Positions 1 to 64,000 of a stretch of 64,000 nucleotides of DNA are shown here, in pieces. The stretch covers positions 33,721,883 to 33,785,882 of the forward strand of contig NC_088789.1 in the NCBI RefSeq assembly GCF_949628265.1. Reading direction: 5' to 3'. The notes beneath the pieces were generated by a model that saw only the letters and a program-made list of their open reading frames with translations, was not told the DNA's origin and did not search any database. The DNA is from Cloeon dipterum (Eukaryota > Arthropoda > Insecta > Ephemeroptera > Baetidae). Numbering within the stretch: the first letter of the stretch is position 1; every line of letters begins with the position of its first letter. A program made the position numbers and the translations under genes.

Positions 1-1809
1 TCGCGTTTATCGTTCTTTGGCATGTCGAGAATCGACAGTTTGGCCCTATCTCCATCGCAAAATTCAGTTCTATTTTTAAAAAGGGGCGTGGCAGTTGCGG
101 AAAAATCAATTTTGAAGCAAGAAAAACTAATGTTCCCAGCCAGAAATTCGGACATCCTGCAATTTCTAGCCGGGTTGGTCCGCGATGGAAGGGATTGAGG
201 CCAAATTATGGACTTTCGACTTGACAAACAACGATAAACTCGAACTCGTGCATCGGTTTTCTTGTCGCTATTTTCACCGCACGACTTAGTACTCGACGAA
301 ACGCCGGACCGGATGGAATGCCTACATCGCGCCGTGGTTTGAAACACACATCATCGCGTTTAACCTAAAATCATGGAGGCGTCGGAGACTTGGGGAAGTT
401 TAGCCTTTTCTCGTTCACCCAAGAAACGACGGCATTCAAGAAAATGGCCATGGTGCAGCAGATCCAGAACTGAAAATAATAATCAAGTTAATTATTGAAT
501 TTAATTCAAAAGTCCAACACGCAACGCATGAACCTCTGCATGACGTCACAGCCGCCAAGCATGAAGCACGGCTGTGACGTCACCGGGATGACTCATGCGC
601 GATAAGGGCCGCGAGGTTCAAAGCAACGTGCGTGTTGCTTTGCGCTTCCGCTCGCACGTCACAAAATTAATTTTGACCGGACCAATTCTTTACCCCACCT
701 ATTTCAACCCTTAGGAATGTGATTTCAACGGGTCTTTAATTTAAAATTTAATTTTAATTTCGTTAATTATATAAATTTCCATGTTTCCTTCATGAGATCC
801 TCGGATTTGAGGTCATTTTTAGTTTAGAAATGGAAACCAAGAGTGCTAATATCGTTTTAATTTTAATAAAATCCCAAAAACTACCCCTAAGACCCACGGG
901 GACTTGGAAAATGAAGTAAAACATCCCAAAATACTTTTAAATCATCAAATTTTCGTTAATATTCTTTCTAAATTACCTTTAACGTTAATTGAAGTATTAA
1001 AATACCACCGGAATAAACGAAAAAATAAATATTATTACTAACTAACCTCAGTGGAGAGATCGTTGTATCACAATCAGCGGCTCAAAGTGCAGTGCAGCTT
1101 GTGGAAGGCAGCGGAATTTGATAAAGGCGAGACGCAGACGGCGATAATAAATCTCAAACCAATGAGGCACCGCCGCGCAAGTCGCGCCAGACCAAAGGGA
1201 AAACAGATTACACGCGTGCTGCAGTTTATGACGCGCGTGTTGTTAAAAAAAAAAGGAAAAAACCATTCAAAACTCTCATAAAAAATACCCATCAATCCGC
1301 CAAAAAAGGAATTTTTCTCCTTAATATTGTTTTGAATTTAAATCGGTGCATTTAGAGCATATTTTTTACCAGAAAATAGTGCTACTTCATTACATTTTGT
1401 TTCCATCACCCAAAATATTATATTTTTTAGTCGATTAAGAATCAAATCATCGGTTTTCGAAATTTTAAAAATTTGTAAGTGCACATTGCTTAAATTTCAG
1501 TGGTTTTTAACAAACGTAGTATCGTTTTGAACGCTTTCAAACACTTAAAAACCATTTTTATTTGTTAAAATATACGAATCTTAACGATTAATGAGTTTTC
1601 AAGGAAATAATTGATTTTAAAATAGCTTGAAACTCATATTTCAGTCTTATTCGATTGTTTAAGCATCATCGCAACTCTCACAAAAAAAGAATCGCGGTCT
1701 TGCAAGTCTTTATTTAATTTTTATCTCGATTTCTATCATATTATTTTGGAAATTAGCAATTGCACGCACCTTCAAACGTGTTGAAATTAATATTTTTAGC
1801 AAAAACCAA
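1..1809. other. non-coding stretch, no gene seen
   Basis: I find no coding signal with family similarity here. The DNA is mixed, with AT-rich tracts after about 720 and a GC-richer, CpG-containing patch around 530-670. Short open frames near 1051-1295 overlap on both strands and look like chance. The stretch could be intergenic or part of a distant intron. Confidence 0.4.
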
Positions 1810-4060
1810 CTTGCTGCTCGAATTCTTTATTTGCTTTGCTTTACAGAGCTGCTGGCCTGCTTTTGTCGCATGTGTTTGCGGTTAAACTTCCGTCGCTCTT
1901 ATCGATAAATTTCCTGTTTCGATATTTCATGTTATCTAAATTTATCCGATTCAAATGCACGAACGGTGTAAATTTTTTCTATATATCACGTCGAAAACTA
2001 GAATGCTTTTTCGCCGAAGCAGCACCGACAAATACATATAATCCAAAATTGTCATTAATTCGATTATTATAGAAATGAAATGACTTCACACGAAGAATGG
2101 ATGGGATGAAGGCGTTTCCTCTTCTCCACAGGGCAGGAACCACCAAAATCAAGCGTCAGGTGCACCCTGACCAGACAAATTCGTTCCTTTTTTCATTTTA
2201 TATAAACTAGTTTTTTTAATCGCGGACCTCGCGCCGAATTTAGAGCTCCTCCCCCTGACGAAGGAGGAAAAAAACTGAGGCGCCGACGCCAGGAAGTTGG
2301 TCTTCTTGAAGTCGAGAACGTCTGCAATTTTATTTTCAAAACTAGGAGATCTGTCGCGCCGCTGCTTGTTGCTGTTTGCTTTTCTCTGGCTCTCCTGATT
2401 TTTACAAGGGAATTTAGAATATGAGCTCTTCGCGCCGACACACGCGGCCGGCCGGCATCCGTGCCGCCGCGCGGTGAGAGTGATTTACTCGCCGCAGGAA
2501 GAACAGATGAGCGTAACACAAAAAAAATAATAGCCTCCGCTTCATAGGAGGTGGATCTCGGCGGATGGGAAATTGACAAAGGCATGCTCTAGCTGTTGCG
2601 GTTCACGGTGAATACCATAAATTCGAGTGAATTAGTAAATTTTCATTGTCAGTCAAGCAGAAATTAAAACGAATGGTTCGGAATCCGAGTGTCTTTTTGA
2701 TTTGTTTTTACAGGAAAACAGAATTAAAATTTAGCACAAATTATTCTGATAATTACCACACACTTTTTGCCATTGTTCATGTAATTTAATTTTAATGTTC
2801 ATGAATAAAGAAACAGACATAATCTCTCATTCAAACGTTAGACGATTGACAGCAAAAAATCATGACTAAGTAGAAAATATTTTTGAATGCTCGAATATTC
2901 GATAAATGGAGCAAAAATGAGCGTTAAAACAACTTTTGATTTGAATAATGATTTAAATTGCTGTTTAAATTTAAAATTTTTAATTTAAATTTTTATTAAT
3001 TTCCGCTTTGTAGCTACTTAAAAGTCCCTGATAAGTCGGTACACCGCTGAAACGGCCAAGAATATGTGCAATTGTGACTCTTTTGGAGCCATCAGGGCGC
3101 CCAGAAACGACATTAATTTAAAAATGGCTGGCACTGAATTCGAAAACAATAAAAAGGAACGTCATTTATTGTATTTTTCTCCTGTACAATGCCGGATTTT
3201 GCCTATTTTGGATTTGGTTCAATTGTATTCATAATAAAAGATTCAAATTTTATTCTAGCAATAAAATAAACAGTTGGAAGAGATTTTTTGCTCCAATAAA
3301 CCTCTATTACATCTCGACCGCTCGCATCCGCTTCTTAAAAGAGTGTGTTTGTATTTTTCCCGTCTCTCCACTCGATAACGGAGCAAAAGTGTCAAAGGTC
3401 TTTCTTTGACCTTCATTATCTGCTCTCTTGCGCCTATTTCACGGCGTGTTTGCTCACTTAAAAGAAGGAGTGAGAAAATAAATAACTATTTTTTTATGTT
3501 TTTAATCAATTATATTCGAAACGCGCACAGAAGAAATCAGAAATATCGCGTGTCAGATTGAATAAATTATGAAAATTAGAAAAACCCGCTTTATTAATTT
3601 TCTCTGTCTGTTGAGGCTGCTGCGGAGAGCGGAAAAAGCGCGGTGCCAGGTCCATACAAGCACTAATCTGTTCATCCCGCGGCGAGTAAAACACGGCGGC
3701 ACGGATGCCGGCGCGCAGTGCACACAATGCACATCCTAAATACCCTTGTAAAAATCAGGAGAGCCAGAGAAATTGAAAAGTGCAACCCTCAGGATCATGT
3801 GAAGAGAGCTCTTAGACTTTTCTTTTTCTAAAAATTAATTTAATGAACATTGTGGCTTTTTCATCGGTGCTTTGTCGAAAAAAATTAATTGCTGTGGCGA
3901 ATTGGAAAAAATTTACACCGTTCGTATTTTAATTGGGGATATCGAAACAGGAAATTTATCGATAAGAGCGACGGAAGTTTAACCGCGAACACTCGCGGCA
4001 AAAGTAGGCCAGCAGCTCGGTAAAGCAAAGGAAAAAAATTCGAGCAGTTGACAGTATTTA
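1810..4060. repeat. foldback-like element with long inverted arms
   Basis: Sequence at about 1810-1980 returns as the reverse complement at about 3900-4050; both contain the run CTTCCGTCGCTCTTATCGAT on opposite strands. A second pair of inverted segments lies further in: 2380-2510 against 3665-3765, sharing GCATCCGTGCCGCC and GATTTTTACAAGGG. Together they form a roughly 2.2-kb inverted structure with a unique centre. No transposase is visible. A patch at 3240-3660 is also similar in direct orientation to 10500-11150, so part of the interior is a dispersed repeat. It could be a foldback transposon, or an inverted duplication followed by divergence. Confidence 0.55.
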
Positions 4061-4618
4061 ATATCAAGGAGCATGACTGCTACTTTTCGCAACAATTTAT
4101 GCGAATTTAAGATTAAAATTTGAAGAAATATCAATTATTTATTTTCTATTGAGCTTGAGCCATCAAATGAGAGTGAATTATGAGCTTCAAAAATTTAAAA
4201 AAATAATTCTTCTGGCTCATGTAATTTGATCTCAGAGCAGTTTATCAAAAAATCAAAAAAGTAATAATTTATTTTTAGCCCGCCTACTTGTTAGGAAATT
4301 TGTGAGTATTTTGCATTGCAGTGGCTCCAATTTGAGGATAGAAGAATGAGATTTTTTGGCTGCAATAGTCGTAGCTCTGTTTCCGCTCGGACCAGGTCTA
4401 AAAAGCAAAACTATATGCAACCTGCATTTCGTATGAGTCGGACCGGTTGCATACTCAATTACTCACAAAATAAAAATATTGGAAACAAAATAAGCCCTCT
4501 TTGGCCAAAAATGCGAAACCTGCATGTCAGCACGACGTCGAACAGAAACTATCAACCGTCGAATTTTCAAATATGAAAAATTATAGAGCAGAAATGATAA
4601 AATTATTAATTTTAAAAA
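4061..4618. other. 5' flank of copy A
   Basis: This AT-rich intergenic DNA leads into the copy A promoter. It contains a self-similar motif (TGCAACCTGCATTTC near 4416, an inverted version near 4440) and a TATA-like string TTATAGAGC at about 4581-4589 that is shared with the other copies. The frames at 4316-4731 encode nothing recognisable. Confidence 0.4.
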
Positions 4619-4640
4619 GGAAACAGGATAGGACGTCACT
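4619..4640 (+). promoter_or_regulatory. conserved upstream element of copy A (CRE-like)
   Basis: The block GGAAACAGGA followed by GGACGTCACT lies about 100 bp before the copy A start codon. Equivalent blocks precede the start of all six copies. GACGTCA resembles a cAMP-response/bZIP half palindrome. Conservation between recent duplicates is weak evidence of function. Confidence 0.4.
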
Positions 4641-4738
4641 GGAACTGATTTCGAAAGGCATGGTCGCACACACTGCCGAGCAAAAATATTTTATTGATTT
4701 CAGTTCGGAAAAGCCATCAATGCGAATATAGCAGCATA

Positions 4739-7700
4739 ATGAATTTCTGTTTGTGGACGTTACTTCTGATTGTTATTCTTCAGACAATTGGGCATGCACA
4801 AAATCAAGTAAGTACATCCTTTATAAATTATCGGGATCAATTTTTAATTAAATAATTTACAGGGAAACAAAATTAAATCCATCAAAATCACAATTAACAA
4901 TCAGAATTCTGGTAGGTTTTAGTTTGAAAATAAATCAGGTAATTTAAATTTCAATCAGGTCCGCTCAATATCCCCAAAATTCGTGTGCAAAACAATTTGC
5001 GAAGAAAACATATAATTATGTGTTGCGGATTTCAAAAGTGTCTGCCACCCACAAATGTAACGGTGAAAAAGACTACTCCAAAAAAGACTAGCCCGGTAAT
5101 TGCGCTTTAAAGAAAACTTGAAATCATTATTACCATTAATTGCGTTTTATAAAAGACCACTAGCAAGCTAACAACAACGTCAACGTTGGCAACGGCCACG
5201 ACGGCAGCCATGATGACAGGAAGCTCTGCTGGTGAATCATCAACAGCAGCTCCAACGGATGCCATCACTATTCCGAGTAAAATGAAAATATTGAAAATGA
5301 AAATCAATGCTCAGCGGACAAGGAAATTCAGGTCACGATTCCAGTCCTAGCCCCCTTGATGTGACAGTTGTTCCAACTGAGGTCATAACTGACCTTAAAA
5401 CTGACGTCACGACCAAAGCGACCGAAACGGTGCAAGATGGCACCGAATCGCCGACTCCTCTGACCGATGGGAACTCTCTATCCACGCAGGTTGTCCAAGA
5501 CACGACAACTGCAATCGATGCGATTTCTTCAAAAGCTGAAGCTACTTCAGCATCTTCAACAGCAACGCCCACGACGACAAAAACCACGCCTAGGACTACA
5601 ACAACCACACCCTCAACGACGACGACAACAACAACAACAACCACAACCACAGTATGTTTATGAATTTTAATTAAAATCGTGTAGAAACTTAACTAGAAGA
5701 AAATCACAGCCTTTTCCGTGCAGTTTGTCTTGTGCAGATTACAACAGTTTTCTTGCGGTATGTTTTATTCATGTGTTGTGCCATCAATCGACTCCCGAGG
5801 ATCGAATTAGGTTAGGTGGCCGAATCACTAGACATTCCGAAATGGAAAAACTATAACTACAGGGAGATTTTAAGTCTAAACCTAGCAAAAAGTCGTAAAC
5901 CGAGACAGCGATAGACTGAGCAAATAATAATAAGTGACAAAGGCTATCTGCTGTGGCGCTTGCCACACAACTCTGATTGCGTCACTAGAGTTAATTTTGC
6001 TAGTTTTAGACCAAAAAGGAACGTATCTTAAGCACGTTATATGTCGGATTAATTCGGCTACCTAACCAAATTTGAGCCTTTCAGCATCAAAAATCAAAAC
6101 TAATATAATATCTTACTTTATTTTAGAATAATCCACCCTCAGGAACACTAAAGAGTAGGTGATTTTCGTACATAATTATAATCAATCATCTAATTTATAT
6201 AATATATACGTACATGTTTTTGAAATCTGTAAATGAAATCACTTAATAAACCGTCCAATGTTCACTTATGTTTAAAAATATTCGATTATGTATTCAGAAA
6301 AAATAATTCTAATTTTAAATAAAACGAAGGCAATGGAACGAAGAAGACGTCACATTGTGGCATGGAGTACTTTGTTTCTAGCCTTAGAGTAAGGTTTCTT
6401 CGTACTCCAAACAAAATTTTAATGTAAAAACAGGTGTCGAGAAACGAAGCAGCAATGCGATGCAAGGTGCTAAACATGATCCTTTTGACCGTGACCTCTC
6501 TCGAGGGAATGGAATGCATGAACAATTTTGAAGGTTTTAATTCTCCCGTGTTGTGATCCAATTTAATTATCTTAATTAAGCCAACACTTTCTGGACAAGC
6601 GGCTCGAACGAAGATGATCAATGCCATTTAGCAAAAGAATACGCTTGGTGCTCGACGGGCTTCAATATGTCGACAAAACTAATCGAATCGGGAAAAATCT
6701 GGTTGCCGACCAACAAAACCATCCCTTCTGCCACGGAACGTTGTTTGGCTGTTTCTCTATCCACTAATTCCTCGAAACAGGGCCTGGTGCACAGAAAGTG
6801 CGACGACGCCCTGCCCTTCATCTGCCAGTATTCCGTCGACTGCCCAAAGCTCTGCATCAAAGACGTTTGGATCACATAACATATTCATATCAATCAACTA
6901 AGTCTAACACATTTCAGGACTCCTTATTCGACTCCTCAGGAAATTTGAAAGGTATATAGAAAACTGAGAGAATGATAAAATGCTAAATCTTAAAATGAAG
7001 AGAAAAAATCCTACGGAATTTGGTTTGACATCGGCACCTACACCTATCTCTTGGGAAACAAGCCAGTTTGTATCCGAGTTTTGAATAACATCAAAGCCTA
7101 ATTTTTTTGGCTTGACAGATGGCGTGGTTGGACAGCTACCGCCAGTGTTGCGCTTTGGGAATGGAGACGCTCAACATCGACAACGCAGCTGAGCAATTGG
7201 GCCTTACTGCCCTGGCCAGCACAAATAAAGGTTATTGGTCACGTTTAATTAAAAAATGAACTATATGGAACATTATTTAAATTTCAGCCAACTGGACTGC
7301 GAATTTCAATTACTGGACCAGTGGCACGTGGAAAGGGGCGCCTGTGAAGCAGTGGTCGTGGTGCGATCCCAATGGACCTAAAGTTTTCGCAAAGGGTCTT
7401 GTTTGGGAATCCTATCAGCCCGACAATAAAGGAGGAAACGAGAGCTGCGTGCATTTCCGCTTTACTTTGAATAGAACGGGCACCATCTTGACGGACCGCA
7501 ATTGTGCAAACAAATATATATTCGCTTGCAAGGTATAGCTTGAATTTAAAAGAGGAACCAATTTTTATTTTAAATTTTAGAGTGCATTGAAAACCACCCC
7601 AAAACCTTGCGTTGTGTCCTGCCCAATGGAGATTTGCAAAAGAAATGTAAGATCTATATTAAAGATGAATTTATATATATGTAGGATTAAACTAAAATCT

Positions 7701-9902
7701 AGGATTTCCTCTTTGACACCAACACTGCTACCACGGAGAAAGTTTTGCGGGGTATAATCAGTAACTTTGGTTAAAAAATAGATCTTGTAATTGAGTACCG
7801 TTATCCAGACTATTTCTCTTATGGGAACTGGTACGATGGATGTGGCCGAAACTTTCTCACTTACAACTTAAAAATGGTGAGAGATATCAAACTGTTTTAA
7901 ATCATAGTTTAAAAAATGGTGGTGATTAGTCAAACTGGACAGCCGCCCGTAACAGTTGCTGTGAAATTGGTCTGACTCTGGCCTCAATGGAATCGGTTGG
8001 GAAGACGAGTTGCTTTTCCAGAATAGTCTCAAGTACGAACAAAATCTCAAAGAGTGACGATATAAAGTTTAATATACAAAACAACTCAAGAATATGCTCC
8101 GGTGACTTATGGTGACTTCTGGCTCTCTGGAACTGATCTGGGGTGTGACACAAACTTCCGCTGGTGCACCCTGGGCCGGGACTTCGTCCACCCTGAGCTC
8201 ACTTGGAAGGAGGGACACCCTAAACCCAACCTGGACTGCGTTTATCTCGAAGCGAGGAATGAATCTGTGTTGCTGGCCACCGATGACTGCGCCCAAAAGA
8301 AGAATTTTCTTTGTGAAGTGCGAAAGAGGGCAACCTTTCGAAGGGCCATGCAGACCGAATGTGCGGAAACCTGGGACATCACCGTTGGTAAGGCCCAAAA
8401 TAATTCCGTTGAGAATGACTAAAAGAAAAGTTAATTTCTTGCAGAACAAATCGATCTACTATTGAACGTGAGTGCAATTCTCACGGCAACTATATCGCTT
8501 AATTTGAAGGTTGGTCTGGAATTTCTGATCAGTTAAGATTTATAAATTAAAATTCGTATTTTTAGTGCTTCTTGAAATGCGTCGGAGTGGAAATCGGAAT
8601 GGTATTTAAACATATTTATTGAAAGATTAAAGCTGAATCAACTCTCATTATTAATTTATTAATCTGAAGCTTGGCATTGGGGGATTGGATGCCATAGCAT
8701 CGCTGCGACAAATTGAACTCGTGTCCCAAGAGGATCCCGTGAAATTGGAGACCGGATTTGTTGCTTACGATCAATGCAGCGGCATCAGTCTGTGTTCTTT
8801 TTACTTACTTTCCGCAAAAAATCATTTTTAAAATAGAATCTGACGACGAATGTGTGATTGCCCACGAAACTTACAAGTGCGGCCAGCAAAAAGCGCCTGG
8901 TTTGGTCTCAAAAATCATCACCAACAACTTCGATAACGGAACAATGGTCTGATTTAAAAATCATATTATTTAAGATTTCTAATTTTTTCCGATAGCTGCT
9001 CCCACCAACTCCGTGTGTTCCGTTGCGCCGAATTTGTTGGCTTTCGAACGTTCTTCCTTGCGTAAAAAACGTAAATTTTGTTGTTGGTTGTTAGGATAGA
9101 TTTTTAAAGATGTGAATTGTAGCAAACAGCAATTGACTTGATTTATAATAATCCTGCTGGGAAAAAGGGTTAGTGAATCTTTAACCTTTTGAAAAATTAT
9201 GTTCTACAAATCAACATTAAATATAGACAAATACGGAGCCATTCTGACATCTGGAAACAGGACATTTTATGTGTCTAATTCAGGGACATCTCCAGTATAT
9301 ATTCGCCATGTTAGACAAATGAAATTTATTCTCTTGCAATATTTTAGTATGCGTATGATGCCTACACTCATTGCTGCGAACTTGGAATGCACCTTATTGA
9401 ACCTCAGAATTGGAATGATTCTAAATTTATTGCATCAGTCATAGGTATGATAATAATAATGGCCTCTGCGTACAATTGACTCAATATTTTTTAAACGTAA
9501 CCGTCTGGGAAGATTAACGTTATACAGTTTAACATTAAAAATTTCCACTACCTTTGATCTGAAAAACAGTACATGCTGATATAAGGAATTAAACTAACGT
9601 ATTTTTTTGCAGGTAACGATTTTACTACAATGGTTGGCGACACAGAGTTCATCAACCAGACGCACGAGATTTGGTGTCGCAGCCGCACCGTTTTGCCGGA
9701 TAACATGTTCGATCCGAAGAGGAGATACCAATGCAATCCGTCGTACATCAGAATGACACCAAGTCAGGCTACACTATTTAGTGAATTGCTGGAAATAATG
9801 GATACCAAGGCCGGATTGAAAGTCAATGTCATTGGAAAAGTGTACCCTGCCCCTTCTAAAGTGGTTTCAGGTATACAGCGTTATGTTTGCGAGAAACCTT
9901 AG
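4739..9902 (+). CDS. copy A: secreted mucin-CTLD3-OBP-CTLD protein (1036 aa)
   Basis: Twenty-seven exons join in frame: 4739-4807, 4863-4911, 4959-5095, 5156-5276, 5332-5651, 6127-6154, 6330-6388, 6434-6533, 6581-6864, 6918-6951, 7001-7065, 7119-7230, 7288-7532, 7581-7646, 7703-7751, 7809-7876, 7930-8032, 8091-8387, 8445-8509, 8566-8601, 8670-8787, 8837-8946, 8996-9070, 9123-9168, 9227-9294, 9348-9444, 9613-9902. Residues 1-20 are a signal peptide ending GHA. A CCGFxxC segment is near 70. Residues 86-232 are Thr/Ser-rich and should carry O-glycans. CTLD1 is about 242-384, CTLD2 402-541 (with QPD), CTLD3 580-715. The OBP domain is about 715-845 (Cys 727, 758, 762, 805, 814, 823) and CTLD4 is 886-1036. 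I see no membrane anchor, so a secreted or matrix protein is likely. Ligand and role are unknown. The copy is intact. Confidence 0.9.
5810..6067. repeat. MITE-like inverted repeat in intron 5 of copy A
   Basis: GGTTAGGTGGCCGAAT at 5810-5825 is inverted at 6052-6067 with one mismatch, bounding about 258 bp. Related GTAGCCGAT-type ends occur in intron 5 of the other copies (about 17137-17470, 30250-30860, 38690-38870, 49860-50165 and 59322-59412). The insertion therefore predates the duplications. No coding capacity is seen. Confidence 0.5.
8360..8880 (+). other. OBP (PBP/GOBP) domain within copy A
   Basis: After splicing, six cysteines show the spacing C-x30-C-x3-C-x42-C-x8-C-x8-C, inside the classic insect OBP pattern in which C2-x3-C3 and C5-x8-C6 are invariant. 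The first cysteine sits in the same exon as the end of CTLD3. The rest is in exons 19-22, followed by a KAP-containing tail typical of OBP C-termini. All six copies keep the six cysteines and the spacing. The fold call rests on this pattern, not on a database search. Confidence 0.85.
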
Positions 9903-10911
9903 CAAAAATTATAGATTCCGAAAAACAATCAGGATGAGCACGTTGTTCTTAAATTATCGTTTTTCTTTCTGGGGGCGACCACTACTGAGTTTATTTTTTG
10001 TGAATGCGCAATGTGCTTGGTTTTTTCACATGGTAGAAATATGAAGACTACATGTAATTAATTTCATGGTGGAGGCCCAATTTGTATGTATTGACTTTTT
10101 CTAAATGATTTGTGATAGCTTAATTCCATAAAGTTTTTCGCAAAATATCGCTATCAAGTCAAATCTAATTGATTTTATTGAAATTACTGCATGTTCCGCT
10201 TTTTTATCCTTGTCCGCGTGGTTTTTTATTTTTAAAAATGGGTGCAATTTAGTACGATAAACAATTTTCATACAAATCTGCTCAGATTGCTGAGTAAATT
10301 TATCAGAGAGTGTTACTGAATTCCTGTTTTGCGTTTATCTATAATCTTTTATTCACTGATATCACATTAGTAGAGGATACTGATTGTAAATACAGAGATT
10401 CGAATGAAAACACTGGCTGAGATATCAGGGCACAGAATTAGGAAACAATAAAAAAGTTATGTGCCTGTTTTTTATATTAATTATTTGGAAGGTTTTGTAT
10501 TAGAAACAAAAGATTCGGAAATTCTTGTCATCTTTCAATAAAGAGAAAATTCTAAAAGAGCCAATAGAGAATTTTTCTCCAATCAACCTCTGCTACTGAA
10601 TTGAAAGACATCTGGACCACTCGCATCCGCCTTTTAAAAAGAGGGTGCTGTATTTTTCCCGTCTCTCATCCCCTCGAAAACGGAGCAAAGTGGCAAAGCC
10701 TTCATCCCATCATTATCTGCTCTCTGGCGCATATATTTATCAGTGTTTTTGCTAACTTAAAAGGGGGTGATTGAAGGATAATAAATATATTTTTGCGTCT
10801 TTAATTATTTTGATAATAAACGATCAGATTTACCCTTAAAATCGTTTTAAATAGAATAATTTTAGAAAATCCAGAGAACACTTGATTAATTTCTAGAAAG
10901 TGACGAGGATA
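9903..10911. other. 3' UTR and flank of copy A
   Basis: The first 50-60 bases after the stop resemble those of copies B and F. Weaker similarity to the F flank (63366-63990) continues for about 550 bases, including an ATTGAAATTACTGCATGTTC-like stretch. From about 10500 the sequence resembles the dispersed repeat at 3240-3490. No gene is seen. Confidence 0.5.
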
Positions 10912-11078
10912 TTTTGAAGTAGTCATGCTCAAAGTAAAAATCGATTCTTAATATCGATAAATTTTGTAGCTTTACATTGGTTATATAGGACGTTAATATT
11001 TTACCATCGATATTTTTCAGATGGTACATATCGATAAATATCGATTTTCAAAAACATTTGGCGATGACTATTTTGAAG
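10912..11078. mobile_element. small hAT-type MITE with 8-bp target duplication
   Basis: TTTTGAAG occurs directly repeated at 10912-10919 and 11071-11078. The 151-bp segment between them starts TAGTCATGCTC and ends GGCGATGACTA, giving TAGTCAT terminal inverted repeats. The interior is AT-rich with repeated ATATCGATA motifs and no open frame. TIR plus 8-bp duplication fits hAT elements. The TIR match is short. Confidence 0.55.
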
Positions 11079-14000
11079 TGATTTTAGTCGAAGAATGGTC
11101 CAATCTGTTGAGGCTGGAGATAGCGGAAAATGCGCAGTGCCAGGTCCAAAATCTATTTTCCCAAGCATTTTGAAATTATTGAAAGAGTATACTGGAAATG
11201 AAAGGACCTCGCATGTATCTGGAAAGAAGATTTTCTTTTCAATTACATAAATCAGAGCAACAAGTCAATTTCTGTGGTAATTTGAATCAGAACGTAAACA
11301 TACACAAGAGTTTGACACAAAAAGCACAAAATGACATAAAAAACACTTCCAGCTGGAGATTTTCCTTCGAGTATGTATTTGTCGATGTTGTTTCTGTGTT
11401 GAAATATTTGCAAAGCGCATCAAATGAGACTGAATGGGTTGTAGAAGATCAAAAACTCTCGTAACCCAATCAGACTCTCAGTCAATGAAAAGCAATAAAC
11501 GCACGCTGAATTCTCTGCTGGTCAGGCTGCTGGTGATCAACAAAGAATTTTCAATCGGAAAGTCCACGGTTCCGCGTCCTGAATATGCAACAAGAGAGTA
11601 GAAAATAAGATTATTAACACTGCACAGTTTGAAAGAAAAAAATTAGTGAAAAAATAATGGTTGTCTTAGATTTGTTGCTCGTCGTGGCTTTATTTGCTCA
11701 ATATATTAATGCATTTTCCTTACAATCTAGTTTAAAAAGTCTCGTCAAAACAGTACATAAATATAACTTAACAAATAAATAATAACATGGTAACAAAGAA
11801 GTAAAATGCTCTCGGTAATTTCGAATTGAGAAAATTTTTAAAATACGTCTATTGAAATTATATGTATATAAATTAATGAATAACTAACAACAAAGAAAAA
11901 AATCAACAAAAAAGAAACGTTAATAAAAACGTTGAGTTTGGGGAAAAGAGGTAAAAACTGCATCAAAAAACCGCGTTAAAAATTTGTGCTATTCGTGCAT
12001 TGAGCGTCAACATAATAAGAAAATTAACTCGTAAAAACTACTAGAATTAGTTTCAATGATTATCACAGTCCGTTTCATGTCTTTAGTCTTCTGAGCAATA
12101 ACATTTCAGCGCGAACCAGATATTCATCATGGATTAAAGAAAAATATATAAAGTCGAAGATTTAATTCTCGCCTTTTTTTCGCCTTTTTTTATCGAAGCC
12201 ACGATTTCTCGGGCAAGGCTGGCGCGCTCTGTTAGACACAACCACCCCGTTCGACAGCGATCCGAATACTGAAACGAATCCTTCTCCCTTCTCTAGCTTC
12301 CCCCTCTTTGTAGCGTGGCCGACGCGCTCTCTTATTGGTCAATCTTTGATTCTCTCCTCTCGCAGGTCTCTCGCAGGTGTAGCCCAAGCAAGTTGAACGA
12401 AGCGCGGGAAAACAAATCACGCCAAGCACAATCCACGTGGATCCGAAGATTGAAACAAATGAAATATTTATTTGTCTCGAAAGTGGCATGCAGACATTAA
12501 TATATAAATTTAAATTTCCAGGCGTTCTCACTTTTCACATCAATTACAGAGCTTTTATCACAGTTTAAAGGGGATTAGTACATTAAAAAAATTAAAAAAT
12601 TTTTAACCAAGGCCTGCAGCAAACTGGCAAAAGTTGAAAACCCCCGTTTTTACCACTGCACTGCATTTAAACCCTTTTTAACACTGTCAGGGTTCGATTT
12701 CTTGCTTGTTCTCTCGGTCTTCTTTGACCTGAAGGGTACGCAAAAGCAGGGTTCGAGGGTGAAAATCAACCTATCGTGCAATCTTGATCCCAAATTTATT
12801 TTATTCTATTTTCAATCGATCTTTTAAGGTGGCAGTTTTGTTGCAAGAGTTGAAGTTTCCAGAAAAAGGGTTGGCTGGTGTAATTCGCATAATGCCCTTC
12901 TCGTGCTAAAGAAGCAGCTGCCGCTTTGCATGCAAGCGTGGAGAAGGATAAAGGGTCGAACAGTATAGGTCCCGCGATTCAACACCAAAACAAGCTCTGA
13001 CAATGACAACCCTAACCTTCGAAGAATCTTACAAATATTACAAAGGCAAGGAAATTTATCGCTGAATAAACTAAACCATCGAAAGGATCGCGAATTAAGC
13101 TAAATGCAATAGGGACTATTTAAATTCACAAAGTAATATTAATTTTCAGCCGATATATACGTAAAAATGACACCTTTTGATTCTCCAACTCGTGAATTTC
13201 CTGCGAGAAAATTAGGCGCACGATAATATTTTTACGGCAAAGGATGAAAATTTTAAAAATTGTCGCAGCAATTAATGCACAACATATTTACCTATTAGTT
13301 TGTATTATCTTCAGAAAATTTTAAAACTTCTACCGCGATCCGACCGTAAAATTAATGAATATATTCATATATATCTCGCTTCTTATAAATTAATTAAATG
13401 GGTTAAAGCAAAGAATAGCAAAAAAATTGGGTAGAAAAACAAGCAATGCACGCGCAACCTTTACAATTAGGCAAAAGCGGCTAGGGCTAGAGCGAGAAAA
13501 ATTGAAAATTCTTGCTTTTGAGCAAGAATTAGCAAAAGCAAACAAATTTGGGGGAAAAGCTTGCTTTTTTGGGCAACAAGCAGCTTTTAAAAGTGACCTG
13601 CCGATATTGCTCCAGCCGATGGGCACTAAAATAATTAAAAAAACATCAATAAATCATCCTTGGCGACCGGAAATTCTAGCTCGGCAGAGATATATTCTCG
13701 GTAATTAATTGATTAAAAATTTATATATACCAATATCCATTTTATTTAGAAAAATTAACAACAACTTTGATCGCACGATGCAAGTAAACAAATTTATCAT
13801 TTTACTCTATAAAATTCCCTGCTTTTTTCAATGTATCTCTAAGGTGACGATAGTTGGAAGTTTCCATCAGAAAAAGAGTTGCTTAGCAGCTGGCATAATA
13901 TGTGCTTCACGTCCCAAAAGAGCAGCTTCACCATTTCAGGTACAAGGACAAGGAAAGCGTAACAAAGTTAAGTTGGTTAGTTAGTTAGCGGCTGAGGAGT

Positions 14001-14324
14001 AGAATGCAGGGGAAAGTACAGGTGGTACCATAAATATTTCGTGCATTAGCCGCTGGCCCAAGAGCGACAATCAGTGTCTGGCTTCTGCACCCTCTTTGGC
14101 TGCTGTGAAATTCAATCCCCGTTATTTTTTTAGTTTTAGCGCGTCAATCACACACGCAAGGAAAATTCATTCATCCTGTTTATCGATTAGCTGCGTGACT
14201 ATAGCGAGAGAAAAAACCCAACCCTCGTCCCAAAAAGAGTCTGATAGAATTATATTTTATCTCTTTTGCGCCTGCCAATCTCGTTGTTTTTTTCTTTCCG
14301 CCGGACACGCGTCTTAAGTCGGTT
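11079..14324. other. intergenic, no supported gene
   Basis: Mostly AT-rich. A GC- and CpG-richer island at about 12190-12460 contains an inverted CCAAT box (TTATTGGTC) and could be a promoter or 5' exon of something unseen, but no coding sequence follows. Segments 12829-12925 and 13840-13945 look like diverged direct copies of one repeat. A lysine-rich 93-codon frame at 13427-13708 has no recognisable family and no splice or conservation support. Confidence 0.35.
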
Positions 14325-14781
14325 GCGTAGCTCAATGGGTCAAAGACCTCGCTTGGCTGCGCTTTTCGCCGCAGAAAAATCAGACTGGTTATACGCGTGC
14401 AGCTTCCATTGCCGGGAAATTTTTCTCGGTGACGATTCCACGGCGCCAACCACTCTCACGCTAATTGGCGCTTTATCTTCCGACTCGAAAGGGATGCTCA
14501 TGGACAGCAAGGGAGTTTTGTACTTTGTCCAGGAGAAGGAGAAAAGGGTTACCGCTTGGGACACGAAAGGCCCGTTCAAGGAGGAGTTGCTGCACAAGGT
14601 AAAATCTTTAAAAAATGGTTTAAATATAAAATACGAGTCGATGTTTCAGTTCGAGACGGACGTGGACTCGATTAACTTTGCGCTGGACGGCGCTGATAAC
14701 CTTTGGCTGCTCTCGCACGACGCAAGCAGCCGCTTTTTTCTTCTCAAAGGCGAATACAAGTCAAGCGCAAACAACAAATAG
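14325..14781 (+). pseudogene. yellow-like 3' fragment (broken)
   Basis: This matches the last part of exon 2 and all of exon 3 of the intact yellow-like gene at 24214-25276. Coding blocks are about 14325-14598 and 14650-14781, with the same short intron (14599-14649). The 5' exons are absent. A two-base insertion in the stretch equivalent to GGTTACGCGTGC shifts the frame near 14390, so it is a pseudogene. Downstream sequence to about 15250 is also nearly the same as the flank of the intact gene (25277-25800), showing that a block of at least 900 bp was copied. Confidence 0.75.
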
Positions 14782-15354
14782 CACAACCTTGATGATCCAT
14801 TGCGATTCTCCTGGCTGTATTTGATATAATTCTTGATTTTCATACTGGTATTCGACTTTTATATTGGTTTTTTCAAATTAAAACACAGTTTATGGGAAAC
14901 TTGAGAGTTTTTCTTTCCTATATATAACATATTTTTCAGTGGATGTAAATATTAAATAACAGATTTTTTAATCGTTTGCTTGACCTTCACCTACCAACAC
15001 ACACTCTCTGAGGATGATTGCCTTTATAAAAATATCTCGCGGAACAAGGTCATCGCTCTTTCTCACTATCAGCGCGGCCGCCGCCGCCTCAACAAACGCT
15101 CTAATTCGTAAACAGCCTGCTCTTTCGGCGTGCTGACGATTTATTTTATTCGCCAGTAAACAGGCAGAAAATTTTGGAGTTAAAAATACTATAAATTTTT
15201 ACGAATAAAACAGGTCGTGAAGATTCAATTAGTTTTGACTTGCTAAAGTGTGGGGATAAACGTATGTGCAAAGCGTAAATATATGCCGCATATTAATCGA
15301 TTCATCTTTGAAACATATTGAAAGCTCTCTCTCTGACCATAAAATGCGAACACT
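14782..15354. repeat. duplicated yellow 3' flank
   Basis: Sequence to about 15250 closely matches 25277-25800 downstream of the intact yellow-like gene. It includes an ATTAAA poly(A)-like signal at 14878-14883 and a GCCGCCGCCGCC tract near 15077. It marks the extent of the copied segment. No coding content. Confidence 0.6.
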
Positions 15355-15520
15355 GTCATGCCAACGTCGAACAGCAGCTAATAAATTTTCCGAGAATAAT
15401 AATATACGCCAGCGGGGCCTTTGTTTTTTCCGGTGTAACCAACGGCCATGGAAAGCACTGCGCAGCTGACGAGGATGGTTCTTCGGCAACGGATGTCAGC
15501 GCAGCAGAGAGAATAGAATT
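15355..15520 (+). promoter_or_regulatory. conserved distal 5' block of copy B with STAT-like motif
   Basis: A block containing TTCCGAGAA (15388-15396, fitting TTCNNNGAA), ACGCCAGCG and GGCAACGGATGTCAG lies about 450-580 bp upstream of the copy B start. Related blocks occur upstream of C (about 32360-32510), D (40330-40470), E (52160-52350) and F (56250-56410). I do not see it upstream of A. Regulatory function is inference. Confidence 0.35.
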
Positions 15521-15844
15521 TTCTGTAATAATTACTAAAAAGAAAAGCATGCCCAAATTGTAATTCTAATTCGCAGGTTGTAAAATAATTAAATGACAAT
15601 GTTTGCGTGTGTTATTTTCAAATAGTTAAAATATGTTAAATATTCATAAAGAAATGCATGCATTTTTCATTTGTCGAAAGGATGAGACGTAACGTATATA
15701 TAGACACTTTAAAACAGCTTATTTAAAGGCATAAGTGCAGAAAACTTTAATGATACTGCGCTGAATGCTGAAAAATCAACCAACACGTTTTCAAATATGA
15801 AGAGTTATATAGAGCGAATATGATAAAATTATGAATATTCAAGA

Positions 15845-15866
15845 GGAAACAGGAAAGGACGTCACT
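15845..15866 (+). promoter_or_regulatory. conserved upstream element of copy B (CRE-like)
   Basis: GGAAACAGGA followed by GGACGTCACT lies about 75 bp before the start, with a TATA-like TTATATAG at 15805-15812. An in-frame ATG at 15831 would add 37 codons before the signal peptide. I prefer 15942 because the peptide there aligns with all the other copies. Confidence 0.4.
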
Positions 15867-15941
15867 GTGCCTGACTCCACTCTGCAGAGCCAAAACTCTC
15901 TGAAATTTAGTTCGGAAAAAGCCATCACTGTGAAAAGCAAC

Positions 15942-18900
15942 ATGAATTTCGGTTTATGGACATTGCTCGTGATTGTTGTTCTTCAGACAATTGGGCATGC
16001 ACAAAAACATGTAAGTAGAGATAACGATTTTTCTGGCTGTGAAATTTAAATCGACTGTTTCTTCTGAGCTTGCAATTGGGGGGGGGGGATGCAATAACCA
16101 GAAAAATGTTCTAATTTCACAGCCCAAAGAATTTCCACATAAATTGATTAAAATGACTTTCAGAGAAACAAAATTAAAACCATCAAAATCACATATAACA
16201 AACAGGGTTATGGTAGGGTTTTTTATTTTTAAAGAAAAGCGATTTTAATTTCAATCGCAGGTCCAATTAAAATCCCAAAATCTCTTCTACAAAACAAACT
16301 TCGGAGAAAGTATATCATCACTTGTTGCGGATTTAAAAAATGTCTGGCAACTGCGAATGCAACGGTGAAAAAGACAACTCCAACCAGCTCGGTATATATA
16401 CATTAATGGAAATTTTGAAATCAGAGTAAAAATGTGTTTTAAAACAGACCACTAGCATTCTAACAGCAACGTCAACGTTGCCAACGGCAACGACGGCAGC
16501 CATGATGACAGGAAGCTCTGATGGTGAGTCATCATCGGCAGCACCAACGGATGCCATCACTATGCCGAGTAAAATAAAAATTCGAATAAAAATTCATGCC
16601 CATAGCGGTCCAAAAATCAGGTCACGATTCCAGTCCTAGCTCGCTTGATGTGACAGTTGTTCCAACTGACGCTCCAAATGAGGCCACAACTGACCTTAAA
16701 ACTGACGTCACGACCAAAGCGGTGCCAGATGGAACCAAATTGCCGAATCCTTCGACCGATGCGGCCTCTGATCCATCCACGCAGGTTGTCCAAGACACGA
16801 CAACTGCAATCGATAAGATTTCATCAAAAGTTGTAACACCTACAACAATATCATCAACACCTACAACAAGTAAGCCCACGGCGACAACAACTACGACCAG
16901 CATTACAACAACTATGCTAAGAACGACGACGTCGACGACGACCACAACAACAACAACAACAACTACAACTACAACTACCACCACAGTCCGTTAATGAATT
17001 TTTATTAAAACCTTATGGAAATTTAACTAGATGAAAATTACAGCCTATTCCTTGCAGTTTATCTTGCGCAGATTACAACAGTTTTCTTGCGGTAATTTTT
17101 ATTCATGTCTTGTGCCTCATCAATCGACTCCCGAGGATCGAATTAGGTTTGGTTTTGCCGAATAACTTTTGACATATGCCGAAAGTAAAAAAAATACAAA
17201 TCGAATTTTGGTCTAAATTTCTAGTAAAGAGATTGCATAGCGACACGGGGATAGTTAGAGCAATTAAAAGTGACAAGGCTATCTGCTGCGTCGCAGCCAT
17301 TGGTGCTACGTCAGAGAGCCAATCAGAGCACATCTCTGGTTGCGTCAAATGGTGTTAATTTTTATAGTATCAGACCAGAATGTTACTGTTTTTGTGATTC
17401 CGCGTATTTTAGGCATGTTTTATGTCTAATTTTCAACCCGATTGAATCGGCTACCTTTCCAAACTTGAATCTCCAACAAAAAATCCCGATCTAAAATATA
17501 TTTTTCTCATTTTAGAATAATCCAACCTCAGGAACACAGCAAAGTAGGTGTTTTGTGAAATTTTAAAGGATATATAATTTTAAAATAAACTCAGCAAAAG
17601 GAACGAAGAAGAAATCGAATTGTGACATGGAGTATTTTGTTTCTACCTCAACAGTAAGATTTTTTAATTATAATTCGGAACAAGGATAAAACATACAAGC
17701 GTAGGCAACGCGAAACGAAGCAGCAATGCGATGCAAGGCGCTGAACATGACCCTTTTGACCGTGACCTCTCTCGAGGGATTGGAATGCATGAACAATTTT
17801 GGAGGTTTTATTAGATCACACGTGCTGTGAGATCCATATTTTATTTTTCTTAATTAAAGCCAACACTTTCTGGACGAGCGGCTCGAACGAAGACGATCAA
17901 TGCCATTTGGCAAAAAAGTACGCTTGGTGCTCGACGGGCTTCGATATGTCGAAAGAACTAATCGAATCAGAAAAAATGTGGTTGCCGCCCAAAAACACGA
18001 TCCCTTCTGCCACGGAGCGTTGTTTGGCCGTTTCCTTATCCACAGTATCCACGAAACAGGGTCTGGTGCACAGAAAGTGCGACGACGCCCTGCCCTTTAT
18101 CTGCCAGTATTCCGTCGACTGCCCAAAGATCTGCATCCGAGACGTTTGACTTAAATAACTTATTCAAATCATTAAATTAAATCTATCCCATTTCAGGACT
18201 CCTTGTTTGACTCCTCAGGACTGTTAAAAAGTATAAAAGGAAATTTAAAGTATTTTTAAAAGTGTAACCGTAAAATGTAGATATAAAATCATACGGTTTT
18301 TGGGTTGACATCGGAGCCTACACGTATCTCTTGGGGAACAAGCCAGTTTGTATCCGAGACTAGCATGGCTCCAAAGTCTAATTTTTGGCCTGATAGATGA
18401 CGTGGTTGGACAGTTACCGCCAGTGTTGCGCTTTGGGAATGGAGGCGCTCAACATTGACAACAAATCTGAGCAATTGGGCCTCACTGCCCTGACCAGGGC
18501 AAATAAAGGTTTTTGGATATGTTTCACAAAACATCATAGTGTTACTTTTTATGTTTCAGCCAACTGGACTGCGAATTTCAATTACTGGACCAGTGGCACG
18601 TGGAAGGGTGCGCCTGAGAAGCAGTGGTCGTGGTGCGAGCCAAATGGACCAACTGTTTTCGCAAAGGGTCTTGTTTGGGAAAACCTCCAACCGGATAATA
18701 AAGGAGGCAACGAGAGCTGCGTGCATTTCCGCTTTACTTTGAACACAACTGGCACCATCATGACGGACCGCAACTGCGCCAATAAATATATATTCGCGTG
18801 CAAGGTATTGCTTGAAATTTATATAGGCCCTAAAACTATGAATTTAATTTTCAGAGTGCATTAAGGACCACCCCAAAACCTTGCGTTGCTTCCTGCCCTA

Positions 18901-21303
18901 TAGGAAAATGCGAAAAAGATGTAAAATATATATTAATTAAAATTAATCTATAAATGTAGCATCAATCATAACTCTAGGATTCTCTCTTTGACACAAACTT
19001 AAATACGAATGAGAAAACTTTACGGAGTATTGATAATTTAGGTTAGAAAAAACCTTTTTGAATACTGTACTTTTCGTTATCCAGATTATTTCTCTTATGG
19101 AAACTGGTACGATGGGTGTGGTCGGAACTTTCTGACTTACACCTCTAAATTGGTAAGACATCAAATTTATTGTCATTGATTTACTCTAATTATTATCAAA
19201 AGTCGAACTGGATAGCCGCCCGTAACCGTTGCTGTGCTATTGGTCTGACTCTTGCCTCAATGGAATCAGCGGGCAAGTCGAGTTGCTTTTCCAGAATAGT
19301 CTCAAGTACGAACAAAATCTGAGAGTGACGAAATAATAAAAGTTTAAAATACACAAAAATTAAAGAATTTGCTCCGGCAACCTTTGGAGACTTCTGGCTT
19401 TCCGGCACAGATCTGGGGTGTGATTCAAACTTCCGCTGGTGCACCCTGAGCCGGGACTTCGTCGACCCTGAGGTCAAATGGAAGGAGGGACACCCGAAAC
19501 CCGGTCTGGACTGCGTTTATCTCGAACTGAGGAATGGATCCGCGTTGCTGGCCACCGATAACTGCGCCCAAAACAAGAGTTTTCTCTGCGAAGTGAGGAA
19601 GAAGGCTACCTTCCAAAGGGCCATGCAGACAGAATGTGCAGAAACCTGGGACATCACCGTTGGTAAGGCCCGGAATTCATTCCTTTGAGAAATTCTGAAT
19701 GGAAAACCAATTATATGCAGACCAAATCGATCTTCTAATGAACGTGACCACTTTTCTCACGGCAACTATATCGCTGAATTTGAAGGTTGGTTAAAAATTA
19801 ACTCTCGTCATAGATATCATAAATAAAAATACGCTTTTTAGTGTTTCTTGAAATGCGTCGGAGTGGAAATTGGAATGGTATTGAAAACAAAATTGAAAAT
19901 TGCACATGTTCATTTTTAATCCAATCTCCTGTTGGATTTTAATTCATATAAAACAGATTATAAACAATTATTTTTCTTCAGTTTGGCATTGGAGGATTGG
20001 ACGCTTTAGCAACGCTGCGACAGATAGAACTCGTGTCCCAGGAGGAACCCACGAAATTGGAGAGGGGATTTGTGGCTTATGATCAATGCAGCGGCATTAG
20101 TATGTCTATTTTCAAATAAATGGCAGGAATTCATTTTTAAAATAGAAACAGACGACGAGTGTGTGATTGCCTATGAAACTTACAAGTGCGGCCAGCAAAA
20201 AGCGCCTGATTTGGTCTCAAAAATCATCACGAACAACTACGATAATAATACAATGGTTTGATAAAAAGTGTAATTGATATAATATCTGAATTTTTTGTCT
20301 TCTGAAAGCTGTACCCACCTACTCCTTGCGTTCCGGTGCGCCGAACCTGTTGGCTTTCGAGCACTCTTCCTTGCGTAAAAAACGTAAATTCACTCATTGG
20401 TTTGCAGGACGTATTATTAAAAATTTAATGTTAATTTGTAGCAAACGGCAATAGACTTATTGTATAAAAATGATGAAGGTAATTAATTCTTTACAAATGC
20501 ACTGAAATCGCGTTTGATAAATTCCTCTCGAGATTCCTGAGTTGTGAAATCTTTTTTTTTTAATTATTTCGATCCTCAGGAATCGATCGTATCTTACAAA
20601 AATGTGGTTTTAGTGACACTTGATTTGAAAAATTTGGTTTTACAAATCAGCATTAAATATAGACCGATTTGGAACCATTGCGAGACCTGGTGGATCAAAC
20701 AGGACATTTTATGTGACCAAACAAAATGCAAAAACGGTAAATATTCGCCATATGTTTGCCAATTGAAATTTAAACACTCTCTTGCAAATTTAGACTCCGT
20801 ATGATGCGTACACTCATTGCTGCGAACTTGGAATGTATCTCATAGAACCTCAGACAAAAGCTGATATTGAATTTATAACATTAACTACTGGTATGGTTTC
20901 TATATGTTTTATTTCCTTAAAAATAATAATAACAATTATATACGGCACAAAAACATCATGTCATAAAGCCAAACACGAAAATAATTATAAACCACCTTTG
21001 ATTTGTGCAGGTTATTACTCTTTAATGATGGTTGGCGATACAGAATTCATCAACCAGACGCACGAGGTTTGGTGTCGCAGCCGCACTGTTTTGGCAGATG
21101 ACATGTACGATCCGAAACAAAGATACTACTGCAATCCATCACACCTCAGAATTGATCCAAATACATGGGCGTATGATTTGTTATCTATAGGACTTTATAT
21201 AGCTGATCCCAAGAGCATATCGAAAGAAGTCACTGGAGATGTGTACCCTGACGTTTCAAAAGTTGTTAATGATGTTCAGCGGTATATCTGCGAGAAACCT
21301 TAG
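15942..21303 (+). CDS. copy B: secreted mucin-CTLD3-OBP-CTLD protein (1047 aa)
   Basis: Exons: 15942-16010, 16164-16212, 16261-16391, 16448-16568, 16621-16985, 17516-17543, 17601-17653, 17705-17804, 17860-18143, 18197-18230, 18281-18345, 18397-18508, 18560-18804, 18855-18920, 18978-19026, 19085-19152, 19203-19305, 19366-19662, 19721-19785, 19842-19877, 19982-20099, 20146-20255, 20309-20383, 20442-20478, 20663-20736, 20794-20890, 21011-21303. All phases agree and no stop intervenes, so this copy is intact. The layout is that of copy A, with a longer Thr tract (exon 5 is 365 nt). CTLD2 has QPDN followed by GGNESC. The OBP cysteines are conserved in exons 18-22. Intron 1 holds a run of about eleven G. 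The exon 5 donor reads GTCCGT, weaker than the GTATGT of copy A. Confidence 0.9.
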
Positions 21304-21530
21304 CAAAAATTGAATCTTGAAAGCAATCAAGATGCGCACGTTGCTTGTTCTTAAAATGTTTGATTACTTTTGATTGATTTTTCTTATTTTGAATGCAAAT
21401 TGTTTGGTTTGTAACATGAAATAATCAATTTATATGATCGCACATTTCATATGCTATGTTTTGTTCTTTAAAAATTGTACAAACTGCAGTTTTGAAAACT
21501 GATATATATATGTATCAATAATATGAAGAG

Positions 21531-21536
21531 AATAAA
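21531..21536 (+). promoter_or_regulatory. poly(A) signal of copy B
   Basis: AATAAA lies 228 nt after the copy B stop and is the first canonical signal downstream. Confidence 0.4.
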
Positions 21537-21716
21537 TAGTTAATTTCGTGGTGGCGGCTTAAAATTGCTAAATTTTTTCTTGATTTCGTTTTCCAAACTT
21601 TTTTAACTTTGCACACTTTTGCTAGAAGCAAAAGTCAAAATTAATTGGATTTTTATGGAAGTTCATACCTCATGGTTAATAAATTGACGATAATAAAAGA
21701 TGGAGAGGAACGGATA

Positions 21717-22019
21717 CTAAAAGATTCCGAACCAAGCCCACTGCGAAATATTGAATTCGGCGTTCGATGTGCACCAACGAGAGCCATCGCACGCCGTTCC
21801 TTTCCTGCTTCCGGACAGCCAAAGTCCCATCGGCCTGTTTACATCCCTCCTTATTGAAATTAAAACAAAAAGAGTGGTATTGAATGATATTTTTTTTATA
21901 AAATCACCCAACAGTGCATCTACTATGCACTTCAGTTCTTCAACCGTTTCGAGGGAAACGAGATTTAATCCGTACTGGCAGCGCACCATAACGCGGCTTC
22001 TCGAACGGAAGTCTAACAT
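21717..22019 (-). pseudogene. degenerate C-type lectin fragment
   Basis: Read on the minus strand, this 100-codon frame holds CTLD hallmarks in order: a GLNLVSLET helix followed by a cysteine, then GLWLSGS and a SRWCTSN segment. This is the pattern of CTLD exons b and c. A putative donor (TTGG then GTGATT) separates the two parts, but no acceptor restores the phase, and the second part runs into a stop soon after AWFG. Neither linker nor neighbouring exons are visible. It is not a close copy of CTLD1-4 of the array, so it probably derives from another lectin gene. Confidence 0.5.
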
Positions 22020-22089
22020 TCTTGATTTTATATATAGGCTTTCTATTTCTAAAAATTAAAGCGTATACTATTTTATTTCCAATGAGATC

Positions 22090-22692
22090 TCTGCATTGCA
22101 CATTGCGCTCATCTAGTTGCCAAAATAAACGACACGTTTTCGCTCGTTTCCGAGTGGTCCGGCGAGTTTTTCGTTTTCGCCCTTAAAGCAAACAAGGCGA
22201 GGACCATCGACCGGAAGACTGGCCCGTTCTCTAAGGGTCAGGGCGGGGTCAAGGACGCCGCTTGGATGATCGTTTCGCCGCTGAACAATCTGCTCGGCTA
22301 CGCGTGCAGCTTCCAATGCCGCGAAATATTTTTCGTCGACGACACCAAGAAGCCGATCTCCGTCACGCCGATCGGCACTTTGTCTTCCGACTCGAAAGGG
22401 ATGCTCATGGACAAAAATGGAGTCTTGTACTTTGTCCACGAGAAGGAGAAATGCGTCACCGCTTGGGACACGAAAATTCCGTTCAACGAGGAAATGCTTC
22501 ACAAGGTAAAATAGTTTCGTGTCTATCATTTACAGGAAAATATTTATAATTTTTGTTTTAGTTCGAGCCTGACGTGGACTCGATTATTTACGCGCTGGAC
22601 GGTGCTGATAACCTTTGGCTGCTCTCGCACGACGCCAGCAGCCACTTCTTCCTTCATCGAGGCTCAAACAGCACCGATTGTAATTATTTTAA
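22090..22692 (+). pseudogene. yellow-like gene, 5'-truncated
   Basis: An open frame from about 22090 to 22505 (starting without an ATG) and a last exon 22561-22692 encode the C-terminal half of a Yellow-like protein. Visible motifs include SEWSGEFF, GYACSFQCRE, SSDSKGMLMD and NLWLLSHDAS. The intron 22506-22560 has GTAAAA and TTTTAG ends. It is clearly related to the gene at 24214-25276 but more diverged than the 14325 fragment. Exon 1 and the first third of exon 2 are missing. The remaining frame is open, so it could be an old fragment or the tail of a gene with unusual upstream exons. Confidence 0.65.
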
Positions 22693-23019
22693 ATAAAATG
22701 AATACTTAAAAAAAACACGCGGTAATTCTGATTCTTTATAAATTTCAGTTGGAAATGGCACGAACTGAGTTTCTCAAGTTGCACGTCAAGGAAAGTGATG
22801 AAATCGTCCTGATAAAATGATTTTAGCTTCTTGACAATATTTTATCCTGTGTGCTAATTAAAAAACTAAATAAAAAAAATGTTTTTTGTTATATTGTGTA
22901 AGTGAATCAGTTCCAGGCCTGATAATCATATATTTAGGGTATAACCGGGGGGTAGTTTTTGAATTCTGATAGTTAAAACTCTCATTTAAAATTAACAAAA
23001 ATTTCAAAGTGAAAAATTC

Positions 23020-23760
23020 CTTAATTTTGCGTTTTTTGAAACTTTGCAACTCTAGATCTCAGGTTCTGAGCATTTCAATTGCAGAAACTACCAACCGTTT
23101 CAATCTTCTACACCCACTCTGAGCAGCTTAAGTGTTAAGGGGGTGAATACACCCCTCTAATTTCATCCCCATTGCTGCAATTTTGATAAAAGCGATTATC
23201 ATTCCTGTCGCCACGCTCAGTGTTGCAACTTTAAAGGTGTATGGCAACATAGGGGTTGAGAGCAAACACCCCTTAACCTTTCAGCTACTCAGAACTAATT
23301 GAGACGAGTCTAACGGTGGGTAGTTTTTGAAATTGAGATGCTTTGAACCCGAGATATAGTTTAAAAAATTCAAAAAACGCAAAAAAATGTCAATTTTTGT
23401 GATTTTTGTGAATCCTAATCTTGGGTTTTCAGCATCAGAATTACAAAAATCACCCCCCGTTAGACTCGTCTCAACCAGCTCTGAGTAGCTGAAAGGTTAA
23501 GGGGTGTTTGCGTTCAACCCCTAAGTTGCCGTTAAGCTGTAAAGATGCAATAGTGAGCGGTGCCAGACGGTAGTCGCTTATTATCAAAATAGCAGCAAAG
23601 AGGGTGAAATTAGAGGGGTGTGTGCACCCCCTGAACCCTTCAGCTGCTCAGACGAGATTGAGACGAGTCCAACGGAGGTTAGTTTTTGCAACTGGGATGC
23701 TTAGAAGCCGAGATAAAGAGTTGCAAAGTTTCAAATAACGCGAATTGAAGGATATATTTG
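23020..23760. repeat. foldback element
   Basis: The ends (AAACTTTGCAACTCT at 23039-23053 and its inverted partner near 23717-23732) and much of the interior are inverted copies. For example, GACGAGTCTAACGG-type and CCTTTCAGCTACTCAG-type strings recur in reverse orientation on both sides of a centre near 23390. Half-element relatives lie at about 32830-33080, 40640-40870 and 55975-56120. No open frame. Confidence 0.6.
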
Positions 23761-24213
23761 AAAGTAAAAAATCTGCCGTTATTAGTTCAATAATTTCTTG
23801 CGAAAAAAATAGATATTTTTTTAGAACATTTACTTTTGCTTGTGTTATATACCACTTTTTTGTTACAAAAGGCGGCAAAAGTATCGCTGTCACAAAAAAT
23901 CTTTGATATCGCGCGAGTCTCTCTACTTGGGGCAAAGTTCAAAAATTTAACTACGCAAAAAGAAGCCGATAATCGTTACGTATCAATCAGCATCATTCGC
24001 AGTCACTGCGGCTCTCTCGCTCTCTTCACAGTTGCTCCGAAACGCCAGCACAACTTGAAATAAATACATTTCAAAGGTAAATCTATTCAAATTTGTTCGT
24101 ACCGATTTATCAAATTTACACGTACAATTTTTAAACCCGTATTTTTATTTGTTCCTTAAATCTTTTTTTTAAAACCGCAAATATTTTTGCAGGTCGATTT
24201 TCCGTCTCTGGAA
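23761..24213 (+). promoter_or_regulatory. 5' flank of the intact yellow-like gene
   Basis: This region includes CAGTCACTGCGGCTCTCTC and TTGCTCCGAAACG at about 23999-24045, a likely 5' UTR or promoter area. A diverged copy lies at 52740-52835. A 3' splice-site-like TTTTTGCAGG at 24184 suggests a 5' UTR intron. No coding content. Confidence 0.4.
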
Positions 24214-25276
24214 ATGAATTTGTCCTCCTTAATAATCGGGACGCTGCTGTTCGGCATGTCCGCGGCCTTCTCTCGAGTCTACGAGTGGAACGAAACCCAA
24301 TTTTCCAAAGAAGCGCCTTCCAGCATGGTTCTTTACGGCGACAGGATTTTCTTCGGCTTTCCGAACAATAGTTCAAGCGGAACTAAAGCTCGTTTGACTT
24401 TCGCGCGGCTGCCTGGCGGTGACAAGAGCAACCCTTCCCCTCGATTTCACCCTCTTCAGGAGGAGGTGGAATGATTTTAATTCAAAATTTCCTGTTGTTT
24501 AATTTTTATTTCCGCAGATTGGTGAAAATTGCGACGCAGTGCAGAGCGTGATTGACCTAAAAACGGACGAATTGGGCCGGCTGTGGGTGCTGGACGGAGG
24601 TTCTCGAAACTGCCCACTGACCTTTCGGATTTTCGACCTGAAAAACAACGACTCCCTTTTGCTCGTGCACCCTCTGGCGGGAAACCCGAGGAATATAGTC
24701 ACGATTGCTGATGTGTTTGGCGACAAAGTGGCCGTCGTCTCGGAATGGACTGGAAAATTTTTCTATTTTGTTTTAAATGAAAACAAGACGGTACCGTCCT
24801 CTGATCCGATGACTGACCCTTCGTATCAGGGTCAGGGAATCAAGGACCTGGCTTGGATACTCATTTCGCCGCAGAAAGGTCTGTTTGGTTACGCGTGCAG
24901 CTTCCAGTGCCGGGAAGTTTTTCTCGCTGACGATTCCACGACGCCAACCACCGTCACAAAAATTGGCACTTTGTCTTCCGAATCGAAAGGGATGCTCATC
25001 GACAGCAAGGGAGTTTTGTACTTTGTCCACGAGACGGAGAAAAGGGTTACCGCTTGGGACGCGAAAGGTCCGTTCAAGGAGGAGTTACTGCACAAGGTAA
25101 ACACCCTTAAAAATGGTTTAAATATAAAATACGAATCGATGTTTCAGTTCGAGACGGACGTGGACTCGATTAATTTTGCCCTGGACCGTGCTGATAACCT
25201 TTGGCTGCTCTCGCACGACGCAAGCAGCCGCGTTTTTCTTCTCAAAGGCGAATACAAGTCAAGCGCAAACAATTAG
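24214..25276 (+). CDS. Yellow/MRJP-family secreted protein (319 aa)
   Basis: Three exons (24214-24465, 24518-25096, 25148-25276) join in phase 0. The product starts with a hydrophobic signal peptide. It then shows Yellow-family features: a VYEWNETQF opening, GRLWVLDGG around residue 105, VVSEWTGKFF, LFGYACSF, the SKGMLIDSKGVLYF strand and a final NLWLLSHDAS. Length is a little short for the family (usually about 380-450). Yellow proteins are secreted beta-propellers, some acting in pigmentation; this member cannot be assigned to a named branch. It lies tail-to-tail with copy C. ATTAAA at 25390-25395 may be the poly(A) signal. Confidence 0.85.
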
Positions 25277-26072
25277 GCAAACAACAAATAGCACAACCTT
25301 GATGATCCATTGCGATTCTCCTGGCTGTATTTGATATAATTCTTGATTTTCATAATGGTTTTCGTTTTTTATGTTGGTTTTTTTTTCAAATTAAAACACA
25401 GTTAATGGGAAACTTGAGAGTTTTTCTTTCTTAAATATAACATATATTTCAGTGGACATAAATATTAAATAACAGATTTTTTAATCGTTTGCTTGACCTT
25501 AACCTACCAACACACTCTCTCTGAGGATGAATGCCTTTATAAAAAAATCTCTCGCGGCACAAGGTCGTCGCTCTTTCTCACTATCAGCGCTGCCGCCGCC
25601 GCCTCAACAAACGCTCTAATTCGTCAACAGCCTGCTCTCGTTTCGCCGTGTCTGACGATTTATTTTACTCGCCAGTAAACAGTAAACAGGCAGAAAAATT
25701 TTGGAATTAAAAATATTAGAAATTTACACGAATAAAACAGAACGTGAAGTTAATCTCAAGAGATTCAATTAGTTTTGACTTGTTAAAGTGTGCGCATATG
25801 CAAAGTGTAAAAAGGTCTAGATATAAAAATTGTATGCACCTCTTTCTGCCACGAAATTAACTATACTAAAATAAAAAAAACATATATATTACTTTTTATT
25901 AATTTATTTGTTCAAAATGAAGGTAGATCAACTCTTTGACAGAATAAAATATAGAATTTTAAATAGCCAAAATTCAATATTGCAAACTGACACTCTCTGC
26001 TTTCACAAAAAGAAAACTCAAAAGTGGTCACCCAAAAAGAAAAAAATAGTGCTCATCTTGACAAATTTTTTT
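25277..26072. other. shared 3' region of the yellow gene and copy C
   Basis: The first part matches the flank after the 14325 pseudogene. The second part is the copy C 3' UTR, with an AATAAA on the minus strand at 25895-25900. The tandem-unit junction between yellow and CTLD genes lies near 25800-25860 and recurs, changed, before copies D and E. Confidence 0.5.
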
Positions 26073-29000
26073 CTAGGGTTTCTCGCAGATATACGTCTGC
26101 ACATCGGAAACCACTTTAGAAGGGTCAGGGTACACTGCTCCGGTGACTACGGTCTTAGCAGAGGTCTTGGGGTCATTTATTTCCACTGGGTAGGTATAAA
26201 TTATGCTATGTATCGTTCTGAGGTACGTCGGACCGCATTGGTATCTTGAAGCCGCTTCATACAAGGCATCCGGCAAAAGGGTGCGGCTGCGACACCACAC
26301 CTCGTGCGTCTGGTTGATGAATTCTGTCTCGCCCAACATCATTTTAGAATAGCCAGCTGCACCAAATACATGAATTTAAATTCCTTATCAACATCGTGTG
26401 CGTCAATTTGTGAAACAAAAGAAGGTTTATAATTTTTGTGTTGATCTTCCTGGACAGTGAAGTTTAAAATATTTGAAACAAATATGTGAAAAATCGTTAT
26501 ATTTGTAAAAGTTAATTTAATTTTTAAGAAAATAACATGGAATACCAAAGTTTGCTGTGAGTAATACATAATCTGCAAGCGTCTGAGGTTCTACGAGATT
26601 CATTCCAAGTTCGCAGCAACGAGTGTAGGCAATATATGGAGTCTAAAATTGCAAGAGCGTAAAGTTCAACAGCCAAATATGGTGAAAATATTATTTACAA
26701 GAATTGCGTTCGGATCATATGCAAAATAAAATATCCTGTTGTCAACCGTCTTGAAATTTCCCGGTTTGTCTAAATTGTTGATTTGTAGAATTAGAATTAT
26801 TCATTCCCACTAGAAACCACATTTTTTATTCCAATCTATTACTAAGGGTCAAAATGGGTGTGGTATGGTGACGCGAGAGCAGACCTGCCAGAGGCGCAAA
26901 AAGCGAAACGCACGTTTTTCTGGCGCGCACTAATGTTCTATATTATCATATCTATTTTGACCCTGAGGAATATGGATTGGAGCAGACGAAATTATAGTTT
27001 CAGTAGAATTTCAAAGAATTAATTACAAGCCCCAGTATAATTGGTCAAGTCGATCAAGGTTTGCTACAATTTAAAGAAAATCATAAATGATATGACCTGA
27101 AAACTAATAAATGAATTTACATTTTTTACGCAAGGTAAAGTGTTCGAAAGCCAACAAGTTCGGCGCACCGGAACACAAGGAGTTGGTGGTATCAGCTTTA
27201 AGAAGAAAAAATTTCAATCCTTCAATTCTTGTGGCAAGTGTATAGTGATAGTGATCAGTGATAAAATTTTAATTTGCGGCTCAGTACGGCGTGATATTAC
27301 TTTGCAAAGGATCGTTTTAGCTTTATTTTGCTAGTACTGTTCGCCATTTCTTGCTTTTAAAATTTCCATTCAATGTGTATTTATTTTATTGACTATTGCA
27401 AGAATAATGCTGTTGAAACAAGAATACTAATTAATTTTTAAATCAAACCATTGTCTGGTTATCGAAGTTGTAGGTGATGATTTTTGAGACCAAATTTGGC
27501 GCTTTTTCCTGGCCACACTTGTAAGTTTCGTGGGCAATCACACACTCGTCGTCTGATTCTGTTTTAAAAATTAATTTCTGGCATTTAATTATTTGAAAAT
27601 AGACATACTGATGCCGCTGCATTGATCGTAAGCCACAAATCCTGTTTCCAATTCCACGGGGTCCTCCTGGGACACGAGTTCTATTTGTCGCAGCGTTGCT
27701 AAGGCTTCCAATCCCCCAATGCCGAACTAAAGGATAATAATTATTACGAGCCTGTTATACAAATATGATTTAAAACTGTTATTTTCAGTAAAGCAAGAGC
27801 GTATTAAAAATACGAAAGATATATTTTAATACCATTCCAATTTCCACTCCGACGCATTTCAAGAAGCACTAAAAATGCATATTTTTATTAATGGATTGAA
27901 ATGTTCACTAATTTCTGTCCAACCTTCAAATTTTGCGAAATAGTTGCCGCGAGAAAAGCGCTCACGTTCATAAGAAGATCGATTTGTTCTGCATGAAATT
28001 AACTTCCCGTTTAGCCATTCTAAACAAAATGATTTTCGGGCATTTACCAATTGTGATGTCCCAAGTTTCTGCACATTCGGTCTGCATGGCCCTTCCGAAG
28101 GTACCCTTCTTCCTCACTTCACAGAGAAAGCTCTTGTTTTGGGCGCAGTTATCGGTGGCCAGCAACGTGGATCCATTCCTCACTTCGAGATAAACGCAGT
28201 CCAGGCCGGGTTTCGGGTGTCCCTCCTTCCAATTGAGCTCAGGGTGGACGAAGTCCCGGCTCAGGGTGCACCAGCGGAAGTTTGAGTCACACCCCAGATC
28301 AGTGCCGGAGAGCCAGTAGTCTCCAAAGGTCGCCGGAGCGAATTCTTGAGTGGTTTTTATATTAAACCTTATTTCGTCACGCTTTTAGATTTCTTTCTTA
28401 CTTGAGACTATTCTGGAAAAGCAACTCGACTTTCCCGCCGATTCCATTGAGGTCAGAGTAAGGCCAATTTCACAGCAACTGTTACGGGCGTTTGTCCAGT
28501 TTGACTGTTGTCATTTTTTTATAATTTTTCAACTATTAAAAATTATTTGATGTCTCACAAATTTAGAATTGTAAATCAGAAAGTTCCGACCACATCCATC
28601 GTACCAGAATCCATAAGAGAAATAGTCTTGATATCAATACAGAATTACAAGGTTTATTTTTAACAACAGGAAGTAAACTATATACCCTTTAAAATTGGCC
28701 GATTCGAAGAGTCCGGGCTAAATAGGACATCCTAGATTTTAATTTAATGCTAAGTTTATCCATTCATCTTTTAAAGATATAGTTTCTACATTTCTTTTGC
28801 ACTTATCTGTTGGGCAGGAAGAAACGCAAGGTTTTGGGGTGGTTTTTAGAGCGCTCTGAAATTTTAAATCCTAATTTCTTGGGCCGAAATTAATTTCAAG
28901 TCTTTACCTTGCACGCGAAAATTAATTTATTGGAACAGCTGCGGTCTGTCATGAAGGCCCCTCTAGTAGGCAAGTTAAAGCGGAAATGCACGCAGCTCTC

Positions 29001-31983
29001 GTTGCCTCCTTTGTTGTCGGGCTGAGAGGGTTCCCAAACAAGACCCTTTGCGAAAACCTTTGGTCCATTGGGCTCGCACCACGACCACTGCTTAACAGGC
29101 GCCCCCTTCCACGTGCCACTGGTCCAGTAGTTGAAATTCGCAGTCCAGTTGTCTGAAATTCCAAAATATTTTCATGGACCATGTATTAAATTAAAGGTCT
29201 AACCTTTATTTGCCACGGTCATGGCAGTAAGGCCCAATTGCTCAGCTGCGTTGTCGATATTTAGCGTCTCCATTCCCAAAGCGCAACATTGGTGGTAACT
29301 GTTTAACCACGTCATCTGTCAAGCAAAAAAATCAGACTTTGGAGCAATGCGAGACTCGGATACAAACTGGTTTGTTCCCCAAGAGATAGGTGTAGTTGCC
29401 GATGTCAACCCAAATTCCGTAGGATTTTTTGTCTCCATATTTAATTAAATTATCTTTTGATCACTCTTAAAAATGCTTTTATACCTTTTAAATTTCCTGA
29501 GGAGTCAAATAAGGAGTTCTGAAATGGAACAGACTTAACTAAATGAATATGTGTTTATGTTTTGTAAACCGAACGTTTCGGTTGCAGATCTTTGGGCAGT
29601 CGACGGAATACTGGCAGATGAAGGGCAGGGCGTCGTCGCACTTTTTGTGCACCAGGCCCTGTTTCGAGGATTCTGAGGATAAAGAAACGGCCAGACATCG
29701 CTCCGTGGCAGAAGGGATCGTGTTTTTGGGCGGCAACCAAAGTTTTTCCGATTCGATTAGTTCTTTCGACATATCGAAGCCCGTCGAGCACCAAGCGTAC
29801 TTTTTTTCCACATTGCAGTTTTCATCTTCGTTTGAGCCGCTCGTCCAGTACGTTTTGGCTTCATTGAGAGTATTAATAATGTTCACGTACCAAAGGCTAT
29901 AGATTTAAAACCTTCAAAATTGTTCATGCATTCCAATCCCTCGAGAGATGTGACGGTCAAAAGAGTCATGCTTAGCGCCTTGCATCGCAATGCTGCTTCA
30001 TTTCTCGTTGCCTGATTTTGTATTTAAAAATCATCGCGAATTAGAATAAAAAATCTTACTGTAGAGCTTGAAACAAAATACTCCAATTCACAATTTGATG
30101 TTTTCTTCGTGCCTTTTGCTGCGTTTATTTTAAGATTAGATGTGATTTGTTATTTTGTAAAAAAAAACTACTTTCCGGCTCTCCTGGGGTTGGATTATTC
30201 TAAATATAAGAAATGAATTAAGCTAGGATATTTGCTGCTGTATGGAGATTGAAATGTGGAATAGTAGCCGATTTCATACGGATGAAAATTTGGCCTACCG
30301 CGTGCCGTGGAAAACAGTTACTTTTTAATCTTCAAGCCAGAAATTGAATAAAATATCTTTTCTGTCTGATCCTTAGCCATCGAAATCTACTTTAAAATTT
30401 AAAAATTCAAAGCACCGATTTTGGCGGCGAGCAAAATCACTCTATGAAGGGACCGATAAATTGTTTCTGTGTAGGTTCGAAGAGTCCGAGACAGAATGGC
30501 AAAAATGGTCCATGAAGGAAACCATTCGCCCGCTCCTAATCCCAAGTCGCGGACTGACTTTATTCTCGTCAACTACGGTCGGAAAAAATGTCCAATCTGG
30601 TCCTCTGGTGTCTGGCAATTTTTGGACCGTTCGCGTTCGACTGCGGGAGCGTAATTAACACCGTTCATTATGTTGTTTTTACAGTGCCACATTTTCCAAC
30701 CTTGTCTCTTATTAATTTTTCTATCTATCGCTGTGTCGCTCCCATCTCCTATCTCGATTTATATTATAGCACTCTTTGCTAAGGTTTATACCAAAAGGCA
30801 CTATATTATATGCATGGTAACGGTTTTTACGTTTCGGCATGTTGAGTAAATCGGCCAACTAACCCTTTTCGTTCCTTCAGGATTTAATTGATGGCTCAAA
30901 TCAAGAATAAAGAATATATAACATACCGCAAGAAAATTTTTGTACTCTGCACAAGATAAACTGCACGGAATTGGCTGGAATTTTCTTCTGTTAAATTTTC
31001 CTTTTGGTTTTAAGAAAGAGATTATAAACGGACTGTGGTTGTTGTTGTTGTTGTCCTTAGCGTAGTTGTCGTCGTAGGCGTAGTTGCTGCCATTCTGGGC
31101 ACTGTTGTTGTTGTTGTTGTCCTCATAGTGGGCGTGGTTGTTGTCATCCTTTGGGATGATGTTGATGATAGTGAAATAATTCCATCTTTTGATGAAATCG
31201 CATCAATTGCAGTTGTCTTCTGGAAAACCTGCGTTGATGAAAAGTCCGCATCGATCAAAGGAGTCGTCGATTTGGTGCCATCTTGCGCCATTTCGGTCGC
31301 TTTCATCGTGACGTCAGTTTTAAGGTCGTTTGTGGCCTCAACCGGCCCGTCAGGTGCAACATCTGTCCCATCAAGGGGGCTAGGAGTGGAATCGTGACCT
31401 AAATTTTCGTCCGCTTGAGCATCGAATTTTATTCGCATTTTTATTTTACTCGCTGCCGTGATGGCATCCGTTTGTGCCGCTGACGATGGTTCACCGTCAG
31501 AGCTTCCTGTCATCATGGCTGCCATCGTTGCCGTTGGCAACGCGAACGTTGCTGTCAGAATGCTGTCGGTCTGCTTTAAAACACAATTTAACTTGATTTC
31601 AAATTTTCCTTTAATGCGTATACCGTGCTGGTTGGAGTGGTCTTTTTTACTGTAGCATTTGCGTTTCCATGACATTTTTTAAATCCGCAACACTTGATGA
31701 TGTATTTTCTCCGAAATTTGTTTTGCAGAAGAGATTTTGGGATTTTAATAGGACCTGTTTGAAATTTAGGTTACTTAAATTCTTTTTCAACTTAAAACCT
31801 ACCAGAATCTTGTTTGTTAAATGTGATTTTGATGGTTTTGATTTTGCTTCCCTATATATAACTCTCATTTTAGGCAAAAATCGATACCAAATATTAATTA
31901 AGGAGTGTACTTACTGGTTTTTTTGCATGCCCTGTTGTCTGAACAATTACAATCACTAGCAACGTCCAGAAGCCGAAATTCAT
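26073..31983 (-). CDS. copy C: secreted mucin-CTLD3-OBP-CTLD protein (1042 aa)
   Basis: Exons in order of translation: 31983-31915, 31851-31803, 31754-31624, 31570-31450, 31398-31034, 30199-30172, 30112-30060, 30011-29912, 29858-29575, 29518-29485, 29432-29368, 29315-29204, 29152-28908, 28855-28790, 28731-28686, 28626-28559, 28504-28402, 28344-28048, 27988-27924, 27868-27833, 27726-27609, 27558-27449, 27195-27121, 27063-27027, 26769-26699, 26642-26546, 26356-26073. Every exon is open and in phase, so this copy is intact. Domains are as in copy A; CTLD2 keeps QPDN. Intron 4 (51 nt) is a multiple of three without a stop, so its retention would only add 17 residues to the stem. The other copies have 52-55 nt there and would shift frame. 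Confidence 0.88.
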
Positions 31984-32067
31984 TGCTTCTGCCGCATTGA
32001 TCACTTTTTGCAAACTAAAATTTTCACTCTGCGTAGAGTATGGCTATACGATTTTCGAGTCTGTTTC

Positions 32068-32089
32068 ATTGACGTCGCATCCTGTTTCC
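32068..32089 (-). promoter_or_regulatory. conserved upstream element of copy C (CRE-like)
   Basis: On the minus strand the block reads GGAAACAGGATGC then GACGTCAAT, about 85 bp upstream of the copy C start. TTGACGTC is retained but the 3' end differs from the other copies. Confidence 0.35.
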
Positions 32090-32359
32090 TATTTCAAAAA
32101 ACGAATATCGTCAACTCTTGCTGTACATTTTTTAACTGTGGTGGACGATTTTAAAGATATTCAGCGCATCAATATCATCATTTTCTGCTCCAATTTTTGC
32201 ACTGCCTTTAAATAATCCGTATTATTGCAGCTTGTACATCATTTCTTAGTCTTGTACTTTTTTTAAATTTAAATTAATGCATCTTTATAAGTTGTCAACA
32301 TCATTTAAGAATTAATAAATTGTTATTTTTTACGACGCTTTTCTGTTCTCGTTTTCAGC

Positions 32360-32510
32360 GGCTTTGATTTTTCTGTCGCTGACATCCGTTGTCGAAGAAC
32401 CATTTGCGTCAGCAGCAGCGCTGTATGCTTTCTAGGCCGCGTCGGTTTCACCGGAAAACAAAGGCCTGCTGACTGACGCATTCAATATTCTCGGAAATTT
32501 GTTTAGCTGC
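32360..32510 (-). promoter_or_regulatory. conserved distal 5' block of copy C
   Basis: This is the equivalent of the block upstream of copy B. It holds TTCTCGGAA (32488-32496, TTCNNNGAA) and GACATCCGTTG. It lies about 380-530 bp from the start codon. Confidence 0.3.
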
Positions 32511-33139
32511 TGTTTGACGTCATCCGCTGTAGTTTTGCCTTTTTGCTCTAGTGGTTGCTAGGCACTAGTGCGTTCATCGGGCACAATTTTTGCTGCCCGA
32601 GTGGAACCCGATTTTTAAACTCATCTGATTGCTTGAGCGCGCCTGCTGGACCAGATATTCAAGGCCTTTTTTACATTTAATGCATTTTAATATCAGCGGT
32701 ATTTTAATTTGCATTTTATTTCTTTTAAATTGTCAATTTTTTTTCAAATACATGCGTGGTTTTGTCATTTTTTTATTTTTCTCGTCAAAATTTGTAAATT
32801 ACTCTGAATAAAACCTAAAAATTTGTAGTTTTCCTATCCTGACTGTGGGAAAAACCCCTAAGTTGGCTTACAGCTTGAACAATGTAACAGAGAGCAGTGG
32901 CAGAGGAAAGGCGCTCGTTTACTATCAAAATTGTAGCTATGGGGATGAAAGGGGATGAGGGTAAGCACCCCCTAAACACTTTGGCTGTTTAGCGGAGGTC
33001 GAGGCGAGTCTAACGATGGGTATTGTTTGCAATTCTGTTGGTTAGAACCTAAGATTTGGAGGTGCTAAAAACCAAAGAAGTCGAAAAATATCATTTTTTT
33101 TAAAGAAACAGTCGCATTTAATATGGTAAATTTTGTGGA
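32511..33139. repeat. AT-rich flank with half of a foldback-family repeat
   Basis: About 32830-33080 resembles one arm of the element at 23020-23760, with GGCGAGTCTAACG and GGTTAGAACCTAAGATTTGG. A similar segment sits about 800 bp upstream of copies D and F, so it travelled with the duplicated 5' flank. Confidence 0.5.
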
Positions 33140-33580
33140 TTTTGCGGTTTTTGGACCAAAACCGCAACCGCACAATGCTCTGCTGGTCAATTTTCCGTCT
33201 CTAAACATGAATTAATAATTGAATAGAGGTCTAAAAAGCAGCGTGTAGGGCCACAGCTCACTGCCTGTCCGCGCCATACTATATTATTTATTCCTTTTAG
33301 CAAAAGGTATGCAACCTGCACGTCTCCTATGAACACGTGTTTGCATAAGTTTTTCATAATATTGTTAAAGACATTTTATTAAAAAATTATTGAATTATTT
33401 CTAAATGATCAAGTTTTATTTCTCGCACTGAAATTATGGGAATTTCTATTTTCTAATAATTTAATCGTGATTCATGCATGACTTTGCTCCGATCGCTGCC
33501 CTGACTAATTCGAAGTCCTTTTGTCCTTCTTCTTCTCAAAGGCGAGCACAATTCAACCTCAAACAACAATGTTAGTTTTT
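33140..33580. pseudogene. rearranged yellow remnants, two families, one inverted
   Basis: At 33155-33222 the sequence matches the start of the 24214 yellow-like gene (GGTCAATTTTCCGTCTCT with an ATGAATT). At about 33225-33525 it matches, on the minus strand, the last exon and 3' flank of the 53741 gene; the stretch GGGCAGCGATCGGAGCAAAG reads on the minus strand at about 33483-33502. At about 33530-33575 it returns to the plus-strand 3' end of the 24214 type (CTTCTCAAAGGCGAGCAC). The gene body is gone, so this is a deleted gene with an inverted piece of a second gene in place of the body. Confidence 0.6.
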
Positions 33581-33589
33581 TAAATAAAA

Positions 33590-34192
33590 TAAATTAGAAA
33601 ATTCCTCCTAGAAAATAGTCACGTAATCAGTTCAGGTTAATTATCAGCGGTTTTATTTTATTTTCTCCTCTTGGCTGCGATACACAGAAGCTTGCAGACG
33701 AGCTTTAAAGCTCCAATTAAAAATAATTTGAATTTCAACAGCTTAAAATAGTAAAATTCAAGAAAATATTAATGGAACAGAATTTTTTAATTGAATAAAT
33801 GATTAAATTAATACGTCACAGCACTGCACCTGCACCGCACAGAGATAAAAAACAAATATTGCTTTTCATTTCATGAAACATTTAATTTTTATCACTCTTC
33901 TGCTGACAGTCGTCACTGCCGAGCGTTCAAAAGAACGCAATTAAATATTTTTTAACCCTTTCTAGACCTGAACAAATTTTTCTGCAAGACGAATCCGTTT
34001 TCCCTGCTGTTTTGCGCGGTGCTAATGCTGCCATTTGCCATTTAGCTCGACTTCCGGTTTTTCCGCAATCGGGAAAGGGTGGTTTTCAAGCTGTCGCAGG
34101 GTGACAAAGCCTCCCCAAACTCACCCCTTGTGCCTACGAGCATCGCTGTGGACGGAAAAAGGGTGTTCTTGGGCCTCGTGAACGCCGGAAGT
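33590..34192 (+). pseudogene. yellow-like 5' flank and exon 1 remnant
   Basis: 33590-33990 matches the upstream flank (53340-53740) of the intact gene at 53741, and 33996-34192 matches its exon 1. The start codon is changed (ACGAATC instead of ATGAATC), a TAG appears where the intact gene has TCG in CCATTTCGC, and similarity ends abruptly near 34192 before any splice donor. It is non-functional. Confidence 0.75.
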
Positions 34193-34452
34193 CTTTAGAT
34201 ATCTAAGTTTTAAGCCTCTTTCTACCCCCAAAATTAACTATTCTAAGATAAAAATATTACGTACTTCTTTTTATTAATTTATTTGTCCAAAAACAAGTTT
34301 CTGCAATGTTGATCTTTGATAGAAAAAATATGAAATTTTAAATAGAACTCTCTGCAATCACAATAAGAAAACTTTAAAGTGGTCACCCAAAAAGGAAACA
34401 ACGAAAAAACAACGTGCTCTTCTTAATTATTTTTTTTTGATTCCATTTTTTT

Positions 34453-37400
34453 CTAAGGTTTCTCGCAGACATACGTCTGTACATCGGAAACCACTTTAGA
34501 AGGTTCAGGGTACACTTTTCCAGTGACTGCTGACTTACCAAAGGCGCTCTTGGTATCATTTATTTCCAGTGGGCAGCCATAAATTACACTATTTAACGTT
34601 TTGAGGTACGTCGGACCGCATTGGTATCTGGAACTCGCTTGATACAAGGCATCCGGCAAAAGGGTGCGGCTGCGACACCACACCTCGTGCGTCTGGTTGA
34701 TGAATTCAGTGTCGCCCAACGTCATAATAGATTTGACACCTGCACAAAATATATACAATAATTTAATAATTCCTTGTCAGCATCGGGAGTGTTTTTTTTT
34801 GTTGGTCACACATAAAACTTCCTCGACAGTTGAGTATAAAATAATTTGATGAGGAACAAGGGCGCGGGCGCTGGAAGGAGAGGCTTGTCAGAGAGAGAGG
34901 AGCCGGGATTTTAGAAGGAGGCCTGCGAGAGCGTCGATACTGGGGGGCGAGGGTATAAGGGGGGGGGGGGGCTAACTAGGGGACCAACGGTTCAAATTAA
35001 ATCACAACAATCGCTTCGCCCTACATTTTGTAGCGGCTTGGTTCCTTGATTAACTCCCTCCACGTCCACCACTACGAAGGTATGATAAAAGCCCTTTTTT
35101 CCCCGGTCAAGTAGATGTGTTTATTGACTGGGGAAAAAAGGGCTTTTATCATACCTTCGTAGTGGTGGACGTGGAGGGAGTTAAAATATGTGTACAAATC
35201 GGTATATTTAATTTAAATTTAAAGGAATTATTAATGAATATGGCAAACCAAATTTTGTGTGAAGTAATTGATAATCAGCAAGTGTCTGAGGTTCTACGAG
35301 ACGCATTCCAAGTTCGCAGCAACGAGTGTAGGCTTGATACGGAGTCTAAATTTGCAAGAGAGTAAATTTCAATTGAAAAACAAAACGAAATTATTTACAA
35401 CGATTGCGTTTTCAAATGCATAGTAAAATATCCTGTTGCCAACAGTCAGAAAATTTGTCTATATTGTTGATTTGTAGAAGTAGAATTAATCATAATTATG
35501 TACAAGATTAAATTCCGACTAAAACCAAATTTTTTTATAATTCCAATCCATTCCTTAAGGATCAAATTAGGTGGCAAGAATTTTTTGATCCGATCTATTC
35601 AAGAATGGATTGGAACTGACGAAATTATAGTTTCAGCGGATTTTTAAAGAATTAATTACAAGCCCCAGTATAGTTGTTAGTCAAGTCGATTACGGTTTGC
35701 TACAATTTACAGAAATTCCTTAACAATATGTCCTGCAAACCAACAATAATTTACGTTTTTAACGCAAGGCAAAGTGTTCGTTAGCCAACAAGTTCGGCGC
35801 ACCGAAACACAAGGAGTTGGTGCGTACAGCTTTAAGAAGACAAAAAATTAAAATCTTAAATAAAAGAATTTTTAATCAAAAACCATTGTCTGGTTATCAA
35901 AGTCGTTAGTGATGATTTTTGAGACCAAATTAGGCGCTTTTTCCTGGCCGCACTTGTAAGTTTCGTATGCAATCACACACTCATCATCTGATTCTAATTT
36001 AAAATTGAATATCTGAAATGAAGTTAATATAAACACAAACTGATGCCGCTGCATTGATCGTAAGCGACAAATCCCGTCTCCAATTCCACGGGATCCTCCT
36101 GGGACACGAGTTCTATTTGTCGCAGCGTTGCTAAGGCGTCCAATCCCCCAATGCCAAACTATAGAACAATAATTATTATGTGTATAATTTAAAATTTAAA
36201 TAAGGCAAGAGCATATTATTAAAAAAGCATTAAAGAGACTTGATAAATCTATTTTTTAAATTTATGTTCAAATACCATTCCAACTTCCACTCCGACGCAT
36301 TTCAAGAAGCACTATAAATGCGTATTTTTATTTATGATTTATAATTATTATTAATTCCTGATCAACCTTCAAATTTAGCGAAATTGTTGCCGCGAGAAAA
36401 GCCGTGACGTTCATTAGAAGATCGATTTGTTCTGCATGAATTTAACTTTCCATTTAGCCCCTCTCAACAAAATAATTTACGGGTGCTTACCAACAGTGAT
36501 GTCCCAAGTTTCTGCACATTCGGTCTGCATGGCCCTTCCGAAGGTAGCCTTCTTTCTCACTTCGCAGAGAAAACTCTTGTTATGGGCGCAGTCGTCGGTG
36601 GCCAGCAACACGGATTCATTCCTCACTTCGAGATAAACGCAGTCCAGGTCGGGTTTCGGGTGTCCCTCCTTCCAAGTGAGCTCAGGGTGGACGAAGTCCC
36701 GGCTCAGGGTGCACCAACGGAAGTTTGAGTCGCACCCAAGATCAGTGCCGGAGAGCCAAAAGTCTCCAAAGGTCTCCGGAGCATATTCTTGAATTGTTTT
36801 GTATATTTAACTATATTTCGTCGCTCTCAGATTTTATTAGTACTTGACACAATTTTGGAAAAGCAACTCGACTTTCCCGCTGATTCCATTGAGGCCAGAG
36901 TCAGGCCTATATAACAGCACTGGTCGCGGGCGTCTTTCCAATTTGACTATTGATCATTATGTGATAACTTTCGTAAAACTATAAATGATTGTTTGACGTC
37001 TCACCAATTTTGAGTTGTAAGTCAGAAAGTTCCGACCACATCCATCATACCAGTTTCCATAAGAGAAATAATCTGGTCATACCAATGCAAAAATACAAAA
37101 TTATTTTTTAACTACATAGAAGGGAATTATACTCCGTAAAAAGTTCTGACTAGTCAAACTGTCGTAGCCAAATAGGGAAGGCTAGATTTTAAATTAATGC
37201 CACATTTATCCATTCATCTTTAATAGATAAATTTTTTACATTTCTTTTGCAGTCCTCTGTTGGGCAGGAAGCAACGCAAGGTTTTGGGGTAGTTTTTAGA
37301 TCACTCTGAAATTTAAAATCATAACTTGGCCCAAAATAAGTTTTAACACTATACCTTGCACGCAAATATATATTTATTTGCGCAATTGCGGTCTGTCATG

Positions 37401-39879
37401 ATGGTTCCCGTAGAATTCAAAATAAAGCGGAAATGCACGCAGCTCTCGTTGTCTCCTTTATTATCGGGTTGGAGTTTTTCCCAAACAAGACCCTTTGCGA
37501 AGACTGTCGGTCCATTGGGCTTGCACCACGACCACTGCTTCTCAGGTGCACCCTTACCCGTGCCACTCGTCCAGTAGTTGAAATTCGCGGTCCAGTTAGC
37601 TGAAATTTAAAAATGGAACTTAAGACTGTATTTCTTAATTCATGACCAAGCAACCTTTATTTGCCTTAGCCAGGGCAGTAAGGCCCAATTGCTCAGCAGC
37701 GTTGTCGATATTCAGCGTCTCCATTCCCAAAGCGCAACACTGACGGTAACTGTTTAACCACGTGATCTGTTAGGCCATACAAATAGACTTTGGACTCTCG
37801 CTAATCTCGGATACAAACCGGCTTGTTGCCCAAGAGATAGGTGTAAGAACCGACGTCAAACCATATTCCGTAAGATTTTTTATCTTGATATAAAATAAAA
37901 TTTATCTTTTGAACGTTCAATAAAATTCCTATATACCTTTCAAATTTCCTGAGGAATCGAACAAAGAGTCCTGAAATTGAATTGACTTAATTTAATGAAT
38001 ATTGATGTATTGTAATTTGAACGTCTTTGATGCAGCTCTTTGGGCAGTCGACGGAATACTGGCAGATGAAGGGCAGGGCGTCGTCACACTTTCTGTGCAC
38101 CAGGCCCTGCTTCGAGGAATCTTTGGAAATAGAAACGGCCAAACATCGCTCCGCGGTAGAAGGGATCGCGTTGTTGGGTGGCAACCAGAGTTTTTCCGTT
38201 TCGATCAAATTTTCGGACATGTTGATACCCGTCGAGCACCAAGCGTACTTTTTCTCCACATTGCAATTATTATCTTCGTTTGATCCACTTGTCCAGAAAT
38301 TGTTGGCTTAATTTGGTGCATAAATATATGGATTATTATTTAGCATGTGTGAATTAAAACCTTCGAAATTGTTCATGCATTCAATTTCCTTGAGAGAGGT
38401 CACTGCCAAAAGGGTCATGTTTAATGCCTTGCATCGCAGTGCTGCTTCATTTCTCGTTGCCTGAGTTAATAATTAAAAATTCTTCCATGGCTAGAATTAA
38501 AAAATCTTACTGTAGAGCTTGAAACAAAATACTCCGTTTCACAGTTTGATGTTTTCTTCGTGCCTTTGGCTGATGAGTTGAATTTAAAATTATGTATCGT
38601 TAGTTAGTTCGTAAAAAACCTACTTTCCAGCTCTCCAGGGGTTGGATTGTTCTAAATTAAAGAAATAAATTAAGCTACGAATATATAAATATGCTCCAGA
38701 GGATGAAATTTGGCAAAGTAACCGATCAAGTCCGGGCGAAAAATTGACCTACCGCGTGCCGTGGAAAAAACAGTTGCTTTTTTATCTGAATTTATAGCTT
38801 ATAACTATAACACCCGAGTTCCCGGTTTTTATGTATCGGCATATCGAGTAAATCGGAAACTGATCCTAATTTAGAAGAGTTGATTGTTGATGGCACAAAC
38901 ACGAACAAAAATTATAGATTACCGCAAGAAAATTGTTGTAAGCCGCACAAGATAAACTGCATGGAATTGGCTGTAATTTTCATCTGGATAAATTTCCAGT
39001 GGTTTTAAAAATAGTTATAAACGGACTGTGGTTGTTGTTGTCGTCGTCGTCGTCGATTGCGTAGTTGTTGAAGATATTGAAGAAGTTAATACAACTTTTG
39101 ATGAAATAATGGTTGTCTTCTGGTACACCTGCGTGGATGGAAAGACCGCATCGGTTTCAGGAGTCGGTAATTTGGTGCCATCTTGCACCGTTTCTGTCGC
39201 TTTTGTTGTGACGTCATTTTTAAGGTCAGTTATGACCTCATTTGGAACGTCAGTTGCAACAGCTGTCACATCAAGGGGGCTAGGACCGGAATCGTGACCT
39301 GATTTTTCGACCGCTTGAGCATTGAGATTTTTAATCGCAATTTTATATTACTCCGGTAATGTGATGGCATCAATTGGTTCTGTGAATGATGATTCACCAT
39401 CAGCACTTCCTGCTATGGCTGCCGATGCCAACGTTGACGTTGCTGTTAGTTGGCTATTGGTCTTCGTTATAAAACGCAATTTTATGATGATTCGAAATTT
39501 CTAATTTAAAGCATTACATACCTTGCTGGTTGGAGTGGTCTTTTTTACCGTTAAATTTGCAGTTGGCAGACATTTTTTAAATCCGCAGCACGTGATGATG
39601 TAATTTCTTCGGAATTTGTTTTGCAGAAGAGATTTTGGAATTTTAATGGGACCTGATTGAAATTAAAGTTACTTTTTTCTTTTTCAAACCAAAACCTATT
39701 ATACCATAATTATATTTGTTAAATGTGATTTTGATGGTTTTAATTCTGTTTCCCTATAATTAATTTAAATCAAAACCTGATCCCGATAATTTATTAAGGA
39801 ATGTACTTACTTGTTTTTTAGCATGCCCGATTGTTTGAAGAGCAAAAATCGCAAGCAACGTCCAGAAACCAAAATTCAT
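34453..39879 (-). pseudogene. copy D: mucin-CTLD3-OBP-CTLD gene with two frame lesions
   Basis: Exons in order: 39879-39811, 39753-39705, 39652-39522, 39461-39352, 39298-39027, 38651-38624, 38563-38511, 38460-38361, 38306-38023, 37970-37937, 37883-37819, 37766-37655, 37599-37355, 37305-37240, 37181-37133, 37072-37005, 36946-36844, 36787-36491, 36431-36367, 36311-36276, 36158-36041, 35993-35884, 35829-35755, 35699-35660, 35458-35399, 35345-35249, 34739-34453. Exon 4 has an extra base before its usual donor, giving 110 nt instead of a 3n+1 length. An upstream GTGAAT donor (exon 39461-39398) would restore phase. Exon 25 is 60 nt where the phase requires 3n+2, so CTLD4 ends early at TGA. CTLD1-3 and the OBP are open. 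The Thr tract is the shortest of the six. It could still yield a protein lacking CTLD4. Confidence 0.8.
34832..35184. repeat. GC-rich insertion ending in a long perfect hairpin
   Basis: The last intron of copy D is about 500 bp, against about 190 bp in copy C. The extra part is purine-rich, has a run of about fourteen G near 34957-34970, and ends in an inverted repeat: 35050-35110 and 35124-35184 are complementary over 61 bases with one G-T pairing, separated by a 13-base loop. Neighbouring repeats are all diverged. Such a perfect fold is either very recent, constrained, or an assembly or foldback-read artefact. Confidence 0.7.
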
Positions 39880-39971
39880 TTCTATGCACAATGATTGCTT
39901 ACTCCGAACTAAAATCCACATAATATTGTGGCTCGGCAGTGTGTGCGACCATACCTTTCGAAATCAGTTCG

Positions 39972-39993
39972 AGTGACGTCCTATCCTGCTTCC
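39972..39993 (-). promoter_or_regulatory. conserved upstream element of copy D (CRE-like)
   Basis: On the minus strand it reads GGAAGCAGGA then GGACGTCACT, about 95 bp upstream of the copy D start. Confidence 0.35.
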
Positions 39994-40329
39994 TCTTTCA
40001 AATTAATAATTTTATCAATTTCGCTCTCTCTAACTCTTCATATTGGAAAATGTCATGGTAGATTTTTCGATTTGCTGCGCACATTACCTATATTTTGCGC
40101 CTTTTATTCCATTATGCGCAGTTTCTATTAAATTTCTTGCTTTACTTCCTTTAATATTATTAAATGAATGCATTTTAATTAATAAATGTTATCGTCATTT
40201 AAATCTATTCAATCAATCAGCCGCATGTCTACTTAATTTTGACATGGCTTCAGTTCTCAATAGCTGCGATTTACAATATCAATTGGGCATGATTTTACAA
40301 TTATACAGAAAGTTCTAGCTGTTTCTCTG

Positions 40330-40470
40330 CTGCTGACTTCCGTTGGTGAAGAACCGTCCCCGGTCTGCAATATGGTTACACCGGAAAATGAGGCCTCGCT
40401 GGCGTATGTTATTATTCTCGGAAAATTGCTTAATTTGCTGTTTTTGACGTCATCCTTGCAGCTTTCGCAT
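40330..40470 (-). promoter_or_regulatory. conserved distal 5' block of copy D
   Basis: It contains TTCTCGGAA at 40415-40423 and GGCCTCGCTGGCGTA, matching the block upstream of copies B, C, E and F, about 450-590 bp from the start. Confidence 0.3.
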
Positions 40471-40639
40471 TTTGGGCCAAAGAGGGCTCTTATAATTTGT
40501 TTCCAAAGGCATGCGTGGTCATTTCGTATTCTCTTTTATTTTGTTCATCAAAATTTGTAGAACGAGTGATTTTGAATTACTTTAAATGGAACCTAAATAT
40601 TTGTTAATTGTTTTCTCATCGTCGTGACAGAGGCAATTT

Positions 40640-40870
40640 GGAGAGTAACCCCAGATTTGACTTGAAAAATTCAACAGAGATCGCGGTGCCAGTTAAGGCG
40701 CGGTTGCTTATAATCAAAATACTAGCTATGGGGATGAATGGGGGTGGGGATAAGCACCCCTAAATACTTTGGCTGATTAGTGGAGGTCAAGGCGAGTCTA
40801 AAGGTGGGTAGTTTTTGAAATTCTGATGGTTAGAACCTGAGATTTGGAGCTGCAAAAAACATATTTTTTT
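40640..40870. repeat. foldback-family half element
   Basis: It matches one arm of the 23020-23760 element and the copies at 32830 and 55975, including GGCGAGTCTAAAGGTGGGTA and GGTTAGAACCTGAGATTTGG. Confidence 0.5.
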
Positions 40871-43800
40871 TAATTTTCTAGAAAATTGAAATTCCACCAC
40901 AGTTTTCATCAGAAATTATTTAATGTCTGTTTCCGTCGTAAAAGTTGAAACGCAGTTCTGCCTCTTATTTTATGTTAAAATGCGAGGGTTGTTATCAATA
41001 AACAGATAGGAAAAAAGCAATTAAAAAGGCAACTGCTTGAGTGCCGAGGTATAAAACTGCGTTGTGGAAATTTCAGCGCGCGTGCGAGTGGCCATCGATA
41101 AAAAAGCGAGGCAACTATTTCCACTGTCCTCATTTTTCGTGCAGGAGGACGATAAAAACCTTTTTATCACTTCCACCAAGAAAGCAATTAAATGGAAATG
41201 TTCGAGGAGCAATGACCTGCTCGTGTCAGGTCAGATAGCAGCACACGTGCGGTTTCTACTTTTGAAGAGGCGGAAAGTCACAGTTTTTGTGCCACATGCA
41301 TGAAAAAACAGATTTTGGGTTAAAGGGAAACGAATTTTTCTTATGGGCCCCGCGACTAAACCAATTTTGGCTGGAAACGCGGCCAATCGACGCCTCTCGG
41401 TTTGTCTTGAAACCTAAACCTCGATCCAGCCTATTGGTGAATTAAGAAAAAAAAATGGATTAAGAAAACTAGTCTTTTTGCGAGTGAGTGTGTGAGTTGA
41501 ACAGCGACACACCAGGCCTTATCAAATTTACAGCGAGGCGCATCGCACGGACCCACTTTTCCCTGGCTTTCCCGGGAAAGAATTAATTTTACACTGCGCA
41601 TCGCGGTGAGCACTAGAGCAACAGCCAGTTATTTATTTATAAAATCTTCCTAATTTAAGCAGACGGATTATTGTATTTTTTACAGCTTGCAGAATTAATA
41701 AAGAATTGATTAGACTTTTTTTCGACTATTTTATGTTTTTGACAGTCACAAAAACCAAAAATTGAGATTTATATTTTGGAGTTAGCGATCCCTAATCCAA
41801 CGGTGCAAACAAAACTGTGCTTGATGAAGTGAATTTGACTGATTTTATATTATAGAGCGCATTTAGAACAAAAATTAATATGGTTTTGTTTCAGGGTGTA
41901 ACACAACAAATAAACATCGGATTTAAAAAAGTTTAAACTTCGTTAATAATACATGAGGACATTATTTTATTTTTATCATTTTTACAGCTTAAATAGTACC
42001 TCAAAATTGTTAAATAGGATTTTTTTCGCTTCATGATCCGATTTAATTTGTAATTAAAAATTTCCGGTCAGATGGGCACATAAAAAATGCTTTTACAAAA
42101 TTGTCAGCTGAGGTTGAGGAAAAATAAGACGCATGGCCGCCGCCGCCGCCGCACAAAAGCTGATAGCGTGTGTCACACACGCAAATTCGCTGCTTTTTGT
42201 CGCGTACACCGCACTGGCTTTTTGATAGCAGAAAAAAATAGATTTTCGCGGTCTTGGGATTTTTTGTTAGCGAGCTCTCGTCAAATTCACGCATCTACAG
42301 CGTGATCCTCCGCTTCAAACTCCTCAATTTCCCTATTTTATTATATTTAACAATATTTTTAATTTTAAATAAAACCAATTGGTAGAATAAAATGGTTTCT
42401 TACACACGGAACCGGCGATTGTGGTCAGCAACAAAAATGTTCTGCGTTCAATGGACGCTCCAAAATCTGCGGGAAAATCGGTTCTCGCCTTTAAAACCGC
42501 AAATTTGCTTAAATATTATTTAAAATAAAGCGTAAAATGTGTCTGGCAGGGTCAAGCGACGCCTTTTATCGCACCAAAAGCAGTAGCTCGCTGGCGCGGT
42601 CGCTGCGGCGGCAACGAAAAAATATAAAGTGAGCATTCAAGCGCTGAGAGCAGGCCGTCCATACCTGATTTTTTTCATTTAAGAATTAACCCTTTTCCTC
42701 TGCAACGTATATTTCTCGTGTTCTAGCAAGTTTAAAACATTCTCAACATTTTTGCATAATTTTTGTTCTTTTAAAGTCACGCACGCGGACGCCGCGCAGC
42801 CTGAAAGCGAGACAAAAAGATAGAATTGCCATACACGCACGCACATATTCCGTGCATACTCATAATATTATTTTAGAACAAGGTAAATCTATTAATTAAC
42901 TTCTTTTTTCCATTTTTTGCTTGTTAAAAATATTCTCAAGATTTTTTAATAACCTTTATTTGTGAATCTGTTGATAAACGAGCGCTGTGCCATCATAAAA
43001 AACCAATTAAAGATCAACAGAGAGCATTTAATTTTTGTAATGCAACGCAAATGAGCAGAAGAAGGAACCGACCGACACACCGACCGACCGACCGACACTC
43101 ACTTGATGTGCTTTTTTGTAACGCTGCACCCTGCAAATAATGACTACGAGGAAGGTGGCTCTGTGACCATAAAAAAAATTGGAAAAAATTAATTTGCGAT
43201 AGGAGAAAAAAAGCCGATGAAGCGCCGCACCGCATCCGTGCGCTCGTTGCAGCTCTCCGCGGTGGCAAAATATAGTCAAAAAAAGAGAATTGCAAACCGA
43301 CAGCGCTGCTGGCGAAACCGCAAAAAGCAGTTTTAATTTTTCTATGGATCGATTTGAAACCTTTTCCCCAGACAATTCTAAAAGCAAAGAAAATTGTAAG
43401 GGCGCCGCGGAACACCCCCGTGTGCTTGTAGAACACGGATAATTTCGCTTGTCCAAAGAGCAAAAACGTCGACGCCGGAGCTCGGCTGCATCGATGCGAT
43501 GCGGCACGGAAGAAATCGCGAAAATGAGAAAAAGTTGCCGCGAATGCCAAATCCGCCGGCAAAAAAGGGTGAAAAACTGTCGCTGGTATTGTCAAAAAAG
43601 CTCGAAACCGCCGAAAAAAAATAAAAATAAAATTCGGACTGGGAAAGGATCTCAGGGCGGGGTACCCTGAAAAAGGTTGTAAGGTAAAAGTCGATAAAAA
43701 GACCTATCCAACGAGGGGTCGTGGTCGACGATCGGATGAGCGGCTGAATTTTGACAAAAATAAAACCATTTTTGCAACACCGCGCGTGCAAATATGGAAA

Positions 43801-44782
43801 AAAACGGAAAAAACTCTTAAAATAAATTTTTTGCACAGTCGCAATGATTAAACTCGAGATCTGAGTCTGTTTCAACGCCCCCGGTGTGAATCAATCGCCG
43901 AAATGGGAAGAAATGGCCCAGGGGGTCGGCCACGCCCATGCATTGCCGCCGTTTGCGCCGGCCGTCACCGCAAAAGCAAAAGCCGACTTTTTAAAAATCC
44001 GCCGTAATTCGCCTATGGACTGTAAAAACCTCAAACTCGGTATCCTGTCATTTTTCGTCAATTGCAAGCGGATAGTTTAGTAATCGTGGCCGAAATAAAT
44101 TATTAACTAATTAAATCCCAAAATTACCAGTACGAGATAACGAAAAAATCATGTTTTTCCAGGTTCGAAATTTATTTCCACCTGATTTTTTACCTATCGC
44201 CTTGAATTTGGTCTTAAAATGTTGCCAGATAAATTGCGCATCGATGAACTTGGTCCTTATTTTTAATATTTGCCCAGGGACGACGCCATCCTCGAAGAAA
44301 GGTTCTAAGGGCGGAGTATGGGCAAACTTCCCAATTAATACATCCGGCCCTATGGGCTCAAATTTAAATTTCCACACACCGTTGGCTTCATCTCGACAAT
44401 CACTAACCGAATCTCGAGTTTCAAGGCCCCAGAAGCCGTGAGTACCGAAAATGGGCAAACCTGAACTGAAAAAAATCGCCCGAAATTCACGTTTTGGCGA
44501 AATTTTTACACTGGAAGATAGGAAAGCGTTTAATTTCGGGATCCCTTTGAAAACCCCTGGGAAGTAGACTTACTTTTGGGGAAGGAAGGGATGGTTCGCC
44601 AAAGTGTGAACCTTATTAAATATTGTTGGAGCAATGACGGCGGAATAAAGAGCGAGAGGAAGCAATGAGCCGCTCGTTCACTCTGATTCTAACCTTGAGA
44701 CTATGCAACCGGTTCGACTTCTTTGCAACGCAGGTTGCGTAAATTTTCTTTTTCCCGCCGCATTATAGAGGCTTTCCATTTA
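40871..44782. other. intergenic, no supported gene
   Basis: Mixed composition with low-complexity patches: GCC repeats at about 42133-42150 and CGAC repeats at about 43067-43100. Long open frames at 43014-43875 on the minus strand overlap each other in two frames and show no family features, so I do not call them. A 115-codon minus-strand frame at 44111-44458 overlaps another on the plus strand and is likewise unsupported. The GC-rich part around 42560-43700 might hold a promoter or 5' exon of an unseen gene. Confidence 0.35.
43067..43100. repeat. short CGAC tandem repeat
   Basis: ACCGACCGAC-type units are repeated about seven times with one ACAC interruption. This is a simple microsatellite. 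Confidence 0.7.
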
Positions 44783-45648
44783 TACGCAGGGCAAAGGTGC
44801 TGGTGTTCGACCTGAGGAACGACCACTACTTGTTCACCTACGAGTTCCCCGACTCGGTCTGGAAGGGTGGCTTCAGCTTCCTGGCGGACATGGTGCTCGA
44901 CAGGACGTCCGACGACCTGCTCGTGTACGTGGCCGACGCGTCCGGCGCCCTCATCGTCTTGAGTGCGATCAAAAACAGGGCGTGGCGCGTCCAGCACCAG
45001 GCCATGAGCGCCTCCAACATGTTCTCGGCAGATGGCGTCACTACGCTCGCCCTCTCGCCGCGTCGCAACAGGAATTCGCTCTGTTTCAGTAGGAGAGAAG
45101 CTCCAAAGTAAGTGTTTTGCGGTCGTTAAATTTAAAAATTTCCCGCCAAAACTTAATAATACCCGAAAATTAACAATCTGTTCGAAAAAGACAGTCTTTG
45201 ACGAAGTTTCTGAGCTCACCAATCGATTCTTGAGGGTCGAATTAGTTAAATTGGATATTTTTTCCGACCAAAAAGTCCAGCGCAACGTGCGAACTTTTTT
45301 CCCGCCAAAACAATATGAATGCGAGAAGTGCGTATGCGTCTCAGAGCTTGCTGGATGTTGACAAAGAAGTCATCCGTACAGCTGCGGTCTCTCTGAAAGT
45401 GCTCAAACCAGCTCTCACGCATGCGCACTTCTCACATTCTCATATTTTGTTTTGGCGGGAAAAAGTTCGCATGTTGCCCTGCACTTTTTGGTCGGTTAAA
45501 ACATCCACTTTGCCTAATTCGACCCTCGAGAATCGATTGGTGAGCTTAGAAACTTCGTCAAAGATGGACTTGATCACAAAAATAAATATTTTTAGGATTT
45601 CTGGCAGTGCCTGTGTTCAAGCTGCGCTCAAAAAGCGAAAATTTGACA
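44783..45648 (+). pseudogene. yellow-like internal fragment (broken)
   Basis: 44783-45110 matches most of exon 2 of the intact gene at 53741, including EFPDSVWKGGFSFLADMVLD and VADASGALIVLSA. A two-base insertion near its end (AGGAGAGAAGC instead of AGGAGAAGC) shifts the frame just before the donor. The intron follows, then the start of exon 3 at about 45595-45648 with one base missing. Exon 1, the start of exon 2 and the 3' end are absent. It sits tail-to-tail with copy E. Confidence 0.75.
45189..45566. repeat. long inverted repeat inside a yellow intron
   Basis: Left arm about 45189-45362 and right arm about 45390-45566 are imperfect reverse complements, sharing TTTGACGAAGTTTCT, CACCAATCGATTC and CCCGCCAAAACA. 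The same element lies at the same intron position in the intact gene (about 54625-54993), so it inserted before the gene was duplicated. It looks like a MITE with long arms. Confidence 0.65.
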
Positions 45649-45846
45649 TCATCCTATTAGTTTTTATCATTTTATTTGGTCACAAATGAAGTTTCTACAT
45701 AGTCAAAAACTCTTTAACAGGACAAAATATAGAGTTGCATACCAATCTAGTTGAATTCACAAAAAGAAAACACTAAAAATTGAAAACATTTCAAGAAAAA
45801 AACACGTGCTCATCTAGATTGATTTTAAATTCCATTTTTGCTAATG

Positions 45847-48800
45847 TTACTCGCAGATAAACCGCGCTACGCTCGTAACATCTTCTGAAAAATCAGGGTA
45901 CCCTTCTCCAGCTGCGACTTTTCTCCTGACGTTGGTCTTGGCATCAATTATATAAAAATCATAGGCCAAAATAAAATTATGTGACCTTAAATACGTCGGA
46001 GTGCATTTGTGTTTTTCATCGGCAGAATTATACATATCATTTGTCAAAACGGTACGGCTGCGACACCAAACCTCGTGCGTTTGGTTGATGAATTCTGTTT
46101 CGCCCACGAACATACTAGGGGTGCCACCTGCGAAAATTCATGCATTTAGTTTTTTTCTTTGTCAAATCAAAGATGGTTCAACTATTTAACGCGAAGCAAA
46201 AATTTAAAATCAGTAGAAACACTAATAATGGTGCCTCTTTATTCTTTTATTTAAATTTTAAAGAAATATATAACAATTGAAAACGTGTACCATAGTAATT
46301 GGTAAGAAGTCGGAGATCAGCACTTGTCTGAGGTTCTACGAGATGCATTCCACGTTCGCAGCAACCAGTGTAGGCTTGAGACGCAGTCTAATATTGCAAC
46401 AGAATTAAATTCATCTGCCGAATATGCTGAATATATGTATATACTGGATTTGAGGCTATATGGGATCCAAAAAATTTCCTCTTTCCAACAGTCGCAAAGC
46501 TCCCAACTGAGTCTATATTTGTGATAAGTAAAAAATTATTTTTCCCCATTAAAACCCCATTTATTTATATAACTGAGAACCGAAATAAGTTAGTAATTTT
46601 TCCAATCAAAAATGTTTTGTGAAGTGCGAGCAGACTGAGCAGAGCGAGGCGCAAAGGCACGCACGATGAAATAAAAGGGTTGACGCTTGCGCAGCAGCAA
46701 CCAAAATTTTATGCTTTGCTTTGCCTTTCTGCTGGCATACGTCGCTAAACATTTTTCGATGGGAAAACCTCAGGAATCAATTGGAATACACGAAATTGTA
46801 GTGTCAGTTGATCTTTAAAGATAAATTACCTGTCCCATTTATATTCAATAGGTCGATTAGAGTTTGCTAAAATTTACAGAAAATCATAATTACGCATGCA
46901 CTGACGAAACCAACAGATAAATTTACGTTTTTAACGCACGGAAGAGAGTTCGAAAGCCAACAGGTTCGGCGGAAATAAACACAAGGAGTCGGTGGGTACA
47001 GCTTTTAGGAGAAAGAATTAAAATCCTTCAATTACGATTTTTAAATCAAACCATTGTAGAGTTATCGTAGTTATTTTTTATGATTTTTGAGACCAAATCA
47101 GGTGCTTTTTCCTGGCCACACTTGTAAGTTTCGTGAGCAATCACACACTCGTCGTCAGATTCTATTTTAAAAATGAATTTCTGGCAAGTAATTGAAAAAA
47201 AACATACCTATTCCACTGCATTGATCATAGGCCGCAAATCCCGTCTCCAATTTCGTGGGTTCCTCCTGGGACACGAGTTCTATTTGTCGAAGCGTTGCTA
47301 TGGCGTCCAATCCTCCAATGCCAAACTTACAAGAACAATAATGATTTTGAGTCTGTTTTTTTTTTTATTAAAATTTAAATGTTGATTTTAATTAAAAAAG
47401 GGAAGAAATTTGTGTAAACTTTTTTCTTTAAATTATTATGACTTATAATACCATTCCTATTTCCACTCCAACACATTTCAAGAAGCACTAAAATGCATAT
47501 TTTACATATCATGAAATGTAAGAAATATATGAATTTCCAACCAACCTTCAAATTTTGCGATATAGTTGCCTTAAGGAAAGAGCTCACGTTCATTAGAAGA
47601 TCGATTTGTTCTGAACGAAATTTTATTTCCGTTTAGTCATTCTCAGCATCATGTTTTTTAGGGAGTTTACCAATTGTGATATCCCAGATTTCTGCACATT
47701 CGGTCTGCATGGCCCTTCGGAAGGTAGCCTTCTTCCTCACTTCGCAGAGGAAACTCTTCTTTTGGGCACAGTCATCGGTGGCCAGCAACACGGATCCATT
47801 CCTCACTTCGAGATAAACGCAGTCCAGACCGGGTTTCGGGTGTCCCTCCTTCCACTTGACCTCAGGGTGGACGAAGTCCAGGCTCAGGGTGCACCAGCGG
47901 AAGTTTGAATCGCACCCCAGATCGGTGCCGGAGAGCCAGTAGTCTCCAAAGGTCTCCGGAGCATACACTTGAGTTGATATTTAATTAAACTTTATTTCGT
48001 CACTCTCGTCATGTCTAAATCGTACTTGAGACAATTTTGGAAAAGCAACTCGTCTTCCCAACCGATTCCATTGAGGCCAGAGTCAGACCAATATCGCAGC
48101 AACTGTCACGGGCGACTGTCCAGTTTGACTTTTTATCATTTTTATTAAAAATCGATGAAAAGTTTGTTCGACATCTTACCAATTTTAATGTGTACGTCAG
48201 AAAGTTGCGTCCACATCCATCGTACCAATTTCCATATGAGAAAAAGTCTGGAAAATAATTTTTTTTGTTTTTTTGTTTTGCCTGAAAAGCGAATTATATA
48301 CTCCGTAACATAGAGTCGGTATCAAAGAGGTAGTCCTAGGTTTTAAATAACATGTCACATAATTATGTCGATTATTCATCTCTAAATTAGAATTTACTTT
48401 TCTTTTGCAGATCTCCATGGGGCAGGAAGCAACGCAAGGCTTCGCGGTGGTTTTCAATGCACTCTAAAATTCCAAATCATATGGTTGTGATCTTTTAAAA
48501 TTAAAGCTGTACCTTGCACGCGAATATATATTTATTTGCGCAATTGCGGTCGGTTAAGATGGTGCCCGTTCTATTCAAAGTAAAGCGGAAATGCACGCAG
48601 TTCTCATTCCCTCCATTGTTGTCCGGCTGGCGGTTTTCCCAAACAAACCCTTTGCGAAAACTGTTGGTCCATTTGGCTCGCACCACGACCACTGGTTCTC
48701 AGGCGCACCCTTCCACGTGCCACTGGTCCAGTAGTTGAAATTCGCAGTCCAGTTAGCTGAAATTTAATGTTCCATATAGTTCATTTTTTAATTAAAAGTG

Positions 48801-51762
48801 ACCAACAACCTTTATTTGTGCTGGCCAAGGCAGTAAGGCCCAATTGCTCGGCTGCGTTGTCGATATTCAGCGCCTCCATTCCCAAAGAGCAACACTGCCG
48901 GTAAGTGTCCATCCACGCCATCTGGGTAGCAAAAGAATTATGCTCTGGTATGTTGCGAGTTTCGGATACAAACTGTGGCTTGTTCCCCAAGAGATACGTG
49001 TAGTTGCCGATGTCAACCCAAAATCCATACGATTTTTTATCTAAATAATTAAATTTTCGCATTTTATCATCCTTCTAATTAAATAGATACCTTTCAATTT
49101 TCCTGAGGAATCGAACAAGGTTTCCTGAATTGGTTTGGTCTTAATTTAGTGAACATAGATTTATAATTATTCGAACGTCTCGGATGCAGAGCTTTGAACA
49201 GTCGACGGAATACTGGCAGATGAACGGCAGGGCGTCATCGCACTTTCTGTGCACCAGGCCCTGTTTCGAGGAATTTGTGGATATAGAAACGGCCAAACAT
49301 CGTTCCGTGGCAGAAGGGATCGCGTTTTTAGGCGGCAACCACATTTTTTCCGATTCTATCAGTTTTTCCGACATATTGAAACCCGTGGAGCACCAAGCGT
49401 ACTTTTTCTCCACATTGCAATTTTCATCTTCGTTTGAGCCGCTCGTCCAGTACGTTTTGGCTTGATTAAGAGTATTAATATTGTTTAAGTACACAACAAA
49501 AGTTTGAGTTAAAACCTTCAAAATTATTCATGCATTCCAATCCCTCGGTAGAGGTCACTGTCAGAAGAATCATATTTAGCGCCTTGCATCGCAATGCTGC
49601 TTCGTTTCTCGTAGCCTATTTAATATTTCAATATTTTCCAGATTTTTAACTACAAAATCTTACTGTAGAGTAAGAAACAAAATAGTCCAAGCCACAATTT
49701 GACTTTTTCTTCGTTCCATTGGCTAAATTTTATTAATAATTATACTTCGTTTGTAATTTGCTAAAAATTCTTACTTTGCGTTGTTCCTGGGGTTGGATTA
49801 TTCTAAATTAAAGAAATAAATTAAAGTTAACATTTTTCATGGTGGTGAGGTTCAAATTTGGTAAGGAAGTCAATTCAATCGGGACGAAATTTCATCTTAA
49901 CTTTCCAAAAATACGCGAGAGTATTAATTACAGTTACTTTTTTATCTTTATAACTAGCGTAATTAACACCACTCACGCAATCTTGTGCTTTGATTGGAAA
50001 TGGCAGCAACACACTAAAAATACACTTAAAAATGTATCTATCTATATCTATCGCTGTGTCGCTGCCATCTCGACTTAGTAGCATAATAGCTGCGTTGAGA
50101 CCAAAAATCTCCGTGCAGTAATGAATTTTATGATTCGTCATGTCGAGTAAATCAGCCACTTAACCTAATCGATCCTCAGGAGTGGATTTTTGACGGCACA
50201 AAACACGAATAAAGAATATAACATGCCGCGAGAAAACTGTTGTATGCTTCACAAGATAAACGGCATGGAATTGGCTGTAATATTCAAGTTAAATAAATTT
50301 CCGTTAATGGTTTTATAGGAAGCAATTACGATGCGCAGTATTTTCCTATATTAAGAATTTTATTAAAGCTGTAGTTGTGGGCTGCGTGTGTGGACTGCGA
50401 CTTGTGGTAGATGGGACGACATCGGAAATGTGTAGACTGGGCTGCGTGGCTGAATGTGTAGTGGTAATGAGGCTCGGAGAGTGGGACGGATTAAAGACTC
50501 GGGACGCGTCCGAGTGGGTTCGTCAGGGACTTCGGTGAAGCGTGGCGCAGCATCCGAAGTGTGGTACCGCTTAAGCCCAGGCGTGCGATCAACAACATCG
50601 GGGACGGAAGCTACATCGTCCTGCTGCGATGGCGATCTTTACGTCTTACAGGGTCCTCGTCCAGTTTGTCCTCAGGGTTGGTCCGGTCGTCTAGGCTGCT
50701 GCAGGAATTCTCTCTCTTTTGAATTGAGTCGCGTCGGTTTATATATGCTCGTCAAACAATGTGATTTGTCTGTTGTGTGAATTTGTGTGTTGCAGAATGG
50801 TCATTGTTTGACGGAATGTAGGTACCCTACAGTTTGAATAAATTTGAAAACGGACTGTGGTTGTTGTTTTTTCTGTTGTCGTCGTCGTGGGTGTAGTTTT
50901 CGTCGTCACCGTGGGTGTAGTTGTTGTCATCGTTTGCGAAATTGTCGATGATATTAAAGTTACAACTTTTGATGAAATTGCATCGATTGCAGTCGTCTTC
51001 TGGGAGACCTGCGAAGAGGGAAAGGCCGCATCGGTCGTAGGATTCGGTAATTTGGGGCCATCTTGCACAACCGGCATTTCGGTCGCTTTGGTCGTGACGT
51101 CAGTTTTAAGGTCAGTTGTGGCCTCATTTGGAACGTCAGGTGGAACATTTATCACATCAAGGGAGCTAGGACTGGAATCGTGACCTGATTTTTGGACCGC
51201 TATGGGCATGAATTTTTATTCGAATTTTTATTTTACTCGGAATAGTGATGGCTTCCGTTGGTGCTGCTGATGATGATTCACCAGCAGCGCTTCCTGTCAT
51301 CATGGCTGCCGTCGTTGCCGTTGGCAACGCTGACGTAGTTGTTAGCTTGCTAGTGGTCTTTTATAAAACGTAATTAAATTATGATTTCAAGTTTCTACTT
51401 TAAAGCATATACCATGCTGGTAGGATTTGTCTTTTTTACAGTTACATTTGCGGGTGGCAGACATTTTTTAAAGCCGCAACACAGAATTATATGTTTTCTT
51501 CGCAAATTGTTTTGTACATGAATTTTGGGGATATTCTTCGGACCTGATTCAAATAGAAATTGCATTTATTCTTTTTCAAAACTTAATTTACCATAATTCT
51601 GATTGTTAATTGTGATCTTGATGGATTTTATTTTGTGTCCCTATATAAGTCATTTCAGTCGAAACTTAACCACGGAAATAATTATGTACTCACTCGATTT
51701 TGTGCATGCCCTATTGTCTGAAGAATCACAATCACAAGCAACGTCCAGAAACAGAAATTCAT
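45847..51762 (-). pseudogene. copy E: mucin-CTLD3-OBP-CTLD gene with frameshift in CTLD2
   Basis: Exons in order: 51762-51694, 51640-51592, 51543-51413, 51357-51237, 51184-50856, 49802-49775, 49722-49664, 49615-49516, 49460-49177, 49124-49091, 49040-48810 (fused), 48756-48513, 48463-48398, 48335-48302, 48247-48180, 48128-48026, 47967-47671, 47610-47546, 47487-47452, 47325-47208, 47161-47052, 47001-46927, 46866-46830, 46512-46445, 46387-46291, 46127-45847. Where the others have intron 11, E reads open for 54 nt; a CA inserted at the donor would shift frame if spliced. The next exon is 244 nt instead of 245: one base is lost at AAAGGGTTTGTTTGGG, so the frame fails just before the QPD motif. The rest is open, ending two residues earlier than the others. 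It is either a young pseudogene or has a single-base sequence error. Confidence 0.8.
50317..50845. repeat. insertion in intron 5 of copy E, unidentified
   Basis: About 0.5 kb not found in intron 5 of the other copies separates the conserved intron sequence from the stem exon. It is G/T-rich, begins near GGAAGCAATTACG and contains an inverted pair CGTCAAACAATG (50752-50763) and CATTGTTTGACG (50803-50814). It ends near a GTAGGTACCCTAC palindrome. No target duplication or open frame could be defined. It is probably a fragment of a transposable element. Confidence 0.4.
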
Positions 51763-51853
51763 GTTGCTCTCCGCGCATTGAAGGTTTTTTCCGAACTGAA
51801 ATCGTTATAATATTTTTGCTCGGCAGTGAGTGCGACCATACTTTTTCGAATTC

Positions 51854-51875
51854 AGTGACGTCCTATCCTGTTTCC
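51854..51875 (-). promoter_or_regulatory. conserved upstream element of copy E (CRE-like)
   Basis: On the minus strand it reads GGAAACAGGA then TAGGACGTCACT, about 95 bp upstream of the copy E start, with a TTATAGAGCG string at about 51904-51913. Confidence 0.4.
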
Positions 51876-52159
51876 CCTGAAAAATAAATAATTTTATTAA
51901 TTTCGCTCTATAACTCTTCACATTTGAAAATGCGATGGTTGATTTTTCGATTTTCAGCGCAGTACGTCGTCAAAATTTTCAGCACTGCCATTAAATGTTG
52001 TGCAGTTTGTACATATTATTTCGTACTTGAAACAGTTTATGAGTAAAGCATCATCTTTTAAGAATAAATGAAAATTACACAAAAAGTATACATATTGTCT
52101 TCTTTCTTGACATAGTCTCAGTTCTCAACTAAATTAATTTCGGATATTTTTTTATAATA

Positions 52160-52350
52160 CAGAAATTTCTAGCTCTCTCTTTGCTACTGACATCCGTTGC
52201 CGAGGAACCGTCCCCGTGAGCAGTGCAGAGCGCTTTCCAGCCCGCGTTCGTTTTACCAGGAAAAACAAAGGCCTCGCTGGCGTACATTATTCTCGGGAAA
52301 TTGTTCAGTTGCTGTTTGACGTCATCCTTAATGTAGCTTTCGTATTTTGG
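52160..52350 (-). promoter_or_regulatory. conserved distal 5' block of copy E
   Basis: It matches the blocks upstream of B, C, D and F. The STAT-like element here has a four-base spacer, TTCTCGGGAA (52290-52299). Confidence 0.3.
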
Positions 52351-52739
52351 TGAAGAGGCGCTTTTTCCAATTACGTGTGTGGATCTTTCGAATTTTCTTT
52401 TAATTTCCTTGCCAAAATGTGTACATAATAGTAATTAAATTAAATAACTCTGAATAAAACCTAAATTTTGATTTATTTTACCATTAATTTATACATACTA
52501 AGATTATATGCAACTCACAAAAAATTTCTGATTATTTTAAGTTAAAATATTTCAAATATTCATGTTTTTTTAATATTTTTATGGAAAACAGGAGACATTT
52601 GTCAATTATTTAATAACTTTCCTATCAGGTGAGCCTCAAATGAAAGTTATAATAAACTTCTGGCATTTTTGCATGAGAAAAGCTCTCCGTCAACAAATTG
52701 GGGGCAAAGTTTTTAATTTTAACTGCGCATTTTTATCTT

Positions 52740-53310
52740 GAGAGCCTTCGCTCTGGCCGATTTGTTCAGTCACTGCGGCTTCTCTCCGCACAGTCACTCC
52801 GAAACGACACAACTGAAAATATTCATAAAAAGGTGTCATCAATTTTAAAATTAAAACTTTTTTCTTCTCCCAGGTGAATACAAGCCAAGCGCAACAACAA
52901 AATTTAGATAATTTTTATTAATAAAAAATCCTGCTTTAAAATTTTATAGTTGAAATTATAGCACAACCCTGATGATCCGTGGCGATTCTTTGAGATAATT
53001 CTTGATTTTTTTTCTGAATTTGTTTTTTAATGTCGATGATTTATTCAAATTAAAACGCAGTGTGTATTCTCTCGTAAATTCTTTCGTAAATTTCAGTGGA
53101 TGTAAATTAACAAATAAAATCTTTTTAATTGTTTCATTGACCTTCACCTACAAACACACACTCTCCAATGATGAATGCATTTTTTTAAGTAACTCGCGGC
53201 GCAAGGTCATCGCTAAATCAGCGCTTCTGCCACAACAAAAGCTCTAATAATCCGTCATCAACATCCTGCTCTCGTTTTGCCGTGTCTGACTATTTATTTT
53301 ACTCACCAGT
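52740..53310 (+). pseudogene. yellow-like gene reduced to its two flanks
   Basis: 52740-52835 matches the 5' flank of the 24214 gene (CAGTCACTGCGGCTTCTCT, CACTCCGAAACG). From 52872 the sequence is the extreme 3' end and 3' flank of the same gene (GGTGAATACAAGCCAAGCGC, then CACAACCCTGATGATCC). The entire coding body between them is missing. It is a deletion remnant of a former gene copy just upstream of the intact 53741 gene. Confidence 0.6.
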
Positions 53311-53740
53311 CAACAAGCCGATCCACAAATTAGAATTTATAGAAATAAATAATAAAAAATTTGTAGCTAGAAAAGAGTCACGCAATCAGGTCTGGTTAAT
53401 TATCAGCTTTTCTTTTATTTTCTCTTCTTGGCTGCGATACACAGGCGCTTGCAGACGAGCGTTAAAGCCTTAATTAAAAATAATTTGAATTTCAACAGCT
53501 TAAAAATAGTACAATTCAAGAAAACATTAATTAAACAGAATTTTGTAATCAATTAAATGGTTAAATTTGTATGTCAAAGCACTGCGCAGCATAGATAAAA
53601 CCAAATATTTTGCTTTTGATTTCATGAAGCATTTAATTTTTATCACTCTTCCGACAGTCGTCGCACTGACGAGCGTTCAAAAGAAGGTAAATAATTATTT
53701 ATTTTAACCCTTTCTAAACCTAAACCAATTTTTCCGGAAG

Positions 53741-55417
53741 ATGAATCAATTTTCACTGCTATTTTGCGCGGTGCTAATGCTGCCGTTTGCCATTTCGCAT
53801 GACTTCCGGGTCGTCTGCAAGTGGGAAAGGGTGGTTTTCGAGCTGCCGCACGGCGACGAAGCCTCCCCAAACTCACCCCTTGTGCCCACGAGCATCGCTG
53901 TGGACGGGGAAAGGGTGTTCATGGGCCTCGAGAACGCTGGCATGACCGTGCCAGCCACCCTCGTCACCTTCAACCTCCCCTACGACCACGACGCCAGTGA
54001 CACCACCCCCACCGCACCCAAACTTCAACCCTATCCCTCCATGGAAATGCAGGTTAATTTTTTAAATGTGTTAATTATGAATTTTCATCATGGAACCTAA
54101 TTAAAATTAATTAATTTATCAGGGTGAATCGAGGAAGGCCCTGAAAAACGTCCAGGCGCTGCAGGTGGACACGCTCTGCTGCCTTTGGGTGCTGGACAGC
54201 GGCAGGTGGGACGACCCTGAAAACGCCAGGGGAAAGGTGCTGGTGTTCAACCTGAGGAACGACCAATCGTTCACCTACGAGTTCCCCGACTCGGTCTGGA
54301 AGGGTGGCTTCAGCTTCCTGGCGGACATGGTGCTCGACAGGACACCCGACGACCTGCTTGTGTACGTGGCCGACGCGTCCGGCGCCCTCATCGTCTTGAG
54401 TGCGATCAAAAACAGGGCGTGGCGGGTCCAGCACCAGGCCATGAGCGCCTCCAACATGTTCTCGGCAGATGGCGTCACTACGCTCGCCCTCTCGCCGCGT
54501 CGCAAAAGAAATTTGCTCTATTTCAGCAGGAGAAGCTCCAAAGTAAGTGTTTGGCGGTCGTTAAATTTAAAAATTTCCCGCCAAAACTTAAAGTACACGA
54601 AAATTAACCATCAAATCGAAAAAAGACCGTCTTTGACGAATTTTCTGAGCATACTAATCGATTCTTGAGGGTCGAATTAGTTAAATTGGATTTTTTTCCG
54701 ACCATGGCGTGCTAACGTGTTTCCCGCCAAAACAATATGAATCTACTTGCGAGAACTGTGCATGCGCTAGAGCTGGTTTGAGCCATTGCAGAGAAACCGC
54801 CTGTGCGAATGACTTCTTCGTCAGATCCAGCCAGCTCTGACGCATGCGCACTTCTCGCATTTATATTGTTTTGGCGGGAAATAAAATTCGCACGTCACGC
54901 TGCACCTTTTTAACGGAAAAAATATCAAATTAACCTAATTCGACCCTCAGGAATCGATTGGTGGGCTCAGAAACCTTGTCAATGACGGACTTTATCACAA
55001 AAATATTATTTTTAGGAATTTCTGGCAGTGCCTGTGTCCGAGCTGCGGTCTAAAAGCGAAAATTTGACAGTGACAGAAATTAGCAAATTTCCATCAAGCG
55101 TGTGGAGAATGGCCGTGGACAGCAAGGGAATCACGTACTTCCATCTGCGCGCTAAAACGGTTGTCGACTCCTGGGACTCGTTGAATGATGCGTTCTCCTT
55201 CAGGGAAAACCCAGTTTACCAGGTGGTTTTATGGTTTCTTTTAAAATAATTTTATTTATCTTCCTTTATTTTTAAGAACAAAAACCTAAGCAATTTCCCG
55301 TACATCACGTTTTCGTTTGACAAGTTGGAAAACCTCTGGTTGCTGGTGAAGGAGGACAAGGACTTCAAATTAGTCAGGGCAGCGATCGGAGCAAAGTCCT
55401 ACCTTTATGACGATTAA
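53741..55417 (+). CDS. Yellow/MRJP-family secreted protein (359 aa)
   Basis: Exons 53741-54052, 54123-54542, 55016-55222 and 55277-55417 join in phase 0. A signal peptide is followed by Yellow-family features: FRVVCKWERVVFELP, an IAVDGERVFMGL strand near residue 52, CLWVLDSGR near 124, VYVADASGALIVLS near 188, ADGVTTLALSP, AVDSKGITYF and a final ENLWLLVKED. It is quite diverged from the 24214 gene, so the two are old paralogues. AATAAA at 55424-55429 lies close after the stop. Intron 2 carries the long inverted repeat also seen at 45189. Function within the family cannot be assigned. Confidence 0.87.
54625..54993. repeat. long inverted repeat in yellow intron 2
   Basis: Arms with TTTGACGAATTTTCTGAGC on the left and GGGCTCAGAAACCTTGTCAA on the right are imperfect complements, with CCCGCCAAAACAATAT and its inverse inside. 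It is the same element as at 45189-45566. Confidence 0.6.
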
Positions 55418-55429
55418 ATTAAAAATAAA

Positions 55430-56249
55430 AATTCTCGTGCTTGAAGTGCGACACATAAAACTATTTTATTTAAAAAGAACGACACAATTTTTCTTAAAAT
55501 GTCATTTGAAATAATTTGAAAAACTTATGCAAGCATGTGTTCATGTTCACAGAAGATGCGCAGGTTGCATACCATTTGCTAAAGTGGATAAACATGTAGC
55601 GGCGCGGACAGCGGGCCGGTAGGAAGAATGATTGTGTAGAGCAATGTGTGGTTGCGGTAGATTCCCAAAAAGCCGCAAATCTCGAAAAACAAAATTTTCC
55701 TAATTCAATGTGAATGTTTTTGTATTGCTAATTTATGCAATGCAATGCACAAAAGTTCAGAATTGTTAAAATTAGCACTAAAATAACAATATAAATTTGC
55801 ATGCCAACATCGTCAAAGTTTTCAAGGAAGACAAAAGAATGGATGTACAATAAATTCAGTGCGCATAACAGCTGTTAGTGGATAAATTGAAAGTGTCTCA
55901 AGTGGCGTTATTTTAAAATTTCGTGAAATTTTCTTCGAAAAATAAATGAAATGACATTTTACATTTTTGTTTTTAGCTCAACCATATCTCATAGGTTTTA
56001 ACTAACAGAACTGCAAATAAAAACTACCCACCGTGAGACTTGTCTTGATCTCGACTAACCAGCTAAAGTTTTTAGGGGGTGCTTACCCCCATCACCTTTC
56101 AACCTCATTGTTAAATTATGAAAAAAATCATTATGCTTCCACTGGGATTCAAAATATCTAAAAGCTCTTTCAAAATAACCACCCCGTCCACTCATTAAAA
56201 TTTGATATGAAAATTTAGTGCCCAACCACTAGTACAAAAATGCGAAATC
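55430..56249. other. intergenic between the yellow gene and copy F
   Basis: This holds the yellow 3' flank, part of which is found inverted at about 33260-33365. Reverse-oriented foldback-family sequence lies at about 55975-56120 (AAAACTACCCACCGTGAGAC). No gene is seen. Confidence 0.4.
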
Positions 56250-56410
56250 TGTGGCAATATATATTGACGTCAAACAGAGTATCCGAACAATTTTCCGAGA
56301 AAAATAATTTACGCCAGCGAGGCCTCATTTTCCGGTATAACCATATTGCAGACCGGGGACGGTCCTTCGCCAACGGATGTCAGCAGCGCAGAGAAGCAGC
56401 TAGAACTTTC
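56250..56410 (+). promoter_or_regulatory. conserved distal 5' block of copy F
   Basis: It contains TTCCGAGAA at 56293-56301, ACGCCAGCGAGGCC and CCAACGGATGTCAGC, as upstream of copies B-E, about 400-560 bp from the start. Confidence 0.35.
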
Positions 56411-56708
56411 TGTATCATTGTAAAATCATGCCCAATCATTGATGTTGTAAATCGCAAGTTGAGAACTAAATCCATGTCAATTAAGTAGACATGGCTGACT
56501 GAGTGTATATTTTTACAAGATGGTAACAATTATTCATTAAAAGTGCATTTTAGTTTTATGTTATTGAATGTATTGTAAGAAATATAAATACTATAGAAAC
56601 TGCATAAAAAATTAAAAGGCGCAATATATGTTGCAGAAAAAGATATACTGACAACTGCGCTGAAAATCGAAAAATCACCCAATAATGGTAAAATATTTAT
56701 TTGAAAGA

Positions 56709-56729
56709 GGAAACAGGATTGACGTCACT
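56709..56729 (+). promoter_or_regulatory. conserved upstream element of copy F (full CRE palindrome)
   Basis: GGAAACAGGATTGACGTCAC lies about 80 bp upstream of the start. Here the element contains the complete TGACGTCA palindrome. Confidence 0.4.
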
Positions 56730-57715
56730 ATGGGCCTGGTTTCTCTCTGCCGAGCCACAACTCACTATAATTTAGTTTAGAAAAAGCCACCAAAGCGGCA
56801 ATAGCAATGAATTTGGGTTTCTGGACGTTGCTCGCGATTTTGGCTCTTCAAACACTCGGGCATGTAAAAAAACAAGTAAGTACATTGCATAATTATTGAT
56901 TCGTATAGATTTTTGATTTAAATGGCCTCTGATAGGGAAACAAAATTAAAACCATCAAAATCACATATAACAAACAGGGCTATGGTAGGTTTTAATAAAA
57001 AAGAAAGAGCAAATTTAATTTCAAGTATAGGTCCTATTAAAATCCCAAAATATCTTCTTCAAAACAAATATCGAAGAAATTATATCGTTACGTGCTGCGG
57101 ATTTAAGAAATGTTTGGCAAATGGAAAAAAGAATACAACAATCAGTAGCATGGTATTATATGCATTAAATTTTTAACTTGGTATCGTAATTAAATTGCGT
57201 TTGAACAAAGACCACTAGCGAACTCACAGAAACGCCCACATTGCAATCGGCGGCCATAGCAGCAGGAAGCTCTGACGGAGAGTCACCATCAGCAGCACCA
57301 ACGGAAGCCATCACAATTCCGAGTAAAATGCATATTGCGAATTAAAATTTATGCTCAAGCGGACGAAAAATCAGGCCACGATTCCAGTCCTAGCCCCCTT
57401 GATGAGACAAATGTTCCAACTGACGTTCCGAATGAGGCCACAACTGACCTTAAAACTGACGTCACGACCAAAGTGACCTTCTCGGTGCAAGGTGGCACCA
57501 AATTACTTACTCCTTCACCCGATGCGGCCTTTCCATCCACGCAGGTTTTCCAGAAGACAACTGCAATCGACGCGATTTCATCAAAATTTGCAACTGCTAT
57601 AACATCATCAACATCTTTGCGAACGATGACAACCACCGCGCCCTCTATCACGACAATTACTACGCCCTCTATGATCACAAAAACAACGCCCAGTTTAACA
57701 ACAACTATGCCCGCG

Positions 57716-57723
57716 GTGACGAC
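57716..57723. repeat. hAT target-site duplication, left
   Basis: GTGACGAC immediately before the element; an identical copy follows it at 59083-59090. Confidence 0.85.
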
Positions 57724-59082
57724 TAGGGTTGTGACTTTGTGAAAAAAACAATATCAATTATCGATATTTGATATGATATTTGAAATATCAATATCACTGA
57801 TATATCAGCGAAAAAATATCAAAATTTGATATATCAACGATGATATTTCCAGATGATCAAAAAATGGCTGCCGGATGAACCGAAACCGGTTATGGCTATT
57901 TTTAAGGCTTAAAAACCGATTTTTTAAGCATTTTTCACCGGTTTTATCATATATATCGGTTAAATAAGAAAACATTTGAAAAATGGCGGTTTTCCGCAGG
58001 CATATGGGATGAGTATTCAAATAATTTAAATTTTGCGCGCCTTTAAAACAGATGTTTGAGAAGGGGGTGTGTCGGATCCCACCATATGGCGCCAAAATTT
58101 GCATCTGGCTGCTTTCCCTTCCCCCCTACCCGCCACATGGGTGTCTAATTAATTAATTAATAGCTATTATTAGGTAATAAATAAAATATTATAATTTAAT
58201 TGTGCCATTTAAAATTAATTTTTGAGTTTGATGTTTACAATATCAGCTGATAATGTGAGAGCGTCAATTTTTCTTCAAATTAAAATATTGGGGTGTTTTT
58301 CTCCACATCATAATGTGCTTTTCAACCTTTATCTGGTAATAAATAATTGAGTTTAATAGATACACATAAGAGAAATCAGAATGAAATTACTTTAAACCGT
58401 AGCAGCTGTTTTGTATTAAGTATTTCAATTTTTAATTTGGGGCTATGCCATCATCAGAGCAATTTTCGCAATATTATTTGCGCTATTTGTACACATTTTG
58501 ATTGGATTAGTTACAATAAGTTCTTAATTATTCACCATTGAAATCTAAAATCATTGTTTACAAACAATTTGTTACATATTATCATTTTAATTCAACAAGT
58601 AAAATAAATGTGGTACTGCCAGCTGACAGAGGTCATCTGTGACCGATCAGCTGGCGTGGGTGGCCTTTATTGTTGTCAGGGTTTTACCTGACCTACCTGA
58701 CGTTGCTGACCATTGTTTACAAACAATTTAATTTAATTTTCATTCAACACAAAAGCTACTATAAGCTGACCACAGCTGAGAGATCATCTGTGATCGATCA
58801 GCTGAGACATTTTTCGCGCCTTTGTGCATTGCGAAAACTTCAATATCGGTTACGCCCATGTTTGGGGACGGAAAGTACAGTTTGATCCTAAACTTTTATG
58901 CGAAAACCGGCATGAAAAATGCCATCTGTCGGTCAAAAATGTCAACTAATATCAACCTTGATATCCGACTTAGATATCAATATCAGCCTGATATGATATA
59001 TCAAATATCAGCCATGATAACTGATATGATATTTGACATATCAAATTTTTTTGATATATCGATATTGATATTGCCAACCCTA
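57724..59082. mobile_element. non-autonomous hAT-like element in copy F exon 5
   Basis: The element starts TAGGGTTG and ends CCAACCCTA, giving terminal inverted repeats extended by AATATCAA/GATATC-rich subterminal sequence on both sides. Perfect 8-bp duplications (GTGACGAC) flank it, as expected for hAT transposition. Inside are two related copies of a GTTTACAAACAATTT segment followed by a GATCAGCTG-containing segment. No transposase frame is recognisable, so it depends on an autonomous relative. It lies in coding sequence of an otherwise intact gene. Confidence 0.85.
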
Positions 59083-59090
59083 GTGACGAC
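59083..59090. repeat. hAT target-site duplication, right
   Basis: GTGACGAC, identical to 57716-57723. Confidence 0.85.
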
Positions 59091-59321
59091 AATTACCACA
59101 CCTACGACGCTGGAAACAACATCCACGACGACGACGACCGCAATAACTACAACAAAAATAACCACGGTACGTGTATGTGTTTTTTAGACCATATGGAAAT
59201 GTAACTACAAGAAAATTACAGCCAATTCCGTGCAGTTTATCTTGTGCAGCTTACAACAGTTTTCTTGCGGTATGAATATTAAAAATTCGTGTTTTGTGCC
59301 ATCCAATTTCGACACCACAGT

Positions 59322-59412
59322 AATTAGGTTAAAAGTAGCCGATTCAATCGACATGCAAAATTTTAAAAAACCGTTATGTGCAAATAGATTAGATCGGCTA
59401 CATTACCGTATT
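59322..59412. repeat. short inverted repeat in intron 5 of copy F
   Basis: AGTAGCCGAT near 59334 and ATCGGCTACA near 59393 are inverted ends of a 90-bp remnant of the intron-5 MITE found in all copies. Confidence 0.45.
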
Positions 59413-62400
59413 TGAACCTCCCGCATAATATTTTTTGCTGAAATTAATCATTTTTATATAGAATAATCCATCCCCGGGAGCACTGCAAAGTAGGATTTAT
59501 TACAAAATTTAAAAAGTTATATAATTTTAAATTCAACTCAGACAAAGGCACGAAGATAACATCAAATTGTAGCCTGGAGTATTTTGTTTCTACCTCTACA
59601 GTAGGATTTTTTAACTCTATATCAGGAAAAAATTAAAATGTTATATAATCATAAGGCAACGAGAAACGAAGCAGCTCTACAATGCAAGGCATTAAACATG
59701 ATCCTTTTGACCGTGACCTCTCTCGAGGGATTGGAATGCATGAACAATTTTGAAGGTTGTAGCTTTTGATTTTGTAACGTGATCCACTATAATTCTCTTA
59801 ATTAAGCCAAAACATACTGGACGAGCGGCTCGAACGAAGATGAAAATTGCAATTTAGAAAAAAAGTACGCTTGGTGCTCGACGGGCTTCAACATGTCGAA
59901 AGAACTAATCGAATCGGAAAAAATCTGGTTGCCGCCCAAAAACACAATCCCTTCTGCCACGGAACGTTGCTTGGCCGTTTCTTTATCCTCAGAATCCTCG
60001 AAACAGGGCCTGGTGCACAAAAAATGCGACGACGCCCTGCCCTTCATCTGCCAGTATTCCGTCGACTGCCCAAAGATCTGCATCCGAAACGTTTGATTTA
60101 TTAATACAACTATTCATGAGACGTACAGTCTATCTCATTTCAGGACTCCTTATTCGACTCCTCGGGACTTTTGAAAGGTATGGAAAAAATTGAAAGACAT
60201 GATTGGAAGTTTCATTTTTCAATAAAGATAAAAAATCCTTCGGAATTTGGTTTGACGTCGGTGCCTACACCTATCTCTTGGGCAACAAGCCGGTTTGTAT
60301 CCAGACTCACATGGCTGCAAAGTCTAATTCTTGTCTTCATAGATGGCGTGGCTGGACAGTTACCGGCTGTGTTGTTCATTGGGAATGGAGGCGCTCAACA
60401 TTGACAACGCAGCGGAGCAGTTGGGCCTTACTACCCTGGCCAAGGCAAACAAAGGTTGTTTGCTCATGAATTAAGAAACAGTCTTTATCTTTAGTTCCAT
60501 TTTTAAATTTCAGACAACTGGACCGCGAATTTTAACTACTGGACCAGTGGCACGTGGAAAGGTGCACCTGAGAAGCAGTGGTCGTGGTGCGAGCCAAATG
60601 GACCCACAGTTTTCGCGAAGGGTCTTGTTTGGGAAAACCTCCAACCCGATAATAAAGGAGGGAACGAGAACTGCGTGCATTACCGCTTTACTTTGAATTC
60701 GACGGGAACAATTATGACGGACCGAAACTGCGCCAATAAATATATATTCGCATGCAAGGTAGAGCATGATATTTCTTAAGAAACGAACTATACGGATATT
60801 ACATTTCAGAGTGCATTGCAAACCACCCCAAAACCTTGCGTTGCATCCTGCCCAACAGAAAGCTGTGAAAAAAATGTAATTATTTATGTTAAAGATGAAT
60901 CGATGAATGTGTGCCATTAACATGACTTATAGGACGCCCTCTTTGATACGTCGAATACTAATGAGAAATCTTTACGGGGTGTGTAAAATGGCTTTTATGT
61001 TAAAATACATTTTGACCTTCAATACTATTGTCCAGGCTATTTCTCCTATGGGAACTGGTACGATGGATGTGGAAGGAACTTTTTGGCCTACACCTCAAAA
61101 CTGGTAAGAAGATTTTCCATTGAGATTAACAAATTATACTTAAAAAATGACCAGTTAAACTGGAAAGCCGCCCGTAACAGTTGCTGTGCGATTGGCCTGA
61201 CTCTCGCCTCAATGGAATCAGCGGGGAAGTCGAGTTGTTTTTCCAAAATAGTTTCAAGTATCAAAATAAACCTTGACATATCCGAAAGAGAGTGTAATTA
61301 TGTAAAAACTACTCAAGAATTTGCTCCGGAGACCTATGGAGACTACTGGCTATCCGGCACTGATCTAGGGTGTGATGCTAACTTCCGCTGGTGCACCCTG
61401 AGCCGGGACTTCGTCGACCCTGAGGTGAAGTGGAAGGTGGGACACCCGAAACCCGGCCTGGACTGCGTTTATCTCGAAGTGAGGAATGGATCCGTGTTGC
61501 TGGCCACCGATGATTGCGCCCAAAACAAGACTTTTCTCTGTGAAGTGAGGAAGAAGGCTACCTACCAAAGGGCAATGCAGACCGAATGTGCAGATATCTG
61601 GGACATCACCATTGGTAAGGCTTGGAAAAATTCCTTTCAGAGTGAATTAACGAAAAGTCCATTTCTTGCAGAACAAATCGATCTTCTAATGAACGTCAGC
61701 GCTTTTCTCACGGCGACTGTTTCACTTAATTTGAAGGTTGTTCTGGTATTTCTAATAATTTAAATTCATTAATAAACATGCGCATGTATAGTGCTTCTTG
61801 AAATGCGTCGGAATGGAAATTGGAATGGTAATCAAAACAGAATTGAAAATTACACATGTTAATTTTTAATGCCAACTCCCGTTGGATTTTATTCTATATA
61901 AAAAATATGCAAAATAATTATTTTTCTTTAGCTTGGCATTGGGGGATTGGACGCCATAGCATCGCTGAGACAAATAGAACTCGTGTCTCAGGAGGAACCC
62001 GCGAAATTGGAGACGGGATTTGTTGCTTACGATCAATGCAGCGGCATTAGTTTGTGTTTTTATTAACTACTTTTCAGATATTCAATTTTAAATTAGAATC
62101 GGATGATGAGTGTGTGATTGCCTACGAAACCTACAAGTGTGGCCAGGAAAAAGCGCCTGATTTGGTCTCAAAAATCATCACGAACAACTTCGATAACCAG
62201 ACCATGGTCTCATTTAAAAACGTTAATATTTAAGTTTTTAATTTTCCTTCTTAAAGCTGTACCCACCAACTCCTTGTGTTCCGGTGCGCCGAACTTGTTG
62301 GCTTTCGAACAATGTTCCTTGCGTAAAAAACGTAAATTTAATCGTTGATTTTTAGGACATATTAATAAAGATTTTCTTTCAATTGTAGCAAACTTTAATC

Positions 62401-63365
62401 AACCAGCTTGCCAATTCGGTTGGATGTAATTAATCCTTTGAAAATCCACCTAAACCACAATTTCGATGGTTCTAATCCATTCCTGAATCCTGATGGTCAA
62501 AATAAAGTTGATAAATTAACTTTTCCATTCATAAAATACGTTATGCGTGCCGAAGAAACGTGCATTTTTCTTTGCAACATGTTTTTCGATTTGGAAAGTA
62601 CTTAGGTCGACCTATTTTGACCCTTAGGTGGAAAGATTGGAACATAAAATTTGTGGTTATAGACTCTTATGAATAATTCTAATTTTACAAATCTACAATA
62701 TAGACGATATTGGATATTTTCGGATTTCGAACGGCAAAACATTTTATGTAACTAATGCTGCAAACATATATGCGGTAAATATTTTCACCGTGGTTTGTCT
62801 ATAAAATTGAAATTTACGCTCTTGCAAATTTAGACTCCGTTACAAGCCTACATTCGTTGCTGCGAACTTGGGATGTATCTCGTAGAACCTCAGAATCTTT
62901 ATGATTTTACATTGATTCATGAAAACTTTGGTATGCGATATTTATTGTTATTTACCTTTGCAAGTATACCAATTTGTACACATATATGATTCAAATATTT
63001 CAAACTAAACTGTCCAGGAAGATTATCAGTGCAAAAAATACAAACCATCTTTTTTGCACACGATGCTGATAAGGATTCATGTAATTTGTGCAGATGACTG
63101 GACTCCTATGATGGTGGGCGAGACAGAATTCATCAACCAGACACACGAGGTTTGGTGTCGCAGCCGCACCCTTTTAATGGAGGAATTGTATGATGCGAGT
63201 ACCAGATACCAATGCGGTCCGTCGTTCCTCAAAATCTATAATAGAAAAATTTTCGGCGAACCACTTCATGTAAAGAATAGCACGGTTCCTCTCACTGGAC
63301 CTGTGTACCCTGACCCTTCTAAAGCTTCTACCAATGTACTCCGGTATGTCTGCGAGAAACTTTAG

Positions 63366-64000
63366 CAAAAATGGAATCCAAAAATATTCAAGATGAAAAC
63401 GTTGTTTATTAATTTTTCATTTTTGGGTGACCACTTTGGAGTTTACTTGTTGTGAATGCACTGGGTTTTATTTAACTGGATATTTAAAATATTATACGTG
63501 TTGATCTTCATCATGGAAACTTGATTTTGAACAAATAAAATAATACAATAAACTAATTCATATTAGTTTCATTTTCCTTTAGTAAATTTCCTGGCAGAAA
63601 AAGGTTTAAAACTTGTATATGTAGCCTTCTAAATTTTTTGAGACTTTGCATATTTGTTTTCCCACTCTTTGACAAGTCTAAACTAATTGACTTTGTTGAA
63701 ATTACTTCATGTTCTGTTCTATCATTGAGAAAAGGGTGGACATGATACGTCGTAAGCTCTTTTCATTAATGTCTGCTCAGATTACTGCGTATTAGCAGAA
63801 GAGTGTGTTAACGTTTCCAGATTTTTTAAGGGGGTAGAGTCAGTAGAGGAAACCTATTATGTAGCGGTTCAGGAAACTATATTTTTGTTGTAATTTTTTT
63901 TCAAACATCCGATTAGCCCAGTAATTGGCGATTAGACCGTTACATGGCACATCAGGGTGATGGAAATTTAACACAATACGCGGAAATGAAATTATTAGGA
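63366..64000. other. 3' UTR and flank of copy F
   Basis: AATAAA at 63534-63539 is a likely poly(A) signal. Similarity to the copy A flank (9903-10470) persists for most of this stretch, for example GAAATTACTTCATGTTC and GCTCAGATTACTG. The window ends without another gene. Confidence 0.5.

Follow-up and report, generated by a model that had tools for sequence, protein, structure and literature searches.

We identified in the mayfly Cloeon dipterum a family of about 100 genes in one genome in which an odorant-binding protein (OBP) domain is joined to C-type lectin domains (CTLDs) within a single chain. Six copies of the family (A to F) are located in the window, i.e. the whole stretch of 64,000 nucleotides that was analysed; the family is however distributed genome-wide and is far larger than the six copies first noticed. 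At the DNA level, the anatomy of a secreted chimera can be stated with high confidence, as detailed below for copy A.

Anatomy of copy A and identity of its domains

The copy A gene was modelled by hand. Its product consists, in this order, of a signal peptide, a Thr-rich stem, CTLD1, CTLD2, CTLD3, the OBP domain, a cysteine-containing linker and a fourth CTLD-like module, followed by the stop (Table 1). Positions 8091-8946, where the embedded OBP domain had originally been noticed, correspond to exons 18-22 of the 27 exons. A self-written spliced protein-to-DNA aligner, fed with the copy A protein of the hand model, returned the same exon places (27 exons, phases agreeing throughout), which represents a consistency check and not an independent prediction. 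An additional exon read by hand near 5710-5760 was dropped, as its inclusion puts a stop in frame. From residue 61 onward the copy A stem contains 34% Thr and 45% Thr plus Ser. The stems of the six window copies range from 22 to 34% Thr and from 34 to 46% Ser plus Thr, a composition that, together with the signal peptide assigned by eye, marks these proteins as mucin-like secreted glycoproteins. The stem is probably O-glycosylated, and 13-16 N-glycosylation sequons are present per copy.

Table 1. Features of the copy A gene and location of the other window copies (positions in the window).
Feature	Position	Strand	Basis or remark
Copy A gene	4739..9902	+	27 coding exons, 1036 aa; hand model, introns all GT-AG, single open frame
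Exon 1, signal peptide MNFCLWTLLLIVILQTIGHAQNQ	4739..4807	+	assigned by eye
Thr-rich mucin-like stem, exons 4-6	5156..6154	+	composition
CTLD1, exons 7-9	6350..6828	+	Lectin_C 19.2 bits alone, under the cut-off of 22.6
CTLD2 with QPDN motif, exons 11-13	7012..7532	+	PDB profile match; hhalign to CTLD3
CTLD3, exons 16-18, without EPN/QPD	7820..8326	+	Lectin_C 31.6 bits (cut-off 22.6)
Exon 18, junction exon (CTLD3 end and OBP Cys1, one frame)	8091..8387	+	
OBP domain, six cysteines, end of exon 18 to exon 22	8345..8946 (about)	+	PBP_GOBP 34.9 bits; PDB profile search
Exon 20, starts at OBP Cys2, phase 0, CFLKCVGVEIGM	8566..8601	+	
Fourth CTLD-like module, degenerate, fast-evolving; last base of exon 24 to exon 27	9168..9902	+	hhalign
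Copy B	15942..21300	+	same architecture; equivalent of exons 18-22 at 19366-20255
Copy C	26076..31983	-	same architecture; equivalent of exons 18-22 at 27449-28344
Copy D	34456..39879	-	same architecture; equivalent of exons 18-22 at 35884-36787
Copy E	45594..51762	-	same architecture; equivalent of exons 18-22 at 47052-47967
Copy F	56807..63362	+	same architecture; equivalent of exons 18-22 at 61318-62206

The original prediction had assigned the embedded six-cysteine region to the OBPs and had proposed an HMM search as a check. This search confirmed the assignment: the copy A region matched PBP_GOBP with 34.9 bits (cut-off 22) and the whole protein matched Lectin_C with 44.1 bits in three stretches (E≤10 for the stretches), while the Pfam search of copy A revealed no family besides these two. 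In total 24 copies were modelled, six in the window and 18 elsewhere; the OBP alignment comprises 22 of them, L023 and L029 being left out on account of stops. All 22 aligned copies matched PF01395 (PBP_GOBP) at E≤0.01 (35.3 bits for member 1; cut-off 22). Compared with the PDB, the profile of these 22 OBPs retrieved 22 sequences at E≤1 (best 3.1e-7; below 0.01 for 13); 20 of the 22 are named odorant- or pheromone-binding, and the other two (3v2l, 8c68) carry a gene code only. The alignment with LUSH pairs all six cysteines. These cysteines are invariant in 24 of 24 copies, and the spacing first described for copy A, C-x30-C-x3-C-x42-C-x8-C-x8-C, was found to be exact there and in all six window copies. 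Intron positions are consistent with these matches. Copy A has in common with L039, a free OBP gene on C3 of the same genome and the one gene used for this comparison, a phase 0 intron directly before Cys2 and a phase 1 intron between Cys4 and Cys5; OBP splice sites are described as conserved in other insects (PMC2722677). Located inside a frame of 1036 aa, the domain does not correspond to a free-standing OBP, i.e. a single domain of about 120-170 aa with its own signal peptide. Judged by its profile matches, cysteines and introns, the embedded region is a classic PBP/GOBP domain, for which binding of a hydrophobic ligand is predicted. An exon-by-exon PBP_GOBP search of the genome gave three places, one of them above the cut-off; such matches are few because the domain is split across small exons. 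The family counts given below rest instead on protein, pattern and junction-exon searches. With L039 as the query for free OBPs, the genome search returned L039 itself plus two weak places (E 0.46 and 0.88).

CTLD1 to CTLD3 match the profile of the C-type lectin domain (PF00059). The lectin profiles and alignments take in part of the 24 copies, namely six for CTLD2, seven for CTLD3 and 12 for the fourth module. CTLD2 of copy A alone had no Pfam match; the CTLD2 profile matched solved C-type lectins (best mosGCTL-1, E 2.8e-6) and aligned to the CTLD3 profile in hhalign with 96.6%. CTLD2 is characterized by the motifs CC...LGM, W-SG and QPDN...C-H...DR-C. Among C-type lectins, QPD stands for galactose-type and EPN for mannose-type binding. 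QPD is kept in CTLD2 of 24 of 24 copies and T/S-D-R stands at the usual place of WND; since the W-N of WND is missing, calcium and sugar binding by CTLD2 is uncertain. In CTLD3, neither EPN nor QPD was found in the 24 main-family copies; one or the other is present, as read by eye, in three of five divergent cousins. The Lectin_C cut-off was passed by CTLD3 of the cousins L038, L040 and L043, and CTLD3 of L041 scored below it (13.8).

For the fourth module, no Pfam match was obtained with copy A alone, no Lectin_C match in any of 12 members or two cousins, and no PDB match in the profile search. Alignment by hhalign gave a probability of 53-73% over 41-55 columns, a weak profile similarity, and we call this module CTLD-like with caution. 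The OBP domain had been placed between CTLD3 and a CTLD4 in all six copies of the window: the order held, but the CTLD4 is degenerate and its identity as a lectin domain is weakly supported.

The lectin-OBP junction and its distribution in the genome

Copies B to F align to the whole of copy A in 27-28 exons with 70-76% identity. The spliced alignment was clean for copies B, C and F. Copy D displayed two frame breaks, in the stem and at the start of the fourth module, both outside the OBP domain, and copy E one 2-nt frame break in a CTLD2 exon together with an uncertain 3' end. As predicted, all six window copies have the OBP region downstream of a signal peptide (by eye) and a Thr-rich stem.

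The connection between the lectin and OBP parts is made within exon 18, where the end of CTLD3 (FLCEVRK, 8306-8326) and OBP Cys1 (in TECAETW, 8354-8374) stand in a common frame. We searched the genome (10 contigs with a total of 190.1 Mb; the five large ones measure 33-43 Mb each) for the family. The OBP protein query gave 213 matches. The exact pattern of the Cys2-Cys3 exon occurred at 98 sites of the genome versus none in the reversed control, and the pattern is thus not a product of chance. With exon 18 as the query, the best 150 of 400 candidates were scored, window copies included. At least 104 of these best 150 matches reach the OBP part in one exon (query position ≥95 of 98), and the other 46 end earlier, at query position 77-91. 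Four of those 46 extend as far as position 90-91 and stop at Cys1 or immediately ahead of it; these four lie on C2 near 0.95 Mb and lack a Cys2 exon within 4 kb. For 94 of the 104 junction exons, a Cys2 exon follows on the same strand at a distance of up to 4 kb, and a junction exon lies upstream of 95 of the 98 Cys2 exons. The remaining three Cys2 sites, C1:41343911 (L028), C1:39049014 (L042) and C5:25358711 (L041), read as lectin plus OBP (modelled or by eye). Lectin sequence was hence found upstream of the Cys2-Cys3 exon at 98 of 98 sites, 28 of which were read in sequence and the rest assigned by exon-match position. Cys2 sites are not exactly equivalent to genes, because the pair C1:40610992 and 40611549 uses a single junction exon. 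The 104 junction exons are spread over five contigs in 28 groups. Eleven of these consist of a single exon, and the group that includes the window is the largest, with 22 copies.

Twenty loci of 10 kb were sampled, of which 18 (on C1, C2, C4 and C5) carry an OBP match of the copy A type. All 18 displayed the copy A order along the whole length with 53-76% identity, the fourth module aligning poorly; the spliced aligner finds pieces in copy A order only. Fourteen of the 18 loci are without stop or frame break. Of the other four, L023 combines a frame break with a stop in an OBP exon, and L024 shows a single break. Near exon 19, L029 has a stop and a break; the two stops of L031 are both at weakly aligned places. 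The alignment of L037 reaches only core position 745 of 795. Further loci represent divergent cousins. L038 (C4) has about 32% identity to copy A and, as read by eye, the same order. L040 (C3), L041 and L043 (both C5) and L042 (C1) carry lectin domains upstream of the OBP domain; a lectin-like module follows downstream in L040, L042 and L043, and L041 stops short of that place. L038 and L040 were read by eye from open frames, aligner chains there having spurious N-terminal pieces, and no CTLD1 was found in the open frames of L040. The OBP domains of the cousins L038 and L040 to L043, spliced by eye with some exon ends approximate, matched PBP_GOBP with 26.5-46.8 bits.

These data bear on whether the chimera might be an artefact, with two adjacent genes joined by the gene model or with the OBP exons present on a separate transcript only. 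Intron placement relied on splice consensus and homology, which leaves room for such an error, and in L038, L041 and L042 an intron splits the junction, so that the end of CTLD3 and OBP Cys1 stand in separate frames and the argument from one exon fails there. Against an artefact, both elements share one exon in at least 104 places, and the phases are consistent across the 27 exons of copy A. Moreover, no signal-peptide-like exon was seen ahead of the OBP domain (reading without a predictor). Pairwise OBP distances correlated over 22 copies (L023 and L029 dropped) with those of CTLD1 to CTLD3 (r 0.74-0.78) and of the fourth module (r 0.62), with 0 of 9999 permutations reaching the observed value in each case. 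This is as expected from joint inheritance, though linked neighbouring genes that are copied together would correlate in the same way. We consider an artefact very improbable, and gene-model error is excluded as far as DNA can exclude it.

The claims of the original prediction regarding the junction are borne out by these results: the fusion point lies within exon 18 in one frame, as in at least 104 such exons genome-wide, and the phase-consistent exons together with this recurrent junction exon argue against a mis-joined model. That the fusion is old, as also proposed, agrees with the occurrence of the single junction exon at least 104 times, with the low dN/dS of the OBP domain (see below) and with introns placed as in a free OBP. 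One-exon junctions were furthermore found in the C3 cluster and at C5:13.18 Mb, at 31-40% identity; since cousins this divergent also carry the fusion, it is old relative to the expansion.

Selection on the domains and a proposed function

The domains of the chimera differ in their evolutionary rate. Among eight close copies, the median dN/dS was 0.16 for the OBP domain, 0.18 for CTLD2, 0.28-0.29 for CTLD1 and CTLD3, 0.42 for the linker and 0.75 for the fourth module. OBP and CTLD2, having the lowest dN/dS of all domains, are thus both under constraint. Consistent values were obtained with a new alignment of 11 copies (OBP 0.16; fourth module 0.73, with 8 of 55 pairs above 1), the fourth module being evaluated on 66 gap-free columns of 162, with L015 cut short. 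Mean pairwise identity over the 24 copies was 0.69 for OBP, 0.69 for CTLD2 and 0.35 for the fourth module. The fourth module is under relaxed or diversifying selection, two regimes that pairwise counting cannot separate; simple decay is disfavoured because of conserved blocks such as EFINQTHEVWCRSR. It is unusual for one chain to combine a domain as strongly constrained as the OBP with a C-terminal module that evolves fast.

Based on this domain content, we tentatively propose that the chimera is secreted, anchors itself to glycans and carries a hydrophobic ligand. The stem and the lectin domains, above all CTLD2 with its QPD motif, would attach the protein to glycans of mucus, cuticle or the cell surface, while the OBP domain would hold a small hydrophobic ligand. 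A carrier anchored in this way may resist being washed off by water, unlike a small free OBP. The variable C-terminal module could give each copy its own partner, and the about 100 copies would then constitute a repertoire of anchored carriers. We favour an anchored carrier because the two most constrained parts of the chain are the ligand-carrier domain and the QPD lectin domain. OBPs of C. dipterum are reported to be expressed in gills and in nymph heads (PMC7250882), which would fit such a role if the same genes are concerned. The fast C-terminal module speaks against the carrier insofar as it equally fits a host-microbe conflict.

The main rival to the anchored carrier is immune recognition, which we regard as possible though rather doubtful. 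Here the lectin domains and the C-terminal module would bind microbes in water-exposed tissue, the OBP domain would take up microbial lipids or deliver a hydrophobic effector, and the copies would form a recognition repertoire. C-type lectins are common immune proteins, and the pairs with dN/dS above 1 in the fast C-terminal module, the large tandem clusters and the EPN or QPD motifs in CTLD3 of some divergent cousins are all in line with recognition of microbes. An intact ligand-carrier domain, in contrast, is present in every copy and is, to our knowledge, not needed by known lectin opsonins; this argument is weakened by the constraint on CTLD2, which almost equals that on the OBP domain and itself suits an immune lectin. 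Expression of C. dipterum OBPs in nymph heads and in HRP-positive gill cell clusters (PMC7250882) would likewise argue against immune recognition, if these are the same genes.

The Thr-rich stem and the N-glycosylation sequons, and the restriction of the Pfam families of copy A to Lectin_C and PBP_GOBP, would also suit a structural role of the glycoprotein in mucus, cuticle or egg coat, the OBP domain then serving as a stable disulfide module without ligand. An inert spacer would however be expected to drift, whereas the OBP domain has the lowest dN/dS of the chain, followed by CTLD2, and has kept its six cysteines and the classic spacing. We consider a structural role improbable, and the anchored carrier remains the reading we prefer.

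Relation to known OBPs and lectins

With classic insect OBPs (PF01395) the embedded domain shares the cysteine spacing, the Pfam and PDB matches and the intron positions found in L039. Free OBPs have about 120-170 aa (PMC13205551), in contrast to a domain that sits among lectin-type domains within a chimera of ~1,030 aa. Closer in organization are the double-domain or dimer OBPs known from Nasonia, Drosophila and mosquitoes (PMC3428353), which similarly contain an OBP in a multi-domain protein and underwent a lineage-specific tandem expansion following one fusion. They however join OBP to OBP, with no lectin domain reported in the accessible part of that source, whereas the chimera joins OBP to lectins. 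On the lectin side, CTLD1 to CTLD3 matched profiles of C-type lectins and multi-CTLD proteins (PF00059; mosGCTL-1 and mannose receptor 2 in the PDB). The solved matches are named lectins or lectin receptors, none of them an OBP; the chimera differs from these in lacking WND in CTLD2 and EPN/QPD in CTLD3 and in its degenerate fourth module.

For C. dipterum itself, 191 OBP genes have been reported from a 180 Mb assembly, more than in any previously described set; gill expression was found for 82 of 167, with 25 being gill-specific, and several were found in discrete gill cell clusters, HRP staining the OBP-expressing clusters (PMC7250882). This repertoire resembles the chimeras in the very large size of the OBP-domain family and in the compactness of the genome (180 versus 190 Mb). 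The published genes are called OBPs, and the term lectin is absent from the text of that paper. Compared here by description, the published 191 genes are probably in large part lectin-OBP chimeras. From another mayfly, Parafronurus youi, 10 OBPs of 135-252 aa are reported (PMC13205551); the chimera may therefore be lineage-restricted or may have been missed in that species. In two later Cloeon papers (PMC11597413, PMC11491810), the terms OBP, odorant and lectin are absent from the main text. The original prediction had held the architecture to be undescribed, and in agreement with this we found no description among the matches listed for the literature on OBP-lectin proteins or mayfly OBPs, a coverage in which subscription journals are mostly absent. 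The novelty thus consists in two known families, PBP/GOBP and C-type lectin, joined in an architecture for which we found no description and which is present in about 100 copies.

Gene counts of insect OBPs, which are regarded as small free carriers, serve as a basis for inferring smell; in the present genome, about 100 OBP domains reside in secreted lectin chimeras. We see an even chance that the record OBP set of C. dipterum, including the gill-cluster genes associated with a neural marker, consists mostly of glycan-anchored chimeras whose ligand domain is conserved and whose C-terminal tip diversifies, and which would serve chemical sensing or defence at water-exposed surfaces. If the chimeras are the mayfly OBPs in print, the headline result on aquatic chemosensation needs re-reading. 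The family also raises the question of whether an OBP tethered to glycans may remain functional on surfaces that are wet and flushed, for example gills.

Yellow-family genes or gene fragments among the window copies

Genes or gene fragments of the yellow family (PF03022, Major royal jelly protein) were found interspersed with the lectin-OBP copies in the window, as listed below. Between the neighbouring copies B and C, at window positions ~23000-23760, stretches repeated in both orientations were noted by eye, and these are perhaps the remnant of a mobile element.

Yellow-family sequences lying among the lectin-OBP copies (window positions)
Position	Feature	Score (bits)
14266-14781	PF03022 open frame	27.5
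22137-22720	further Major royal jelly protein (yellow family) piece, by eye only	
24539-25276	PF03022 open frame	45.0
54165-54668	PF03022 open frame	63.3

A broken chimera and a free-standing OBP

One chimera copy on contig C1 (L023, 37191500-37201499) carries a stop within the exon encoding OBP Cys2-Cys3, together with another frame break, and is probably a pseudogene. L039 (C3:3622800-3632799) is a classic OBP gene; no lectin domain was recognised around it, and at the similarity level searched the genome yielded no further copy.

CTLD3 motifs and further lectin matches

EPN and QPD were both absent from CTLD3 in all 24 copies of the main family, whereas inspection by eye revealed one or the other in three of the five divergent cousins, namely L040 (GEPNN), L041 (GQPDN) and L043 (QQPDN), and neither in L038 and L042.

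On contig C2, four equal-scoring C-type lectin matches (L005-L008) lie at ~13.5 kb intervals (6339498, 6352950, 6366483 and 6380016), and a second pair (25217658 and 25231129) is similarly spaced; this pattern resembles a tandem repeat of recent origin or a duplication in the assembly.

The genome search also revealed clustered lectin matches at C2 ~942000-988000, with 43-48% identity to the exon-18 query, the junction exon of copy A. Four of these stop at query position 90-91, adjoining the expected OBP Cys1, and no Cys2 exon was found near them. This cluster possibly represents lectin-only relatives that predate the fusion.
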